DNA from: Donghicola mangrovi
Lineage (GTDB): Bacteria > Pseudomonadota > Alphaproteobacteria > Rhodobacterales > Rhodobacteraceae
Length of the DNA: 64,000 bases
Reading direction: 5' to 3'
Assembly (NCBI RefSeq): GCF_013377535.1
Contig: NZ_JABCJE010000007.1
Coordinates: forward strand, 62,001 to 126,000
Part shown: piece after piece, positions 1-64,000 of the stretch
How the letters are laid out: each line of letters starts with the position of its first letter
Position numbering within the stretch: the first letter of the stretch is position 1
Position numbers and translations under genes: made by a program
Notes under the pieces: generated by a model
What the model was told of the DNA's origin: nothing
The model's input: the letters and a program-made list of their open reading frames with translations, nothing else
Databases searched by the model: none

Positions 1-426
1 CGCGTCGGTCATCAGGCCGGTCACCGCGTCCGAAGGCATACCCAGATCCGACAGGCGCACGATCTCGCCCTGGTTCATCAGGATGCCGCCAGCGATCTGG
101 CTCAGGTATTCGCCAAAGGCGATCTGCAGGATCAGCTGCTCGGTCTCGCCGAACTTGCCCTCGTCCTTCAGGGCGATGGCCCAACGGTGCATTTCGCGCA
201 GGGCTTCGACATAGGTCGCCAGCCAAGCCACGCCGTGGGCTGCAGTCTGGTTCTGTTCGACCAGATCGTTCGAAATGCGGCCGCCGTCGCTGACAATGGC
301 GCGGACGGTGTTCAGCGCCTGTTCAAGGATCGCCTCGGCGGGCGCGATTGCGGCCTCGGTCAGGCCAAGCAAATCGGGAAGCAGCGTCGCGGTCTGCGCT
401 GCGAAGTCCTGTCCGTCATGTGCCAT
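1..426 (-). CDS. Acyl-CoA dehydrogenase family protein, N-terminal part (runs off the window)
   Basis: The first 142 codons of a minus-strand gene that continues beyond the left edge. The ATG is preceded by AGGAG about 7 bases upstream. The protein begins MAHDGQDFAAQ and is an alanine-rich all-helical segment, with stretches such as RISNDLVEQNQTAAHG and FGEYLSQIAGGILMNQGE. It resembles the extra N-terminal helical domain of a long acyl-CoA dehydrogenase type that I recall from Rhodobacterales. The FAD/acyl-CoA domains themselves lie outside the window, so the family call rests on recall of this N-terminal domain. It is divergent from the TSUP permease gene. Confidence 0.55.
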   Translation of the reverse strand, partial: MAHDGQDFAAQTATLLPDLLGLTEAAIAPAEAILEQALNTVRAIVSDGGRISNDLVEQNQTAAHGVAWLATYVEALREMHRWAIALKDEGKFGETEQLILQIAFGEYLSQIAGGILMNQGEIVRLSDLGMPSDAVTGLMTDA

Positions 427-573
427 GAGTCATCTCCTATAATGCTTGTGCAGAGAACTAGAGCCTTTGCAGGCGCAGCGCAATAAAAATACCCAAGTCA
501 GCACGAAAGTATGCCCAATATTGCGCGTTGAATTTTTCACCTACTGCGCTAACGGCCGTGCTAAAGCCCTGAA
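427..573. promoter_or_regulatory. Divergent intergenic region, acyl-CoA dehydrogenase / TSUP permease
   Basis: 147 bases that must hold the promoters of both flanking genes. The middle is AT-richer than the genes. Around 488-497 it contains AATAAAAATACCC, which resembles the tail of the repeated terminator module found elsewhere in this window but has no adjacent hairpins. No clear operator was seen. Confidence 0.35.
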
Positions 574-1344
574 ATGGAACTCGTTACACATCTGATGACG
601 CCATCGGCCTTTGCGCTGGCCCTAAGTGTCGCCTTCATCGCCGGAGTGGTCAAAGGAATGGTGGGATTCGCCATGCCTATGATTCTCATTTCCGGCCTGT
701 CTTCTGTTATTTCGCCGGAATTGGCGCTGGCGGGCCTGATCTTGCCGACGGTGATCACCAACGGGATGCAAGCCCTGCGACAAGGCCCCCGCGCCGCATG
801 GGAATCACTGCTGAAGTTCCGCGGCTACCTTGGCACATTGCTGGTGGTGCTGGTGCTCAGCGCCCAACTGGTCCGCGTGATCCCGGTCGAGGCGATGTTG
901 CTGATCATCGGGGTCCCCATCGTGATTTTCGCTGCGACGCAGCTAGCCGGAATGCCCCTGCGCATCGCCTCTCCGTCGACCCGAACCACCGAAATCGGGA
1001 TCGGCGCCTTTGCCGGTTTCATCGGCGGGCTATCCGGAGTCTGGGGCCCGCCCACGGTGGCCTACCTGACTGCCCTTGATACCCCGAAACGCGACCACAT
1101 TCGGGTCCAAGGGGTGATCTACGGCCTCGGCGCTATTGTCCTCTTGTTCGCTCATATCGGTTCAGGCGTCGTGCGCGTTGAAACCCTGCCGTTCTCGATC
1201 GCCATCGTCCCGCCCGCCATCATCGGCATGTGGCTGGGGCTCAAGGTGAACGACCGGATCGACCAAGCGGCCTTCCGCAAAGCCACGCTGTTCGTCCTGA
1301 TGATCGCAGGACTGAACCTGATCCGCCGCGGCCTGATGGGCTAA
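574..1344 (+). CDS. TSUP (TauE/SafE) family membrane permease
   Basis: A 256-residue very hydrophobic protein with the two-fold repeat typical of the TSUP family: an N-terminal half with GVVKGMVGFAMPM (about residues 24-36) and a second half with GGLSGVWGPPTVAYL (about 149-163). It is predicted to be an inner-membrane protein with seven to eight membrane segments. Members export or import sulfite, sulfonates, sulfoacetate or other small organic anions. The substrate cannot be read from the sequence, and the divergent acyl-CoA dehydrogenase does not resolve it. It stands alone and is followed by a GC-rich hairpin. Confidence 0.8.
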   Translation: MELVTHLMTPSAFALALSVAFIAGVVKGMVGFAMPMILISGLSSVISPELALAGLILPTVITNGMQALRQGPRAAWESLLKFRGYLGTLLVVLVLSAQLVRVIPVEAMLLIIGVPIVIFAATQLAGMPLRIASPSTRTTEIGIGAFAGFIGGLSGVWGPPTVAYLTALDTPKRDHIRVQGVIYGLGAIVLLFAHIGSGVVRVETLPFSIAIVPPAIIGMWLGLKVNDRIDQAAFRKATLFVLMIAGLNLIRRGLMG

Positions 1345-1351
1345 ACGAAAA

Positions 1352-1377
1352 CCGCCGGCCCAAAACAGGACCGGCGG
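1352..1377 (+). terminator. Terminator-like hairpin after the TSUP gene
   Basis: CCGCCGG (1352-1358) pairs with CCGGCGG (1371-1377), extendable inward. It lies 8 bases after the TSUP stop codon and is followed by CGCTTATT, a weak U-tract. Confidence 0.5.
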
Positions 1378-1385
1378 CGCTTATT

Positions 1386-1445
1386 CACTTTGGCAAAATA
1401 CCCCGGGGGTGAATTGCCGAAGGCAAGAGGGGGCAGCGCCCCCTC
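1386..1445 (-). terminator. pckA terminator; copy 1 of the repeated hairpin/GTATTTT module
   Basis: Read on the minus strand just after the pckA stop: an 8-bp hairpin GAGGGGGC/GCCCCCTC (1427-1445, 3-base loop), then a small hairpin TTGCC-TTC-GGCAA, then CCCCCGGGGTATTTTGCC. It has the same architecture as three other copies in this window (8790-8837, 15697-15760, 27698-27752). It probably ends pckA transcription. Confidence 0.65.
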
Positions 1446-1452
1446 ACTCCAA

Positions 1453-3051
1453 TCAACCGATTGCAGCGGCCTTAACGTCTTTGTCGATGTAGGGCAGGTA
1501 CTGCTCGAAGTTGTCCGAGAACATCTTGACCAGTTTCTCTGCCTGCGCGTCGTAGGCTGCGGTGTCACCCCAGGTACGGCGGGGATCCAGCAGCACTTCG
1601 GGCACACCGGGAACGTCCACGGGCACGTCGAAGCCAAAGTTCGGGTCCTTGCGGAACTCGACGGTGCTCAGGCTGCCGTCCAGAGCGGCGGTCAGCAGGG
1701 CGCGGGTTGCCTTGATGGGCATACGCTTGCCGGTGCCGTAGGCGCCGCCGGTCCAGCCGGTGTTCACCAGCCAGCAGGTTGCACCGTGCTTGGCGATCTT
1801 GTCACGCAGCAGGTTGCCGTACACCTCGGGGCGACGGGGCATGAAGGGCGCACCGAAGCAGGTCGAGAAGGTGGGCTCGGGCTCGGTCACGCCGCGCTCG
1901 GTCCCTGCAACCTTCGAGGTGAAGCCCGACAGGAAGTGGTACATCGCCTGCGCGGGGGTCAGACGCGCGATCGGAGGCAGAACACCGAACGCATCACAGG
2001 TCAGCATGATGACGTTCTTGGGGTGGCCGCCCTGAGCCGAGTAGGACGCGTTCGAGATGTAGTGCAGCGGGTACGCGCAACGCATGTTGGCGGTCAGGCT
2101 GTCATCGTCGAAATCCAGCTCTAGGGTCTCTTCGTCGTAAACCATGTTCTCGATCACGGTCGCGAACTTGGTGGTGGTCGCGTAGATCTCGGGCTCGGCT
2201 TCGGCGTTGAGGTTGATGGTCTTGGCATAGCAGCCACCTTCGAAGTTGAAGGTGCCCTTGTCCGACCAGCCGTGCTCGTCGTCACCGATCAGGGTGCGCG
2301 AGGGGTCTGCCGACAGGGTGGTTTTGCCGGTGCCCGACAGGCCAAAGAAGACAGCCGCGTCAACGGGGTTGCCGGTGGCGTGGTTGGCCGAGCAGTGCAT
2401 CGGCATGATGCCTTTGGCGGGCAGCAGGTAGTTCAGCAGGGTGAATACCGACTTCTTGTTCTCGCCTGCGTACTCGGTGCCGCCGATCAGGATGAGCTTC
2501 TTGTCGAAGTTCAGCGCGATCACGGTTTCGCTGCGGCAGCCGTGCTTCTCGGCGTCCGCTTTGAAGGTCGGGCAGTTGATGATGGTGAATTCGGGAACGA
2601 ACTCGTCCAGCTCTTCGCGGTCGGGGCGACGCAGCAGGTGACGGATGAACAGGCCATGCCATGCCAGCTCGGTCACTACGCGCACGTCCAGACGGTTCGC
2701 CGGATCTGCACCGCCGAAAAGGTCCTGAACGTAGTAGTCCTTGCCCTTCATGTGGGCCAGCATGTCTTCGTACAGGACGTCGAACTTTGCGGGCTCCATC
2801 GGAGCGTTGTTTTCCCACCAGATGGTGTCTTCAACGCTGGGGGTACGGACGACAAATTTGTCTTTGGGCGAACGGCCGGTGTGCTTGCCGGTGGTCACCA
2901 GGAAAGCACCGCCACGACCGAGGCGACCTTCGTTGTTTTTCACCGCTGCTTCGACGAGCGCGGGTTCCATGAGGTTGTAATAGACATTACCCAGCTCATT
3001 GATCCCTTGATCTTCAAGCCGATGCTGCGGGTTTACCCGTCCAAATGCCAT
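1453..3051 (-). CDS. pckA: Phosphoenolpyruvate carboxykinase (ATP)
   Basis: A 532-residue cytosolic enzyme that makes phosphoenolpyruvate and CO2 from oxaloacetate and ATP, the entry step of gluconeogenesis from organic acids. Visible landmarks are the kinase-1a P-loop [11 protein letters not shown] (about residue 237), the kinase-2/PEPCK motif IGDDEHGW just after it, [13 protein letters not shown], and [10 protein letters not shown] near the C-terminus. The length is normal for the family. I chose the ATG at 3051 because AGGAG sits 8 bases before it; an in-frame GTG three codons upstream overlaps that ribosome site. It is divergent from chvI, an arrangement also known in rhizobia, where ChvI influences pckA. 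Confidence 0.97.
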
Positions 3052-3385
3052 TTTCTTCACTCCTGTCCGCGCCAGCGGTCATAAACTTGATAGGGCCCCG
3101 ATGTCGTAACAATTACACGACAGGTCGGTAGAGGGGTCCATAGCACGAGAAAAAGAGAATTGAATAGGATGCTAAGCTGCTGTTAGCGCAACCAAATTCA
3201 GTTTATCGCAAACATGTTCACGAAGTTGGACTTTGGTCTGCGACACTCTGTCAGAATTGGTCCGCTAACATCTTTCTGCGGGTAATATAGCTCCGAATCC
3301 TCGAATCGCAAAAAGGATTGCGAAGGGGCCCTGAAAACTTGCATAACTGTAAGAAAAAATAGTCGTGCAGTACAAGGAATGAGTT
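3052..3385. promoter_or_regulatory. Divergent control region between pckA and chvI
   Basis: A 334-base AT-richer stretch with no convincing gene. Two inverted repeats stand out: TGTCGT-N9-ACGACA (3102-3122), on the pckA side, and TCGCAA-N6-TTGCGA (3306-3323), about 60 bases before the chvI start. Either could be an operator, but I cannot assign a protein. The ChvI ribosome site (AAGGAATGAG) lies at the right end. Confidence 0.5.
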
Positions 3386-4087
3386 ATGTCCAGAATTGCT
3401 CTGGTGGATGATGATCGCAACATCCTGACATCGGTTGCCATGACCCTTGAGGCAGAAGGGTTCGAAGTAGAAACATATAATGACGGCCAGGCCGCGCTCG
3501 AGGCCTTCGAAAAGAAGCTGCCCGACATGGCTGTGCTGGACATTAAAATGCCCCGCATGGACGGCATGGATTTGCTGCAGCGTCTGCGCAAGAAAACCAC
3601 CATGCCCGTTATTTTCCTGACCTCCAAAGACGACGAGATCGACGAGGTTCTGGGCCTGCGCATGGGTGCTGACGACTACGTCAAAAAGCCCTTCTCCCAG
3701 CGTCTGCTGGTCGAGCGTATCCGCGCCCTGCTGCGCCGTCAGGAAGCCCTGAATGGCGACTCCGAAGGCGAAGTCGAAGAGAGCAAAGTCATGGCCCGTG
3801 GCCAGCTGACCATGGACCCCCTGCGCCACGCGGTGACGTGGAAGGGTTTGGATGTGTCACTGACGGTTACAGAATTCCTGCTACTGCAGGCGCTGGCCCA
3901 ACGACCCGGATTCGTCAAAAGCCGCGACCAGCTGATGGACGTGGCCTATGACGATCAGGTCTATGTCGATGACCGTACAATTGACAGCCATATCAAACGC
4001 TTGCGCAAAAAGATGCGTATGGTTGATTCCGACTTTTCCGCCATTGAAACGCTGTATGGCGTTGGCTACCGGTACAACGAAGAGTGA
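3386..4087 (+). CDS. chvI: ChvI-type response regulator
   Basis: A 233-residue OmpR/PhoB-family response regulator. The receiver domain fills the first 120 residues, with acidic DDD at 8-10, phospho-acceptor Asp52 in [11 protein letters not shown] and a DDYVKKPF lysine loop. The C-terminal winged helix ends in [12 protein letters not shown], as is usual for ChvI. It is partner to ChvG, whose ATG overlaps its stop codon (TGATG). In rhizobia, Brucella and Caulobacter the ChvGI pair responds to acid or envelope stress and sets exopolysaccharide and central-carbon genes. The neighbouring divergent pckA and downstream PTS genes repeat that conserved alphaproteobacterial order. Confidence 0.95.
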
Positions 4088-5805
4088 TGGTCGAGGTCGG
4101 GGACAGCTCAGCAGCGCGTAAGCGGGCCGTGCGGTCCGCTGATATTGTGCTTGGCGACGATTACGTTTCTCCGGAAGCGCTGCACGACACCGTAGAGCGT
4201 GAAACGGCTGCCAAGCGCGGTGTTCTGACGTTGAACACCTCGCCTCTGGCGCGCAAGATTATCACCTTTAACCTGCTGGGCCTGATCGTGCTGCTGGCGG
4301 GTATTTTGTACCTGAACCCCTCGCGGGAATCGCTGGCCTTGCAGCGGGCAACCTCGCTGGCTGCCGAGGCCGAGCTGGTCGCCGATGTGTTCGAGGCGCG
4401 CCTGATGACTCAGGCCGAATCCGGGGTGGAAAACATCACCGGAATCGGGGCCGAGGATACCCTGCGCGGCATGTCCTTGTACCGCGGTACTGAGGTCTAT
4501 GTTTTCGACGGCAACGGTAACCTTCTGACCGTCGCCGAGGGCAGCCGAAGCCGTGCCGAGCTGGCCAATGTCGGTGAAAACGACACCTACATTACCGATG
4601 CCCTCGAGGCTGTCTGGCAGTGGATGGTGCGATTCTTTGCTCCGACTGATTCGCTGCCCGCCGGTGTCCAGAACGAGGAAATCGTTCGCGACATGATCGG
4701 CGGCGCCCGTATCAACGAAACCCGCATGGCTACCGGCGTGGGGGCCTATGGTGACACCGTGTTCACCGTCGCGACCCCGATCATGGTTGGCGACCTGCCC
4801 GTGGGGGCCATCGCGATGGCCAGCTCCACGACCGAGATCGACCGACTGGTCAGCGTGGAACGGGAGCGCGTGCTGCGCATGTTCATCGTCGCGCTGTTCG
4901 TGTCCGTGGGCCTGAGCCTGTTGCTGGCTTCGACCATCGCGAACCCGCTGTCCGATCTGGCCGCCGCCGCCGAGATTGGCCGCGATCGCAACCGCACCCG
5001 TTACAGCCCCGGCCGCGTCCGCATCCCCGATCTGTCGGCCCGCCCCGACGAAATCGGCCGCCTGTCCGAGGCCTTGCGCGGTATGGTCAGCGCGCTCTAC
5101 GAGCGGATCGACAGCAACGAACAGTTCGCCGCCGACGTCGCCCACGAGATCAAGAACCCGCTGGCGTCCTTGCGCTCGGCGGTGGGGACGCTCCGGTTTG
5201 CCAAACGGCAAGAGCAGCAGGAAAAGCTGCTGGAAGTCATCGAGCATGACGTCCGCCGTCTGGACCGCTTGGTCAGCGACATCTCCAACGCCTCGCGTCT
5301 GGACAGCGAACTGGTTCGCGAAGAGGAAGAGGCGTTCAATCTGCTCGTGATGCTGGGGAACCTGATCCAGTACTTGGGCGAAGACGCCCGCATGAAGGGC
5401 ATCGACTTTATCTCTGACCTGCCCGAAGAGCCGATCGAGATCACAGGCCTAGAGGCGCGCTTGGCGCAGGTCTTTGTGAACCTGATCACCAACGCGATTT
5501 CCTTCTGCGAAGAGGGCGATGCGATCCGCGTCTGGGCCCGTCAGCGCGATAACCGCGTGCTGGTCGTGGTCGAGGATACCGGCCCCGGCATCCCCGAGCA
5601 GTCCCTGACCAAGATCTTCAAGCGCTTCTACTCGCACCGCCCCGAGGGGCAGTTCGGGAATAACTCTGGCCTTGGTCTTGCGATTTCGAAACAGATCGTC
5701 GAGGCGCACGGCGGCGTCATCTGGGCCGAGAACATCCGCGCCACCCACGCCGACCCCAGCACCGATCCGCTGGGGGCCCGTTTCGTGGTGGGTCTGCCGC
5801 TGTAA
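4087..5805 (+). CDS. chvG: ChvG-type sensor histidine kinase
   Basis: A 572-residue inner-membrane kinase. There is a cytoplasmic N-terminal tail of about 55 residues, a first membrane segment (FNLLGLIVLLAGILYL, about 60-78), a large periplasmic sensor, a second membrane segment near 260-280 (FIVALFVSVGLSLLLAS), HAMP, then HisKA with the phospho-acceptor in DVAHEIKNPL (His about 352), N-box LITNAISF, G1 VEDTGPGIP and G2 SGLGLAISKQIVEAHGG. All catalytic boxes are present. The ATG at 4087 overlaps the chvI stop; a GTG one codon earlier is an alternative start. It is translationally coupled to chvI. Confidence 0.95.
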   Translation: MVEVGDSSAARKRAVRSADIVLGDDYVSPEALHDTVERETAAKRGVLTLNTSPLARKIITFNLLGLIVLLAGILYLNPSRESLALQRATSLAAEAELVADVFEARLMTQAESGVENITGIGAEDTLRGMSLYRGTEVYVFDGNGNLLTVAEGSRSRAELANVGENDTYITDALEAVWQWMVRFFAPTDSLPAGVQNEEIVRDMIGGARINETRMATGVGAYGDTVFTVATPIMVGDLPVGAIAMASSTTEIDRLVSVERERVLRMFIVALFVSVGLSLLLASTIANPLSDLAAAAEIGRDRNRTRYSPGRVRIPDLSARPDEIGRLSEALRGMVSALYERIDSNEQFAADVAHEIKNPLASLRSAVGTLRFAKRQEQQEKLLEVIEHDVRRLDRLVSDISNASRLDSELVREEEEAFNLLVMLGNLIQYLGEDARMKGIDFISDLPEEPIEITGLEARLAQVFVNLITNAISFCEEGDAIRVWARQRDNRVLVVVEDTGPGIPEQSLTKIFKRFYSHRPEGQFGNNSGLGLAISKQIVEAHGGVIWAENIRATHADPSTDPLGARFVVGLPL

Positions 5806-5809
5806 TCTG

Positions 5810-6268
5810 ATGCGGACCGTTCCGATTACCGATATCCAGCAGGGGCATGGGCCAGCGATGGTCCATGCCTCTACTGTTATGGCCCATGGGTCTGCGGTGG
5901 TTCTGTTCGGCCCATCGGGCGCGGGGAAGTCCGGCTTGGCGCTAGAGATGATGGCGCTGGGGGCAAGGCTGGTGGCCGATGACCGCACGATCCTGACCCG
6001 AGACGGGGATCGCCTGATCGCCACATGCCCCGACACCATCCGCGGCCGGATCGAGGCGCGGGGCGTTGGCATCCTGCGCGCCGATCCCGTTGGCAGTGCC
6101 CCCGTCACCCTGTTCGTTGATATGCAAACCCCCGAGGTTGATCGCCTGCCTCCGCGCCGTGTCGTGACTGTGTTCGGCCTGCACATCCCCCTGCTTCAAA
6201 AGGTAGAGAGGGGTTATTTCGCAGCCGCTCTTATGCAATATCTAAGCAAGGGTTTAGATGAGGAATGA
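5810..6268 (+). CDS. hprK: HPr kinase/phosphorylase, short alphaproteobacterial form
   Basis: A 152-residue protein consisting only of the catalytic C-terminal half of HprK, as is usual in alphaproteobacteria where the N-terminal domain is absent. The P-loop GPSGAGKSGLALEM lies at about residues 34-47, followed by LVADDRT. It phosphorylates and dephosphorylates the regulatory serine of HPr, here probably Ser49 of the HPr encoded 1.3 kb downstream. The ATG lies 4 bases after the chvG stop; longer in-frame readings would run back into chvG. The context ties HPr-serine control to the ChvGI sensor pair. Confidence 0.9.
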   Translation: MRTVPITDIQQGHGPAMVHASTVMAHGSAVVLFGPSGAGKSGLALEMMALGARLVADDRTILTRDGDRLIATCPDTIRGRIEARGVGILRADPVGSAPVTLFVDMQTPEVDRLPPRRVVTVFGLHIPLLQKVERGYFAAALMQYLSKGLDEE

Positions 6269-6275
6269 CGGGGTT

Positions 6276-7178
6276 ATGTCAGAGCAATCGCCGCGCGTAC
6301 TATGGGTAACCGGCCCTTCGGGAGCAGGACGTAAGACCGCGATCAACGCGCTCGAGGATCTGGGGTACGAGGTCATCGACAACCTCCCCCTGCGCCTCTT
6401 GCCCTCGGTGATGAAGGACGCCGCCGCCGGTGACCTGCTCGCGCTGGGTCTGGACGTGCGGAACCGTGATTTCAGCATGAACGCGATGCTCGACGCGCTC
6501 GAGGATCTGGCCCGCAACCCCGACAGCGGTGTGCAACTGCTGTATCTGGACGCCCGCGCCGACGTTCTGCAACGCCGCTACAGCGAAACCCGTCGTCGCC
6601 ATCCCCTGTCCCCCGCCGAAAGCGCCGAGGTTGGCATCGAGCGAGAGCTTGACCTGCTGGCCCCCATCCGTGCCCGCGCCGACATCCTGCTGGACACCTC
6701 GGAGCTGACCCCGCACGAGCTGAAAGCCGAGATCGAGCGTCAGTTCGCCGTGGGTGAGGGGGGCAAGCTGGCCGTGTCGGTCCAGTCGTTTTCCTTCAAG
6801 CGGGGCACCCCGCGCGGCATCGACATGATCTTTGACGCCCGATTCTTGCGGAACCCCTATTGGGAGCCCGCGCTTCGTGCGATGAACGGTCAGGATCAGG
6901 CTGTGGTTGATTACATCGCCGCCGACCCCCGCTATAACGAGTTTTTCGACCGTGTCCGCGGGCTGGTAGAGTTCCTGTTGCCGCAATACGCTCAGGAGGG
7001 AAAATCCTATCTTTCGATAGGGTTTGGTTGCACCGGGGGACAGCATCGCTCGGTTGCACTTGCAGAAAACCTGTCCAAAGCCCTTGCAACTGCCGGATGG
7101 CAGGTGTCAATTAGACATCGGGAATTGGAAAGACAGGTCTATTCTGGGCCTGCCAAAGGTAAGATGGGCAAGGCGTGA
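6276..7178 (+). CDS. rapZ: RapZ-family nucleotide-binding protein (RNase adaptor / YvcJ type)
   Basis: About 300 residues. The N-terminal domain carries the P-loop region VTGPSGAGRKTAIN, and the C-terminal domain has the conserved GCTGGQHRSVALAE segment. In enterobacteria RapZ binds glucosamine-6-phosphate and delivers the GlmZ sRNA to RNase E; its target in alphaproteobacteria is not settled. The P-loop has Arg where the Walker lysine is expected, with a Lys next to it. The ATG at 6276 gives the usual length; an ATG at 6258 would add six residues. It overlaps the end of hprK or lies just past it, and its stop overlaps the GTG start of the EIIA gene. Confidence 0.9.
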   Translation: MSEQSPRVLWVTGPSGAGRKTAINALEDLGYEVIDNLPLRLLPSVMKDAAAGDLLALGLDVRNRDFSMNAMLDALEDLARNPDSGVQLLYLDARADVLQRRYSETRRRHPLSPAESAEVGIERELDLLAPIRARADILLDTSELTPHELKAEIERQFAVGEGGKLAVSVQSFSFKRGTPRGIDMIFDARFLRNPYWEPALRAMNGQDQAVVDYIAADPRYNEFFDRVRGLVEFLLPQYAQEGKSYLSIGFGCTGGQHRSVALAENLSKALATAGWQVSIRHRELERQVYSGPAKGKMGKA

Positions 7179-7567
7179 TCGGGATTGTAATCGTCGCGCA
7201 TGGTGGTTTGGCCAAAGAGTATCTGGCCGCGGTCGAGCATGTTGTTGGCCCCCAGCAGGGGATCAGCGCTATCTCGATCGAACCGGATCATGATCGTGGG
7301 CAAAAACAGCAGGAAATCATCGCGGCCGCAGACGCGGTAGACAGCGGTGATGGCGTTATTGTTGTGACCGATATGTTCGGGGGATCTCCGTCGAACCTTA
7401 GCCTCATGGCCTGCAGTCCCAAAAACCGACGCATCCTTTATGGTGCCAACCTGCCCATGTTGATTAAGCTGGCCAAAAGCCGTCACCTGAACGTCCCCGA
7501 GGCGGCCCAGTGCGCCCTGACGGCCGGTCGGAAATATATTGACAGCTGCGACGTCAGTGCAGACTAA
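7175..7567 (+). CDS. PTS EIIA component, mannose family (regulatory)
   Basis: A 130-residue soluble protein beginning MIGIVIVAHGGLAKEYL. The histidine in VAHGG (residue 9) is the expected phosphorylation site, and TDMFGGSPSNLSLM is the second family motif. It starts with GTG overlapping the rapZ stop (GTGA). No EIIB or EIIC transport component lies nearby, so this is a regulatory EIIA accepting phosphate from HPr, as in the alphaproteobacterial PTS cascade. It is sometimes named ptsM, manX or EIIA-man. Confidence 0.92.
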   Translation: MIGIVIVAHGGLAKEYLAAVEHVVGPQQGISAISIEPDHDRGQKQQEIIAAADAVDSGDGVIVVTDMFGGSPSNLSLMACSPKNRRILYGANLPMLIKLAKSRHLNVPEAAQCALTAGRKYIDSCDVSAD

Positions 7568-7575
7568 GAATTTCC

Positions 7576-7854
7576 ATGTCACATTCAGTTTCGCGCACAT
7601 TCAAGATCATTAACGTCAAGGGCCTGCACGCCCGCGCTTCGGCCAAATTTGTCGAGGTCGTCGAAGACTTTGACGCCCGCGCCGAGGTTACTCACAACGG
7701 CATGTCCACCTCTGGCGACAGCATCATGGGCCTTCTGATGCTGGCGGCATCGGTCGGCACCTCGATCGATGTGGAAACCACCGGTCCCCAGGCCCAAGAG
7801 CTGGCCGACGCGCTGGACGCGCTGGTGTCGAACCGCTTCGGCGAGGACATGTAA
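7576..7854 (+). CDS. ptsH: HPr phosphocarrier protein
   Basis: A 92-residue HPr. The EI-dependent phosphorylation site is His18 in KGLHARASAKF, and the HprK target is Ser49 in TSGDSIMGLLM. It carries phosphate from EI (not in this window; probably PtsP elsewhere) to the EIIA encoded 8 bases upstream, while serine phosphorylation by HprK would tune this flow. The gene order hprK-rapZ-EIIA-HPr behind chvIG argues for one co-transcribed signalling module. Confidence 0.95.
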   Translation: MSHSVSRTFKIINVKGLHARASAKFVEVVEDFDARAEVTHNGMSTSGDSIMGLLMLAASVGTSIDVETTGPQAQELADALDALVSNRFGEDM

Positions 7855-7857
7855 TCC

Positions 7858-8784
7858 GTGCAGGAGACCTCGCAATTGACTGGCAGCCCCGAGTCCCATC
7901 CCGAATCCGAAGCCCCCGCGCCCCTGCGTGGTCAGGGTGACGGGGGGAACCTCTCGGACCAGTCCTATGACCGGCGCCGCCTGTCCTATGCGACCACCTT
8001 CGATAACGCCTTCCAGCGCCGCACCATCCAGACGATGGAGTTCCTGACCGGCAAGCTGCGCCTTTTGCGCATGATCCGCCGGTTCGAGGCGATGGGTGTG
8101 CCCTTTGGCCAGCCCTTCTGGAAACAGGCGCTCGAGGTGATGGGCATCGACCTGCAAACCCCGCAGGAACAGATCGACCGCATCCCCGCCACCGGCCCCC
8201 TGATCGTGGTCGCGAACCACCCTCATGGGTTGGTCGACGGCATGGTGCTGGCCGAACTGATGGGCCGCCGCCGCACGGACTACAAAATCCTGACCCGCTC
8301 GCTGCTGACTGGCGTGGGCGAGATCGACGAATTCATGATCCCCGTGCCGTTCGCGCACGAAGAGGACGCGCTCCAGCAGAACCTGATCATGCGCAAACGC
8401 GCGATGGACCACCTTTCGGATGGCGGCGCGATCGTTCTGTTCCCCTCGGGCGTCGTGGCCTCGTCTGACACCATGTTCGGCCCTGCGATCGAGCGTGAAT
8501 GGAACCCCTTCACCGCGAAAATGATCCAGCGCTCCAAAGCGGACGTGCTGCCGATCTTCTTCCCCGGTTCGAACTCGCGTTGGTACCAGATGGCCAACCG
8601 CACCTCGGCCACCCTGCGCCAAGGCCTGCTGCTGCACGAAGTGGTCCACGCCCTGAACAAACCGCAGGCCCCCGTGGTCGGCAACGTGTTTGATCGCGAC
8701 GAGATCGCGAAATGGTCCAGCAACCCGCGCGGTTTTATGGGCTGGCTGCGCGAGCAAACACTCGCTTTAGGCACCACTGCCTAA
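7858..8784 (+). CDS. Lysophospholipid/glycerol acyltransferase family protein
   Basis: A 308-residue protein. The plsC-type acyltransferase motif I appears as VVANHPHGLVDGMVL (about residues 114-128), followed by IVLFPSGVVAS, the FPEG-like motif III. It probably transfers an acyl chain to a lysophospholipid or related acceptor at the inner membrane. The first 40 residues are polar and low in complexity. The GTG start lies 3 bases after the HPr stop, so the gene belongs to the same transcript although its role in the signalling module is unclear. Confidence 0.75.
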   Translation: MQETSQLTGSPESHPESEAPAPLRGQGDGGNLSDQSYDRRRLSYATTFDNAFQRRTIQTMEFLTGKLRLLRMIRRFEAMGVPFGQPFWKQALEVMGIDLQTPQEQIDRIPATGPLIVVANHPHGLVDGMVLAELMGRRRTDYKILTRSLLTGVGEIDEFMIPVPFAHEEDALQQNLIMRKRAMDHLSDGGAIVLFPSGVVASSDTMFGPAIEREWNPFTAKMIQRSKADVLPIFFPGSNSRWYQMANRTSATLRQGLLLHEVVHALNKPQAPVVGNVFDRDEIAKWSSNPRGFMGWLREQTLALGTTA

Positions 8785-8789
8785 CCCTC

Positions 8790-8837
8790 TTTCTTGGTAA
8801 AAATACCCATGGCCGTAGGCCTGCGCCGCAAGGCGCA
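8790..8837 (-). terminator. Copy 3 of the repeated hairpin/GTATTTTTAC module
   Basis: On the minus strand: hairpin TGCGCC-TTGC-GGCGCA (8822-8837), a second small stem GGCC-TAC-GGCC (8811-8821), then CATGGGTATTTTTACCAAG. It lies between two convergent genes, the acyltransferase and rpsU, and may act as a second terminator for rpsU. Read on the plus strand, the GCAA-loop hairpin follows the acyltransferase stop. Confidence 0.55.
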
Positions 8838-8846
8838 CAAAGCAAA

Positions 8847-8871
8847 ACCCCCGCGGCGTCGCCTCGGGGGT
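8847..8871 (-). terminator. rpsU terminator (possibly bidirectional)
   Basis: ACCCCCG (8865-8871 on the minus strand) pairs with CGGGGGT (8847-8853) around an 11-base spacer, then TTTTG. On the plus strand the same stem is followed by CTCAATTCTTTTT, so it can also stop transcription from the left. Confidence 0.75.
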
Positions 8872-8902
8872 CTCAATTCTTTTTCAGTGCGACAAATGTC
8901 TA

Positions 8903-9106
8903 TTAGAGACCTTCGCGCTGGGCCTTTTTACGTGCCAGCTTGCGAGCGCGGCGAATCGCTTCTGCCTTCTCGCGTGCCTTCTTTTCAGAGGGCTTCTCGA
9001 AGTGCTGCTTAAGCTTCATTTCACGGAAAACGCCTTCACGTTGAAGCTTTTTCTTCAGGGCGCGGAGCGCCTGATCGACATTGTTGTCACGAACACTGAC
9101 CTGCAT
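8903..9106 (-). CDS. rpsU: 30S ribosomal protein S21
   Basis: A 67-residue basic protein. It begins [20 protein letters not shown] and ends in a lysine/arginine-rich tail ([15 protein letters not shown]), which is diagnostic of bS21. It binds the small ribosomal subunit near the anti-Shine-Dalgarno region. It is a single gene, divergent from the COQ9 gene. Confidence 0.97.
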
Positions 9107-9217
9107 ACCGGTGTCACCACCTTTCTAGTCTAGAGTTTCAATCAATAGCAGGAAGTGGCCCTATAGCATCGGCGCCCTAGTTTGTCTAGCATCCGCACAA
9201 ACAGACGGAGCAGACAT

Positions 9218-9910
9218 ATGACCGACTCGCCCAAAGCACAGCTTCTCGACGCGATCAAGATGCACGTCCCCTTTGACGGCTGGACCCGCCCCGCGTTCGA
9301 GGCTGCCCTGTCCGACACAGGGATGGACCCCGTTCTGGCCCGCGCGGTCTGTCCGCGCGGCGCTGTCGATCTGGCGATTGCCTTCCATCAGGACGGCGAC
9401 GCGCAGATGCTGGACCGCATGGCGCAGCCCGATGTGGCCGAAATGAAGATCCGCGAAAAGATCACCTTTGCCGTCCGCACCCGACTGGAGCTGGTCGAGG
9501 ACAAGGAGTTGGTTCGCCGCGGCATGACCCTGTTCTCGCTGCCCCAGAATGCGGCGGATGGCTCGAAATTGGTCTGGCAGACCTGTGATGCGATCTGGAA
9601 TGCCATCGGCGACACTTCGGATGATGTGAACTGGTACACCAAGCGCGCGACCCTGGCGGGGGTCTATTCCTCGACCGTGCTCTATTGGCTGGGGGACGAC
9701 AGCGAGGGGCACGAGGCGACTTGGGCCTTCCTCGACCGCCGGATCGAGAACGTCATGCAGATAGAAAAGCTGAAAGCCACGGTGCGCAAAAGCCCCTTCC
9801 TGTCCAAGTTGATGGCTGGCCCGAATGCGGTACTTTCGCACATCAAGGCCCCTTCGCGCTTGAACGATCAGGGATTGCCAGGTCACATGGCCCCCAAATC
9901 CCAGAGCTGA
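9218..9910 (+). CDS. COQ9-family ubiquinone biosynthesis protein
   Basis: 230 residues. The segment LLDAIKMHVPFDGWTRPAFE at the N-terminus is typical of alphaproteobacterial COQ9, and DAIWNAIGDTSDDVNWYTKR lies in the conserved C-terminal part. COQ9 is a TetR-like fold that binds lipids and presents ubiquinone intermediates to COQ7. The ATG at 9218 has GGAG 7 bases upstream; an upstream in-frame start has no ribosome site. The next gene, 12 bases downstream, is a quinone-oxidoreductase-like protein. Confidence 0.85.
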   Translation: MTDSPKAQLLDAIKMHVPFDGWTRPAFEAALSDTGMDPVLARAVCPRGAVDLAIAFHQDGDAQMLDRMAQPDVAEMKIREKITFAVRTRLELVEDKELVRRGMTLFSLPQNAADGSKLVWQTCDAIWNAIGDTSDDVNWYTKRATLAGVYSSTVLYWLGDDSEGHEATWAFLDRRIENVMQIEKLKATVRKSPFLSKLMAGPNAVLSHIKAPSRLNDQGLPGHMAPKSQS

Positions 9911-9922
9911 CCCGAGGACGAG

Positions 9923-10903
9923 ATGACCCAAGACATGCGCGTGATCGAAATCGCCAAACCCGGCGGTCCCGAAGTGTTGACCCCTGCGCGGCGCCCTATT
10001 CCCGAGCCCAAGGCAGGCGAGGTTGTGATCCGCGTGGCCTATGCCGGTGTGAACCGTCCTGACGCGCTGCAACGTGCGGGGCTCTATAATCCGCCTCCGG
10101 GTGCCAGCGATCTGCCGGGCCTAGAGGCGTCGGGCGAGATTAGCGCAGTGGGCGAGGGTGTGTCGGGCCTGAAGGTCGGCGATCAGGTTTGCGCTCTGCT
10201 GCCTGGTGGTGGCTATGCGGAATACGTGGCGACCCCTGCGGCCCACTGCCTGCCAGTGCCCGAGGGCATGTCCATGGATCAGGCCGCTTGTCTGCCCGAG
10301 ACGTTTTTCACCGTATGGTCCAACGTGTTCCAGCGCGGCGGCTTGCAGGCCGGTGAGCGGTTCCTGATCCACGGCGGCTCGTCGGGCATCGGTACGACGG
10401 CGATCCAGCTGGCCCGCCATTTCGGTGCCCGCGTCTTCGCCACCGCCGGATCGGCCGAGAAATGCGCCGCCTGCGTGGAGCTTGGGGCCGAGCGCGCCAT
10501 CAACTACCGCGAAGAGGATTACGTGGACGTTCTGCGGGCCGAAGGCGGGGCGAACCTGATCCTCGATATGGTTGGGGGCGATTACCTGCCGCGCAACGTC
10601 AAAGCCTTGGCCGATGACGGGCGTCTGGTGCAGATCGCCTTCCTTCAAGGGCCGAAGGTCGAGCTGAACTTTGCCCAAGTCATGATGCGCCGCCTGACCA
10701 TCACCGGCAGCACCCTGCGCCCTCAGAGCGATCTGGCCAAGGCGCACATCGCCGCGGAACTGCGCGAAAAGGTCTGGCCGCTGCTGAGCGCCGGCCAGAT
10801 CAAGCCCGTGATGGATAGCGAATTCGCGCTGGATCAGGCCTCTGATGCCCATGCCCGCATGGAAAGCAGCGGGCATATCGGCAAGATCGTCCTGAAGGTC
10901 TGA
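9923..10903 (+). CDS. NAD(P)H-quinone oxidoreductase, zinc-free MDR family
   Basis: A 326-residue medium-chain dehydrogenase/reductase of the quinone oxidoreductase (PIG3/QOR) subfamily. It has a GroES-like N-terminal half with NRPDALQRAGLYNPPPG, then the Rossmann signature GGSSGIGTTAIQLA (about residues 149-162). The catalytic-zinc ligands of true alcohol dehydrogenases are absent. It probably reduces quinones or enones with NADPH. It is co-directional with and 12 bases after the COQ9 gene, probably one transcript. Confidence 0.88.
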   Translation: MTQDMRVIEIAKPGGPEVLTPARRPIPEPKAGEVVIRVAYAGVNRPDALQRAGLYNPPPGASDLPGLEASGEISAVGEGVSGLKVGDQVCALLPGGGYAEYVATPAAHCLPVPEGMSMDQAACLPETFFTVWSNVFQRGGLQAGERFLIHGGSSGIGTTAIQLARHFGARVFATAGSAEKCAACVELGAERAINYREEDYVDVLRAEGGANLILDMVGGDYLPRNVKALADDGRLVQIAFLQGPKVELNFAQVMMRRLTITGSTLRPQSDLAKAHIAAELREKVWPLLSAGQIKPVMDSEFALDQASDAHARMESSGHIGKIVLKV

Positions 10904-10918
10904 CCCACTCGTTCGCCC

Positions 10919-11542
10919 CTAGCGGATAGGGGCGAACAGCGCATCCTTCAGCGTGCAGTCCTTGACCACATCGCGGCCACAGGGGACGGGTTCCAGATCC
11001 TTGGACAGACACACACGGACCTCGTGAATGCGGCGGTCCGTGCAGGTCACGGTCAACATGTCCGGCTCGAACTGGGGATTCGCCTTGATGAAGGCTTCCT
11101 CGATCAGGGTGGCGGGCAGTTTGACCTCTTTGTCCAGTTTGCGGAACACATCGGGGCGCTTCACCGAATTGTAAGCGCGGCGCGACAGGTCGAAATAGGC
11201 GGTCGAGCTCAGTCCGGCGCAGACGCCGTGTTTCTTCCACTGGTGCCAAGCGAGCCCGCCAGAGCCCATGATGTCCGCCATCGCATCGGTTTCACGGCGC
11301 GACGGGGCGCGCTCTAGCGTATTGCAATAACTGGGATATCCGCGGTGAAATTGCGGCCAAAGGCCATGCAGGCTCCACCCTAGATCGGTGTCGCACTGTT
11401 CCGCATCGCGGGCGTCCCCTTCGATGGCGCACCACGAGGGCGACCAACTCAGGGACATGACGTAGTAATCGAACTCGCCTGCCTTTTCACCCTCGGCCTG
11501 AGCCATCACGGCCGATAGTAGCAGTACCCATACCCAACGCAT
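10919..11542 (-). CDS. Ribonuclease T2 family protein, secreted
   Basis: 207 residues with a clear Sec signal peptide (MRWVWVLLLSAVMAQA). Both catalytic motifs of RNase T2 are visible: CAS I SLHGLWPQF (about residues 57-65) and CAS II WHQWKKHGVC (about 101-110), each supplying an active-site histidine. There are several cysteines for disulfides. It cleaves RNA through 2',3'-cyclic phosphates in the periplasm or outside. The ATG at 11542 follows AGGAAAAGGG; an upstream in-frame GTG would add a basic stretch in front of the signal peptide. It is convergent with the quinone reductase gene. Confidence 0.9.
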   Translation of the reverse strand: MRWVWVLLLSAVMAQAEGEKAGEFDYYVMSLSWSPSWCAIEGDARDAEQCDTDLGWSLHGLWPQFHRGYPSYCNTLERAPSRRETDAMADIMGSGGLAWHQWKKHGVCAGLSSTAYFDLSRRAYNSVKRPDVFRKLDKEVKLPATLIEEAFIKANPQFEPDMLTVTCTDRRIHEVRVCLSKDLEPVPCGRDVVKDCTLKDALFAPIR

Positions 11543-11671
11543 TTGCCCTTTTCCTTTTGGCCGTTTCACGCTATATCGCCCTCTAGTTCCCCGTAAAATG
11601 TGAACAGTTCCGCCGCGGCGGGACAGCCCCGAAGGCGGGCGACGGGGGAAGTCTATTCAAGGAGTGACCAC

Positions 11672-12427
11672 ATGGGCAAACCGATCATGGCGAAGGCAAC
11701 GGCTGTATGGCTCGTTGACAACACCACTCTGTCGTTCAAGCAGATCGCAGATTTCGTCGGCATGCACGAGCTCGAGATTCAGGGCATTGCGGACGGCGAT
11801 GTGGCCGGTTCGGTGCGTGGTTTCGACCCGATCGCGAACAACCAGCTGGACGCCGACGAGATCAAGCGCGCAGAGGCGAACCCCCTGCAGAAGCTGAAGC
11901 TGAAGTTCAACAAAGCGGCCCAGGGCGAAGAAAAGCGTCGTGGCCCCCGCTACACCCCGCTGTCCAAGCGTCAGGACCGTCCCGCGTCGATCCTGTGGCT
12001 GGTCAAGTTCCACCCCGAGCTGGCAGACGCACAGATCGCCAAGCTGGTTGGTACCACCAAACCGACCATCGCTGCGATCCGCGAGCGGACCCACTGGAAC
12101 ATCGCCAACATCAACCCGATCGACCCCGTCGCTCTGGGCCTGTGTAAGCAGTCGGAATTGGACCTCGCCGTTCAGAAAGCCGCCGAGAAGCGCCGTGCCG
12201 AAGGCGTGATGACCGACGACGAGCGTCGCGCACTGGTCAGCACCGAGGCGAGCCTCGCGATGGACTCGTCCGAGCCCCGTCTGCCCACCGCGATCGAAGG
12301 TCTGGAAACCTTCAGCTTCGGCAGCTCGCAGGACGAAGAAGAAGAGACCCGCTTCGACGACAGCCGCAGCGCGGACAGCTTCTTTAACCTGCCCGCGTCG
12401 AGCGACGACGAGGACGACGACGAATAA
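11672..12427 (+). CDS. trcR: TrcR-type cell-cycle transcriptional regulator (DUF1013)
   Basis: A 251-residue soluble protein found throughout alphaproteobacteria and known as DUF1013/TrcR. Its first half holds two helix-turn-helix-like segments: TLSFKQIADFVGMHELEIQGI (about 16-36) and DAQIAKLVGTTKPTIAAIRE. The C-terminus is very acidic, ending in DDEDDDE. TrcR associates with RNA polymerase and transcription of cell-cycle genes in Caulobacter. AAGGAG sits 7 bases before the ATG at 11672; an earlier in-frame start would add 24 residues without family similarity. It is followed by a strong terminator. Confidence 0.9.
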   Translation: MGKPIMAKATAVWLVDNTTLSFKQIADFVGMHELEIQGIADGDVAGSVRGFDPIANNQLDADEIKRAEANPLQKLKLKFNKAAQGEEKRRGPRYTPLSKRQDRPASILWLVKFHPELADAQIAKLVGTTKPTIAAIRERTHWNIANINPIDPVALGLCKQSELDLAVQKAAEKRRAEGVMTDDERRALVSTEASLAMDSSEPRLPTAIEGLETFSFGSSQDEEEETRFDDSRSADSFFNLPASSDDEDDDE

Positions 12428-12450
12428 GTCGCCAATCAGAACACACGAAA

Positions 12451-12475
12451 AACCCGGCCTTGCGCCGGGTTTTTT
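12451..12475 (+). terminator. Rho-independent terminator after trcR
   Basis: AACCCGGC (12451-12458) pairs with GCCGGGTT (12464-12471), followed by TTTTTTG. A textbook hairpin plus U-tract 23 bases after the stop codon. Confidence 0.9.
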
Positions 12476-12497
12476 GTTGTCTGCGATTTGGGGCGGA

Positions 12498-12842
12498 TCA
12501 GTAGACCGGCACCTGATTGTGGGCGATCAGTTGCCAACCCGCGTCGGCCTCGCAGTAGGTCGAGCTGCACAGCGCGCGATAGGTGTCGTCGCCGCGCTGG
12601 GCGACGGCCTCGTAGGCCAGCACAAACGCCGAGCCATGCTTCATAGCGATCTCGTCTTCAAAGGAAACGGAATCCCAACGGGGCGCGTTCTGGATGATTT
12701 CCAGAATGTCGGGCCGGTTCAGGATGCCAGCGGGTTTGGGCAGCACCATCACTGCATCATCCGCCATAGTGTCACGATAGAATGCCGGACCATCGAGCCA
12801 GAAGCGTTCTTCGTCCTGCCAGCGATCACGTTCTACGGTCAT
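12498..12842 (-). CDS. Small NTF2-like (DUF4440/SnoaL-type) protein
   Basis: A 114-residue soluble protein rich in tryptophan and aromatic residues. The pattern ERFWLDGPAFYRDTMADDAVMVLP near the start and the ending TYCEADAGWQLIAHNQVPVY fit the cone-shaped NTF2-like fold used by DUF4440 proteins. No catalytic residues can be named. GAGG sits 7 bases before the ATG. It is convergent with trcR, with an AT-rich gap of 67 bases to recR. The function is unknown. Confidence 0.65.
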   Translation of the reverse strand: MTVERDRWQDEERFWLDGPAFYRDTMADDAVMVLPKPAGILNRPDILEIIQNAPRWDSVSFEDEIAMKHGSAFVLAYEAVAQRGDDTYRALCSSTYCEADAGWQLIAHNQVPVY

Positions 12843-12909
12843 TGTAATGCCTCAATAAATTTCCGGTTAGAGAACCCGGTGAAGCAAGATTAGTTCCATT
12901 TTATTAAAA

Positions 12910-13503
12910 TTAAATTGATCTGCGTGCTTTTAGCGCGGCTGAAATGGTGCCGTCGTCCAAATAGTCCAATTCTCCGCCGATCGGCACGCCCTGCGCCAGC
13001 GAAGTTATGCGCACGCGGCCCTCTAATTGGTCGGCGATGTAATGCGCGGTTGTCTGGCCGTCCACTGTGGCGTTCAATGCAAGGATGATTTCGGTCACCC
13101 CCTCATTGTTGATTCGGGCAACCAATTGGGGGATGCGGATATCCTCGGGCCCGATATCATCCAGCGCCGAGAGCGTCCCGCCAAGCACGTGATAGCGGCC
13201 ACTGAACGCGCCGCCCCGCTCCATCGCCCACAGATCGCTGACGTCCTGCACAACGCAAATCTCGCCAGTCGCGCGCTTTTCCGAGCGGCAGATATCGCAG
13301 ACGTCCTCGGTCCCGATATTCCCGCAGTTCAGACATTCGCGGGCAGAGGCGGCAACCTTGGCCATCTGGTCGGCAAGAGGGGCCAACAGCTGCCCCCGCT
13401 TGCGGATCATTTGCAGCACCGCACGACGGGCCGAACGCGGCCCCAGACCCGGCAGGCGGGCCATCATCTCGATCAATTTGTCGATGTCGCGGGTGCTGCT
13501 CAT
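12910..13503 (-). CDS. recR: Recombination mediator protein RecR
   Basis: A 197-residue protein. It opens with a helix-hairpin-helix region ([16 protein letters not shown]), then a C4 zinc finger ([16 protein letters not shown], about residues 57-72), then a Toprim domain starting at about residue 80. With RecF and RecO it loads RecA on gapped DNA. It starts 4 bases after the ybaB stop and is the last gene of dnaX-ybaB-recR, a widely conserved operon. Confidence 0.97.
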
Positions 13504-13507
13504 GGGA

Positions 13508-13852
13508 TCAGAACGGCAGCTTCATGTCCGCAGGCAGGCCCATTTCTGCGGCCATCTTCTGCATCTCTTCGGCGGCTTTGGCTTGCGCCTTGTCCTGCGC
13601 GTTCGAGATCGCGGCAAGGATCAGATCCTCGACCACTTCTTTGTCTTCGGCGCTGAAAATCGAGGGGTCGATGTCCAGTGCTTTGACCTTGCCTTTGGCG
13701 TTCGCCGTGGCCTTGACCATGCCCGCGCCAGCCTCGCCGGTGACAGTCATGTTGTCCATTTCTTCCTGAAGCTGGGCCATTTTGGATTGCATTTCCTTGG
13801 CCGCGCTCAGCATTTTGGTCATGTCGCCTAGACCGCCCAAACCTTTGAACAT
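13508..13852 (-). CDS. ybaB: YbaB/EbfC nucleoid-associated protein
   Basis: A 114-residue small DNA-binding protein. It starts [20 protein letters not shown] with a methionine- and lysine-rich coiled helix, followed by the conserved strands around [36 protein letters not shown] gives a strong start; the reading frame upstream is open but overlaps dnaX out of frame. It sits between dnaX and recR as in most bacteria. Confidence 0.95.
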
Positions 13853-13877
13853 TTGGTCATCTCCTGTTTTCGGGGGA

Positions 13878-15632
13878 TTACTGATCCTCGAAAGGATCCC
13901 ATTCGTCTTCGACTTCGGGCAGGGCTTCTGACATGGCCTCTGCCTGTTGGTCCGCCTGACTGCGGATTTCGGTGATCTGCGCCTTCGGGAACAGGGCCAG
14001 CACGGCCTTGAACATGGGATGGGCCTCTGCCTCTTTGCGCAGGGCAAGGGCGGCAGCATCGCGCACCTCGGCAATGGTCTCGCCACCGCCAGAGTTTACC
14101 ACGATCACGGCCCAACGGGCACCCGTCCAGTTCTGCAACCGCGCCCCAAGGCGCTGCGCCAGATCGCGGGGCGCCTGATCGGTCATCTCGCATTCGATCC
14201 GGCCAGGGCTGTATTTTGCGAGGCGGAAGTAATTCTCGACCTCGATCAGCAGCTTCACGTCGCGGTGGGTGCGGATCAACTCCAGCACGTTTTCAAAGGT
14301 GGCATAGGCCGCCAGCGGGCTGGCCTGCACCACAGCGGGTTGCGCGCCACCACGGGCCACGGGGCCGGTGGGCGCGGAATGGGTCGGTGCGGGCATCTGG
14401 CTGCGGGCGGTCACCGTGCCACCGCCGCCACCAGCGGGGCCACCAGTCGGCGCGGGGCCACGCGGCGGGTCCTGTTGCAGCTTGCGCACCAGTTCTTCGG
14501 GGCTGGGCAGCTCGGCCACGTGGGTCAGCCGAATGATCGCCATCTCGGCCGCCATCATAGCGTTGGGCGCGGCGCTGACTTCCTCCAGCGCCTTGAGCAG
14601 CATCTGCCACATCCGCGTCATCGAGCGGATTGGCAAACGGTTCGCCAGATCAACACCGCGGCGACGCTCGTCGGGGCTGATGGTCGGGTCCTCGGCGGCA
14701 TCAGGTGTGATCTTCACCACGCTGATCCAATGGGTGATCTCGGCCATATCGCGCAGCACGGCCAAGGGATCGGCCCCATCCGCATACTGCGCCCCCAGTT
14801 CGGTCAGCGCCCCGGCGGCGTCCCCGCCCATGACCATCTCGAACAGGTCCATCACGCGGCTGCGGTCCGCCAGACCCAGCATCGCGCGCACCTGATCCGC
14901 CGTTGTCTCACCAGCCCCATGGCTGATCGCCTGATCCAAGAGCGAGGTCGCATCCCGCGCAGACCCTTCGGCCGCCCGCGTGATCAGCGCCAAAGCATCA
15001 TCAGAAATCTCGGCGCTTTCAGCCGTGGCGATCTTGCGCAGCAGTGCAATCATCACCTCTGGCTCGATCCGGCGCAGGTCGAACCGCTGACAGCGGGACA
15101 GAACCGTCACAGGCACCTTGCGGATCTCGGTCGTCGCAAAGATGAACTTCACATGGGCCGGAGGCTCCTCCAGCGTCTTCAGCAGCGCATTGAACGCACT
15201 GTTCGACAGCATGTGAACTTCGTCGATGATATAGATTTTGTATCGAGCCGAGGCCGCCCGATAATGCACAGAATCGATGATCTCGCGGATATCGCCCACA
15301 CCGGTGCGCGAGGCCGCGTCCATCTCCATGACGTCGACGTGACGCCCTTCCATAATCGCGGTGCAATGCTCGCACTGACCACAAGGCTCGGTCGTCGGCC
15401 CGCCATTCCCGTCCGGCCCGATGCAGTTCATGCCCTTGGCAATGATCCGCGCGGTGGTCGTCTTCCCGGTCCCGCGAATACCGGTCATGATGAACGCCTG
15501 CGCAATCCGGTCCGCCGCAAAGGCGTTCTTCAGCGTGCGCACCATCGCGTCCTGACCGACCAGATCGGCAAAGGTTTCGGGGCGGTATTTCCGCGCCAGC
15601 ACCTGATAGGCAGTCTGTCCGGTCTCGCTCAT
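13878..15632 (-). CDS. dnaX: DNA polymerase III subunits gamma and tau
   Basis: A 584-residue clamp-loader ATPase. Walker A GIRGTGKTTTARII lies near residue 50, the zinc module includes CGQCEHC, Walker B/DExx is IIDEVHML, and the SRC motif is LSRCQRF. The region after about residue 390 is Gly/Pro/Ala-rich and linker-like, and the C-terminus is acidic (DEWDPFEDQ). I chose the ATG at 15632 (MSETGQTAYQ), preceded by GAGAGG. No A-rich slippery site for a programmed frameshift was seen, so a separate gamma form is not evident. Confidence 0.97.
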   Translation of the reverse strand: MSETGQTAYQVLARKYRPETFADLVGQDAMVRTLKNAFAADRIAQAFIMTGIRGTGKTTTARIIAKGMNCIGPDGNGGPTTEPCGQCEHCTAIMEGRHVDVMEMDAASRTGVGDIREIIDSVHYRAASARYKIYIIDEVHMLSNSAFNALLKTLEEPPAHVKFIFATTEIRKVPVTVLSRCQRFDLRRIEPEVMIALLRKIATAESAEISDDALALITRAAEGSARDATSLLDQAISHGAGETTADQVRAMLGLADRSRVMDLFEMVMGGDAAGALTELGAQYADGADPLAVLRDMAEITHWISVVKITPDAAEDPTISPDERRRGVDLANRLPIRSMTRMWQMLLKALEEVSAAPNAMMAAEMAIIRLTHVAELPSPEELVRKLQQDPPRGPAPTGGPAGGGGGTVTARSQMPAPTHSAPTGPVARGGAQPAVVQASPLAAYATFENVLELIRTHRDVKLLIEVENYFRLAKYSPGRIECEMTDQAPRDLAQRLGARLQNWTGARWAVIVVNSGGGETIAEVRDAAALALRKEAEAHPMFKAVLALFPKAQITEIRSQADQQAEAMSEALPEVEDEWDPFEDQ

Positions 15633-15696
15633 GGGGCCTCTCAATTCTTCCGTGGCAAACCTAAGGCTCACCCTGTCAAAGGTCCAGCGCCCCTGC

Positions 15697-15760
15697 TTTC
15701 TTCTTCGTAAAAATACTCTGGGGGAGGCGCGCGCCAGCGCGACGGGGGCAAAGCCCCCAC
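15697..15760 (-). terminator. Copy 2 of the repeated hairpin/GTATTTTTAC module, downstream of ffs
   Basis: Read on the minus strand after the SRP RNA: GGGGGC-TTT-GCCCCC stem (15745-15759), a second GC-rich stem around 15727-15742, CTCCCCC, then GAGTATTTTTACGAAGAAG. It is probably the terminator for the SRP RNA and sits just before dnaX. Confidence 0.65.
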
Positions 15761-15800
15761 TGACGCGGGTTCCACGAAATCAGAATGTCGGGGAATAAGG

Positions 15801-15896
15801 TGAGAGGTTGAACATCGACCCAAGCGGGGCTCGTTGCGGCTGCTTCCTTCCGGACCTGACCGGGTTGGCGAGGCGCTCGCCCGCGCCAACCTCTCA
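15801..15896 (-). ncRNA. ffs: Bacterial signal recognition particle RNA (4.5S, small type)
   Basis: The minus strand contains the invariant apical-domain sequence GGTCAGGTCCGGAAGGAAGC followed by AGCC. The two ends pair perfectly over 10 bases: TGAGAGGTTG at the 5' end with CAACCTCTCA at the 3' end, giving a single long hairpin of 96 nt. The RNA binds Ffh and targets nascent membrane proteins. Position upstream of dnaX is typical of alphaproteobacteria. Exact mature ends are inferred from the pairing. Confidence 0.95.
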
Positions 15897-15942
15897 AGAC
15901 CTCACTTAGTGCCTCTGTCCGCAGATTGCAAGAGGGCAGGGA

Positions 15943-16584
15943 TCAGGCCCCGATACCCGCCCATTTCAGCCCCGACAGCAGGTCATCGGCCACAAAATGC
16001 GCAAACCGGCGGGACGAGGGGATCACGTCAGGCACCTGAATCACGGTCAGGCCAGCCGCAAAAGCCGCCTGCGCGCCGGTTTCCGAATCCTCGAACGCCA
16101 GCGCACGGCCCGGGGTGACCCCCAGCTTTTGCGCGGCCAGCAAATAGGGCTCCGGCGCGGGCTTGGCGCGCTCCACATGGGCGACGGTCACCACCACGTC
16201 GAAATAGGCGTCCAGCCCCGTCACCGACATCTTCAGCTCTGCCTCGCCCTGCTGGGATGAGGTGCAGATCGCCTTGGGCAGACCAGCCGCGTCCACCGCG
16301 GCCAGCGCATCCAGCAGGCCTGGCTTGTGGGGAATGCCGTCCGAATACAGATCGCCAACGACCTCTTCCCAGCGGCGGTTGATCGCATCCATGTCCACGT
16401 CCGCATAATGGGCGCGGATGATCTTGCCGCCAGAGGCTTTGTCCTTGCCGACCAGCTGGTGGAACAGGTCCTCTTCCAGTACGATGCCCTGCTCGGCAAA
16501 GGCGATGCGTCCCGCCTGCCACCCCAGTGCCTCGGTGTCGATCAGCGTCCCGTCGAGATCAAAAATAACCGCGTCAAACTTCAT
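15943..16584 (-). CDS. HAD-superfamily hydrolase (phosphatase/phosphoglucomutase-like)
   Basis: A 213-residue soluble enzyme with the HAD motifs in order: motif I DLDGTLIDTEA (about residues 9-19), a helical cap, motif II serine/threonine in CTSSQQ, motif III lysine in ERAKPAPEPYL, and motif IV in AFEDSETGAQAA. It resembles the YcjU/GPH-like phosphatases of subfamily IA. The substrate is unknown. AGGAG sits 6 bases before the ATG. It lies downstream of cpdB but behind a terminator-like hairpin. Confidence 0.85.
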   Translation of the reverse strand: MKFDAVIFDLDGTLIDTEALGWQAGRIAFAEQGIVLEEDLFHQLVGKDKASGGKIIRAHYADVDMDAINRRWEEVVGDLYSDGIPHKPGLLDALAAVDAAGLPKAICTSSQQGEAELKMSVTGLDAYFDVVVTVAHVERAKPAPEPYLLAAQKLGVTPGRALAFEDSETGAQAAFAAGLTVIQVPDVIPSSRRFAHFVADDLLSGLKWAGIGA

Positions 16585-16606
16585 TACGCTCTCCTGACAG
16601 CAAGAA

Positions 16607-16624
16607 GGGCGCCGCAGGGCGCCC
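16607..16624 (-). terminator. Hairpin between cpdB and the HAD gene
   Basis: GGGCGCC-CTGC-GGCGCCC on the minus strand, followed by TTCTTGCT. It lies 25 bases after the cpdB stop codon and just before the ribosome site of the HAD gene. The U-tract is weak. Confidence 0.55.
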
Positions 16625-16649
16625 CTCGATCGAAGTTACCGCTATCAGC

Positions 16650-18626
16650 TTAGAGCGTGATGCGGAAGAGTGCGAAACCCTCCGCTCCGTCGCCTGCGTC
16701 GGTGATCTGCACGGTCTTGATGTCGGCCATGTGGGCGCGGGCCTTGGGGCCGCTTTCAAAGACAACGCTGGTGCCCTCCATCGGGGCAAAGGACCAGTTG
16801 TCGTCGGCGGTCGGATTGATGGTGCCAGCCTCGACGATGTAGCGGACCAGAATATCGCGGTTGGTATCCGGCCCTTCGAAGACGATGGTGTCGCCCATCG
16901 CACCGGGGAACTCGCCGCCGCCGCTGGCGCGGTAGTTGTTGGTGGCAATGATGAATTCCTGATCGGGCTGAACAGGCGCCCCCTCATAGGACAGGTTCAC
17001 GATGCGGTTCGCCTCGGGCACCAGCAGTTCACCCTTGGGCCCGAATTTCGAGGGCTGCGACAGGTCGATCTGATAAGTCACCCCGTCGATCACATCGAAG
17101 TTGTAGCTGGGGAAGTCGGGGTTCAGCAGGGGTTGGTCCTGCTCGCCTGCTTTGATCTGGTTGAACAGACCGGCCGAGCGTTCCAGCCAGTCCTTCAACT
17201 GTGCGCCCGTGACCTTCACCGCGCGAATCGTGTTGGGATAGAGGTACAGGTCGGCCACGTTCTTGATCGCGACATCGCCCACGGGGACGTCGGTGTAATA
17301 GTCGGGACCGCCACGACCACCGGCCTTGAACGGCGCGGCGGCGGACAGCAGGGGCAGGGCGGCGTATTCCGTGCCCTCGAGCATCTGCTTGATGTACCAC
17401 ATCTGCGCGTTCGACACGATCTGGACCGACGGATCATCCGCCACCAAAGCGAAATAGCTGTAGAGCGGCGCGCTGGTTTTACCCACGGCGCGGCGCACAT
17501 ATTCCAGCGTCTCGTCATGTTCCTTGCGGACCGAGGCCAGAACCTCGGCGTCGCTTTCGACCAGCGGGGTGATGCTGCGATCTTCGCCGCGCTCGTAGAT
17601 CGGGCGCACGGTGGCAGAGTGGCTGACCACGCGCCATGTGCCGCCCTCGCGTTCCAGCATCAGGTCGATCAGGCCCATGTGGCTGCCCCAGAACCCGCCC
17701 ATGACGGCGGGTTTGCCGTGGATGGTGCCGGCCTCGGGGTCGATCACGTCGGTCGCGGTAAAGGTCGGGCCGGGGAAAACCATGTGGCTGTGGCCGGTCA
17801 TCAGGGCGTCGATGCCGTTCACCTCGGCCAGCGGGACCGAGGCGTTCTCCATCCCGTCGGTGCGCTGGGCCGATCCGATACCCGAGTGGGACAGGGCGAT
17901 GATCACATCTGCACCGGCCTCTTTCATCTCGGGGACGTAGGCTTCGGCGGTCATGACGATGTCGCGGGTTTCCACGTTGCCGACCAGATGCTTGGAATCC
18001 CAGTTCATGATCTGCGGCGGGACAAAGCCGATCAGGCCAATGCGGATCGGATGCGACTGGCCTGCGCCATCGGTCACGGTGCGGTCCAGAATCACATAGG
18101 GCTTCACCAGCGTCTGGTCCTGAGTCGGGGTCGCGCCCGCCTTGGTCGCGATGTTCGCCGACACGACAGGGAAGGCCGCCCCTGCCAAAGTTTTCAACAG
18201 AAAGCTCAACCCATAATTGAACTCGTGATTGCCCAAAGTGGCTGCGTCGAATCCCAGCGTATTCATCGCGGTGATGACGGGGTGCATATCCCCGTCCTTC
18301 ATGCCCCGCTCATAGGCAATGTAGTCGCCCATGGGGTTGCCTTGCAAAAAATCACCGTTGTCGACAAGAATGCTGTTCGTCGCCTCGGAGCGGACTTCGC
18401 GAATGTAAGATGCGGTGCGGGCCAGACCTACGGTATCGACCGGTTTGTCAGTGTAATAATCGTAAGGGAATACGTGGACATGCAGGTCCGTCGTTTCCAT
18501 GATGCGCAAATGGGCCTGATTGGCCGCAGCACGGGCGGAAAACGGGTGCAGAACGATCATAGCGCTGCCTGCGGCGGTTGCGGCCAGAAAGCTGCGTCGC
18601 GTAAGTGTTGGTTTAATAACTGACAT
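16650..18626 (-). CDS. cpdB: 2',3'-cyclic-nucleotide 2'-phosphodiesterase / 3'-nucleotidase, periplasmic
   Basis: A 658-residue bifunctional enzyme. The N-terminus carries a Tat signal (LTRRSFLAATAAGS, ending near SARAAA), the metallophosphatase domain has TTDLHVH, DNGDFLQGNPMG, GNHEFNYG and GHSHMVFPG, and the 5'-nucleotidase C-terminal domain follows from about residue 380. It converts 2',3'-cyclic nucleotides to 3'-nucleotides and then to nucleosides in the periplasm. GGGAG precedes the ATG at 18626. An RNase T2, whose products are its substrates, is encoded about 5 kb away. Confidence 0.95.
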   Translation of the reverse strand: MSVIKPTLTRRSFLAATAAGSAMIVLHPFSARAAANQAHLRIMETTDLHVHVFPYDYYTDKPVDTVGLARTASYIREVRSEATNSILVDNGDFLQGNPMGDYIAYERGMKDGDMHPVITAMNTLGFDAATLGNHEFNYGLSFLLKTLAGAAFPVVSANIATKAGATPTQDQTLVKPYVILDRTVTDGAGQSHPIRIGLIGFVPPQIMNWDSKHLVGNVETRDIVMTAEAYVPEMKEAGADVIIALSHSGIGSAQRTDGMENASVPLAEVNGIDALMTGHSHMVFPGPTFTATDVIDPEAGTIHGKPAVMGGFWGSHMGLIDLMLEREGGTWRVVSHSATVRPIYERGEDRSITPLVESDAEVLASVRKEHDETLEYVRRAVGKTSAPLYSYFALVADDPSVQIVSNAQMWYIKQMLEGTEYAALPLLSAAAPFKAGGRGGPDYYTDVPVGDVAIKNVADLYLYPNTIRAVKVTGAQLKDWLERSAGLFNQIKAGEQDQPLLNPDFPSYNFDVIDGVTYQIDLSQPSKFGPKGELLVPEANRIVNLSYEGAPVQPDQEFIIATNNYRASGGGEFPGAMGDTIVFEGPDTNRDILVRYIVEAGTINPTADDNWSFAPMEGTSVVFESGPKARAHMADIKTVQITDAGDGAEGFALFRITL

Positions 18627-18765
18627 CCGAACATACTCCCTAAAATTTCCGTTTTCTGCGTAAAGCGCAACTATGACGCGTGAATGACGGTAAGGAATTG
18701 TCAGACAAGGCGTTGCTGCGCGTGCAACTGCGTGGCATGAAGCCACCAAACCAGTGGGGTCGGCC

Positions 18766-19734
18766 ATGCGTGACGCAGAGACAGTAACCTTTGGCGGTTC
18801 CGATTTGGACCGCGCCGCCTATTTGCGCGGCAAACCCGAGCGGCTGGAAGAATTGCGCGCGGACCCAAAGGGTACTCACATCGTTCTGTGGCAGGGCAAG
18901 CCGTTGGTAGAGGGCGAGGATCAGGACACTCTGGTCCGTTTGCCCCACGATCATCCCCTGTTGGACGAATGCGAACCCGATGCCCTGTTTCTGGGCCTAG
19001 AGGCTGACCGCCCTGTGTTCGGCCACTGGCTCAAGGATTGGTGGCCCGAGGGGCTCGATGCTTCGGAACTGGGCGGGTTTGTTGACACCACGGCGCAGTC
19101 CCATCCGACCTTGGCCAAGGATCAGGTGTTCGCCGAACTGCGCGCCATCATGACCCGTCTGACCGTCCGCGATGCGGAACTTGCCGCGACCTTGCGGGCG
19201 ATGATCGAATGGCACCGCCGCCACGGGTTCTGCGCCAACTGCGGTGAAAAGACCGACATGGGGCAGGCCGGTTGGCAGCGTGGCTGCGAATCGTGCAAGG
19301 CGCAGCATTTTCCGCGCACCGATCCGGTGGTCATCATGTTGATCACTCACGGCAATTCGGTTCTGCTGGGCCGGTCGCCCGGTTGGCCCGACCAGATGTA
19401 TTCGCTGTTGGCCGGTTTTGTTGAGCCCGGTGAAACCCTAGAGGCCGCCGTGCGCCGCGAGGTATTCGAGGAAGCTGGCATCAAAGTGGGCCGCGTCGAG
19501 TATCTGGCCAGCCAGCCTTGGGCTTTTCCGGCCAGCCTGATGATGGGCTTTCGCGGCGATGCGCTAACCAAGACCATCAACATCGACCCCGCCGAACTAG
19601 AAGACGCCGTCTGGTTCACACGAGAAGAGATCGCTCAGGCCTTTCTGGGGCAGCACCCGACATTGAAACCGGCTCGCAAGGGCGCCATCGCACAGTTCCT
19701 GTTGCAGAAGTGGCTCGAAGACCGGTTAGATTGA
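18766..19734 (+). CDS. nudC: NAD(+)/NADH pyrophosphatase or RNA NAD-decapping enzyme NudC
   Basis: 322 residues: an N-terminal NUDIX-like domain, a zinc ribbon (CANCG and CESC, about residues 156-177), then the Nudix box GFVEPGETLEAAVRREVFEE (about 209-228) and the NudC signature SQPWAFPASLMMGF (SQPWPFP in most members, Ala for Pro here). It hydrolyses NADH and removes NAD caps from RNA. The ATG at 18766 follows GGGG; a GTG four codons earlier is possible. It is divergent from cpdB. Confidence 0.95.
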   Translation: MRDAETVTFGGSDLDRAAYLRGKPERLEELRADPKGTHIVLWQGKPLVEGEDQDTLVRLPHDHPLLDECEPDALFLGLEADRPVFGHWLKDWWPEGLDASELGGFVDTTAQSHPTLAKDQVFAELRAIMTRLTVRDAELAATLRAMIEWHRRHGFCANCGEKTDMGQAGWQRGCESCKAQHFPRTDPVVIMLITHGNSVLLGRSPGWPDQMYSLLAGFVEPGETLEAAVRREVFEEAGIKVGRVEYLASQPWAFPASLMMGFRGDALTKTINIDPAELEDAVWFTREEIAQAFLGQHPTLKPARKGAIAQFLLQKWLEDRLD

Positions 19735-19777
19735 AAGATAGTTTGAGTTTTTCGGAAATTACGGAATTAGTGGCAGC

Positions 19778-20239
19778 ATGAAGTTCAGCACCCGAGAAGA
19801 TATCGACCTACCGATTGACCAGGTGTTCGCACAGGTCAGCGACCTCGACCAGTTCGAGCGCGCAGCCCTGCGTCGTGGCGTGAAAATCCGTCGTCTGGAC
19901 GACAGCACGCAACCCAAGGTCGGCATGGCATGGGAGATGGACTTCGTGATGCGCGGCAAGGAACGCCATCTGGATGCTCAATTGACCGGATTTGACGCGC
20001 CCAACGGCATGACCTTCGAGGGGAAATCGGGCGGGATGACCCATCACCTGATGGTGGATCTGACGCCCCTGTCCAAGAAGCGCACCCGCCTGCAAATCGA
20101 ACTGGATCTGAAGCCCCGCACGCTGCCCGCGCGCCTGCTGATCCAGTCGTTCAAGCTGGCAAAACAAAGCCTTAACAAGAAGTTCAAGCAGCGCATCGCT
20201 AGCTTTGCCCGCGACGTTGAAAAGGCGGCCGCGCGGTAA
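19778..20239 (+). CDS. SRPBCC (START-like) superfamily protein
   Basis: A 153-residue soluble protein with the pattern of the polyketide-cyclase/START fold: an opening strand MKFSTREDIDLPIDQVFAQV, a central beta-sheet (GMTFEGKSGGMTHHLMVDLT) and a long basic C-terminal helix (LAKQSLNKKFKQRIASFARD). Such proteins bind hydrophobic ligands. No ligand can be inferred. It starts 43 bases after nudC on the same strand. Confidence 0.75.
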   Translation: MKFSTREDIDLPIDQVFAQVSDLDQFERAALRRGVKIRRLDDSTQPKVGMAWEMDFVMRGKERHLDAQLTGFDAPNGMTFEGKSGGMTHHLMVDLTPLSKKRTRLQIELDLKPRTLPARLLIQSFKLAKQSLNKKFKQRIASFARDVEKAAAR

Positions 20240-20250
20240 ACGCGGCCCTT
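20227..20250. terminator. Bidirectional hairpin between convergent SRPBCC and pheA genes
   Basis: GGCCGCG (20227-20233) pairs with CGCGGCC (20241-20247), spanning the SRPBCC stop codon. It is followed by CTTTGG on the plus strand and by GCCTTTTC on the minus strand, downstream of pheA. Confidence 0.5.
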
Positions 20251-20254
20251 TGGC

Positions 20255-21091
20255 TTAGCCCTCGCGGCGGGGCGAGGCGGGGTAGACACCCAGAATTTTC
20301 AGGTGATCGGTGAAGTAGCTCAGCTCTTCGAGCGCGAGGCGCACGTTGTCGTCCTCGGGATGGCCTTCGATGTCCGCATAAAACTGGGTCGCGGTGAAGT
20401 GCCCGCCGACCATGTAGCTTTCCAGCTTGGTCATGTTGACGCCGTTGGTCGCGAAGCCGCCCATCGCTTTGTACAGCGCGGCGGGGATGTTGCGGACGCG
20501 GAAGACAAAGGTTGTCATCATCTTGCCAGTTCCGCGGCGGGTCAGGTCGATCGCCGGACGCATCAGCAGGAAGCGGGTGGTGTTGGTGCCCTCGTCCTCG
20601 ATGTCCTTGGCCAGAACGTCCAGCCCGTAAATCTCGCCTGCCAGTTCGCTGGCCAGCGCGGCCTGCTCGGGGTCATTACGCTCGGCAATCTCGCGGGCAG
20701 AGCCTGCGGTGTCCGCGCCGGTGACGCGCTGGATGCCATGCTCGGCCAGGAACGAACGGCACTGGCCCAGCAGCATCGAGTGGGACATCGCGGATTTCAC
20801 CTGCGACAGCTGGGTGCCCTTGATTCCCAACAGAGTGATTCGGACACGCACGAACGCTTCGTCGACGATGTGAAGACCGGATTCCGGCAGCAGATAGTGG
20901 ATATCGGCGACTCGGCCATAGGTCGAATTCTCGACCGGCAGCATGGCAAGGTCCGCTTCGCCCGATTTTACAGCAGCAATCGCGTCTTCAAAGGTTGCAC
21001 AGGGCATTACTTCATCATTTGGGCGCGCTTCACGGCATGCCTGATGGGAATAAGCGCCAAGTTCACCCTGGAAAGCGATGCGTTTTGTCAT
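20255..21091 (-). CDS. pheA: Prephenate dehydratase
   Basis: A 278-residue monofunctional enzyme of phenylalanine synthesis. It begins KRIAFQGELGAYSHQA, as prephenate dehydratases do, carries the catalytic TTRF motif (NTTRFLLM, about residues 174-181), and has a C-terminal ACT domain with GALYK-like AALYKAMGGFATNGVNMTKL and LESY in the usual ESRP position. The ACT domain binds phenylalanine for feedback control. No chorismate mutase domain is present. It is divergent from the cytochrome c gene. Confidence 0.95.
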   Translation of the reverse strand: MTKRIAFQGELGAYSHQACREARPNDEVMPCATFEDAIAAVKSGEADLAMLPVENSTYGRVADIHYLLPESGLHIVDEAFVRVRITLLGIKGTQLSQVKSAMSHSMLLGQCRSFLAEHGIQRVTGADTAGSAREIAERNDPEQAALASELAGEIYGLDVLAKDIEDEGTNTTRFLLMRPAIDLTRRGTGKMMTTFVFRVRNIPAALYKAMGGFATNGVNMTKLESYMVGGHFTATQFYADIEGHPEDDNVRLALEELSYFTDHLKILGVYPASPRREG

Positions 21092-21204
21092 GAATTTCGT
21101 CCATTTCTGCCAAATCGGGCGTTTGGTCGCGGTAACTACACCTTGCGTCCATTGGGGGGAAGCGCATAAGAAGCCGCAACAGCTAACGAAGTGAGACGCG
21201 AGCC

Positions 21205-21720
21205 ATGCTTGATACTATGACCTTCACCAAGGTTCTGGGCGGATTTTGCGGCGCCTTTCTGATTTTCCTTCTCGGCAAGTGGGTTGCTGAAGAGGTGTAC
21301 GCAATGGGCGGAGGCCACGGTGACGAGCACGCGCAGGGCTATGTCATCGAAGTTGCGGATGCAGGTGGCGCGGCAGAGGCCGAAGAGGGCCCTGACTTTG
21401 CAACCCTGCTTGCCAGCGCAGATGCCGGCAAAGGCGAGAAGGTGTTCAAGAAGTGCGCCGCTTGCCACAAGGTTGACGGTTCGAACGCAACCGGTCCGCA
21501 CCTGGACGGCGTTGTAAACCGCGCAATCGACTCGGCCGAAGGCTTCAGCTACTCGGGCGCTCTGCTGCAGGTCGGCGACGTCTGGACCCCTGAAAACCTG
21601 AACCACTTCATCGAGAACCCCAAAGCTGCCGCACCCGGCACCGCAATGGGCTTTGCCGGTCTGAAGAGCCCCGAAGACCGCGCAAACGTGATCGCATACC
21701 TCCAGAGCCTGGGCAGCTAA
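21205..21720 (+). CDS. cycM: Membrane-anchored cytochrome c (CycM / c552 type)
   Basis: 171 residues. An uncleaved N-terminal anchor (KVLGGFCGAFLIFLLGKWVAEEV, residues 9-31) is followed by an acidic Ala/Gly linker and a class I cytochrome c domain with the haem motif KKCAACHKVDG (about residues 90-100) and a distal methionine in GTAMGFAGLK. Such proteins carry electrons between the bc1 complex and the aa3 oxidase on the periplasmic face. A strong terminator follows. Confidence 0.9.
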   Translation: MLDTMTFTKVLGGFCGAFLIFLLGKWVAEEVYAMGGGHGDEHAQGYVIEVADAGGAAEAEEGPDFATLLASADAGKGEKVFKKCAACHKVDGSNATGPHLDGVVNRAIDSAEGFSYSGALLQVGDVWTPENLNHFIENPKAAAPGTAMGFAGLKSPEDRANVIAYLQSLGS

Positions 21721-21749
21721 TCGCGCCAAAGGCATCAGGACCAGAATTT

Positions 21750-21774
21750 GGCCATCCTTCGGGGTGGCCTTTTT
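21750..21774 (+). terminator. Rho-independent terminator after cycM
   Basis: GGCCATCC-TTCG-GGGTGGCC: an 8-bp stem with one G-U pair and a stable TTCG tetraloop, followed by TTTTT. Confidence 0.92.
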
Positions 21775-21889
21775 CGTTTTTAAACCAATGTTCACGAATG
21801 CTCACGCATCCTCGACTTGCACCTTGGTTGCTTCCCGCTTTAGCGTTGCGAACAAGCCGTTCGTGTACGCGACAAATCAGGAGGTTTTC

Positions 21890-23815
21890 ATGCACCATCC
21901 CAATCGCTCCCGTCAGGCCGCAGTCCGCAGTGTGGCGCGCCCTGATCCCCGTCCGCAGTTGCGGCAGATGTTGTGGGGCGGTCTGGTCGGTCTGGCAGTT
22001 CTGGCGGCAGCCAGCATGACGCGGGCGCAGGACGCAGAGCCCAAGATCATCAAGACCTACGGTTATTCGTTCTTTGGTGCGCTGAACTACCCCGAGAATT
22101 TCGATCATCTGGATTACGTGAACCCCGACGCCCCCCGCGGCGGCGAGATTGCGATCTCTGCAGATGGCACCTTCGACAGCATGAACCCCTATTCCCGCAA
22201 GGGGCAGGCGGCGTCGCTGGCCTCGATCCCGTTTGAATCGCTGCTGGTCGGCGTGTCCGACGCCGAAGAGGTGTATTACGGCCTTCTGGCAGAGAGCCTC
22301 GAGTACCCCGAGGACATGTCGTGGGTCATCTTCCACATGCGCCCCGAGGCCAAGTTTTCCGACGGCACACCCATGACCGCCCATGACGTGGTGTTCAGCC
22401 ACAACCTGATGATGGAGCAGTCCCTGCAAAGCTACCGCGAGGCCGTGGGCAAGCGCGTGCTGGGGGTTGAGGCCTTGGATGACTACACCGTCAAGTACAC
22501 CTTTGCCCCCGACATCCCGCGCCGCGCGCTGATCGATCAGGTCGGCGGCGAGCCCGTGTTCTCGAAGAAATGGTACGAGGAAACCGGCGCCCGTCTGGAC
22601 GAAAGCCGCATGGAGCCGGGCATCGGCTCCGGGCCCTATATCCTCGACAGCTACGACATCAACCGCCGCGTGGTCTACAAGCGCCGCGACGATTACTGGG
22701 GTGACCATCTGCCGATCAACAAGGGGCGCAACAACTTTGGCACCATCCGGGTCGAGTATTTCGCCGACGCCAACGCCGCGATGGAGGGGTTCAAGGCCGG
22801 CGCCTATACCTTCCGCGCGGAGAACAGCTCGCGCTCTTGGGCCACGGCCTATGACTTCCCGAACCTAAAGGACGGCTATGTCGTCAAGGCGGAGCTGCCC
22901 AATGGCAACATTCCCGCAGCGGCCGGTTTCGTGTTCAATCTGGGCAAGGAAAAGTTCCAGGACATCCGCGTGCGCGAGGCAATTGGACTGGCCTATAACT
23001 TTGAATGGACCAACAAGCAGGTGCAGTTCGGCCTGTTCGCACAGCGCTCCTCCTTCTGGGAGAACAGCCCCGTCGCGGCCAAGGGTAGCCCCGAGGGCCA
23101 CGAACTGGAGTTGCTAGAGAAATACAAGGATCTGCTGCCCGAGGGTATCCAGACCGCCGAACCCGTGATGCCCCACACCTCTGGCGACAGCCAGCTGGAC
23201 CGCAAGAACCTGCGCAAAGCGTCGAAGCTGCTCGAAGAGGCGGGCTGGATCGCAGGCGATGATGGTATCCGCCGCAAGGATGGCCAGACCCTGAGCCTCG
23301 AGATCATCGAGGACAGCCCGACCTTTGACCGCATCATTCTGCCCTTTATCGAGAACCTGAAGGCGCTGGGTGTGGATGCCGTGTACAACCGGATCGACCC
23401 CGCGCAGTACACCAACCGCCGCCGTGACCGCGACTATGACATGATCTACGCGGCCTACCCGATGTACGAGCACCCCTCGACTGGCCTGTCACAGCAATTC
23501 GGGTCCGAGGATGCGGCCTATAGCCTGTTCAACCCCGCCGGTCTGGCCGACAAGGGCGTCGATGCGCTGATCGACGAAATCGTCGCCGCCAAGACGCTAG
23601 AGGAAATCGAACCTGCGACCCGCGCCTTGGACCGTGTGTTCCGCGCCAAGCAGTTCCTGATCCCCACCTGGTTCAACGACGTGTACTGGGTTGCCTATTA
23701 CGACATGTACGGTCACCCCGAGACGCTGCCGCGCTTTGATCTGGGGTATATGGACTTCTGGTGGTACGACGCTGAAAAGGCGGAAAAACTCAAATCCGCA
23801 GGCGTGCTGCGCTAA
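21890..23815 (+). CDS. yejA: Periplasmic peptide-binding protein, YejA type
   Basis: A 641-residue family-5 solute-binding protein. An extended N-terminus with a membrane/signal segment (LWGGLVGLAVLAAASMTRAQ, about residues 28-47) precedes the mature protein, which opens with KIIKTYGYSFFGALNYP and has NPDAPRGGEIAI, typical of YejA. It delivers oligopeptides or microcin-C-like peptides to the YejBE channel. CAGGAGG precedes the ATG at 21890; the upstream open frame overlaps the cycM terminator. It is the first gene of yejABEF. Confidence 0.9.
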   Translation: MHHPNRSRQAAVRSVARPDPRPQLRQMLWGGLVGLAVLAAASMTRAQDAEPKIIKTYGYSFFGALNYPENFDHLDYVNPDAPRGGEIAISADGTFDSMNPYSRKGQAASLASIPFESLLVGVSDAEEVYYGLLAESLEYPEDMSWVIFHMRPEAKFSDGTPMTAHDVVFSHNLMMEQSLQSYREAVGKRVLGVEALDDYTVKYTFAPDIPRRALIDQVGGEPVFSKKWYEETGARLDESRMEPGIGSGPYILDSYDINRRVVYKRRDDYWGDHLPINKGRNNFGTIRVEYFADANAAMEGFKAGAYTFRAENSSRSWATAYDFPNLKDGYVVKAELPNGNIPAAAGFVFNLGKEKFQDIRVREAIGLAYNFEWTNKQVQFGLFAQRSSFWENSPVAAKGSPEGHELELLEKYKDLLPEGIQTAEPVMPHTSGDSQLDRKNLRKASKLLEEAGWIAGDDGIRRKDGQTLSLEIIEDSPTFDRIILPFIENLKALGVDAVYNRIDPAQYTNRRRDRDYDMIYAAYPMYEHPSTGLSQQFGSEDAAYSLFNPAGLADKGVDALIDEIVAAKTLEEIEPATRALDRVFRAKQFLIPTWFNDVYWVAYYDMYGHPETLPRFDLGYMDFWWYDAEKAEKLKSAGVLR

Positions 23816-23840
23816 GAACTGAAGTCAGGGGGCTTGCCGA

Positions 23841-24992
23841 ATGGGCGCCTATATTCTGAGGCGATTGCTTCTGGTGATCCCGACGCTGATCGGGATCATG
23901 ATCATCAACTTTGCCCTTGTACAGTTCGTCCCCGGCGGACCGATCGAACAGGCCATCGCCCGCTTTCAGGGCGAGGGCGACGTGTTCGAGGGGATCGCCG
24001 GCGGTGGCAAGGATGCCAACTTGGGCGGCGAATCCGACAGCGGCTATCTGGGCGCCCGCGGCCTGCCGCCCGAGTTTATCGCCAAGCTCGAGGTCGAATA
24101 TGGCTTTGCCCGCGTGGTTTGCGATGAAGGGTTCGAGGGCACGCCTGACCTGAAGCACCCCGAGTGCCACAAGGAAATGATCCCCATCGTCGAACGCTTT
24201 GGCATCATGATGTGGAACTACCTGCATCTGGATTTCGGTGGCAGCTTCTTCCGCGATGCGCCGGTGTTCTCGATCGTGCTGGAAAAGATGCCGGTGTCGA
24301 TCTCGCTGGGCCTGTGGTCCACAGTGATTGCCTACATCGTCTCGATCCCCTTGGGGATTGCCAAGGCCGTGCGCGATGGCACCAGTTTCGACGTCTGGAC
24401 CAGCAGCGCGATCATCGTTGGTTATGCGATCCCAGGCTTCCTGTTCGCGATCCTGCTGATCGTTCTGTTCGCAGGTGGGTCGTATTGGCAGATCTTCCCG
24501 CTGCGGGGGCTGACTAGCGACAACTGGGATAACCTGAGCTGGGGCGCCAAAATCATCGACTATTTCTGGCACATCACTCTGCCGGTTCTGGCGGGCACGA
24601 TCTCGGCCTTCGCGACCCTGACCCTGCTGACGAAAAACAGCTTTCTGGACGAGATCAAGAAGCAGTACGTGATGACCGCCCGCGCCAAGGGCCTGTCGGA
24701 AAAGGCGGTTCTTTATGGCCACGTATTCCGCAACGCGATGCTGATCGTGATCGCCGGTTTCCCGGCAGTGTTCATCGGCGTGTTCTTTGGCGGCAGCCTG
24801 ATCATCGAGACGCTGTTTTCGCTGGATGGCCTTGGCCGGTTGGGCTTCGAGGCTGCGGTGGCCCGCGACTATCCGGTGATTTTCGGGACGCTCTTTGTGT
24901 TCGGCCTGATCGGTCTGGTTGTCGGCATTCTGTCGGACCTGATGTATGTGGTGGTTGACCCCCGCATCGACTTTGAGCGGAGGGAAGGCTGA
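23841..24992 (+). CDS. yejB: Peptide ABC transporter permease, YejB type
   Basis: A 383-residue inner-membrane protein. It starts [20 protein letters not shown], the classic DppB/YejB opening, and has a YejB-specific loop region with cysteines ([20 protein letters not shown]). The EAA motif region ([21 protein letters not shown]) lies at about residues 280-300. It forms the channel with YejE. It begins 25 bases after yejA. Confidence 0.92.
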
Positions 24993-26101
24993 TGGCTCTG
25001 TCCCCTCTGAACCAGCGCCGCTGGCGCAATTTCCGCGCAAACGGGCGGGCGTTCTGGTCGCTGATCCTGTTCTGCGTGCTGTTCGGCCTGTCCCTGTTTG
25101 CCGAGTTTCTGGCCAACGACAAACCGATCGTGGTCAGCTACAAGGGCGAAATCTACACGCCGGTCTTCAACTTCTACCCCGAAACGACCTTCGGCGGTGA
25201 CTTCAAAACCGAAGCCATCTACCGCGACATCGAGGTTAAATGCCTGATCACCACGGGCGGCTCGGACCTGTGCTGGGACGACCCCGAAGGGTATCTGGTT
25301 GAGGCCGAAGACAAAGGCACGGTCGAGGGCGAGCCCATCCAGAAAGGCTGGATGATCTGGCCGCCGATCCCCTACAGCTATGACACCCCGAACGACATTG
25401 GCCGCGCGGCCCCCAGCCCGCCCGATGGCGATCACTGGCTGGGCACCGATGACACGACCCGCGATGTGCTGGCGCGTGTGATCTACGGCTTCCGTCTGTC
25501 GATCGTCTTTACCCTGATTGTGACCGCCTTCGCGTCGGTCATCGGCATCGTTGCAGGCGCACTTCAGGGCTTTTTTGGCGGATGGCTTGACCTGATTTTC
25601 CAGCGGGTGATCGAGATTTGGGGCGCCACGCCGTCGCTCTATATCATCATCATTATGTTCGCGATCTTGGGGCGCAGTTTCTGGTTGTTGGTGCTGTTGA
25701 CGGTGCTGTTCAGCTGGACCTCTCTGGTGGGGGTTGTGCGGGCCGAATTCCTGCGTGCGCGCAATCTGGAATACGTTCGCGCGGCCAAGGCGCTGGGGGT
25801 CAGCAACTGGACCATCATGTTCCGCCACATGCTGCCGAACGCGATGGTTGCGACGTTGACCATGATGCCCTTTATCATCACCGGTACGATCAGCACGTTG
25901 GCGGGTCTGGATTTTCTGGGCTTTGGCCTGCCTTCCTCGGCCCCGTCCTTGGGCGAGCTGACGCTGCAAGCCAAACAGAACCTGCACGCGCCGTGGCTGG
26001 GCTTCACCGCGTTCTTCACCTTTGCGATCATGCTGTCGCTGCTGGTCTTTATCTTCGAAGGCGTGCGCGATGCCTTTGACCCGAGGAAAACCTTCAAATG
26101 A
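24992..26101 (+). CDS. yejE: Peptide ABC transporter permease, YejE type
   Basis: A 369-residue inner-membrane protein with start overlapping the yejB stop (TGATG). The N-terminal membrane segment is followed by a large periplasmic insertion (about residues 45-150) that distinguishes YejE from DppC. The EAA loop reads VRAAKALGVSNWTIMFRHMLPNA. It pairs with YejB in the peptide channel. Confidence 0.92.
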   Translation: MALSPLNQRRWRNFRANGRAFWSLILFCVLFGLSLFAEFLANDKPIVVSYKGEIYTPVFNFYPETTFGGDFKTEAIYRDIEVKCLITTGGSDLCWDDPEGYLVEAEDKGTVEGEPIQKGWMIWPPIPYSYDTPNDIGRAAPSPPDGDHWLGTDDTTRDVLARVIYGFRLSIVFTLIVTAFASVIGIVAGALQGFFGGWLDLIFQRVIEIWGATPSLYIIIIMFAILGRSFWLLVLLTVLFSWTSLVGVVRAEFLRARNLEYVRAAKALGVSNWTIMFRHMLPNAMVATLTMMPFIITGTISTLAGLDFLGFGLPSSAPSLGELTLQAKQNLHAPWLGFTAFFTFAIMLSLLVFIFEGVRDAFDPRKTFK

Positions 26102-27690
26102 CGAATGTTCTCGAGGTCGATAACCTCAAAGTCAGTTTCCGGCAGGATGGGCAGGTGTTTCAGGCGGTCAAAGGCGTGTCCTTTGCCGTGGCCAAGGGTG
26201 AAACCGTTGCGTTGGTGGGCGAATCCGGTTCGGGGAAATCCGTGACCGCGCTGTCCACGGTGCAACTGCTGGGGGACGCTGCCGAAGTATCGGGCGCTGT
26301 CCGCTACCAAGGGCAGGACATGGTGACCGCGACCGAGGCGCAGCTGCGCAAGGTGCGCGGCAACGACATCAGCTTCATCTTCCAAGAGCCGATGACATCG
26401 CTGAACCCGCTGCACACGCTGGAGCGGCAGCTTGGCGAAAGCCTTGCGCTGCATCAGGGGATTGTGGGCAATCAGGCGCGGGACCGGATCATTGATCTGC
26501 TGGATCGCGTGGGCATTCGTGACCCCGAAACGCGGCTGGGGTCCTATCCCCACCAGTTGTCGGGCGGTCAGCGCCAGCGCGTGATGATCGCGATGGCCTT
26601 GGCGAACAAGCCGGAACTGTTGATCGCGGACGAGCCGACCACTGCGCTGGACGTGACCATTCAGGCCCAGATCCTAGAGCTGCTCGCAGAACTGAAACGC
26701 GCCGAAGGGCTGAGCCTGCTGTTCATCACCCACGATCTGGGCATTGTCCGCCGGATCGCGGACCGCGTTTGTGTGATGAAGGACGGAGAGATCGTCGAAA
26801 GCGGCCCCACGGCCGAGATTTTCGCGAACCCGCAGCATCCATACACCCAGAAACTTCTGGCGGCCGAGCCGAAGGGCGTTGCGCTGCCCTTGGCTGAGGA
26901 CGCGCCAGAGGTGCTGCGGACCGAGCATCTGCGGGTGTGGTTCCCTATCCAGCAGGGGCTCCTGAAGCGGACGGTTGGGCATGTTAAGGCGGTGAACGAC
27001 GCCAGCCTGACCCTGCGCGCGGGGGAAACCTTGGGGATCGTGGGCGAGTCCGGTTCGGGCAAGACCACCGCCGCGCTGGCCATCATGCGCCTGATCGAAA
27101 GCACCGGCGGCATCTGGCTGCACGGGCAGGATGTGCGCAAGTACCGGACCAAAGAGCTGCGCCGCTTGCGCCGCGACATGCAAATCGTGTTTCAGGACCC
27201 CTTTGGCAGCCTGAGCCCCCGGATGACCGCGGAGCAGGTGATCAGCGAAGGGCTTGGCGTGCACGGCGTTGATCCCGGCAAGGACAAGCGCCAGTTGGTG
27301 GCCGAGATGATGACCGAAGTCGGCCTGAACCCCGATTTCATGCACCGCTATCCGCATGAATTCTCGGGTGGTCAGCGTCAGCGAATTGCGATTGCGCGGG
27401 CGATGATCTTGCGGCCCAAGTTGCTGGTGTTGGACGAGCCGACCTCGGCTTTGGACATGACCGTTCAGGTTCAGATCGTGGATATTCTGCGCGATTTGCA
27501 ACGGAAATACGGGCTGGCCTATCTGTTCATCAGCCACGATCTGCGGGTCGTGCGGGCGCTGTCCCACAAGGTGATGGTGATGCGGAACGGCGATGTGGTC
27601 GAGGCTGGAACGGCGGAAGAGGTTTTTGCCAATCCGCAGACCGAATATACGCGCGACCTGATGGCCGCTGCGTTTTCAGAGGCGCTCTGA
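26098..27690 (+). CDS. yejF: Peptide ABC transporter ATP-binding protein, YejF type (two ABC domains)
   Basis: 530 residues with two complete ABC cassettes fused. The first has Walker A GESGSGKS, signature LSGGQRQR and Walker [13 protein letters not shown]; the second has Walker [10 protein letters not shown], signature FSGGQRQR and Walker [13 protein letters not shown]. It powers the YejABE importer. It overlaps yejE by 4 bases (ATGA). Its 3' end is followed at once by the repeated terminator module. Confidence 0.93.
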
Positions 27691-27697
27691 GTTCTGC

Positions 27698-27752
27698 GGC
27701 GCCGCGCCCTGTGGTGGGCGTGGCGCCGTGAGTATTTTTACAAAGAAGAAGA
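27698..27752 (+). terminator. Terminator of the yej operon; copy 4 of the repeated module, overlapping the end of the convergent dehydrogenase gene
   Basis: GGCGCCGCGCCC (27698-27709) pairs with GGGCGTGGCGCC (27716-27727) over 12 positions including one G-U pair, then GTGAGTATTTTTACAAAGAA. The conserved tail also encodes the last residues and stop codon (SSSL-stop) of the convergent FAD-oxidase gene. Confidence 0.75.
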
Positions 27753-29159
27753 TGCGGGCGGGATCACCTTGCCGGGGTTGAGGATCCCCGTGGGGTCGAT
27801 GGCCTGTTTTATGGCGCGCATGGTGTCCAGTGCGGCGGCGTTCTTGTGCCGTGTCATGCTGGAGAGTTTGGACTGACCCACCCCGTGTTCCGCCGAGAAA
27901 GAGCCGCCGAGGGCGCGGACTTCGGCCTCGACCGCGGACATGATGGTGTCTTTGAGGGCTTTGTCAGAGGGGCGCACGGTGTAGTGGATGTTGCCATCCC
28001 CCAGATGCGCGACGGTCATGTCAAAGGCGTCAGCGTCCAGCGTGGGCAGAAGGGCGTTCATCCGATCAAGGAAGCTGGCGATTTCGTCCAAGGGTAGCGC
28101 GATGTCGTTCACAATGGCCGCACGGGGACCGGCCAGAGAGAGTTCGGCCGCGGATTCGCGGATGGCCCAGAAAGCGGCGCGCTGGCTGTCATTCGTGGCG
28201 ATGGTCGCGTCGGTCAGCAGCCCTTCTTCGAAGAGGGTGGCGAGGGTGCTCTCGAAGGTGTCTTGCAGGACGGTCGTGCCCTCGGGCGAGAGGGCTGCAT
28301 CGCGAGGGGCGGTCGAGGCCAGTTCGACCAGAATGTTGACGCTGTGGATGTCGGCAAAGGGTTGGCGCGCCTGCGGGTGCATCTCGGCGTAGGCGGTCAT
28401 GTAGTGGGCGGGCATGTATTCGAACGCCTCGACCGCGTCAGAGGTGGCTTCTTGGAGGCGGTTCAGGGTGGTTAGGGCGTCCGTCAGGGACGGGCAGGCC
28501 AAGAAGGCGGTCGAGCGGACACGCGGGGTAGGGGACAGCTTTAGCACGGCGGCGGTGATGATGCCCAAGGTACCCTCGGCCCCGATCAGCAGGTGTTTCA
28601 GGGCGTAGCCGGTGTTGTCCTTGTGCAGTTCGGACATCAGGTCCAGCACGGTGCCGTCGGGCAGCACAGCCTCGATCCCCAGACACAGATCGCGGGTATT
28701 GCCGTATTTCAGCACGTTCGAGCCGCCCGCGTTGGTGGACAGGATGCCGCCGATCGTGGCGGACCCTTGGGCGCCGAAGGTCATCGGGAATTGCATCCCC
28801 AGTTCGGCGGCAGATTCGCGCAAGGATTGCAGGATGACGCCAGCCTCGACGATGGCGGTGCGGGTGCGCGGGGTGACTTGGCGGATGGTGTTCATCCGGT
28901 CCAGCGAGACCACCAGCGCGTCGGGGGCATGGGCGCCGCCCACCAGTCCGGTGCGGCCACCTGCGGGCACCACAGGCACGTTCGCAGCATGCGCCATCGC
29001 CATAATTTGCGAGACTTCTGCCGTGCTGGCAGGTCGGATCACCGCCATCGGTTCGCCATGCCAAGCGCCCGTCCAATCGGTCACCCAAGGCGCGCAATCA
29101 GGCCCGGTCAGGATCGGGGTGTCCGGCAGGGCCGAGGCCAGTTTGGAAAGAAAATCCAT
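27738..29159 (-). CDS. FAD-linked D-2-hydroxyacid dehydrogenase (D-2-hydroxyglutarate/D-lactate type)
   Basis: About 473 residues. The FAD-binding PCMH domain shows PVVPAGGRTGLVGGA (about residues 62-76) and ILSTNAGGSNVLKYGN. The C-terminal domain shows the metal-site motif VAHLGDGNIHY and the terminal EHGVGQSK. This is the GlcD/D2HGDH/DLD family; substrate choice among D-2-hydroxyglutarate, D-lactate and glycolate cannot be read. ATG 29159 gives the usual N-terminus; an in-frame ATG at 29195 adds 12 basic residues. It ends inside a repeat module. No glcE or glcF subunit adjoins it, favouring a single-polypeptide enzyme. Confidence 0.85.
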   Translation of the reverse strand: MDFLSKLASALPDTPILTGPDCAPWVTDWTGAWHGEPMAVIRPASTAEVSQIMAMAHAANVPVVPAGGRTGLVGGAHAPDALVVSLDRMNTIRQVTPRTRTAIVEAGVILQSLRESAAELGMQFPMTFGAQGSATIGGILSTNAGGSNVLKYGNTRDLCLGIEAVLPDGTVLDLMSELHKDNTGYALKHLLIGAEGTLGIITAAVLKLSPTPRVRSTAFLACPSLTDALTTLNRLQEATSDAVEAFEYMPAHYMTAYAEMHPQARQPFADIHSVNILVELASTAPRDAALSPEGTTVLQDTFESTLATLFEEGLLTDATIATNDSQRAAFWAIRESAAELSLAGPRAAIVNDIALPLDEIASFLDRMNALLPTLDADAFDMTVAHLGDGNIHYTVRPSDKALKDTIMSAVEAEVRALGGSFSAEHGVGQSKLSSMTRHKNAAALDTMRAIKQAIDPTGILNPGKVIPPASSSL

Positions 29160-29230
29160 TAAAATTCCATTTCTTCGTTTTTCCCGCTTGACCATCTCTT
29201 ACCGTGGCCTTAAGTGAGCGTCCACCAGAT

Positions 29231-29307
29231 GGCGGAGTAGCTCAGTTGGTTAGAGCAGCGGAATCATAATCCGCGTGTCGGGGGTTCAAGTCCCTCCTCC
29301 GCTACCA
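29231..29307 (+). tRNA. tRNA with anticodon CAT, probably elongator tRNA-Met
   Basis: A 77-base cloverleaf with encoded CCA. The anticodon stem GCGGA/TCCGC encloses loop ATCATAA (anticodon CAT), the T-loop is TTCAAGT, and the D-arm contains AGCTCAGTTGGTTAGAGC. The first acceptor pair is G-U. It lacks initiator features such as three G-C pairs below the anticodon loop. A lysidine-modified tRNA-Ile2 also has CAT and cannot be fully excluded from sequence alone. Confidence 0.93.
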
Positions 29308-29367
29308 AAACTTTCCTAGAAAATTCGTAGCAAAGACAGACGCCTAGCGCGGCAGTCATCTGGTCAT

Positions 29368-30132
29368 TTACGGCTTGGCGATGACCACCTCGGTGTTCCA
29401 GCGTTTGCACTTTTCCCCCAGATCGCCGGGCAGCGGACGGTCGGTAAAGAACGCGTCCAGTTCCGCCAAAGAGCCAATGCGCGCGGGGGCATTTCGCTGG
29501 AATTTCGAACCGTCGGACACAAGGAACGTCTTGCGCGACTGGCGCAGAATGGCCTGGCTGACGCCGACCTCTTGGATGTCGAAGTCCAGAATATCGCCGT
29601 CCTCGTCCAGTGCCGAGCAGCCGATGATCGCCAGATCGAATTTGAACTGCGCGATGGCTTGCACGGTCAGGTTGCCGACAAGGCCCCCGTCCGAGCGGCG
29701 TAGCGTACCCCCCGCCACAATCACCTGACAGTCGGAATTCTGGCCAAGGATGTTGGCCACGTTCAGGTTGTTCGTCACGATCATCATATCGCGGTGGCGC
29801 AGCAGTTCGGCGGCTACGGCCTCGGTGCTGGTGCCGATGTTCAGAAAGATCGAGGCGTTCTCGGGGATGCGCGCGGCGCAGGCCTTGGCGATGGCGTGTT
29901 TGGCGTCCGAATGCAGGTAGCGGCGTTCCTCGTAGCCGATGTTCGAGGTGCCCGAAGGCAGGATCGCCCCGCCATGCACACGCTCCAGCCGCCCCGCATC
30001 CGCCAGATCGGTCAGGTCGCGCCGGATGGTCTGGAGGGTCACGCCAAAATGCGCGGCAAGCCCCTCGACCGTGACTTTGCCTTCACGGCGGGCGATCTCG
30101 AGGATTTCGGGATGGCGTAGGGTTTGGGACAT
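29368..30132 (-). CDS. glpR: DeoR-family repressor of the glycerol regulon
   Basis: A 254-residue regulator. The N-terminal DeoR helix-turn-helix is at about residues 18-57 (EGLAAHFGVTLQTIRRDLTD), followed by the HGGAI linker motif and a sugar-phosphate-binding domain with NIGTSTEAVAAELL. Members sense phosphorylated sugars; for GlpR the ligand is glycerol-3-phosphate. It is divergent from glpD and the glycerol transporter, with direct-repeat arrays in the shared 270-base control region. GGAGG precedes the ATG. Confidence 0.9.
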   Translation of the reverse strand: MSQTLRHPEILEIARREGKVTVEGLAAHFGVTLQTIRRDLTDLADAGRLERVHGGAILPSGTSNIGYEERRYLHSDAKHAIAKACAARIPENASIFLNIGTSTEAVAAELLRHRDMMIVTNNLNVANILGQNSDCQVIVAGGTLRRSDGGLVGNLTVQAIAQFKFDLAIIGCSALDEDGDILDFDIQEVGVSQAILRQSRKTFLVSDGSKFQRNAPARIGSLAELDAFFTDRPLPGDLGEKCKRWNTEVVIAKP

Positions 30133-30185
30133 GGCTCTCCTCCGGTAGGTCGCGCGATTATGCGCGGTTTTTTTCGTTATTCAAG

Positions 30186-30213
30186 GAATCAGCGGCGAAT
30201 CAGGTTCGAATCA
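30186..30213 (+). promoter_or_regulatory. Three GAATCA repeats at 11-bp spacing (candidate GlpR operator)
   Basis: GAATCA occurs at 30186-30191, 30197-30202 and 30208-30213, each followed by five unrelated bases, so the three copies sit on the same face of the helix. It lies 54 bases upstream of the glpR start in the divergent glpR-glpD region. Confidence 0.6.
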
Positions 30214-30314
30214 TGCGTGCAGGGGTTTGCGCGCGCAGAAATCCTGTTCTGCGCTGCGGAAATTTGGAAATTTGTCACGGAATTGTCATATGATTTCATG
30301 TGGTTATTCAAAAG

Positions 30315-30330
30315 CGAACACAAACGAACA
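30315..30330 (+). promoter_or_regulatory. Pair of CGAACA direct repeats at 10-bp spacing (second candidate GlpR site)
   Basis: CGAACA at 30315-30320 and 30325-30330, separated by CAAA, about 75 bases before the glpD start. It resembles the CGAATCA units of the upstream array (two of the three copies read CGAATCA). DeoR-family repressors commonly bind such direct repeats. Confidence 0.5.
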
Positions 30331-30402
30331 TTCTGGCTTTCTTTTTGATGCGCTCAGGGCTAGCTTTTGCCTCGAACCGAAGGGCGGTTGAGGGAGGACC
30401 CT

Positions 30403-32007
30403 GTGTCGGGAACGGACGAAACCCAGCAGATTTACGATCTGTTCATCATTGGCGGCGGCATCAACGGGTGCGGCATTGCGCGTGATGCGTCGGGCCGTGG
30501 TCTGAGCGTTGCGCTGGCCGAGATGGGCGATCTGGCTTCGGCGACGTCGTCGTCCTCGACCAAGCTGTTTCATGGCGGCCTGCGCTATCTGGAGTATTTC
30601 GAGGTGCGTCTGGTCCGCGAGGCCCTGATCGAGCGCGAAGTCCTGCTGAAGGCGATGCCCCATATCAGCTGGCCGATGCGCTTTGTGCTGCCCTACCATC
30701 AGGACATGCGGTTCGAGAATTCGACCCCGACCTCGCGTCTGCTGAACACCTTTATGCCGTGGATGAAGGGGCGCCGCCCCGCGTGGCTGATCCGTCTGGG
30801 TCTGTTCATGTACGACACCCTTGGGGGCCGTCAGATCCTGCCCGGCACCACCACTGTTGACCTGAAGGCCGGCCCCGAGGGCGCGCCCCTGCAGGACCGC
30901 TTTGAAACCGCGTACGAATATTCCGACTGCTGGGTCGAGGATTCCCGTCTGGTGATCCTGAACGCCCGCGATGCCGAGGCGCGCGGTGCCCAGATCATGA
31001 CCCGCACCAAGGTTCTGTCCTGCGAGAGGAACGGTGGCCAGTGGCATGTTACGGTTCAGGATGTCAATTCCGGTATTGTCCGTAACTTCCGCGCCAAGAT
31101 GCTGGTGAACGCCGGTGGCCCGTGGGTGGGCGACATCATTCACGGCAAAATTCGCTCGAACAGCACCGAGGGCGTGCGTCTGGTTCGCGGCAGCCACATC
31201 GTGACCCGCAAGCTTTACGATCACGACAAATGCTATTTCTTCCAAGGCACCGACGGGCGCATCATTTTCGCGATCCCGTACGAGCAGGACTTTACCCTGA
31301 TCGGTACCACCGACGCCGAGCATAGCGATCCCTCGATCAAACCGGTTTGCACCGACAAAGAGCGGGATTACCTGCTGGCCTTCGCCTCGGACTACTTCAA
31401 GCAGCCGGTCACGCAGGACGACATCGTCTGGACCTATTCGGGCGTGCGTCCGCTTTATGATGACGGGGCCAGCAGCGCCACCGCGGCCACACGAGACTAT
31501 ACGCTGAAGGTCGATGCGCAGGGCGGCGCGCCCGTGCTGAACGTCTTTGGCGGCAAGATCACAACCTATCGCCGACTCGCCGAAAGCGCGCTGGAGCACA
31601 TCCAGAAACACTTCCCCAAGGTCAAGGGAACGTGGACGGCAGGGGTGCCTTTGCCCGGCGGGAATTTCGCGGTGGCGGACGTGGATCGCTTGATCGCTGA
31701 TCTGCAAAAAGAATTTCCGTTCCTGACCGTCTTTTGGGCGCGTCGTCTGATCCGCGCGTATGGGTCAGAGGCATCAGAGGTGCTGGGTCACGTTCGGGAT
31801 GCCGTGCAACTGGGGCGTGACTTTGGGGCAACCTTGACCGAGGCTGAGGTTCGCTGGCTGATGGAACGCGAATACGCGCAAACGGCAGAGGACGTCATTT
31901 GGCGGCGGAGCAAATTGGGTCTGCGGATGACGGCCGAACAGGTCGCGGCGTTGGATCAGTGGATGAAGGACGTTCGGGGGGAGGGAGCCGCTGAGGCGGC
32001 CCAGTAA
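30403..32007 (+). CDS. glpD: Aerobic glycerol-3-phosphate dehydrogenase
   Basis: A 534-residue FAD enzyme of the inner membrane surface that oxidises glycerol-3-phosphate to dihydroxyacetone phosphate and feeds electrons to quinone. The dinucleotide motif DLFIIGGGINGCGIARDA lies at about residues 12-29, followed by SSSSTKLFHGGLRYL, a family hallmark, and a C-terminal DAO_C domain. GGGAGG five bases upstream selects the GTG at 30403; an earlier start would precede that ribosome site. It is the first gene of the glycerol operon and divergent from glpR. Confidence 0.95.
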   Translation: MSGTDETQQIYDLFIIGGGINGCGIARDASGRGLSVALAEMGDLASATSSSSTKLFHGGLRYLEYFEVRLVREALIEREVLLKAMPHISWPMRFVLPYHQDMRFENSTPTSRLLNTFMPWMKGRRPAWLIRLGLFMYDTLGGRQILPGTTTVDLKAGPEGAPLQDRFETAYEYSDCWVEDSRLVILNARDAEARGAQIMTRTKVLSCERNGGQWHVTVQDVNSGIVRNFRAKMLVNAGGPWVGDIIHGKIRSNSTEGVRLVRGSHIVTRKLYDHDKCYFFQGTDGRIIFAIPYEQDFTLIGTTDAEHSDPSIKPVCTDKERDYLLAFASDYFKQPVTQDDIVWTYSGVRPLYDDGASSATAATRDYTLKVDAQGGAPVLNVFGGKITTYRRLAESALEHIQKHFPKVKGTWTAGVPLPGGNFAVADVDRLIADLQKEFPFLTVFWARRLIRAYGSEASEVLGHVRDAVQLGRDFGATLTEAEVRWLMEREYAQTAEDVIWRRSKLGLRMTAEQVAALDQWMKDVRGEGAAEAAQ

Positions 32008-32035
32008 CCCAACCGGACGAAGGGAGGAGAAAGAG

Positions 32036-33124
32036 ATGGCTCTCGCTCTTGAGCGGGTCTCCAAGGTCGTGAACGGCCAGACCCATATACACGAGACGGA
32101 TCTCGTCTTGCAGCCGGGCACGATGAACGTGCTTCTGGGGCCGACCCTGTCGGGCAAGACATCGCTGATGCGTCTGATGGCGGGGCTGGATGTGCCGACC
32201 TCGGGGCGGATTCTGTGGAATGGTCAGGACGTGACCGGTATGCGCGTGCAGGACCGCAAGGTCGCCATGGTGTACCAGCAGTTCATCAACTACCCGTCGA
32301 TGACCGTGTACGACAACATCGCCTCGCCGCTGAAGCTGATGGGGAAATCCTCGTCCGAGATCGACGCAGCGGTGAAAAAGGCCGCTGACCTGATGAAGCT
32401 GACCCCCATGCTGCAGCGCAAGCCGCTGGAACTGTCGGGCGGACAGCAGCAGCGCTGCGCTCTGGCGCGGGCCCTTGTGAAAAACGCGGGTCTGGTGCTG
32501 CTGGACGAACCTCTGGCGAACCTTGACTACAAGCTGCGCGAAGAGCTGCGGATCGAGATCCCCAAGATATTCGAAGAGTCGGGCAGCATCTTTGTCTACG
32601 CGACAACCGAACCCGAAGAGGCGCTGCTGTTGGGCGGCAACACTGCCACCCTGTGGGAAGGCCGCGTGACCCAATTCGGGCCGACTCCGACCGTCTATCG
32701 CCAGCCCGTCGATGCGACCACGGCCCGCGTGTTCAGTGACCCGCCGATGAACTTCTTGCAGATCAGCAAGACCGGCCACGTTCTGATGTTCGGCAAGGGC
32801 CAGAAAACCCCTGCGACCGGTGCTTTGGCGAACCTGCCCGACGGCCGTTACATCGCGGGCTTTCGTCCCAACCATGTCGAGATCGGCAAGCACACGGCGG
32901 ATGCGGTGAAGTTTACCACCAACCTCGTTGTGACCGAACTGACCGGCTCGGAGACCTTTGTTCACTTGGATCACCACGGCGACAAATGGGTGGGGCTGGT
33001 GCACGGGGTGCACAACCTGACGCTTGGCGCGCCGCTGGATGTCTATCTGGACCCCAGCCACGTCTACATCTTTGGTGAAAACGGACAGCTGGTGGCGCCT
33101 GCCGCCTATGCGGTCGCAGCGTAA
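32036..33124 (+). CDS. glpS: Glycerol ABC transporter ATP-binding protein GlpS
   Basis: A 362-residue ATPase of the CUT1/MalK type. The Walker A region is unusual (GPTLSGKTSLMRLM, without the common GxSGxGKS), the signature is LSGGQQQRCALARAL, and Walker B is LVLLDEPLANLDYK. A C-terminal TOBE-like regulatory domain follows from about residue 235. It is the first of two ATPases in the GlpSTPQV glycerol importer first described in Rhizobium. Its start lies 28 bases after glpD. Confidence 0.92.
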   Translation: MALALERVSKVVNGQTHIHETDLVLQPGTMNVLLGPTLSGKTSLMRLMAGLDVPTSGRILWNGQDVTGMRVQDRKVAMVYQQFINYPSMTVYDNIASPLKLMGKSSSEIDAAVKKAADLMKLTPMLQRKPLELSGGQQQRCALARALVKNAGLVLLDEPLANLDYKLREELRIEIPKIFEESGSIFVYATTEPEEALLLGGNTATLWEGRVTQFGPTPTVYRQPVDATTARVFSDPPMNFLQISKTGHVLMFGKGQKTPATGALANLPDGRYIAGFRPNHVEIGKHTADAVKFTTNLVVTELTGSETFVHLDHHGDKWVGLVHGVHNLTLGAPLDVYLDPSHVYIFGENGQLVAPAAYAVAA

Positions 33125-33136
33125 GGAGCGGGAAAG

Positions 33137-34212
<1,076 letters not shown>

Positions 34213-34213
<1 letters not shown>

Positions 34214-35082
34214 TGGAAAAGACAGTCAACCAAAAGGCATGGTTCCTTGTCCTGCCGGTGCTGCTGCTGGTGGCGTTCTCGGCGGTGATCCCGTTGATGA
34301 CCGTGGTGAACTATGCGTTTCAGGATACCTTCGGGAACAACGTCTTCTTCTGGGCCGGTCTGACCTGGTTCGAAGAACTGATAGAATCGGATCGTATGTG
34401 GGCGGCACTGGGCCGTCAGGCGATCTTCTCGGCGATCATTCTGGCGATCGAGGTGCCGCTTGGCATTTTCGTCGCCCTGAACATGCCGAAAAAGGGCTTC
34501 TGGGCCAGCTTCTGTCTGGTGCTGATGTCCCTGCCGCTGCTGATCCCGTGGAACGTGGTGGGCACCATCTGGCAGATCTTTGGCCGCGTGGACATTGGCC
34601 TGCTGGGGTACACCCTCGATAAACTGGGCATCAGCTACAACTACACTCAGGACTTCTATGCCGCTTGGATCACCGTGATCGTGATGGACGTGTGGCACTG
34701 GACCTCGCTGGTGGCGCTCTTGGCTTATGCCGGTCTGCAATCGATCCCCGACGCCTATTATCAGGCGGCCAAGATCGACCAGGCCAGCCGCTGGAACGTC
34801 TTCCGCTACATCGAGCTGCCCAAGATGGCCGGTGTTCTGATGATCGCGATCCTGCTGCGCTTTATGGACAGCTTCATGATCTACACCGAGCCGTTCGTTG
34901 TGACCGGCGGCGGCCCCGGCAACGCAACCACCTTCTTGTCGATCGACCTCGTGAAGATGGCTTTGGGGCAATTCGATCTGGGTCCGGCAGCAGCCTTCTC
35001 GCTGATGTACTTCCTGGTGATCCTCTTGATTTCGTGGGTGTTCTACACCGTCATGACCAACCTTGATAAGCGGGAGGGCTGA
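34213..35082 (+). CDS. glpP: Glycerol ABC transporter permease GlpP
   Basis: A 289-residue inner-membrane protein of the MalF/UgpA class with six predicted membrane segments. The EAA loop reads YYQAAKIDQASRWNVFRYIELP. It forms the glycerol channel with GlpQ. The ATG at 34213 overlaps the glpT stop. Confidence 0.93.
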
Positions 35083-35086
35083 TCCA

Positions 35087-35938
<852 letters not shown>

Positions 35939-35962
35939 CCCCCGAAGAAAGGAGACCATACA

Positions 35963-36235
35963 ATGGCTTGGATGGCTTGGACGTGGCAAACCGCCGCCTT
36001 CTTCGGGATCATCGCCGCACTGCTGATCACCTTTACAGTGCTGGCCATCAAATTCCCCGAGACGCCCCGCACGGGCGTCCTGCGGATCGAGACGACGCGT
36101 GGGGACCGCTTGTTCATCACGCTACTGGGCTCGGCCTTCATCAACCTCGCTTGGCTGGGGTTGGTGGGCGAAAACCAGCCCTACGCGCTGGGTGTTTGCC
36201 TTGTGTATGCCTTTGCGGTCTTCCGCTGGGTCTAA
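35963..36235 (+). CDS. DUF2160 small membrane protein of the glycerol transporter operon
   Basis: A 90-residue protein with two or three membrane segments (FFGIIAALLITFTVLAIKF; LFITLLGSAFINLAWLGLV; AYALGVCLVYAFAVFRWV-like end). DUF2160 members occur almost only between the permease and binding-protein genes of GlpSTPQV-type operons, sometimes called glpU. A role in assembling or regulating the importer is plausible but unproven. GAAAGGAG precedes the ATG. Confidence 0.85.
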   Translation: MAWMAWTWQTAAFFGIIAALLITFTVLAIKFPETPRTGVLRIETTRGDRLFITLLGSAFINLAWLGLVGENQPYALGVCLVYAFAVFRWV

Positions 36236-36247
36236 TGGCTGACACCT

Positions 36248-36269
36248 GCCAGCGGCAACGACCGCTGGC
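36248..36269 (+). other. Intra-operon stem-loop before glpV
   Basis: GCCAGCGG-CAACGA-CCGCTGGC, a perfect 8-bp stem without a U-tract, 12 bases after the DUF2160 stop and 36 bases before glpV. It probably marks mRNA processing or stabilises the binding-protein segment of the transcript. Confidence 0.6.
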
Positions 36270-36304
36270 CCATCAGTAGAAACGGTTCAATTAGGGAGGA
36301 AACT

Positions 36305-38026
36305 ATGAACCCGTTTTTCAAATCCACCACCGCACTGGGGATCGCTCTGACCCTGCTGTCCGGCCCCGCATTCGCGGACATGGACGCAGCGAAGAAATTC
36401 CTGGACGAGGAAATCGGTGATCTGTCCGCGCTGAGCCGCGCCGATCAAGAAGCCGAAATGCAGTGGTTCGTCGATGCCGCGCAGCCGTTCGCCGGCATGG
36501 AGATCAAAGTCGTCTCCGAGACCATCACCACCCACGAATACGAATCCAAGGTTCTGGCGCCCGCCTTTACCGCGATCACCGGTATCAAGGTCACCCACGA
36601 CCTGATCGGCGAAGGTGACGTGGTCGAGAAGCTGCAGACCCAGATGCAGTCCGGCCAGAACATCTATGACGGCTACATCAACGACTCTGACCTGATCGGT
36701 ACCCACTGGCGTTACCAGCAGGCCCGCAACCTGACCGACTGGATGGCAGGCGAAGGCGCTGACGTGACCAACCCCGGTCTGGACATCGACGATTTCGTCG
36801 GCAAGCAGTTCACCACCGGCCCCGATGGCAAACTGTACCAGCTGCCCGACCAGCAGTTCGCGAACCTCTATTGGTTCCGCTACGACTGGTTCAACGACGA
36901 AAAGACCAAAGCGGACTTCAAAGAAAAGTACGGCTACGATCTGGGCGTTCCGGTCAACTGGTCGGCCTATGAGGACATCGCCGAATTCTTTACCGGCCGC
37001 GACATGTCCTATGCGGGTGGCCCCGAAAAGGTCTATGGCAACATGGACTACGGCAAGAAAGACCCGAGCCTTGGCTGGCGCTACACCGATGCGTGGATGT
37101 CGATGGCTGGCATGGGCGACAAGGGCGAACCCAACGGTCTGCCCGTCGATGAATGGGGTATCCGCGTCAACGAAAACAGCCAGCCCGTCGGTTCCTGCGT
37201 GGCCCGTGGCGGCGCAACCAACGACGCGGCAGCCGTTTACGCTGTGACCAAAGCGATCGAATGGCTCCAGAAATACTCGCCGCCCGCAGCCGCAGGCATG
37301 ACCTTTGGCGAGGCCGGTCCCGTTCCCGCACAGGGCGAGATCGCGCAGCAGATGTTCTGGTACACCGCCTTCACCGCCGACATGGTCAAAGAGGGCCTGC
37401 CCGTCATGAACGAAGACGGCACCCCCAAGTGGCGCATGGCTCCCAGCCCGCACGGCGTGTACTGGGAAGAAGGCATGAAGGTTGGCTATCAGGACGCCGG
37501 TTCCTGGACCCTGATGCAGTCGACCCCCGTGGATGCTGCCAAGGCAGCATGGCTCTATGCGCAGTTCGTCACCTCCAAAACTGTGGACGTGAAGAAATCG
37601 CACGTCGGTCTGACTTTCATCCGCGAATCCACCATTCAGCACCCCTCGTTCACCGAGCGCGCGCCGAAACTGGGTGGTCTGGTGGAATTCTACCGCTCGC
37701 CCGCACGGGTCCAGTGGTCGCCCACCGGTACCAACGTTCCTGACTACCCCAAGCTGGCTCAGCTGTGGTGGCAGAACATCGGCGACGCAATGTCGGGCGC
37801 CAAGACCCCGCAAGAGGCCTTGGATGCGCTCTGCGCCGATCAGGAAAAAGTGCTGGAGCGTCTGGAGCGCGCAGGCGTTCAGGGCGACATCGGTCCCAAG
37901 CTGAACGAAGAGCAGGACCCCGAGTACTGGCTGTCGCAGCCGGGCTCGCCCAAGGCCAAGCTCGAGAACGAGCGTGAAGAGCCCAAGACCGTCAGCTACG
38001 ACGATCTGATCGCAAGCTGGAAGTAA
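36305..38026 (+). CDS. glpV: Glycerol ABC transporter substrate-binding protein GlpV
   Basis: A 573-residue periplasmic binding protein with a Sec signal peptide (LGIALTLLSGPAFA, cleaved near residue 24). It is longer than typical sugar-binding proteins, as is usual for GlpV. Landmarks are SETITTHEYESKVLAPAF and IYDGYINDSDLIGTHWRYQ. It captures glycerol for GlpPQ. It is flanked by two stem-loops that could raise its mRNA level relative to the permeases. Confidence 0.92.
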   Translation: MNPFFKSTTALGIALTLLSGPAFADMDAAKKFLDEEIGDLSALSRADQEAEMQWFVDAAQPFAGMEIKVVSETITTHEYESKVLAPAFTAITGIKVTHDLIGEGDVVEKLQTQMQSGQNIYDGYINDSDLIGTHWRYQQARNLTDWMAGEGADVTNPGLDIDDFVGKQFTTGPDGKLYQLPDQQFANLYWFRYDWFNDEKTKADFKEKYGYDLGVPVNWSAYEDIAEFFTGRDMSYAGGPEKVYGNMDYGKKDPSLGWRYTDAWMSMAGMGDKGEPNGLPVDEWGIRVNENSQPVGSCVARGGATNDAAAVYAVTKAIEWLQKYSPPAAAGMTFGEAGPVPAQGEIAQQMFWYTAFTADMVKEGLPVMNEDGTPKWRMAPSPHGVYWEEGMKVGYQDAGSWTLMQSTPVDAAKAAWLYAQFVTSKTVDVKKSHVGLTFIRESTIQHPSFTERAPKLGGLVEFYRSPARVQWSPTGTNVPDYPKLAQLWWQNIGDAMSGAKTPQEALDALCADQEKVLERLERAGVQGDIGPKLNEEQDPEYWLSQPGSPKAKLENEREEPKTVSYDDLIASWK

Positions 38027-38036
38027 TTTCCTCCCC

Positions 38037-38062
38037 GGGCGGGGCCGCATTTGGCCCCGCCC
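38037..38062 (+). terminator. Strong hairpin between glpV and glpK
   Basis: GGGCGGGGCC-GCATTT-GGCCCCGCCC, a perfect 10-bp stem 10 bases after the glpV stop. The following T-stretch (GCATTTTTC) is 12 bases away, so it may stop part of the transcription or protect the upstream mRNA. Confidence 0.6.
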
Positions 38063-38135
38063 AACCCGTTTGCATTTTTCCTAATATTTCGAGACAGTTC
38101 CCACGGGGAAACTTCCGCGCCAGAGGAGGGTTGCG

Positions 38136-39623
38136 ATGACTTATATTCTCGCCATCGATCAGGGGACCACGTCCAGCAGAGCCATCCTGTTTGACAGCGA
38201 AATGAAGCTTCGCGCGACAGCCCAAGAGGAATTCCCCCAGCATTTTCCGAAATCGGGCTGGGTCGAACATGATCCTGCCGACATCTGGTCCACCACCGCC
38301 GGAACCGCGCGAGAAGTGATCGAGCGCGCAGGTATCAGCGCCACCCAGATCGCCGCCATCGGGATCACCAACCAGCGCGAAACCACGCTGGTCTGGGACA
38401 AGACCACCGGCCAGCCCGTTTATAACGCCATCGTCTGGCAGGACCGCCGCACCGCCGACTATTGCCGCGAGCTGCGCGACGCCGGCCACGAAGAGATGTT
38501 CACCGACCGCACCGGCCTGCTGCTGGACCCCTATTTCTCGGGGACCAAGCTGAAGTGGATTCTGGATAACGTCGACGGGGCCCGTGACCGCGCCCGCGCG
38601 GGCGAGCTGCTGTTCGGCACCGTCGATTGTTACCTGATCTGGAAGATGACCGGCGGCAAATCCCACGTGACAGATGCCACCAACGCCGCCCGCACCCTGT
38701 TGTACGATATCCGCAAGGGCCGCTGGTCGCAGACCATTTGCGATCTGATGGACATCCCCATGCAGATGCTGCCCGAGGTCCGCGATTGCGCCAGCGATTT
38801 CGGTATGACCCGCGCCGATCTGTTCAGCTGCGAGATCCCGATCCTCGGGGTGGCGGGGGACCAGCAGGCGGCGACCGTGGGGCAGGCGTGCTTCCAGCCG
38901 GGGATGATGAAGTCCACCTATGGCACCGGTTGCTTTGCCCTGCTGAATACCGGCGACACGCCGGTCCGCTCGCAGAACCGTCTGCTGACCACCATCGCCT
39001 ATCAGCTGGACGGCAAGCCGACCTATGCGCTGGAAGGCTCGATCTTTATCGCGGGGGCGGTGGTGCAGTGGCTGCGCGACGGGCTGAAGATCATCCGCAA
39101 TGCCGCCGAAACCCAACCCTTGGCCGAGCAAGCCGATCCCCAGCAGGACCTGATCCTTGTGCCCGCGTTTGTGGGCCTTGGGGCGCCCTACTGGAACGCG
39201 GAATGCCGCGGCGCGATCTATGGGCTGACCCGTGGTTCTGGCCCCGCCGAATTCGCCAAGGCCGCGCTAGAGAGCGTCGGCTTCCAGACCCGCGACCTGC
39301 TAGAGGCGATGACCGCCGATTGGCAGGGCCACGAAGGGGCAGGCACCCTGCGCGTCGATGGCGGCATGAGCGCCAGCGACTGGGCCATGCAGTTCCTGTC
39401 GGACATCATCGGTGCGCCGGTGGACCGCCCGACTGTGCTGGAAACCACCGCGCTGGGGGCCGCTTGGCTGGCCGGGATGCGGGCAGGGGTCTACCCCGCC
39501 ATGGAGGACTTCGCGAAAACATGGGCGGTCGAGCGCAGCTTTGCCCCCGCGATGGACGAGGCCACCCGCGAAACGAAATACGCCGCGTGGAAGCGCGCCG
39601 TTCAGGCCACGATGAGCGTCTGA
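38136..39623 (+). CDS. glpK: Glycerol kinase
   Basis: A 495-residue FGGY-family kinase that phosphorylates incoming glycerol to glycerol-3-phosphate, the substrate of GlpD and probable inducer of GlpR. The N-terminus [13 protein letters not shown] binds phosphate, [14 protein letters not shown] is the glycerol-site segment, and [21 protein letters not shown] is in the C-terminal domain. Its length is standard. GAGGAGGG precedes the ATG. Its stop codon overlaps the start of the next gene. Confidence 0.96.
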
Positions 39624-40768
39624 TGCAGTTCGCTCTGGCCGCCCCCGCTCGCATCGAATTTGGCCGAGGCAAAGCTGCGCTGGTCGCGCCTGCCGTGGCG
39701 GCCTTGGGTCAGCGCGTCTTGCTGGTGCGCGGACGGTCGGTCGATTGGGCCGATCAGCTGGAGCGGGACATCGCGGCGGCTGGCGCGGCGGTGACAGTGG
39801 TTTACAGCGCTGGCGAGCCTGACCTGCCGCTGCTGCTGGGCTTGGTCGATCAGGCCCGCACCGCGCAGGTGGATGCTGTGGTGGGCGTGGGCGGTGGCTC
39901 CACGCTGGATCTGGCCAAGGCTTTGGCCGCTCTGGTGCCCGCCCCCGCTGGCCCCATGCGATACCTAGAGGTCGTCGGAGAGGGTAAACCCCTAGAGGCC
40001 GCCCCGCTGCCCTTTGTAGCGGTGCCCACAACGTCTGGCACGGGGGCCGAGGTGACCAAGAACGCCGTCATCGGCATCCCCGAGGCCGCCCGCAAAGTCA
40101 GCCTGCGCGATGACCGGATGCTGGCTGATCTGGCCGTGATCGACCCTGCCCTGACCGACGGCTGCCCGCGCAGTGTGACGCTGGCCTCTGGCCTAGATGC
40201 GGTGGTGCAGGTGATCGAGCCCTATCTGTCGTCCCGCGCCACCGTGCTGACCGATGCCCTCTGCCGCGAGGCGATCCCGAGGGGGCTGTCCGCGCTGGTC
40301 CGCCTGATGCAGGCCGAGGACCTCGCCGCCCGCGATGATCTGGCGCTGACCAGCGTCTATGGCGGTCTGGCGCTGGCGAATGCCGGTTTGGGGGCGGTTC
40401 ACGGGGTGGCAGGCGTGCTGGGGGGCACCACCGGCATCGCCCATGGCGTTCTGTGCGGCCGCTTCCTGTGCCCTGTTCTGCGCGACCACGAAGGGGCCGA
40501 GGACCTGCCCGAAACCACCCGCGCCCGTCTGACACAGGTGAAATTATGGATAGGTCAGGCCCTGTCAGTGCCCGAAGAACAGGCAATTGACGCGCTGGAG
40601 CAGTGGATGGACGCCGCCGGACTGCCCCGACTGGCCGACCTGACCCCCGAGGCACCGGATGCGGCCAATGTGGCCTCTGCGTCGGCTATGTCCTCTTCAA
40701 TGAAGGGAAATCCGGTAACAATCCCCCATTCGCGCCTGACCGAAATGGTGCAAAAAGCATTTACTTAA
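39623..40768 (+). CDS. Iron-containing alcohol dehydrogenase family protein with altered metal site
   Basis: A 381-residue group III (iron-type) dehydrogenase fold. It shows GVGGGSTLDLAKALA (NAD phosphate loop, about residues 90-104) and VPTTSGTGAEVTKNAV. At the classical metal site, Asp is kept but the usual His four residues later is Gln (LDAVVQVIEPY), and the second His of the HxxxH pair is Gly (AVHGVAGVLGG); the final His (IAHGV) is kept. It is translationally coupled to glpK (TGATG), so a role with glycerol-derived alcohols or aldehydes is likely but unproven. The long upstream in-frame extension inside glpK is not used. Confidence 0.85.
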   Translation: MQFALAAPARIEFGRGKAALVAPAVAALGQRVLLVRGRSVDWADQLERDIAAAGAAVTVVYSAGEPDLPLLLGLVDQARTAQVDAVVGVGGGSTLDLAKALAALVPAPAGPMRYLEVVGEGKPLEAAPLPFVAVPTTSGTGAEVTKNAVIGIPEAARKVSLRDDRMLADLAVIDPALTDGCPRSVTLASGLDAVVQVIEPYLSSRATVLTDALCREAIPRGLSALVRLMQAEDLAARDDLALTSVYGGLALANAGLGAVHGVAGVLGGTTGIAHGVLCGRFLCPVLRDHEGAEDLPETTRARLTQVKLWIGQALSVPEEQAIDALEQWMDAAGLPRLADLTPEAPDAANVASASAMSSSMKGNPVTIPHSRLTEMVQKAFT

Positions 40769-40940
40769 GGTCATATCGCAATCCGGTCTTTGCGAAGATA
40801 TAACCCCATTACGCTAATCTCAGGATAGTTGGTGACGTTAGTTCGATATGTCACGGACGTCCTGTTCCACTTATGATTGGCGCCTCTTTTCCTTCGACGA
40901 TCCGCCCGAAAAGCAAACATTCGATGGAAAGTAACAAAAC

Positions 40941-42644
40941 ATGGTCCAAATGATCTCTCGCCCCGCCGCCTCTGAGCTGGTGCACGGCGAATGGGAGAAC
41001 GTGAATGCGCTGGAGGCGCTGAACGTTCTGTCGAACCCCGTTATGATCGCTGACAGCGAACTGGTCATCCGCTTTGTCAACGATGCCGCCTACAAGATGT
41101 TCGAGGCCATAGAAGGGGCGATCCGTCAGGATTTGCCCCATTTTCAGGCCCGCGATGTGTTGAACAAGTCGATCGACCAGTTCCACAAAAAGCCCGAATA
41201 CCAGCGCCGTCTTGTCGGCGGGATGACCAGTCCGCATGACGGTAAATTCTCGATCGGGGGGAAACACCTGAGCTTCCGCGCGACGCCGAATTTCGACGGG
41301 GCGGGCAATGTCGTCTCGATCTTTGTCGAGTGGAAGGACCAGACCGATCTGATCGAGGCGCAAAAACAGGTCGAGCTTCTGATTAACGGCGTGGTCACCA
41401 TGTCCCGCGCCCATAGCGAAGGCATGATCAACGAGGTCATGTCGACCGAAGGGCTGGACACCGAATACGCCGCCATCGCCGAACAGGTGAACGAGATGGT
41501 GCGCGGCCACCTCGACACGCAGGAAACCCTGATCAACGCGATGCGCAACTTTGCCGAAGGGGACTTCGACTTTGCGATGGCTCGCCTGCCCGGTGACCGC
41601 GCCAAGATCACCGCAGCCGTTGAAGAGGTGCGCGGCGCCTTCCGTACCGTGATCGGAGAGATCGAGCAGGTCTCGCAGGCGATCGTGGACGGTGCGCTGG
41701 ACCGTGAAATCGATCCGCAGCGGTTCCGTGGCTCTTACCGCTCGATCATGGAGGCGCTGGAGCGCGCCTACGAAGGCCTGAACATCACGATCCACGAGAT
41801 CAACGAGCAGATCAGCCAGATTTCCGTGACCATCTCGCAGATCAGTTCGTCGGCCAATTCGCTGTCGGGCGACGCGCAGTCCCAGTCCACCGCGATCGAA
41901 CAGATTTCGGCCACGACCGAGCAGACCGACCAGATGGTGCGCAGCAACGCGGATTCCAGCGCCTCGGCCAGCAAGGTGGTCCGCACGGCGCGGGGGATTG
42001 CGACCGAAGGCCAGCAAAAGATGACTGACATGGTTCACGCCATGCAGGACATCCGCTCGGCCTCTCAGGACATCGCCAAGATTATCAAGGTCATCGACGA
42101 AATCGCGTTCCAGACCAACCTGCTGGCCCTGAACGCCGCGGTCGAGGCTGCGCGGGCCGGTGAGCATGGCCGCGGGTTTGCGGTGGTCGCCCAAGAGGTG
42201 CGCAATCTCGCGGGGCGGTCCGCTCAGGCGGCGAAGGAGACCTCTGATCTGATCGAAAGCTCGGGGAACAAGGTGCGGACCGGCGTTGCGCTGGCGGATG
42301 AAACCCAGACGGCATTTGGTACCCTGACTAGCGATATCGAAAAGATCGACGGCCTGATGGCAACCATCGCTATGAGCAGCTCCGAGCAGGCCAAGGGAAT
42401 CACCCAGATCAGTCAGGCGGTCAATGACATAACCAAAAGCAGTATGTCTGTGACCAACCAATCGGACGAATTGGCCGCTGCTGCTGCGGAAATGGAGGCC
42501 TCGACCCAGTCGGTCAAAGCCCAGATGCAACGGTTCCGTTTGCGCAGAAGGCAAAAGGCGACCACCGAAATGCCCAATCTGAATGGAATTACGCCAGAGA
42601 TTATGGCTCAGATACAGGCAATGTTGATGCGCTCCGGTCGCTAG
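40941..42644 (+). CDS. Soluble methyl-accepting chemotaxis protein with PAS sensor
   Basis: 567 residues with no membrane segment. An N-terminal PAS domain spans about residues 20-135 ([20 protein letters not shown]), then a helical linker, then the MCP signalling domain whose hairpin tip reads [20 protein letters not shown] (about 390-409), followed by [14 protein letters not shown]. The receptor is cytosolic and should sense an internal cue such as redox or a metabolite. No other che genes adjoin it. It is followed by a hairpin at 42670. Confidence 0.92.
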
Positions 42645-42669
42645 GTTTCCAATAATGCAATCAATAGCA

Positions 42670-42695
42670 AGGGCGCTTTTTTGGGCGCCCTTTCG
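42670..42695 (+). terminator. Terminator-like hairpin after the chemoreceptor gene
   Basis: AGGGCGC (42670-42676) pairs with GCGCCCT (42685-42691) around TTTTTTGG, followed by TTCG. The U-tract is short. Confidence 0.6.
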
Positions 42696-42699
42696 CCTG

Positions 42700-42923
42700 A
42701 AAATGGGCGATTGGCTCAGAGGATTTGAGTAATTTCGTTGACGGTGTATACTTTATTTGCGGGCTATATATTGCAATTTTGCAAAACATTGTATTACTGG
42801 AATGTAGCTCGCCTCAATTCGGACATAACTATGAAGTAGCTGTGTCCGGACTGCTTGGGGGACTGTATTTTCAGTTCCTACCTTGTGAGTGCGCGGAAAT
42901 TTTAGCCGGGATTACATTTGGTC
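42700..42923 (+). promoter_or_regulatory. AT-rich leader upstream of the LysR-type regulator
   Basis: About 220 bases clearly richer in A and T than the surrounding genes. It holds TTGCAA-TT-TTGCAA (42771-42784), and the inverted repeat CGGACA (42820-42825) / TGTCCG (42843-42848). A short open reading frame crosses it but has no family resemblance and no ribosome site. It is probably a regulatory region. Confidence 0.5.
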
Positions 42924-43775
42924 ATGGAAAATTGGAACGATTTGCGTATTTGCCTCGCCCTGCACCGTTTCGGGACCATGTCCGCTGCGGCTGATTATCT
43001 GGGGGCGAACGTGGCCACTGTCTCGCGCCGGGTGCACAAACTCTCTGAACAAATGGGAGAGCCGCTTTTCACCAAAAAAGGTGTGATCTGGACGGCGACC
43101 CCCTATGCGCTGGAAATCATTTCCTGGGCCGAGCAGACCGAAGGGCGTCTGGCACGCTTGTCCAAAGCCTCCGGCTGCAAGCGTGCCCTGCTAAAGGTGG
43201 ACGCAGGCCTGCGCGCCTCGCCGGTGATGGGTGAACTGGCGCTTTCGATGGCGCGGATGCAGAACGGGTCGGTGACCTTGGTTGGCGACAACACGGCCCT
43301 GACCGATGCGGATCTGGTGATGCACCTGACGACCGACAGTCGGGATTCGGGTGATCTGGTGGGGCTGCAAGTTGGCACATCCCGGCGCGCTGTCTGGTGC
43401 GGTGCGAACTTCCAGAGCGACATTCGTGACTGGGTCATGTTGCTGGACACCCGTGGGGATGACCGGCTGCATACGGCGCTGCGCCACGCTTACGGCGCGC
43501 CCAAACTTTCGACGGATGATGGCACGGCCATCGCCCCGCTGCTGAAAAAGGCCCCCTATGCGGCCATTCTGCCAATGGATTTCGCGGCCCATTGCGGGGG
43601 ATTGCGGCTGATGGGCGGCTTCCCGACCCTCGAGGAAGAGGTCTATCTCTATGTGCCGCGGGTGATGATCAACGAGCCGACAGTCGTCGCTGTGATCGAG
43701 GCCGCTAAACGCGCCTATGATGAGGAGCGCGAAGTCATGGTTCTGCCCCAGAGGCCGGTCGTCAGGGCTGGCTGA
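42924..43775 (+). CDS. LysR-type transcriptional regulator
   Basis: 283 residues. The N-terminal winged helix-turn-helix is typical (MENWNDLRICLALHRFGTM, SAAADYLGANVATVSRRVHK, LFTKKGVIW). The remainder should be the effector-binding domain but is shorter and more divergent than usual. Lacking a divergently transcribed partner, its target cannot be guessed. The ATG at 42924 has only a weak ribosome site. Its last 14 bases overlap the end of a convergent receiver gene. Confidence 0.82.
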   Translation: MENWNDLRICLALHRFGTMSAAADYLGANVATVSRRVHKLSEQMGEPLFTKKGVIWTATPYALEIISWAEQTEGRLARLSKASGCKRALLKVDAGLRASPVMGELALSMARMQNGSVTLVGDNTALTDADLVMHLTTDSRDSGDLVGLQVGTSRRAVWCGANFQSDIRDWVMLLDTRGDDRLHTALRHAYGAPKLSTDDGTAIAPLLKKAPYAAILPMDFAAHCGGLRLMGGFPTLEEEVYLYVPRVMINEPTVVAVIEAAKRAYDEEREVMVLPQRPVVRAG

Positions 43776-44190
43776 GCGCCTTGTTCCGCAGCATCGCGTG
43801 GCGCCGGCGGGACCCACTGCGGGCGGCGAGCGTGATTGCGATCTCTAGGCCGGTCGGGTTGATGTGATCCTTGTTCAGAAACGCATCGATATCGCAGGTT
43901 TCAATGACATTGGCGTTCTGGGGATCCGGCAGGCTAGAGGCCAAAACGATCCCGACGCAGCTTGCCTCTCCGCTAGAGCGTCTGATCTGGTGGATCAGAT
44001 CGCAGCTTAGGGCGCCCTCGACGCAGGCGTCCAGAATGAGCACCCGTTCGACGTCCCCCGAAGCCTGTCGGTGGTTAAAGAAATCCTCGGACGTCTCAAA
44101 AGGCTGCACCTGATATTTACCGGATTTCAAAAGCCATCGGGTCAATATCTGCAGGTGCAGGGCGTCGTCTTCGATAATGGAAATAAGCAT
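43762..44190 (-). CDS. Orphan single-domain response regulator (receiver)
   Basis: A 142-residue CheY-like receiver without an output domain. Expected residues are present: EDD at about 7-9, phospho-acceptor Asp in VLILDACVEG, a serine in place of the usual threonine (VLASSLP) and the conserved lysine in FLNKDH. The C-terminus is a basic tail (RSGSRRRHAMLRNK). No kinase gene is adjacent. The ATG at 44190 opens the domain cleanly; upstream codons add 13 unrelated residues. It overlaps the convergent LysR gene by 14 bases. Confidence 0.75.
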   Translation of the reverse strand: MLISIIEDDALHLQILTRWLLKSGKYQVQPFETSEDFFNHRQASGDVERVLILDACVEGALSCDLIHQIRRSSGEASCVGIVLASSLPDPQNANVIETCDIDAFLNKDHINPTGLEIAITLAARSGSRRRHAMLRNKALSQP

Positions 44191-44306
44191 AACAACAATA
44201 TCTGTGAGCGGTACAGTGGGCCGTTGCATACATGAAAAGTACTCAAGGTTGTATGGAAAATGGCCCGAGTTGTATACAGGGTAGGGAATACCTGCCAGAC
44301 AGGCGG

Positions 44307-45239
44307 TTAATCGCCGCCGTTCATGCGCGTCGGATGGGCCTTGGCGGTTTCCAGCAGGATCGAGACGAACGCCCGCTGCTCGGCCGAGGTCATGGTCTGA
44401 TCCCGCATCGACACGCCGACGGGGCCCCCCAGCAAGTCGCCCTCTAACTGAAGGGTGGCGAGCGTGCCTGCCTCAAGCTCCGCGCCGACCACCCCGTGGG
44501 AAATGAACCAGATCACGTCGGACTGCTGCACCACGCGGCGCCCAAAGGCGAGCGAGACGTTCTCGAATTTCGGGGTCACGTTGGTCAGGCCGATGGAGTG
44601 CAGATAGGACCGCACCGAAGAGGCGATCACCGCGCCCGACGGGGGCAACATCAGGGGGTAATCCCCCAGCTCCCGTAGGTCCCAATCGCGGCGGGTCAGG
44701 GGGTGGCCAGGGCGCACAACGGGGACCACCTTTTCGGAATAGAGCTGGCGAAAGGTCAGCCCCTCAACCGCGCCAGCGGGGGGCATCCGGCCGACGATCA
44801 TGTCCAAAGCGCCTTCGCGCAGTTGGGACAGCAGCATCCAGTTTGGGCCGGTGGTGACGCGCAGCAGGCATTCGGGGTGGATTTCCGCCAGACGCAGCGC
44901 GGCTTCGGGCAGCAAAAAGGTTGCGGCGGTTGGCAGGGCACCGACAGACAGGCGGGACGGGGCACGAGGGGCCTCTCGGACCAGATCCTGCGCGCGCTCC
45001 AGATCAATCATCGCGGCGCCCGCGTGCTGCTGGAACAGCTTGCCCGCAGTGGTCAGCGCCAGCCTGCGCCCGCTGCGGTCAAATAGGGGAACCCCTAGAA
45101 TATCCTCTAACTCCTTGATCGTCTTGGAGGCCGCGGGCTGACTGACGTGCAGCGTGGTTGCCGCCGCCGACAGGCTGCCAAGGCGCGCGGTTTCCAGAAA
45201 GCAGTGGATGTGGCGCATCCGGATGTGTGGGTCGATCAT
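44307..45239 (-). CDS. pcaQ: LysR-type activator of protocatechuate degradation
   Basis: A 310-residue LysR regulator with the PcaQ-type start MIDPHIRMRHIHCFLE, a helix-turn-helix at about residues 25-45 (SAAATTLHVSQPAASKTIKE) and a full effector domain. In Agrobacterium and Sinorhizobium PcaQ activates the divergent pcaDCHGB operon in response to beta-carboxy-cis,cis-muconate and carboxymuconolactone. It is divergent from pcaD here, with a matching operator in between. Confidence 0.93.
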   Translation of the reverse strand: MIDPHIRMRHIHCFLETARLGSLSAAATTLHVSQPAASKTIKELEDILGVPLFDRSGRRLALTTAGKLFQQHAGAAMIDLERAQDLVREAPRAPSRLSVGALPTAATFLLPEAALRLAEIHPECLLRVTTGPNWMLLSQLREGALDMIVGRMPPAGAVEGLTFRQLYSEKVVPVVRPGHPLTRRDWDLRELGDYPLMLPPSGAVIASSVRSYLHSIGLTNVTPKFENVSLAFGRRVVQQSDVIWFISHGVVGAELEAGTLATLQLEGDLLGGPVGVSMRDQTMTSAEQRAFVSILLETAKAHPTRMNGGD

Positions 45240-45241
45240 TT

Positions 45242-45259
45242 CATAACTCTGGGGTTATG
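45242..45259 (+). promoter_or_regulatory. PcaQ operator
   Basis: CATAACTCTGGGGTTATG, an inverted repeat with 6-bp arms. It matches the described rhizobial PcaQ box ATAACC-N4-GGTTAA closely (ATAACT-CTGG-GGTTAT) and lies 3 bases from the pcaQ start and 69 bases before pcaD. Confidence 0.75.
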
Positions 45260-45327
45260 TGACTTTTCTCAACTTATAATTTTCATGACAGCGTTCCCGT
45301 GTCAAATACCTGCGAAGGGAGATTCTT

Positions 45328-46113
45328 ATGCAGACAGTTTTGTTCGATCAGATGATGCTTCATTTCCGCGACGAAGGTCCGCGGGATGGCCGCGTGGTGA
45401 TGTTTGGCAACTCGCTCGGGACCGATCTGCGGGTCTGGGACCTGCTGCTGCCCCTGCTGCCCCAAGGTCTGCGTATCGTCCGCTTTGACAAGCCCGGTCA
45501 CGGCCTGAGCGATTGCCCCGAGGCGCCCTATGCCATGGACGAACTGGTGCGCGACGCCGAAAATCTGGCCGAGCATCTGGGGCTGAAGGACATTACCTTT
45601 GTCGGTCTGTCGATCGGGGGTCTGATCGGGCAGGGCTTTGCGGCCAAGCGTCCCGATCTGGTCAAAGCGTTGGTCCTGATGGATACCGCAGCCCAGATCG
45701 GCACCAATGACATGTGGAACACCCGCGTGAATGCGGTCCGCAAGGGCGGCATTGAATCGCTGGCAGACCCTATTCTGGAACGCTGGTTCGCCCCGACCTA
45801 CCGCAACGGCCAGCCCGCGCAGATGGCCGCGTGGCGCAACATGCTGACCCGCACCCCCGCCGAGGGGTACATCGGCTGCTGTCAGGCCATCGCTGCGGCT
45901 GACCTGACCGAAAGCACCCGCGCCCTGACCCTGCCCGTGATGGCGATGGCGGGCGATCAGGACGGCAGCACGCCCCCCGCGCTGGTTCAGGCGACGGCGG
46001 AACTGTGCAACGCCGCGTTCCACATCATCGAAGACGCGGGCCATTTGCCCTGCGTCGAGCAGCCCGAAGTGGTTGCCAAACTGATTACTGAATTTCTGGA
46101 GGCCACCGCATAA
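45328..46113 (+). CDS. pcaD: 3-oxoadipate enol-lactonase
   Basis: A 261-residue alpha/beta-hydrolase. The nucleophile elbow GLSIGGLIGQ places the catalytic serine at about residue 94, the acid lies in AGDQDGSTPP and the histidine in DAGHLPCVEQPE near the C-terminus. It hydrolyses 3-oxoadipate enol-lactone to 3-oxoadipate. AAGGGAG precedes the ATG. It is the first gene of the operon and its stop overlaps the start of pcaC. Confidence 0.95.
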   Translation: MQTVLFDQMMLHFRDEGPRDGRVVMFGNSLGTDLRVWDLLLPLLPQGLRIVRFDKPGHGLSDCPEAPYAMDELVRDAENLAEHLGLKDITFVGLSIGGLIGQGFAAKRPDLVKALVLMDTAAQIGTNDMWNTRVNAVRKGGIESLADPILERWFAPTYRNGQPAQMAAWRNMLTRTPAEGYIGCCQAIAAADLTESTRALTLPVMAMAGDQDGSTPPALVQATAELCNAAFHIIEDAGHLPCVEQPEVVAKLITEFLEATA

Positions 46114-46499
46114 TGTCTGACCGCTACGACAACGGCATGAAAGTCCGCCGCTCGGTTCTGGGAGACGCCCACGTAGACCGCGCCGAGGCCAACAAAACCG
46201 ATTTCGATCTCGCATTCCAAAGCCTGATCACCGAAAGCGCATGGGGCACCGTCTGGGCCTCGGACGGCATTTCCCGCCGCGAACGCTCGATGATCACGCT
46301 GGCGCTCTTGGCAGCGACCGGCAACTTTGAAGAGATCCCCATGCATATCCGGGCCACTGCCCGTACCGGCGCAAGCAAGCGCGACGTTCTGGAGGCCTTC
46401 CAGCATGTTGCCATCTACGCCGGGGTCCCGCGCGCGAACCATGCCTTGAAATTGGCGAAAGCCACTTATGCCGAAATGGAGGCGGCATCTGATGACTGA
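46113..46499 (+). CDS. pcaC: 4-carboxymuconolactone decarboxylase
   Basis: A 128-residue AhpD-fold protein without the redox cysteines. Characteristic stretches are RRSVLGDAHVDRAEANKTDF, SRRERSMITLALLAATG and the C-terminal HVAIYAGVPRANHALKLAK. It decarboxylates 4-carboxymuconolactone to 3-oxoadipate enol-lactone, the substrate of PcaD. It overlaps pcaD (TAATG) and pcaH. Confidence 0.95.
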   Translation: MSDRYDNGMKVRRSVLGDAHVDRAEANKTDFDLAFQSLITESAWGTVWASDGISRRERSMITLALLAATGNFEEIPMHIRATARTGASKRDVLEAFQHVAIYAGVPRANHALKLAKATYAEMEAASDD

Positions 46500-47220
46500 T
46501 CTAGGCCCGCTTATTCCGCGGAACCGCGAGGCGCACCCGCCTGCGTATGACCCCGCATATAAAACAACTGTTTCCCGTTCCCCGAACCTGCCTTTGCTGT
46601 CGATGGAATCCGGCCTCTCCGAGGAAACCGGCCCCACCTTCGGCCACAACAAGCTGGGTGCACTGGACAACAACCTGATCCTGAACTGGACCAAGGGCGC
46701 AGCCCCCGCTGTGGGCGAACGCATCCTGATGCACGGCCGCGTTCTGGACGAGAACGGCCGCGCCGTTCCCAACACCCTGATCGAGATCTGGCAGGCGAAC
46801 GCCGGTGGCCGTTATCGTCACAAGAAAGACGGCTATCTGGCGCCGCTGGACCCGAACTTTGGCGGCTGTGGCCGGACCATCACCGATGAAAACGGTGGCT
46901 ACCAGTTCCTGACCGTCCGTCCCGGGGCTTATCCCTGGCCGAACCGCGGCAACGACTGGCGTCCGATGCACATCCACATTTCGGTCTACGGTCACAGCTT
47001 TGGCCAGCGCCTGATCACCCAGATGTATTTCGAAGGCGATCCGCTGATCAACCTGTGCCCCATCGCCGCGACCATCAAGAACCGCAGCCAGCTCGACCGT
47101 CTGGTCGCTCCGCTGGACATGAGCGCGTCGCGTCCGCTGGACTTCTTGGCGTACAAGTTTGACATCGTTCTGCGCGGCCGCCGCCAGACCATGTTCGAGA
47201 ACAAGCTGGAGGGTATGTAA
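46492..47220 (+). CDS. pcaH: Protocatechuate 3,4-dioxygenase beta subunit
   Basis: A 242-residue iron-carrying subunit. The iron ligands are visible as Tyr in GGRYRHKK (about residue 105), Tyr in GAYPWPN and the two histidines in RPMHIHISVYG (about 156-158). It opens the protocatechuate ring between the hydroxyl groups, giving 3-carboxy-cis,cis-muconate. GGAGG lies 9 bases before the ATG at 46492, which overlaps the end of pcaC by 8 bases. Confidence 0.96.
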   Translation: MTDLGPLIPRNREAHPPAYDPAYKTTVSRSPNLPLLSMESGLSEETGPTFGHNKLGALDNNLILNWTKGAAPAVGERILMHGRVLDENGRAVPNTLIEIWQANAGGRYRHKKDGYLAPLDPNFGGCGRTITDENGGYQFLTVRPGAYPWPNRGNDWRPMHIHISVYGHSFGQRLITQMYFEGDPLINLCPIAATIKNRSQLDRLVAPLDMSASRPLDFLAYKFDIVLRGRRQTMFENKLEGM

Positions 47221-47221
47221 G

Positions 47222-47821
47222 ATGGTACAAAAGCTGGATTATCTGGTTGAAACCGCTTCGCAAACCGCTGGCCCCTACGTCCATATCGGCCTGATGCCCA
47301 CCTATGCGGGCAACGCTGGCTACTATGACGAAGAGATCGCCACCAGCCCCATCGCCGATGGCGCCAAGGGCGAAGTGATCGAGATCGTGGGTTCCGTGTT
47401 CGACGGCACCGGTTGGGCGCTGCGTGACGCGCTGCTGGAAAGCTGGCAGCCCGACGCGGCTGGCAAGTTCGCCGGCCAAGAGGGCGCAGACCCCGCAGTC
47501 ACCGGCCACTGCCGTTTCGCTGCGGACGCGGACTCGGGCGAGTTCACCCTGCGCACCGTCAAGCCGGGTCAGGTTCCGGCCCGTGGTGGCGGGTTCTCGG
47601 CTCCGCATATCTCGCTGTGGATCTGCGCGCGTGGCATCAACATCGGCCTGCAAACCCGCATCTACTTCGAGGACGAGGACAACAGCACCGATCCGCTGCT
47701 GGCCCGCATCGAACAGCGTCCCCGCGTGGACACGCTGATCGCGAAAAAGACCGCCGACGGCAAATACCGCTTCGACATCCGCCTTCAGGGCGAAGGCGAG
47801 ACGGTTTTCCTCGACATCTAA
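47222..47821 (+). CDS. pcaG: Protocatechuate 3,4-dioxygenase alpha subunit
   Basis: A 199-residue partner of PcaH with the same fold but without the iron ligands. It has TASQTAGPYVHIGLMP at the start and APHISLWICARGINIGLQTR, where the beta-subunit histidines are replaced. GGAGGG at the end of pcaH provides its ribosome site, one base gap from the pcaH stop. A perfect hairpin follows the stop codon. Confidence 0.96.
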   Translation: MVQKLDYLVETASQTAGPYVHIGLMPTYAGNAGYYDEEIATSPIADGAKGEVIEIVGSVFDGTGWALRDALLESWQPDAAGKFAGQEGADPAVTGHCRFAADADSGEFTLRTVKPGQVPARGGGFSAPHISLWICARGINIGLQTRIYFEDEDNSTDPLLARIEQRPRVDTLIAKKTADGKYRFDIRLQGEGETVFLDI

Positions 47822-47828
47822 GTCATTC

Positions 47829-47852
47829 GGGGCGTCCATACGTGGGCGCCCC
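47829..47852 (+). other. Perfect stem-loop between pcaG and the BKACE gene
   Basis: GGGGCGTCCA-TACG-TGGGCGCCCC: a 10-bp stem with one G-U pair and a TACG tetraloop, 7 bases after the pcaG stop, with no U-tract. It may set relative mRNA levels within the pca operon. Confidence 0.65.
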
Positions 47853-47872
47853 TCTGCATGAAAGACGCGAAC

Positions 47873-48715
47873 ATGACCAAACCCTGCATTATCTGCGTGG
47901 CCATCACCGGCTCGCTGCCGACCAAAGAGAACAACCCCGCAGTGCCGATCACTGTGGCAGAGCAGATCGAAAGCACTCAGGAAGCTTTCGAGGCTGGCGC
48001 AACCATCGCCCACTGCCACGTGCGTGACGACGAAGGCAAGCCGACCTCGGACCCCGAGCGTTTTGCGCGTCTGAAAGAGGGTCTGGAAAAGCATTGCCCC
48101 GGCATGATCGTGCAGTTGTCGACCGGTGGCCGTTCCGGTGCGGGCCAGACCCGTGGCGGTATGCTGCCCCTGTCGCCCGACATGGCGTCGCTGTCGGTTG
48201 GCTCGAACAACTTCCCCACCCGCGTCTACGAGAACCCGCCGGAACTGGTCGATTGGCTGGCCTCCGAGATGGTGAAATATGGCGTGAAGCCCGAGATCGA
48301 GGCGTTCGACCTGAGCCACATTCTCAAGGCCGCCGACATGTTCAAGAAGGGCCAGATCGCGGAAACCCCCTACGTCCAGTTCGTGATGGGTGTGAAAAAC
48401 GCGATGCCCGTGGACCGCGATGTCTTTGATTACTACATCAAAACTGTGCACCGCCTGTTCGGCGAGGATGCCAACTGGTGCGCCGCCGGTATCGGTGCCC
48501 ACCAGATCACCCTGAACGACTGGGCCGTGTCCTCGGGCGGTCATGCCCGCACTGGTCTGGAAGACAACGTCCGCATCGACCGCGACACACTGGCACCCTC
48601 GAACGCGGCACTGGTGCAGCGCGTGGTTGATCTGTGCGACAAGTACGAGCGCCCCGTTGCCACTTGGCAGCAAGCGCGTGAAATGCTGAACCTCAAGGTC
48701 CCCGCAATCGCATGA
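47873..48715 (+). CDS. Beta-keto acid cleavage enzyme (BKACE, DUF849), probably acting on 3-oxoadipate
   Basis: A 280-residue TIM-barrel enzyme. It opens MTKPCIICVAITGSLPTKEN; the metal-site histidines are in AGATIAHCHVRD (about residues 44-46), and the later acidic metal/substrate segment is in HARTGLEDNVRI. BKACE enzymes condense a beta-keto acid with acetyl-CoA to give a CoA ester plus acetoacetate. Placed between pcaG and pcaB, the likely reaction is 3-oxoadipate plus acetyl-CoA to succinyl-CoA plus acetoacetate. The family contains members with that activity. An ATG at 47858 is an alternative start. Confidence 0.88.
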   Translation: MTKPCIICVAITGSLPTKENNPAVPITVAEQIESTQEAFEAGATIAHCHVRDDEGKPTSDPERFARLKEGLEKHCPGMIVQLSTGGRSGAGQTRGGMLPLSPDMASLSVGSNNFPTRVYENPPELVDWLASEMVKYGVKPEIEAFDLSHILKAADMFKKGQIAETPYVQFVMGVKNAMPVDRDVFDYYIKTVHRLFGEDANWCAAGIGAHQITLNDWAVSSGGHARTGLEDNVRIDRDTLAPSNAALVQRVVDLCDKYERPVATWQQAREMLNLKVPAIA

Positions 48716-50049
48716 CCCCGACCCCTTTGACTGGCGCCGTGATGGCGCCGCTCTATGGCGATATGCAGGCCACCGCCCTTCTGTCAGAAGAGGCGGTCGC
48801 CGCGCATATGGTCGCCTTCGAGATCGCCTTGGCCCGCGCGACCGAGGCTGCTGGCCTGACCGAAACCGGCAGTGCTGACGCAATCGCTGCGGCTCTGGAC
48901 GGGTTCGACGCGGACCTGACCGGATTGGGGCAGGGGACCGCATCCGCTGGTGTGCCCGTGCCTGCGCTGGTCGCGCAACTGCGCGGCGCGTGCGGCGAGG
49001 CGGGGCAGGCTCTGCACTGGGGCGCGACATCCCAAGACGTGGTGGACACCGCGACCGCGATGGCCCTGCGCGATGTGCTGGACCTGTACGCGGGCCGCGT
49101 GTCTGTTCTGATCGACGCGCTTCAGCAGCAGTCCGAAGCATTCGGCGACGTGGTCATGGGCGGGCGCACCCGTTCGCAAGTGGCGACCCCGATCACCTTT
49201 GGCATGCGGATCGCCACTTGGGCCGCGCCGCTGATCGCGCTCGAGGCAGAACTGCCCGCGCTCAAGTCTCGTATCGCACGGGTCCAGTTCGGAGGAGCCG
49301 CAGGCAACAATCTGGCCGTGGCACCCCACGGGGCAGACATCGCCGCGACCTTGGCGTCTGAATTGGGCCTTGGCGCTGCAATTCAGTGGCACGGTGATCG
49401 CAGCGCGGTCATGGCCGTGGGTGCTTGGGTGGGCCGCTTGACCGCAGCTCTGGCCAAGATGGCGGGCGACCTGATCCTGATGGGCCGGTCCGAAGCCGCC
49501 GAGGGCAAGGCAGGCAAGGGCGGCGGATCGTCGACCATGCCGCAAAAATCCAACCCCGTCGCGTCCGAGGCGATCGTTACCCTGAACGCCTATGCCACCG
49601 CGCTGAACCCCATGCTCGCTATGGCGGCCAGCCCCGCAGAAGAGCGGGACGGCGGCCGTTGGGCGATGGAATGGTTCGCCCTGCCGCAAATCCTGATCGC
49701 GGGGGCAGCTGCCCTGCGTCACGGGGCCGATCTGGCCGCGACCCTGCAAGCCTTCCCCGACAACATGGCGCGGATGCTGGACGCAAACGGCGGCGCGATC
49801 ATGTCCGAGGCCGCCAGCTTTGCCCTTGCCGTGCACATGCCGCGGGCCGAGGCGCAGACGCTGGTGAAGGATGCTCTGAAACTGGTGAACGGGCAGGGCA
49901 AAACCCTGACCGAAGCCCTGTCCGAAATCGGGCCCGACGGGATCGACTGGGTGCAAATCCTTGATCCCCGTCAGGCCATCGCGCCGTCGCAGGCGCAGGC
50001 AAAGGCGATCTTTGCCAATCGAACCAACTCTTTGGAGGAGACGAAATGA
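48712..50049 (+). CDS. pcaB: 3-carboxy-cis,cis-muconate cycloisomerase
   Basis: A 445-residue member of the fumarase/aspartase superfamily. The signature loop [17 protein letters not shown] lies at about residues 269-285, and [16 protein letters not shown] holds the general-acid region. It lactonises 3-carboxymuconate to 4-carboxymuconolactone. Its ATG overlaps the stop of the BKACE gene and its stop overlaps scoA (both ATGA). The C-terminal domain is of full length. Confidence 0.95.
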
Positions 50050-50747
50050 ACAAAGTGTATGGCAGCGCGGCCGAGGCCCTTGAGGGTCTTTTGCGCGACG
50101 ACATGCTGATCGCGGCGGGGGGCTTTGGCCTCTGCGGGATTCCCGAACTCTTGATCGATGCGATTGTGGAAAGCGGCGTCAAAGGGCTGACCGTTGCCTC
50201 GAACAACGCCGGTGTGGACGGGTTTGGCCTTGGTAAACTGCTGGATACCCGCCAGATCAAGAAAATGATGAGCTCTTATGTGGGCGAAAACGCGGAATTC
50301 ATGCGTCAGTACCTGTCGGGCGAGCTGGAGCTGGAATTCAACCCGCAGGGCACCTTGGCCGAGCGGATGCGCGCTGGCGGCGCCGGCATCCCCGGTTTCT
50401 ACACCAAAACCGGTGTGGGCACCGTGATTGCCGAAGGCAAAGACGTGAAAATCTTCAACGGTCAGGAATACATCATGGAAGAAGGCATTTTCGCCGATCT
50501 TTCCATCGTGAAAGCCTGGAAAGCGGACGAGACCGGCAACGCGATTTTCCGCAAGACCGCCCGCAACTTCAACCCGCCCGCCGCGATGTGTGGCAAGATC
50601 TGCGTGATGGAGGTCGAGGAAATCGTCCCCGCAGGCAGCCTTGACCCCGACCACATCCACCTGCCCGGCATCTACGTGCACCGCCTGATTCAGGGTGACC
50701 ACGAGAAGCGGATCGAACAGCGCACCGTGCGCAAGAAGGAGGCCTGA
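50046..50747 (+). CDS. scoA: Succinyl-CoA:3-ketoacid CoA-transferase subunit A
   Basis: A 233-residue family I CoA-transferase alpha subunit. The stretches [58 protein letters not shown] and [14 protein letters not shown] match the ScoA (succinyl-CoA:acetoacetate) type more closely than the PcaI type as I recall them. It would activate acetoacetate with succinyl-CoA. GGAGGAGACGAA precedes the ATG, which overlaps pcaB. PcaI remains the alternative name given the operon. Confidence 0.85.
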
Positions 50748-50748
50748 T

Positions 50749-51378
50749 ATGGGTTGGGATCGCAATCAAATGGCCGCCCGTGCGGCGCTGGAGCTGGAAA
50801 ACGGCACCTATGTGAACCTCGGGATCGGCATCCCGACGCTGGTTCCGAACTTCATCCCCGAGGGCGTGCAGGTCGTTCTGCAGTCGGAAAACGGGATGCT
50901 CGGCATGGGCCCGTTCCCCTACGAGGGTGATGAAGACCCCGATCTGATCAACGCGGGCAAGCAGACCATCACCGAACTGCCCGAGACCAGTTATTTCGAT
51001 TCGGCCACCAGCTTTGGCATGATCCGCGGCGGCAAGATCGCAGCGGCGATCCTTGGCGCGATGGAAGTGGCTGAAAACGGCGATCTGGCGAACTGGATGA
51101 TCCCCGGCAAGCTGGTCAAAGGCATGGGCGGCGCGATGGATCTGGTGGCCGGCGTGGGCCGCGTGGTCGTTGTCATGGACCACACCAACAAACACGGCGA
51201 GTCGAAGGTGCTGAAGGCTTGCACTCTGCCCCTGACCGGCAAGTCGGTTGTGGACCGCATCATCACCAACCTCGGTGTTCTGGACGTGGTCGAAGGCGGC
51301 CTGAAGCTGGTCGAACTGGCAGACGGCGTCACCGAAGAGGAACTGCGCGCCGCGACCGAAGCGACGATTGTGAATTAA
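50749..51378 (+). CDS. scoB: Succinyl-CoA:3-ketoacid CoA-transferase subunit B
   Basis: A 209-residue beta subunit carrying the catalytic glutamate in [12 protein letters not shown] (about residue 47). Other ScoB-like stretches are [16 protein letters not shown] near the start and MVAGV-type [19 protein letters not shown]. The ATG at 50749 follows AGGAGG and lies one base past the scoA stop. It is the last gene of the pca operon, followed by a strong terminator. Confidence 0.87.
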
Positions 51379-51406
51379 CGAGTTCTGCACAAGTTTCCGT
51401 GCACTA

Positions 51407-51433
51407 AGGGGGCCTCCGGGCCCCCTCTTTTTT
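51407..51433 (+). terminator. Rho-independent terminator of the pca operon
   Basis: AGGGGGCC-TCCG-GGCCCCCT (51407-51426), then CTTTTTT. It lies between the convergent scoB and DeoR-family genes and may serve the plus strand mainly. Confidence 0.9.
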
Positions 51434-52328
51434 ACTCTTCCTCGTCGGAAGAACCGGAAATGCGGACGGTGCGGGATTTGGCTTTACCGACCTCGGCGAT
51501 GGCGACGTTGATGCCCTTGTCCTGCATACGGCGCAGGTCCTCGGGGGCGATGTTGTCGTCCACGATCACCGCATCGAATTCCGTCAGCGAGGCAAAGCTG
51601 TGCAGTGCGCGGTGGTTGAACTTGGTGTGGTCGGCCAAGAGGATGCGTTTGTCCGCGCATTCCAGCATGGCGCGCTTGGTTTCGACCATCTCGGGCGACT
51701 GGTGATAGACCACGTCATTGGCGATCGCGGACATAGACACGAAGACCGTATCGGCGCGAACCTGCGCGATCTGGCTGCGGGTCATCCGGCCCATAAAGGC
51801 GTTACACCAGTTATAGAATTGCCCGCCCAAAGCGATCAGCGCGATGTCGCGAACCTCTTTCAACTCGTTGATCATCAGCAGCGAATTGGTCAGCACGGTC
51901 AGAGGCGTCTTGCTTTCCAGCAGCTCGACCATCTGCCAGACGGTCGTCGAGTCATCGAGGAAAATCGCCTGACCGGGTTCGACGAACTCCATCGCTTTGG
52001 CGGCGATGGCGCGCTTTTCGGCCACTTGGCGGGACGAGCGGTAGATGTCGCTGCTTTCGATCAGGTTCGTCGGCGCGGCGGACACGATCCCGCGGGTTTT
52101 CCGCAACAGGCCCAGACTGACCAGCTCATCCAGATCGCGGTGGACGGTCATCAGGCTGATGCCGAAACGGTCTGTCAGGTCCTCGATCCGCATGGTGCCT
52201 TCGGCCATCACGGCCTCGGTGATCATCTTGCGGCGCTCCAGCTGACGGGCCTGACGGCTGTCGGCGGGCGTCTTTTCGGCCATCAAACGATCAAAGGCGG
52301 TGTCGGTGCTAGACGGGATCTTGGACAT
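51432..52328 (-). CDS. DeoR-family transcriptional regulator
   Basis: 298 residues. The helix-turn-helix (IEDLTDRFGISLMTVHRDLD) lies at about residues 44-63, preceded by a longer than usual N-terminal tail, then a sugar-phosphate-type effector domain (AIFLDDSTTVWQMVELL; ADHTKFNHRALHSF). The C-terminus is acidic (GSSDEEE). It is convergent with the pca operon and divergent from the RND efflux genes; which, if either, it controls is not clear. The ATG at 52328 follows GAGAAG; the open frame upstream lacks family similarity. Confidence 0.82.
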   Translation of the reverse strand: MSKIPSSTDTAFDRLMAEKTPADSRQARQLERRKMITEAVMAEGTMRIEDLTDRFGISLMTVHRDLDELVSLGLLRKTRGIVSAAPTNLIESSDIYRSSRQVAEKRAIAAKAMEFVEPGQAIFLDDSTTVWQMVELLESKTPLTVLTNSLLMINELKEVRDIALIALGGQFYNWCNAFMGRMTRSQIAQVRADTVFVSMSAIANDVVYHQSPEMVETKRAMLECADKRILLADHTKFNHRALHSFASLTEFDAVIVDDNIAPEDLRRMQDKGINVAIAEVGKAKSRTVRISGSSDEEE

Positions 52329-52604
52329 GGGATGCTTCTCTTGATTAACCCCCATTAGAGCGAAAGTGCAGCTAAGGCAAAGACTGTGGTGCCGGTCCCT
52401 GCTGAAATGCGCAGAAAACCCTGCGCAGATGCAGGGAAGCGGGTGAAAAAGGGGCTTGGTGCGCGTGTTTGCGCTGACATTCCCGTGAACTTTGCAACTG
52501 CAGCATCTACCCGCGACAGAATGCATACTACCTGTACGTAGATAGTTCACGCGCCGCATTCCGTCGCAAACCTTTGATATAAGAAGCCGAGATCGGGTCA
52601 CCTC
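52329..52604. promoter_or_regulatory. Divergent region between the DeoR-family gene and the RND efflux operon
   Basis: 276 bases without a convincing gene. The inverted repeat CTAC-CTGTAC-GTAG (52528-52541) lies 64 bases before the adaptor gene start and is a candidate operator for an unidentified repressor. No TetR-type gene adjoins the pump. Confidence 0.4.
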
Positions 52605-53813
52605 ATGAGAACACTCCCCAATTTTTCCAGACCGCGCAGATTAGCCCTTGGGGCGGCGCTGTTGTTGGCGTGCGCTGCGCCTGCATTTGCCCAGATGGCT
52701 CCGGGTGGGGCCTCCAAAACCAAGGTTGGCGTGATTGAACTGACCGAGGCCAAGGTGCCCTATCAGGTGACGTTGCCGGGACGTGCGGTTGCGTTTGAGC
52801 AGACCGACATCCGCCCCCGCGTCGAAGGCGTGATCGAGGAAATCGTCTATACGCCGGGCGCGCCCTTGCAGGTCGGGGATCTGATGTACCGGATCGAAGG
52901 CGCCTCTTACGAGGCAGAGCTGGCCGCCGCCGAGGCGGCTTTGGCCGGTGCCAAGGCCAGTGTGCAGTCGGCCACGGCCACCGCTGAACGCTATCGCAAA
53001 CTCGACGGGGTGGGGGTGACCCGCGAGGATGTAGAGAGCGCAGAGGTGGCGCTGATGCAGGCCGAGGCTGACCAACGCTCGGCCGAAGCGTCGCTAAAGA
53101 CCGCGCAGCTGAACGTGGACCGTACTGAAATCCGCGCGCCCATTCAGGGTGTGCCCGAAGTGTCGGAATTCTCGGTCGGGGCGCTGGTAACGGCCAACCA
53201 GTCGGACGCGCTGACCACGCTGACCCGCTTGGACCCGATCTATGTAGACCTGACTGAATCCAGCGCGCGCCTGCTGCGCACCCGTGAGCGCATCGCGGAC
53301 GGCCAGCTGAAGATGGGCGACAAACTGGACGTGTCGCTGACGCTGGAAAACGGCCAGAGCTATGACATCAAGGGGTCTCTCGTCAGCCCCGGTCGTCTGG
53401 TGTCCTCGACCACGGGGTCGGTGGATTTCCGGATGCAGTTCGATAACCCCGATAACCTGATCATGCCTGGCATGTTCCTGCGCGCCAACGTGACCGTTGG
53501 TGAGACCGACGCGGTTCTGGTGCCTCAGCGCGCCACCGACCGCAGCGCCACCGGCAAGCTGACCGCCTTTGTCGCCAAGGATGGCAAGGCCCAGCAGGTC
53601 ACGCTGACTTCTGCAGGCACCTACCAGAACGCTTGGGTCGTGACCGATGGTGTTTCGGCGGGCGACATGCTGATCGTGGACGGCCTGAAAAACCTGCGCG
53701 CCGATGCCGAGGTGGAAACCGTTGCCGTGACCATCGACGCGGATGGCGTTGTGACCGATGCGGCGCCGGAAACCTCTGACGCGGCGGCTGAACCCGCCCC
53801 CGCAGCGGAGTAA
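52605..53813 (+). CDS. RND efflux periplasmic adaptor subunit (MexA/AcrA type)
   Basis: 402 residues. An N-terminal signal segment (LALGAALLLACAAPAFAQ) could be cut after AFA or, less likely, processed as a lipoprotein at LLAC. Barrel-sandwich and hairpin domains follow, with the MexA-like start YQVTLPGRAVAFEQTDIRPRVEG split here (QVTLPGRAVAFEQTDIRPR), a coiled hairpin around residues 100-165 and a C-terminal Ala/Glu/Pro-rich tail. It bridges the inner-membrane pump to an outer-membrane channel. The next gene encodes the pump. Confidence 0.92.
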   Translation: MRTLPNFSRPRRLALGAALLLACAAPAFAQMAPGGASKTKVGVIELTEAKVPYQVTLPGRAVAFEQTDIRPRVEGVIEEIVYTPGAPLQVGDLMYRIEGASYEAELAAAEAALAGAKASVQSATATAERYRKLDGVGVTREDVESAEVALMQAEADQRSAEASLKTAQLNVDRTEIRAPIQGVPEVSEFSVGALVTANQSDALTTLTRLDPIYVDLTESSARLLRTRERIADGQLKMGDKLDVSLTLENGQSYDIKGSLVSPGRLVSSTTGSVDFRMQFDNPDNLIMPGMFLRANVTVGETDAVLVPQRATDRSATGKLTAFVAKDGKAQQVTLTSAGTYQNAWVVTDGVSAGDMLIVDGLKNLRADAEVETVAVTIDADGVVTDAAPETSDAAAEPAPAAE

Positions 53814-53818
53814 GCTCT

Positions 53819-56800
53819 TTGGTTAATTTCTTTATTCACCGACCCGTCTTTGCGTGGGTGCTGGCGATTGTGACCATGCTGGCGGGGGCGTTTTCGCTGA
53901 CGCAGCTGCCTGTGTCCCAGTACCCCGACATTGCGCCAACCACCGTCCGCGTCTCGGCCACCTATACCGGTGCCACTGCCGAGGCCGTGCAGAACTCTGT
54001 GACCTCGACGATCGAGGATGCCATGACCGGCATCGACGGTCTGCTTTATATGGTGTCCGATTCCAGTGAGGGGTCATCCAGCATCACGCTGACCTTTGAC
54101 GAAAGCGTCGAAGGTATTGATGCCCAGAACGAGGTCCAGACCAAGGTCCGCCAAGTCGAAAGCCAGCTGCCCGACCGCGTGCAGCAGTCCGGCGTCAGCG
54201 TGCGCCGTTCGACCAGCTCGATCCTGATGGTGGGGGCGCTTGTGTCCACCGATGGCCGCTATAGCGCGGTGCAGCTGGGGGACATTCTGGACCAGACCAT
54301 CAAGGGCCCCGTGCAGCGCGCCGACGGCGTGGGCGGGATCAACGTGTTCGGTTCGGGCTATGCGATGCGCATCTGGCTGGACCCGCTGAAGCTGGCGCAA
54401 TACCAGCTGACGCCCTCGGATATCACCAGTGCTGTGACGGCCCAGAATACCACCGTGTCGGTCGGTAGCCTTGGCACCCAGCCCACCGTTCAGGGCCAGC
54501 AGTTCACCGCCACCATCACCGCCCAAAGCCAGCTGACCAGCGTCGAGGAATTCGAAGCCATCCTGCTGAAAACCGAAGAGGACGGCAGCGCCGTTTATCT
54601 GGGGGATGTCGCGCGGGTCGAGGTCGGTCAGGAAAGCTATGGCGGGGACAGCCGCTTTAGCGGTCTGAACGCCGCCGGTTTCGGTGTGAACCTTGCCACC
54701 GGTGCGAACGCTGTGGACACCGCAGCCGCCGTGCGCGAAGTGCTGACCCAGCTAGAGCCCGCTCTGCCCGAAGGGGTCGAGATCCGCTATGCTTATGACA
54801 CCTCGCCCTTTGTCGAGCTGTCGATCGAGAAGGTCTATCATACCCTGATCGAAGCCGTGGTTCTGGTGTTCCTTGTGATCCTGATCTTCCTGCAGAACTG
54901 GCGTGCGACCATCATTCCGATCATCGCCGTTCCTGTGGTTCTTATGGGGACGTTCGCGATCCTTGCGGCCCTTGGGTTCACGATCAACACGCTGACCATG
55001 TTCGCCATGGTTCTGGCCATCGGCCTCTTGGTGGACGACGCGATTGTGGTCGTGGAGAACGTCGAGCGGGTGATGGATCAGGACAAGCTGGAGCCCTTGC
55101 CCGCCACCGAGCGCAGCATGGGCCAGATCACCGGCGCGCTGATCGGTATCGCGCTGGTTCTGTCGGCGGTGTTCCTGCCGATGGCGTTCTTTGGTGGCTC
55201 GACCGGTGTGATCTATCGCCAGTTCTCGGTCACGATCATCTCGGCGATGGTGCTGTCCGCTGTGGTGGCGCTGATCCTGACGCCTGCTCTGTGCGCCAGC
55301 ATGTTGCGCCGCACCCACGGGGCCGGTATCGCGCCCGCCCGCTGGTTCAACCGCAACTTTGACCGCCTGAACCGTGGTTATGAAAACACCGTGGGCCGCA
55401 TCCTGCGCAAGCCGATCATCATGATCGTCCTGTTGGCCGGGATCGGTGTGGGGGCTTGGCAGATCTACGAACGTCTGTCCTCGTCCTTCTTGCCGACCGA
55501 AGACCAGGGGATGCTGATGACCATGGTCCAGCTGACCGAAGGCTCGACCACGCAGCAAACCCTGTCTGTGGTCCAAGAGATCGAGGATTACCTGCTGACC
55601 GACGAAACCGACACCGTGGAAAGCGTGTTTGCCGCGCTTGGCTTCGGCTTCGGCGGGACGGGGCAGAACAACGCGATGCTGTTCATCAAGCTGCACGACT
55701 TTGACGACCGTGCCGCTGCCGAACAGGCAGCAAGCGCGCTGGCCACCCGTGCCAACATGCGCTTCATGGGGCACCGCGCGGGGCAGATATTCTTTATGCA
55801 GCCGCCCGCAATTCAGGGTCTGGGCAACACCAACGGCTTCTCGATGTACCTCGTGGATAACGGGGGCAACGGGTACGACAGCCTGATCGAGGCTGCTAAC
55901 GAACTGGTCTCCAAGGCAGGAAGCGACAGCCGCCTGACCAACGTCCGCGTGTCTGGCGTCGATCCTGAAAGCGCCCTGCGCATCAACATCGACCAGCAAA
56001 AGGTCGAGGCGTTCGGCGTGTCTCTGTCCGACATCAACTCGATGCTATCGGTGGTGTTCAGCGGCTCCGAGGTCAACGATTTCGTTCTACAGGGCAACCT
56101 GCGCCCCGTGATCGTTCAGGCCGAGGCCGCCAACCGTATGCAGCCCGAAGACATCGAAAGCTGGTACGCCCGCAACGACTCGGGCGAGATGGTGCCGTTC
56201 TCGAGCTTTGTCACCACCGAGTGGGTTTCGGTTCAGCCCAAGCTGTCCCGCTATTCCGGCTCTGACGCGATCGAGATTTCGGGTAGCAACAGCGACACGT
56301 CCTCTTCGGGGGCCGCGATGGACGCGATGGAGGAACTGGCCGCAACCATCGACGGTGGCTACGGCGTGGAATGGACCGGTATCAGCTATCAGGAACGTCA
56401 GTCTGGCGATCAGGCACCGTACCTTTATGCACTTGCCGTGCTGGTGGTGTTCCTGTGCCTTGCCGCCCTGTACGAAAGCTGGACGGTGCCGTTCTCGGTC
56501 ATGCTGGCGGTTCCGGTCGGTGTGCTGGGGGCCTTGGCCGCGGCGTATCTGTTCGGTCAGTCGAACGACGTCTACTTCAAGGTGGGCATCCTGACGACCA
56601 TCGGTCTGGCTGCGAAAAACGCCATTCTGATCGTCGAGTTCGCCAAGGATCTGGAAGCCCAAGGCAAGTCCCTGATCGACGCCACGATGGAGGCCGCGCG
56701 CCTGCGTCTGCGCCCGATCCTGATGACCTCGCTCGCGTTCATGCTGGGGGTTGTGCCCTTGGCGACCGCGACGGGGGCAGGGGCCGCAGCCCAGAACGCC

Positions 56801-56917
56801 ATCGGTATCGGCGTGCTGGGGGGCATGGCCACGGCGACCTTTATCGGCGTGTTCATGGTGCCTGCGTTCTACGTGATCGTCCGTCAGGCCACCCAGCGCC
56901 GTAAAAAAGCCGCCTAA
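53819..56917 (+). CDS. RND efflux transporter, HAE1 (AcrB/MexB) family
   Basis: A 1032-residue inner-membrane proton-driven multidrug pump. It opens VNFFIHRPVFAWVLAI, the usual AcrB start, has the proton-relay aspartates in GLLVDDAIVVVENVERVM (about residues 400-417) and a later lysine-containing segment GLAAKNAILIVEFAKDL. Two large periplasmic loops follow TM1 and TM7. The start codon is TTG at 53819, with GGAG 8 bases upstream inside the end of the adaptor gene; no ATG gives the conserved N-terminus. No outer-membrane factor gene follows. Confidence 0.94.
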   Translation: MVNFFIHRPVFAWVLAIVTMLAGAFSLTQLPVSQYPDIAPTTVRVSATYTGATAEAVQNSVTSTIEDAMTGIDGLLYMVSDSSEGSSSITLTFDESVEGIDAQNEVQTKVRQVESQLPDRVQQSGVSVRRSTSSILMVGALVSTDGRYSAVQLGDILDQTIKGPVQRADGVGGINVFGSGYAMRIWLDPLKLAQYQLTPSDITSAVTAQNTTVSVGSLGTQPTVQGQQFTATITAQSQLTSVEEFEAILLKTEEDGSAVYLGDVARVEVGQESYGGDSRFSGLNAAGFGVNLATGANAVDTAAAVREVLTQLEPALPEGVEIRYAYDTSPFVELSIEKVYHTLIEAVVLVFLVILIFLQNWRATIIPIIAVPVVLMGTFAILAALGFTINTLTMFAMVLAIGLLVDDAIVVVENVERVMDQDKLEPLPATERSMGQITGALIGIALVLSAVFLPMAFFGGSTGVIYRQFSVTIISAMVLSAVVALILTPALCASMLRRTHGAGIAPARWFNRNFDRLNRGYENTVGRILRKPIIMIVLLAGIGVGAWQIYERLSSSFLPTEDQGMLMTMVQLTEGSTTQQTLSVVQEIEDYLLTDETDTVESVFAALGFGFGGTGQNNAMLFIKLHDFDDRAAAEQAASALATRANMRFMGHRAGQIFFMQPPAIQGLGNTNGFSMYLVDNGGNGYDSLIEAANELVSKAGSDSRLTNVRVSGVDPESALRINIDQQKVEAFGVSLSDINSMLSVVFSGSEVNDFVLQGNLRPVIVQAEAANRMQPEDIESWYARNDSGEMVPFSSFVTTEWVSVQPKLSRYSGSDAIEISGSNSDTSSSGAAMDAMEELAATIDGGYGVEWTGISYQERQSGDQAPYLYALAVLVVFLCLAALYESWTVPFSVMLAVPVGVLGALAAAYLFGQSNDVYFKVGILTTIGLAAKNAILIVEFAKDLEAQGKSLIDATMEAARLRLRPILMTSLAFMLGVVPLATATGAGAAAQNAIGIGVLGGMATATFIGVFMVPAFYVIVRQATQRRKKAA

Positions 56918-56938
56918 GGGGAGCCCAACAGCAAAAGA

Positions 56939-56970
56939 AAAACGCCGCCCCTTGATCGGGGCGGCGTTTT
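56939..56970. terminator. Bidirectional terminator between the RND pump and the IMPase gene
   Basis: ACGCCGCCCC-TTGATC-GGGGCGGCGT (56942-56967) followed by TTTTG on the plus strand and by TTTTCTTTTGC on the minus strand. It serves the two convergent genes. Confidence 0.9.
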
Positions 56971-56971
56971 G

Positions 56972-57760
56972 TTATTCGGCGGCTTGGGCGCGGACCGGCG
57001 AGACGATCTGCCCGATGTCGGGGATGCGCCCGTTATGGGCCAGCACATGCACCGGCCCTTGGACAAAGGCGTCGATGGGGCCGTGCTGGATCACACCGCC
57101 CGCCGCCTTGACCATCGCCAGACCGGCGGCGGCATCCCAGATGTTCAGGACGCTCTCGTAATACGCGTCGAACCAGCCGGACAGCACCCCGAGGAACCCG
57201 ATGGTCGCCGCGCCGTGGCGGCGGTGATCCATGCCCGCCTCGCGGATGCGGGCGATGCGGTCGGTGTATTCGTGCATCGGCGCGCGGTCGGAATAGCCGA
57301 TGGACACCAGCCGCACTTGATCCGGATGAACGCGCGCAAAATCCACGGGCAAACCGTTCACACAGGCACCGCGCCCGATCTGACCGCTGGCCATCAGGTC
57401 CTTGTCGGGGGCAAAGATCACACCCAGTTCGAACTCGGTCCCGTTGAAATAGGCGATCGAGATCCCCCAATCGTCCATACCGCGGCTGAAGTTGGTGGTC
57501 CCGTCGATGGGGTCCACGATCCAGCAACCGTCCAGACGGCCTTTCAGGCCCTCTTCCTCTCCCAGTACGCCATCTTCGGGATAGGTCTGGGCAATGCGCT
57601 CGCGGATCAGCGCCTCGACGGCATAGTCGGCGTTGGTGGCGTAATCTTCGGGGGCCTTGATGGTGTAATCCAGACCACCGGCCTGAGCGCGCATCTCTTG
57701 GGCCAGTTGGCCTGCCTTGCGGGCAAGCGCGACGGCAAATCCGAGCCGGTCAGCGTTCAT
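56972..57760 (-). CDS. Inositol-monophosphatase family phosphatase
   Basis: A 262-residue Mg-dependent phosphatase. Motifs are GEEEG (metal-binding Glu), CWIVDPIDGTTNFSRGM (about residues 83-99, the DPIDGT core) and NIWDAAAGLAMVKAAGG. The family covers SuhB, CysQ, HisN and sugar-phosphate phosphatases; the substrate is undefined. GGAG lies 8 bases before the ATG at 57760. It follows the fructose-type transporter genes but sits beyond their terminator, so it is probably a separate unit. Confidence 0.85.
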   Translation of the reverse strand: MNADRLGFAVALARKAGQLAQEMRAQAGGLDYTIKAPEDYATNADYAVEALIRERIAQTYPEDGVLGEEEGLKGRLDGCWIVDPIDGTTNFSRGMDDWGISIAYFNGTEFELGVIFAPDKDLMASGQIGRGACVNGLPVDFARVHPDQVRLVSIGYSDRAPMHEYTDRIARIREAGMDHRRHGAATIGFLGVLSGWFDAYYESVLNIWDAAAGLAMVKAAGGVIQHGPIDAFVQGPVHVLAHNGRIPDIGQIVSPVRAQAAE

Positions 57761-57854
57761 GAAAATTCTCCGATACCTGACGAAACGTTCTGGAAATTCA
57801 TTTCGGGCGTAGCCTGCCACCCGTTTTGCCGCAAGCGCAGCATGGGCGTTTGAC

Positions 57855-57891
57855 AAAGAAAAAGCGCGGGCTGGTGTGAACCAACCCGCGC
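57855..57891 (-). terminator. Terminator of the frc operon
   Basis: On the minus strand GCGCGGGTTGGT-TCAC-ACCAGCCCGCGC, a 12-bp stem with one G-U pair, followed by TTTTTCTTTG. It lies 49 bases after the frcA stop. Confidence 0.92.
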
Positions 57892-57939
57892 AATGCGCAA
57901 AGAACAGGAAAGGGGAGGTTTGTTCTTTGCCAGGAGAGA

Positions 57940-58725
57940 TCAGGCGGCTGCGGCCTCGGCGGGCGGTTCAGCCGCGCCGGTCATGAATGCTACCGCATCG
58001 GACATGGTGTAGTCCTTGGGGTTGATGGTGCACAGACGGCGGCCCAAGCGGTGCACGTGGATGCGGTCTGCGACCTCGAACACGTGGGGCATGTTGTGGC
58101 TGATCAGCACAATCGGAATACCGCGCGAACGGACGTCCTGAATGAGTTCCAGCACCTTGCGGCTTTCCTTGACCCCCAGCGCAGCGGTCGGTTCGTCAAG
58201 AATGATCACCTTGGAGCCGAACGCAGCCGCACGAGCCACGGCAACGCCCTGACGCTGGCCACCGGACAGGGTTTCAACCGCCTGGTTGATGTTCTGGATG
58301 GTCATCAGGCCCAGTTCGTTCAGCTTTTCGCGGGCAAAGGCTTCCATCGCCTTGTTGTCCAGCATGCGGAAGTATTTGCCCATGAAGCCCGGCTTGCGCA
58401 GTTCACGGCCGACAAACATGTTGTCGGTGATCGACAGGGCAGGGGACAGGGCCAGCGTCTGGTACACGGTCTCGATGCCTGCGTCCCGTGCCTCGAGCGG
58501 CGACTGGAACTGGATGCGCTTGCCTTCGAGGGTGATCTCGCCTTCGTCGGGCACAACCGCGCCCGAGATGGCTTTGATCAGGCTGGACTTTCCCGCGCCG
58601 TTGTCGCCGATCACAGCGAGGATCTCGCCGGGGTACAGATCGAAGTCGGCGTTGTTCAGGGCGGTCACTTTGCCGTAGCGTTTTACCAGACCACGGGCTT
58701 TGAGAATGGGTTCTTGGGTCATCAT
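57940..58725 (-). CDS. frcA: Sugar ABC transporter ATP-binding protein, FrcA type
   Basis: A 261-residue single-cassette ATPase. Walker A is GDNGAGKSSLIKAI, the signature LSGGQRQGVAVARA, Walker B VIILDEPTAALG. The C-terminal HRLGRRLCTINPKDYTMSDA is characteristic of FrcA. Unlike RbsA-type proteins it has one cassette only. It powers uptake of fructose and possibly mannose or ribose in the Sinorhizobium system. The ATG at 58725 overlaps the frcC stop (ATGA). Confidence 0.9.
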   Translation of the reverse strand: MMTQEPILKARGLVKRYGKVTALNNADFDLYPGEILAVIGDNGAGKSSLIKAISGAVVPDEGEITLEGKRIQFQSPLEARDAGIETVYQTLALSPALSITDNMFVGRELRKPGFMGKYFRMLDNKAMEAFAREKLNELGLMTIQNINQAVETLSGGQRQGVAVARAAAFGSKVIILDEPTAALGVKESRKVLELIQDVRSRGIPIVLISHNMPHVFEVADRIHVHRLGRRLCTINPKDYTMSDAVAFMTGAAEPPAEAAAA

Positions 58726-59804
58726 GCCGACACCTTCCGGATCCATTGGTCAATCGAAACAGCGAGGATGATCAGCCAACCCACTGCAAACACCTGCCAG
58801 AGCACGTCCACGCCAGCCAGCTTCAGGCCCGACTGGAACACGCCCACGATCAGCGCGCCAAACAGCGCCCCAAGGATCGAGCCGCGCCCACCGAACAGCG
58901 AGATGCCCCCGATCACAACCGCGGTGATGGACTGCAGGTTACCTTCGTAGAACGCCTGAGGGCTGATCGAACCGATGCGGCCAACGCTGCTCCATGCAGC
59001 AATCGCGCAGATGAAACCGGCCAGCATGTAGACTTGAACCAAGGTGCGGTCAGTGCGGATACCGGCCAGTTCGGCGGCTTCTTTGTCGTCACCGATGGCA
59101 TAGACGTGGCGGCCCCATGCGGTCTTGTTCAGCAGGTACCACAGGGCAAAGAACACGACGATCATCAGGATCGAGCCATAGGTCACGCGGGCCGAACCCA
59201 GCTTGAACGCTTCGCCAAAGAATTTCAGGGCGGCGGCGCTGGCGTCGATATCCTGCGAGCGGATGGACTGCGCGCCCGACAGCCACAGGTTCAGCGCGTA
59301 AAAGATGTTCCACGTGCCAAGGGTCACGATGAACGGGGGCAGTTTCAGGCGGGTGACCATCAGGCCGTTCAGGAAACCGGCCGCAGTGCCGCCAGCAAAG
59401 CCGATCAGCAGCGCAAAGAAGGTCGGCACACCCAGCGAAATCGCGGTGTTGCCCATGATCACGCTCATCAGAACCATGATCGCGGCAACGGACAGGTCGA
59501 TGCCTGCGGTCAGAACGATCAGCGACTGCGCGGCAGCCAGCAGACCGATGATCGACACCTGCTGCATAATCAGGGTCAGGTTGAAGGCAGAGAAGAATTT
59601 GCCCCCTGCAATCACACCGAACACAGCGACGGACAGGGCAAGGACAATAACCGGCACCAAGGTGGGGTTGCCGTGGAGGGCCTTCTGGATGTGGTCCATC
59701 AGCCCTTTTTGATTGTGCTCGAAGGAGGCGACGGTTTTGTCGCTCCGGTCGAGGGATGCTTCAAAATCCTGACCTTTGGGTCGGGATAGGGTCTCGTCGC
59801 TCAT
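58722..59804 (-). CDS. frcC: Sugar ABC transporter permease, FrcC type
   Basis: A 360-residue inner-membrane permease of the RbsC/CUT2 family. A cytosolic N-terminal stretch of about 50 residues precedes the first membrane segment, and the conserved SLIVLTAGIDLSVAAIMVLM and IGDDKEAAELAGIRTDRTLV (EAA-like loop) are present. GGAGGAG five bases upstream selects the ATG at 59804. It lies between frcB and frcA, and a hairpin separates it from frcB. Confidence 0.9.
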   Translation of the reverse strand: MSDETLSRPKGQDFEASLDRSDKTVASFEHNQKGLMDHIQKALHGNPTLVPVIVLALSVAVFGVIAGGKFFSAFNLTLIMQQVSIIGLLAAAQSLIVLTAGIDLSVAAIMVLMSVIMGNTAISLGVPTFFALLIGFAGGTAAGFLNGLMVTRLKLPPFIVTLGTWNIFYALNLWLSGAQSIRSQDIDASAAALKFFGEAFKLGSARVTYGSILMIVVFFALWYLLNKTAWGRHVYAIGDDKEAAELAGIRTDRTLVQVYMLAGFICAIAAWSSVGRIGSISPQAFYEGNLQSITAVVIGGISLFGGRGSILGALFGALIVGVFQSGLKLAGVDVLWQVFAVGWLIILAVSIDQWIRKVSA

Positions 59805-59879
59805 GCGCTCCTCCATGGCTGCCTGCGATGCAGCTGCGGTGACTGAGTGTTTCGGGGGAGAGAAAGGTATAAACAAATC

Positions 59880-59902
59880 GGGGGGCGGATAGTCCGCCCC
59901 CC
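59880..59902 (-). other. Intra-operon stem-loop between frcB and frcC
   Basis: On the minus strand GGGGGGCGGA-CTA-TCCGCCCCCC, a perfect 10-bp stem 21 bases after the frcB stop. It lacks a U-tract and probably stabilises the frcB message. Confidence 0.7.
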
Positions 59903-59923
59903 TGTATGGCGGTCAGGCTTGGA

Positions 59924-60958
59924 TTAGCCCCAGCACTTGCCCAGGCCAGCTTCCGAGGTGATCGACTCGATGCCGTCAACGGGCTTGTCGGTGATCAGTT
60001 CGACGCCGGTGTTGTAGAAGTCCAGACCTTCGGAGTTCTGGGGCTTCTCGCCGGTTTCAGCGAAATGCTTGATCGCTTCGATGCCTTTGGAGGCCATCAG
60101 CAGCGGGAACTGCATCGAGGTCGCGCCGATCACGCCGTCCTTGATGTTCTGCACGCCGGGGCAGCCGCCGTCGACCGATACGATCAGAACGTCGTTCTCA
60201 CGGCCAACCGACTTCAGAGCTTCATAGGCGCCAGCTGCTGCGGGCTCGTTGATGGTGTAGACGACGTTGATCTCGGGGTCCTTCTGGAGAAGGTTCTCCA
60301 TCGCGGTACGGCCGCCTTCTTCGTTGCCGTTGGTCACGTCGTTGCCAACGATGCGTGCGTCGTCTTCGTCACCGATGTCGGTGGGGTCTTTGATGTCGAT
60401 GCCAAAGCCCTGCAGGAAGCCGTTGTCGCGCAGATAGTCGACCGAGATTTCCGAAGCGTTCAGGTCCAGCAGCGCGATTTTCGCGTTTGCTGCACCGTCG
60501 CCGAGGGTCGCTTTGGCCCACTCGCCGATCAGAACGCCAGCTTTGAAGTTGTCGGTCGCAAAGGTCGCGTCAGCGGTGTCTGCGGGCTCGAACGGGGTGT
60601 CCAGCGCGATAACCAGCAGGCCAGCTTCGCGCGCCTGGGTCACAACGGGTGCCAGAGCGCGGCTGTCCGACGGAGTGATCAGGATGCCCTTGGCGCCCGA
60701 TGCGATGCAGGTTTCAACCGCTGCAACCTGGGTTTCTACGTCGCCGTCGATTTTGCCGGCAAAGGTCTGCAGGTTGATGCCGTTGGCTTCTGCGCCAGCG
60801 ATCGCGCCTTCCTTCATTTTCACGAAGAAGGGGTTGGTGTCGGTTTTGGTGATGAGGCATGCGCCAACTTCGTGGCTTGCTGCCATTGCAGGAGCTGCTG
60901 CGATCGATGCTGCAACGGCTGCGCCCGCCATCAGTGCGGTTTTGATAGTGGTCTTCAT
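59924..60958 (-). CDS. frcB: Sugar ABC transporter periplasmic binding protein, FrcB type
   Basis: A 344-residue periplasmic protein with a Sec signal peptide ([20 protein letters not shown], cleaved near residue 27). The RbsB-like fold is seen in [34 protein letters not shown] and [16 protein letters not shown]. It probably binds fructose. GGGAGG precedes the ATG at 60958. It is the first gene of frcBCA and divergent from the ROK regulator. Confidence 0.92.
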
Positions 60959-61065
60959 TTGGTTCCTCCCAAGTATAAAACTGACCGTCCTCACGGTCAC
61001 CGGATCGACATTGCTGTCTCCCTTGGCCGAAAGAAAAACCTGATTCACGACCGTTCGTCAATAAA

Positions 61066-61082
61066 TAAATCAATCTGATTTA
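61066..61082 (+). promoter_or_regulatory. Palindrome between frcB and frcR (candidate ROK operator)
   Basis: TAAATCA-ATC-TGATTTA, a perfect 7+7-bp inverted repeat with a 3-base centre in the AT-rich middle of the divergent region. ROK regulators often bind AT-rich palindromes of this type. Confidence 0.6.
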
Positions 61083-61161
61083 ATATTGACAGACTGCCGG
61101 ATTTTTAGAAGCTTGTGGGGATTGCGCAGGCGGAATACCAAGGGCGCCTGAGGGAGAGAGA

Positions 61162-62382
61162 ATGGACAGTCAGACTTTTGCCGCTACTGGTAATAAGACG
61201 GTAGGCCGCGTTCGCGGGTCTAACCAAACCGGTGTACGCGCCCATAACGAACGGCTGGTTTTGACGCTCATCCGTCAGCATGGACCCTTGGCCAAGGCAG
61301 AGATTGCGCGGCTAACCGGTTTGTCTGCACAGACAGTTTCTGTGATCATGCGCTCGCTCGAGGCTGATGGCCTGCTGACCAAAGGCGAGCCTGTTCGCGG
61401 CAAAGTCGGCCAACCCTCGGTCCCGATCAAACTGCGTCAGGACGGTGCATTTTTTCTGGGGCTCAAGGTCGGACGGCGTAGTCTGGACCTGGTTCTGACC
61501 GATTTTCTGGGGGTGATCCGCAGCCGCGTGCACCTGACTCACCGCTTTCCGACCCCCGATGGGACGGTGATGTTCGCGAATCACGGCATCGCCCAACTGC
61601 TCGACCAACTCTCGGAAGAAGAGCGTGGACGTATCGCCGGCGTGGGAATCGCCGTGCCGTTCCGCCTGTGGGACTGGGCCAAATCGCTGGGTCTGGCGCC
61701 CGATGCGATGGACGACTGGCGCACCCGCGACATCCGCGCCGAGATCGAGAGCCGCTGCGACTTCCCCGTGTTCCTGCAGAACGACGCTTCGGCCGCCTGC
61801 AGCGCAGAGGTTGTGTTCGGAGAGGCCGACGGGCGCCCCAACGACTTTCTCTACTTCTTCATCGGGTTCTTTGTGGGCGGCGGTCTGGTGCTGGATAACA
61901 CCGTTTACACCGGCAAAACCGGCAACGCGGGCGCGGTGGGTTCGGTCCCGATCGCGTTCAATGGCACGCGCTTGACCCAGTTGGTGGACGTGGCCTCGCT
62001 GTCTTGTCTGGAAAACGCGATGGTCGAACAGGGCCTGACCGCAGACGCCATCTGGGCCAACCCCCAAAGCTGGTCGGTTCCCCAAAGCCTGATCGACACA
62101 TGGATCGAGGACGCGAGCGAAGGGTTGGCCTATGCCATCGCCTCGGCGTCATCGCTGATCGACTTTGGCTGTGTGATGATCGACGGTTGGATGCCCGAGG
62201 ATATCCGCGAAGAGCTGGTCAAACGTACCCAAGACAAAGCGTCCAGCCTGAACACCGCAGGCATCGAGCTGCCCCACATTCAGGCGGGCACCATAGGCAG
62301 CGACGCCCGTGCCTTGGGCGCGGCAAGCCTGCCGTTGTCCGAACGGTTCCTTGTGGATCGCAATGCGCTGATGAAGGGCTGA
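61162..62382 (+). CDS. frcR: ROK-family transcriptional regulator, FrcR type
   Basis: 406 residues. The N-terminal winged helix-turn-helix (GPLAKAEIARLTGLSAQTVS, about residues 39-58) precedes a ROK sugar-binding domain with FLQNDASAACSAEVVFGE and GGGLVLDNTVYTGKTGNAGA. The usual ROK zinc-motif cysteines are not evident. It is divergent from frcBCA and probably represses it until the sugar binds. AGGGAGAGAGA precedes the ATG. Its stop directly abuts the end of the convergent cysG. Confidence 0.9.
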   Translation: MDSQTFAATGNKTVGRVRGSNQTGVRAHNERLVLTLIRQHGPLAKAEIARLTGLSAQTVSVIMRSLEADGLLTKGEPVRGKVGQPSVPIKLRQDGAFFLGLKVGRRSLDLVLTDFLGVIRSRVHLTHRFPTPDGTVMFANHGIAQLLDQLSEEERGRIAGVGIAVPFRLWDWAKSLGLAPDAMDDWRTRDIRAEIESRCDFPVFLQNDASAACSAEVVFGEADGRPNDFLYFFIGFFVGGGLVLDNTVYTGKTGNAGAVGSVPIAFNGTRLTQLVDVASLSCLENAMVEQGLTADAIWANPQSWSVPQSLIDTWIEDASEGLAYAIASASSLIDFGCVMIDGWMPEDIREELVKRTQDKASSLNTAGIELPHIQAGTIGSDARALGAASLPLSERFLVDRNALMKG

Positions 62383-63765
62383 TCAGCCCTTCGCCCGCTG
62401 CGCCTCTGGTTCGATGATCTTGGGGCGGCGCACCAGTATAATGGCGGGGTTTTCCACGCCATCCTCGGCCACGGTGCGGGCCAGATCCCCCAGAGTGGTT
62501 TTCCAGATCGCCTCGTCCGAATGGCTGGCGCGGGCCACGATTTCCACCGTGCAGTCGGCGGGGGCACCGTTGCCCATCAGGGTGTCCGCGATCTCTCCGG
62601 CGCGGGCCACGGCCATATAAAGCGCCAAGGTCGCGCCTTCGTTCAGCATCCGGCCCCAGTCGGGGTTCGGCGCGCCGGGGCGGCAGGTGCCGGTCGAAAT
62701 CACCACATGGTCGGTCTGCCCGCGTTCGGTCAACGCTCGGTTCAGGGAGGCCGCTGCTGCACTGGCCGATGTCACGCCGGGAACGATTTCCACCGCGATG
62801 CCCGCGGCTTCGGCGGCGGCCATTTCCTCGGTGCTGCGGCCAAAGAGCGAGGGGTCACCGGACTTCAGGCGGACCACTTTCTTGCCCTGCTTGGCGCTGG
62901 CGACGATGACTTGGTTGATCTTGTCTTGAGGCCAACTGTGCGCGCCGACCTCTTTGCCGACGAACACACGCTCGGCGTCGCGGCGGGCCAGTTCCAGCAC
63001 GTCGGGATCGACCAGACGGTCATAATAAATGATGTCCGCTTCTTGCAGGCGGGCCACGGCGCGCATGGTCAGCAGATCGCGCGCGCCCGGTCCGGCGCCG
63101 ACCAATGCAATACTGCCCACGGTCGGCTCGGCAATCCCGCCAGCCTCGATCTCGGCTTTTAGCATCTGAGCTGCTTCGCGCTCGGCGCCCGAGCGGTGCT
63201 TGTCCCATGCCGCGCCGCTGAACGTCCGGCGCCAGAATTCGCGGCGGGCCTCTTTGGGTACGCGGAAGGCCACGGCATCGCGCAAACGCCCCGCCAAAGC
63301 GGCAAAGCCCCCGAGGCGCGGGTCGAGCATGGTTTCGATCTGGGTCTTGATCTGACGGCCAAGGACGGGCGCGGTGCCCTCGGTCCCGATGGCGACGACG
63401 ACCGGATCGCGGTCCACCAGCGACGGGGTGGTCGCGTCACACAGATGGGGTTGGTCCACCACGTTCACCACGACACCCGCCTCTTTGGCGATGGCGTGTA
63501 TGCTGGCGTCGATGCCGGGGCAGCCGGTGCCGATAAACACCAGCGCGGCCCCACGGAACAGATCGGGCGTGATCGGACCCGCATAGTGGCTCGCACGCCC
63601 CGAATCGACCAAGGCCGCCAGCTCGGGCTCTAACTCTGGCGCGGCCAACACAATCTCGGCCTCGGTCTTCAGGATCAGACGGGATTTCTGAGCGGCTTGT
63701 TCATCTCCACCCACGATCACCACGCGGCGACCGGCCATCGTCAGGAACATGGGGAAAGATTTCAT
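62383..63765 (-). CDS. cysG: Siroheme synthase (multifunctional CysG)
   Basis: A 460-residue fused enzyme. The N-terminal precorrin-2 dehydrogenase/sirohydrochlorin ferrochelatase half has GRRVVIVGGDEQAAQKS and CDATTPSLVDRDP; the C-terminal uroporphyrinogen-III methyltransferase half starts at about residue 215 (IALVGAGPGARDLLTMRAV) with LKSGDPSLFGR and EIVPGVTSA. It makes siroheme for sulfite and nitrite reductases. AGGAG precedes the ATG. There is no gap between its stop and that of frcR. Confidence 0.96.
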   Translation of the reverse strand: MKSFPMFLTMAGRRVVIVGGDEQAAQKSRLILKTEAEIVLAAPELEPELAALVDSGRASHYAGPITPDLFRGAALVFIGTGCPGIDASIHAIAKEAGVVVNVVDQPHLCDATTPSLVDRDPVVVAIGTEGTAPVLGRQIKTQIETMLDPRLGGFAALAGRLRDAVAFRVPKEARREFWRRTFSGAAWDKHRSGAEREAAQMLKAEIEAGGIAEPTVGSIALVGAGPGARDLLTMRAVARLQEADIIYYDRLVDPDVLELARRDAERVFVGKEVGAHSWPQDKINQVIVASAKQGKKVVRLKSGDPSLFGRSTEEMAAAEAAGIAVEIVPGVTSASAAAASLNRALTERGQTDHVVISTGTCRPGAPNPDWGRMLNEGATLALYMAVARAGEIADTLMGNGAPADCTVEIVARASHSDEAIWKTTLGDLARTVAEDGVENPAIILVRRPKIIEPEAQRAKG

Positions 63766-63790
63766 GGCACTACTCCTGTAACCCGAAATA

Positions 63791-64000
63791 TCAGGCCGTT
63801 ACGGTTGCCGACCGTTTTGCCCACAGGTCTTGTGCAAGTGCAAGGCCCTGACCGTCAGCAGCGGCACCGACCGTTTCCAGCGCGACAGCGGCGGTCCCCA
63901 GAACGATCGCCTCAGCATAGGGGTCTTGGTGGGTGCCCTCCCAGAACTTGGTCAGGTACTCGGCCTCGTGCGGGGTGTCGGTTTCGGACAGGCGCTGGTG
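63791..64000 (-). CDS. C-terminal end of a gene, possibly TrpD-like glycosyltransferase family
   Basis: The last 69 codons of a minus-strand gene entering from the right. It ends AQDLWAKRSATVTA and contains EYLTKFWEGTHQDPYAEAI and LGTAAVALETVGAAADG. The pattern of a short helical C-terminus with a small-residue AIVLGTAAVALETV helix resembles the end of the anthranilate-phosphoribosyltransferase-like (YbiB/TrpD2) proteins often placed before cysG in Rhodobacterales. The fragment is too short for certainty. It is 25 bases upstream of cysG, probably co-transcribed. Confidence 0.45.
   Translation of the reverse strand, partial: HQRLSETDTPHEAEYLTKFWEGTHQDPYAEAIVLGTAAVALETVGAAADGQGLALAQDLWAKRSATVTA

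Follow-up and report, generated by a model that had tools for sequence, protein, structure and literature searches.

How does a pca operon that encodes every step from protocatechuate to 3-oxoadipate finish the pathway when it holds no thiolase? Genomes are often said to have or lack the textbook beta-ketoadipate pathway according to whether the enzymes of its final two steps are encoded. The operon considered here lies in a 64,000-nucleotide stretch of Donghicola mangrovi DNA (the window). Our analysis indicates that this operon very probably ends by a route that bypasses 3-oxoadipyl-CoA, in which a beta-keto acid cleavage enzyme (BKACE), a succinyl-CoA:3-ketoacid CoA-transferase (ScoAB) and an AtoB/PhaA-like thiolase would act in turn. 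Protocatechuate is a plant-derived aromatic acid, and the host is a marine-type bacterium.

The genes lie on the forward strand in the order pcaD-pcaC-pcaH-pcaG-BKACE-pcaB-scoA-scoB, with the LysR regulator gene pcaQ divergent on the reverse strand (44307..45239; TIGR02424 307 bits, cut-off 303.8). Profile searches confirmed, in the order originally predicted, every gene from protocatechuate to 3-oxoadipate and no thiolase, and with PcaQ these genes identify the locus as a pca operon: pcaD, encoding 3-oxoadipate enol-lactonase (45328..46113; TIGR02427 307 bits, cut-off 256); pcaC, encoding 4-carboxymuconolactone decarboxylase (46113..46499; TIGR02425 above cut-off); pcaH (about 46492..47220; TIGR02422 above cut-off) and pcaG, protocatechuate 3,4-dioxygenase alpha (about 47222..47821; TIGR02423 above cut-off), the starts of both being our choice, for pcaH within its ORF; and pcaB (48712..50049), which is assigned by operon position and is closest to pcaB models, yet under the cut-offs of the best two (PRK05975, 290.6 bits against 371; TIGR02426, 270.3 against 355.75). 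The BKACE gene (DUF849, PF05853) sits between pcaG and pcaB at 47873..48715, its start being ambiguous between 47873 and 47858, where the ORF opens. It is followed beyond pcaB by scoA (50046..50747) and scoB (about 50749..51378, a start of our choice in an ORF that opens at 50695), encoding subunits A and B of the transferase.

Four-base overlaps link BKACE to pcaB and pcaB to scoA, and the genes are presumably co-transcribed. A terminator-like hairpin with a T-run (51407..51426, forward strand; 8-pair stem, 7 of the pairs G-C), recognised by pattern match only, stands at the end of the operon; the pattern gives 11 sites in the region, where shuffled sequences average 7.3, and this is the only one of them on the forward strand. 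Between pcaQ and pcaD the palindrome ATAACTCTGGGGTTAT (45243..45258) has two mismatches, on both strands, to ATAACC-N4-GGTTAA, which we take to be the PcaQ-site consensus. It is a suggestive candidate PcaQ site, and only its position makes it so, because the window holds 22 matches at up to three mismatches (mean 13.8 in shuffles) and one further place at two. The identical gene order in D. eburneus and its partial recurrence in many other loci, together with the full-length homologues, mean that chance is not an issue for the operon itself.

The BKACE passes the NF053568 equivalog "3-oxoadipate:acetyl-CoA acetyltransferase" over its whole length (497.3 bits, cut-off 350), whereas the genome's remaining two BKACEs fail it (162 and 157 bits). 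The short name of this family suggests, in our reading, a reference protein from Cupriavidus necator H16. Solved relatives include 3fa5, 3chv and 3no5, and residues H52, H54, R231, E235 and D236 align with the metal-binding and catalytic residues of Kce (2y7d). Arg92, Arg122 and Arg239 occur without exception in 83 close relatives, whereas Kce has Ala, Asp and Phe, respectively, at these places. These features of the sequence support the prediction that the enzyme is a 3-oxoadipate:acetyl-CoA acetyltransferase.

The transferase had been predicted to have an A subunit of the ScoA rather than the PcaI kind, and its phylogeny bears this out. In two trees the operon ScoA groups with ScoA proteins, outside a PcaI/CatI clade with support of 99/99 in the first tree and 100/100 in a rebuilt one, and at 41-46% identity to PcaI/CatI it does not belong to PcaIJ. 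It is 66% identical to 3cdk and 60% to 3rrl, the ScoAB enzymes of B. subtilis and H. pylori, which lie on the same side of the tree, as does a putatively AtoD-like Klebsiella plasmid transferase (62% identical). The best PDB chains are ScoA/SCOT for scoA and ScoB/SCOT for scoB, the latter also passing TIGR02428 (329 bits, cut-off 243.55). The first tree used 12 of the 19 BKACE-linked scoA genes, the rest being truncated at contig ends or near-duplicates, and the rebuilt tree comprised 43 rows, without L097 or human SCOT; within ScoA, these trees resolve the deepest branching only poorly. Misplacement by long branches was considered and rejected, the PcaI/CatI split standing at 100/100 in the 43-row tree. 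On TIGR02429 the operon ScoA scores 231.6 bits, which puts it in the ScoA class and not the PcaI class; across 248 genomes of the family 44 reach at least 309.9 bits and the next score is 267, a class boundary that is ours and was checked in a tree with one high-scoring gene (L122) and 18 low-scoring ones. A second scoAB of the genome lies near topA, and its ScoA differs from that of the operon by one residue. The likeness to known ScoAB enzymes is one of ScoA identity and tree position, whereas the setting of the window copy, in an aromatic operon with a BKACE, is different.

The genome, which is 99.9% complete, was also searched for the classical end of the pathway. All 17 thiolase candidates were scored and no PcaF-class thiolase was found, the best match, a BktB-type thiolase, reaching 408 bits against a stringent cut-off of 597, which none of 14 control genomes passes but 156 of 248 family genomes do. 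Nor was a PcaI-class transferase found genome-wide, the two matches scoring about 232 bits each, and no acetoacetyl-CoA synthetase was above cut-off in the whole genome. The genome therefore has neither a PcaF-class nor a PcaI-class protein, in keeping with the original prediction, and falls outside the canonical beta-ketoadipate set that includes PcaF. It does encode the BktB-type thiolase (L001; NF006552 652 bits, cut-off 565) and a further thiolase (L002) beside a gene that passes the acetoacetyl-CoA reductase model. Since a BktB-type thiolase is present, the absence of a PcaF-family thiolase is not proof that no cellular thiolase cleaves 3-oxoadipyl-CoA.

According to the route that we propose, PcaHG, PcaB, PcaC and PcaD would yield 3-oxoadipate, which the BKACE would convert with acetyl-CoA into succinyl-CoA and acetoacetate. 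ScoAB would then move CoA from the succinyl-CoA made by the BKACE onto the acetoacetate, so that succinate and acetoacetyl-CoA result. Cleavage of acetoacetyl-CoA by an AtoB/PhaA-like thiolase encoded elsewhere in the genome would yield two molecules of acetyl-CoA and so repay the one spent by the BKACE. The net conversion would be 3-oxoadipate and CoA to succinate and acetyl-CoA, from the same substrate and to the same products as PcaIJ and PcaF. The order would be reversed, however, with cleavage before activation and acetyl-CoA as the primer, in a genome that has neither a PcaI-class transferase nor PcaF.

The coupling of BKACE to ScoAB, first read from gene order, gains comparative rather than biochemical support from linked loci and family genomes as well as from the ScoA tree. 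Of 80 related BKACE loci, 78 of which hold at least 300 bp downstream, 18 (from 16 genomes) have scoA directly downstream; three of the 18 have pcaG/H directly upstream, and 14 of the other 15 lie near a hydroxyquinol-dioxygenase-like gene. Conversely, pcaG/H is directly upstream of the BKACE in 47 of the 80 loci, among which scoA stands directly behind the BKACE in three and behind pcaB in one more, that of D. eburneus (L011), so that coupling elsewhere would need ScoAB from another locus. Across the 248 family genomes BKACE and pcaH co-occur strongly (odds ratio 20, p 1.7e-21), with a BKACE in 140 of the 153 pcaH-positive genomes. The PcaI class is absent from 114 of these 140, and both it and PcaF from 40. 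The PcaF survey of the family scored no more than 7 candidates per genome, out of as many as 41, and some of the 92 genomes counted as PcaF-negative may therefore have one. Six of the 114 have no strong ScoA, and ScoAB is therefore not universal; the remaining 26 of the 140 carry the PcaI class too, so the routes can coexist. A BKACE ending with ScoAB seems to be common among the relatives.

An expected anticorrelation of BKACE with PcaF failed, a BKACE being present in 99 of the 110 pcaH-positive genomes with a PcaF-class match (Fisher p 0.35), possibly because matches to TIGR02430 include the phenylacetate thiolase PaaJ. BKACE does anticorrelate with the PcaI class (p 0.008; p 0.001 when only genomes of 90% completeness or more are counted), p values that are optimistic since this was the second marker tried after PcaF failed, and that come from family genomes which are not independent samples. 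In Paracoccus siganidrum (L021) a pcaIJF set begins 2.3 kb behind the BKACE of a pcaDCHG-BKACE-pcaB cluster.

Could ScoAB instead stand in for PcaIJ, charging 3-oxoadipate from succinyl-CoA and leaving 3-oxoadipyl-CoA to a BktB-type or beta-oxidation thiolase, with the BKACE as an accessory? This reading, which we regard as improbable, resembles the published model of the pathway in Roseovarius nubinhibens. The BktB-type thiolase described above could serve it, and the accessible text of the R. nubinhibens study reports that inactivation of the transferase gene "pcaI" abolished growth on 4-hydroxybenzoate and assigns thiolysis to beta-oxidation thiolases (PMC12442348). The same text states, however, that a pcaF/acyltransferase double mutant still grew, to a lower final OD, and allows for other enzymes or routes able to complement (PMC12442348). 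In D. mangrovi, moreover, a 3-oxoadipate-type BKACE in the operon would be redundant, and the transferase is of the ScoA class and nearly identical to the copy near topA.

A variant in which BKACE and ScoAB carry most of the flux while promiscuous transferases sometimes form 3-oxoadipyl-CoA is less probable still: the PcaI-positive minority of BKACE genomes and the double equipment of P. siganidrum speak for such parallel or conditional routes, but the genome of the window has no PcaI-class or PcaF-class protein. That the BKACE acts on another beta-keto acid and lies in the pca operon incidentally we consider barely credible. The BKACE family is functionally mixed, according to the part of the literature available on it (PMC4922564), yet the enzyme passes the 3-oxoadipate equivalog well above its cut-off, and its relatives keep company with pcaG/H and pcaH in the loci and genomes counted above. 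The succession of BKACE, ScoAB and thiolase remains the reading that we favour.

A BKACE ending is not in itself new, as 3-oxoadipate BKACEs have been published and, in the accessible accounts, BKACE replaces PcaIJ/PcaF in most of the Methylobacterium pca clusters studied. In nearly every strain of one account, as in the window, DUF849/kce separates pcaG from pcaB (PMC8963497); no pcaIJ or pcaF is annotated in the kce operons, and the proposed products are succinyl-CoA and acetoacetate (PMC8963497, PMC12379598). Transfer of pcaHGB, pcaL and kce, with no added pcaIJ or pcaF, is reported there to let M. extorquens PA1 grow on protocatechuate, though more slowly than the donor (PMC12379598). The clusters differ from the window in belonging to another alphaproteobacterial order and, in the text available from these articles, in having no ScoAB described and no discussion of the fate of acetoacetate (PMC8963497, PMC12379598). 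A survey of Betaproteobacteria has also suggested a BKACE ending (PMC6449761), and deoxyribonate oxidation in Paraburkholderia bryophila and Pseudomonas simiae likewise has a BKACE proposed to form acetoacetate; its substrate, however, is 2-deoxy-3-keto-D-ribonate, the BKACE, transferase and thiolase have locus tags far apart, and no transferase gene was important in P. simiae (PMC6365646). For some relatives the accessible text reports the classical enzymes: PcaIJ and PcaF on a gene island of Methylobacterium (PMC12542667), and those of Sulfitobacter D7 on benzoate (PMC9873259). As the BKACE ending was already described for Methylobacterium (PMC8963497, PMC12379598) and suggested for Betaproteobacteria (PMC6449761), our additions are confined to the proposed part of ScoAB and how widely it occurs; our literature search found neither of these, including the prevalence in the family, nor any appeal to them to account for the dispensability of pcaF in R. 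nubinhibens.

A wider proposal, on which we are evenly divided, is that BKACE, ScoAB and AtoB form the main end of aromatic-ring degradation in Rhodobacteraceae/Roseobacter, of both the hydroxyquinol and the protocatechuate type, the "PcaIJ" of R. nubinhibens being its topA-linked ScoAB and the dispensable pcaF being explained by an unnoticed BKACE. Should the BKACE-ScoAB ending prove right, it would give a concrete and testable account of that 2025 mutant study. Calls of pathway presence or absence by PcaIJ and PcaF would then go wrong for much of a bacterial family that is abundant in the sea, since 114 of the 153 sampled pcaH-positive genomes have a BKACE and no PcaI-class transferase. The intermediate would be acetoacetate in place of 3-oxoadipyl-CoA, offering engineers a different connection between ring cleavage and central metabolism, and aromatic carbon would feed straight into the acetoacetyl-CoA pool that is the source of PHB.

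The operon of the original prediction stands complete and in the stated order in the window: pcaD-C-H-G-BKACE-pcaB-scoA-scoB on the plus strand, with pcaQ divergent, BKACE being the DUF849 (PF05853) beta-keto acid cleavage enzyme and ScoAB the succinyl-CoA:3-ketoacid CoA-transferase. Four-base overlaps join BKACE to pcaB and pcaB to scoA, scoA and scoB lie one base apart if an internal ATG of scoB is used as start, and a pattern match places a terminator-like hairpin 28 bases 3' of scoB. Between pcaQ and pcaD is a palindrome resembling what we take to be the PcaQ consensus. The nearest named relative, Donghicola eburneus (L011), has the same operon from pcaQ to scoB with 88-99% protein identity, and in both organisms scoA is directly behind pcaB, not BKACE. 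As pobA is found in the window's genome, 4-hydroxybenzoate can feed the pca operon. PcaG/H/C of three Paracoccus loci (L031, L065, L072), where BKACE lies beside the pca cluster on the opposite strand, are 80-89% identical to the window's, while apart from D. eburneus the identity of PcaG/H at most other loci is about 45-70%; on this comparison the window operon has a mosaic appearance. Directly behind it (window 51432-56917), a DeoR-type regulator and a probable RND efflux pair are divergently arranged, the pump being AcrB-type by Pfam and its adaptor partner called from sequence alone. Window 30367-39623, with an FAD-dependent oxidoreductase like glycerol-3-phosphate dehydrogenase, an ABC permease and an FGGY kinase, looks like an operon for uptake and use of glycerol or glycerol phosphate.

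The operon BKACE scores 497 bits against NF053568, the equivalog model for 3-oxoadipate:acetyl-CoA acetyltransferase (cut-off 350), which gives the genome's two other BKACEs 162 and 157 bits. Structures are solved for relatives of the operon enzyme (3fa5, 3chv, 3no5). In an alignment of 83 proteins (the window's, those of 80 loci and two PDB chains), the residues corresponding to what is presumably the metal-binding and catalytic set of Kce, the BKACE of 2y7d, are conserved, although the loci are at least 78% identical to the window protein and residue conservation is therefore expected. Arg92, Arg122 and Arg239 are invariant in the 83 proteins; the corresponding residues of Kce are Ala, Asp and Phe, and neither of the genome's other two BKACEs has an arginine at these positions. 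We infer that the three arginines line the pocket, whose positive charge would suit a dicarboxylate. Another BKACE of the genome (L008:44-2391) adjoins carnitine 3-dehydrogenase (617 bits, cut-off 592), a neighbourhood fitting dehydrocarnitine cleavage.

The transferase had been predicted to be ScoA rather than PcaI, and the phylogeny agrees: PcaI/CatI-type proteins, mostly from pcaIJF or cat clusters, form a clade apart from the operon ScoA (99/99 in one tree, 100/100 in a second). The operon protein shares 66% identity with the ScoA chain of 3cdk, 60% with that of 3rrl and 41-46% with the PcaI/CatI types. Scores against TIGR02429 are bimodal over 248 Rhodobacteraceae genomes, with 44 at or above 309.9 bits and the next at 267 and below; when these classes were checked by tree, the single high-scoring gene included (L122) fell in the PcaI clade and 18 of 18 low-scoring genes on the ScoA side.

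A second scoAB of the genome, whose two genes are separated by a YCII-like gene, is located in the neighbourhood of topA and dprA. The two ScoA are one residue apart; the DNA of the operon copy (window 50046-51378) and the topA-linked copy (L099:6192-7836) is 96.3% identical in scoA and 97.3% in scoB, with no likeness outside the copies in the 14 kb compared. D. eburneus has scoAB at both corresponding places, and the four ScoA form one clade (100/99) in which the two of the window's genome are nearest each other, not either D. eburneus copy (97/81; 96/76 in the second tree). Roseibacterium persicicum has two near-identical copies in one clade (100/98), one behind BKACE (L058, L109) and the other elsewhere (L110). 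The likeness of the operon and topA-linked pairs would reflect a recent copying event or gene conversion between the two loci. Duplicates of this kind point either to recruitment of the general ScoAB or to gene conversion at a later time, and the data do not choose between these. Among 18 regions fetched around ScoA-class genes in other genomes, scoA is near topA in ten (L104, L106, L107, L108, L112, L113, L115, L116, L117, L119) and behind BKACE with a hydroxyquinol-dioxygenase-like gene in four (L105, L109, L111, L118); the remaining four have neither setting.

A search of the whole genome for pcaF and pcaIJ bore out the predicted lack of a classical ending. The best of 17 scored PcaF candidates reaches 408 bits against 597, a strict cut-off, as all 14 control genomes also fall short of it, and the only two TIGR02429 matches both score about 232 bits. 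Over the 248 family genomes the best PcaF match is over the cut-off in 156 and under it in 92, of which 78 lie at E 1e-100 to 1e-129 and 11 are intermediate (1e-150 to 1e-176); the window's genome is in the low group. Its thiolases comprise a BktB-type enzyme over the NF006552 cut-off (L001), an acetyl-CoA C-acetyltransferase (L002; top model PRK05656, 565 bits, under its cut-off of 688) whose neighbour passes an acetoacetyl-CoA reductase model, and two more. No acetoacetyl-CoA synthetase passes its cut-off in this genome (best 250 bits against 521), nor in any of 14 control genomes. According to the proposed mechanism, BKACE would convert 3-oxoadipate and acetyl-CoA to succinyl-CoA and acetoacetate, ScoAB would convert these to succinate and acetoacetyl-CoA, and a thiolase would cleave the latter with CoA to two acetyl-CoA. 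The three steps sum to PcaIJ plus PcaF, so that the variant would carry no extra cost, and the consumption of both BKACE products by ScoAB would pull the reaction forward.

The 248 genomes surveyed represent 247 genera by the tool's grouping. Of 153 with pcaH over cut-off, 140 have BKACE over cut-off; the PcaI class is absent from 114 of these 140 (108 if transferases at 251-261 bits, between the classes, in six genomes are counted as PcaI) against 6 of 13 BKACE-negative genomes (p 0.008), and among genomes at least 90% complete from 105/129 against 3/10 (p 0.001). BKACE and PcaF-class matches show no anticorrelation in the pcaH-positive genomes (BKACE in 99/110 with PcaF, 41/43 without), and six of the 114 PcaI-lacking genomes have no strong ScoA. 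Two nearly complete genomes (G163, G103) have pcaH and BKACE but match neither ScoA nor PcaI strongly, and PcaF too is missing from G163; three others at least 90% complete (G014, G059, G246) have pcaH and a PcaF-class thiolase without operon-type BKACE or PcaI-class transferase. A subset of 50 genomes from the 80 loci comprised that of L011, 15 in which scoA immediately follows BKACE, and 34 whose BKACE belongs to or adjoins a pca cluster. Every one of the 50 encodes one or more PcaI/ScoA-family proteins over cut-off. Neither PcaI class nor PcaF occurs in 12; four of these are metagenome bins, and the others include D. eburneus, Loktanella salsilacus, Neptunicoccus sediminis, Wenxinia marina, Paracoccus luteus and P. 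sphaerophysae.

The 80 loci hold the closest BKACEs, 78 with at least 300 bp downstream. In 47 of them BKACE is preceded on its own strand by pcaG or pcaH at a distance of no more than 1.5 kb, and in 18, from 16 genomes (L033/L041 share one, L046/L078 another), it is immediately followed by scoA. Three of these 18 have pcaG/H upstream (L038, L078, L085); 14 of the other 15 have an intradiol dioxygenase, over no NCBIfam cut-off, and an alpha/beta hydrolase. Among solved structures, this dioxygenase is closest to (chloro)hydroxyquinol 1,2-dioxygenases. Since 3-oxoadipate is also the end product of hydroxyquinol breakdown, the BKACE-scoA pair recurs where its substrate would be expected from a different ring cleavage. 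This second ring-cleavage cluster of roseobacters (L088:5390-10200) runs LysR, hydroxyquinol-dioxygenase-like, small unknown protein, alpha/beta hydrolase, BKACE, scoA, scoB, and adjoins a branched-chain-type ABC transporter; it is also in L033, L041, L046, L058, L061, L064, L066, L067, L068, L073, L076, L077 and L084, with L046, L058, L064, L067 and L088 viewed gene by gene. At L039:8001-10011 a family III CoA-transferase (PF02515) occupies the place expected of ScoAB behind BKACE and may offer a third means of activating acetoacetate or its partner. Paracoccus siganidrum (L021:8001-13769) has both endings side by side, pcaDCHG-BKACE-pcaB being followed about 0.9 kb behind pcaB by true pcaIJF.

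A BKACE ending of a pca operon is already known. BKACE lies between pcaG and pcaB in almost all Methylobacterium clusters of one study, in an operon without annotated pcaI, pcaJ or pcaF (PMC8963497); M. extorquens PA1 given pcaHGB, pcaL and kce grows on protocatechuate (PMC12379598); a Methylobacterium gene island with PcaIJ and PcaF is reported elsewhere (PMC12542667); and a beta-ketoadipate-cleaving role for the family was suggested in a Betaproteobacteria survey (PMC6449761). The open-licence PubMed Central literature, covered mostly at listing level, yielded no report of BKACE coupled to ScoAB in a pca operon. At 16 of the 80 loci BKACE comes after pobA and pca genes; 15 of these have the order pcaQ-pobA-pcaCHG-BKACE, similar to the cluster reported for Roseovarius nubinhibens (PMC12442348). 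In that organism, pcaF and an acyltransferase were singly dispensable, and loss of both still allowed growth, to a lower OD. A transferase named PcaIJ, located away from the pca cluster, was required; its mRNA rose 1.24- and 1.64-fold and its protein 2.15- and 2.66-fold (PMC12442348). The terms acetoacetate, cleavage enzyme and 3-keto are absent from the paper's main text. We predict that these mutants could be reinterpreted through BKACE and ScoAB. The operon is real, its proposed BKACE-ScoAB ending is well supported by comparison and partly known, and what is added is the ScoAB half, the prevalence of this ending and a testable reading of the published R. nubinhibens puzzle.
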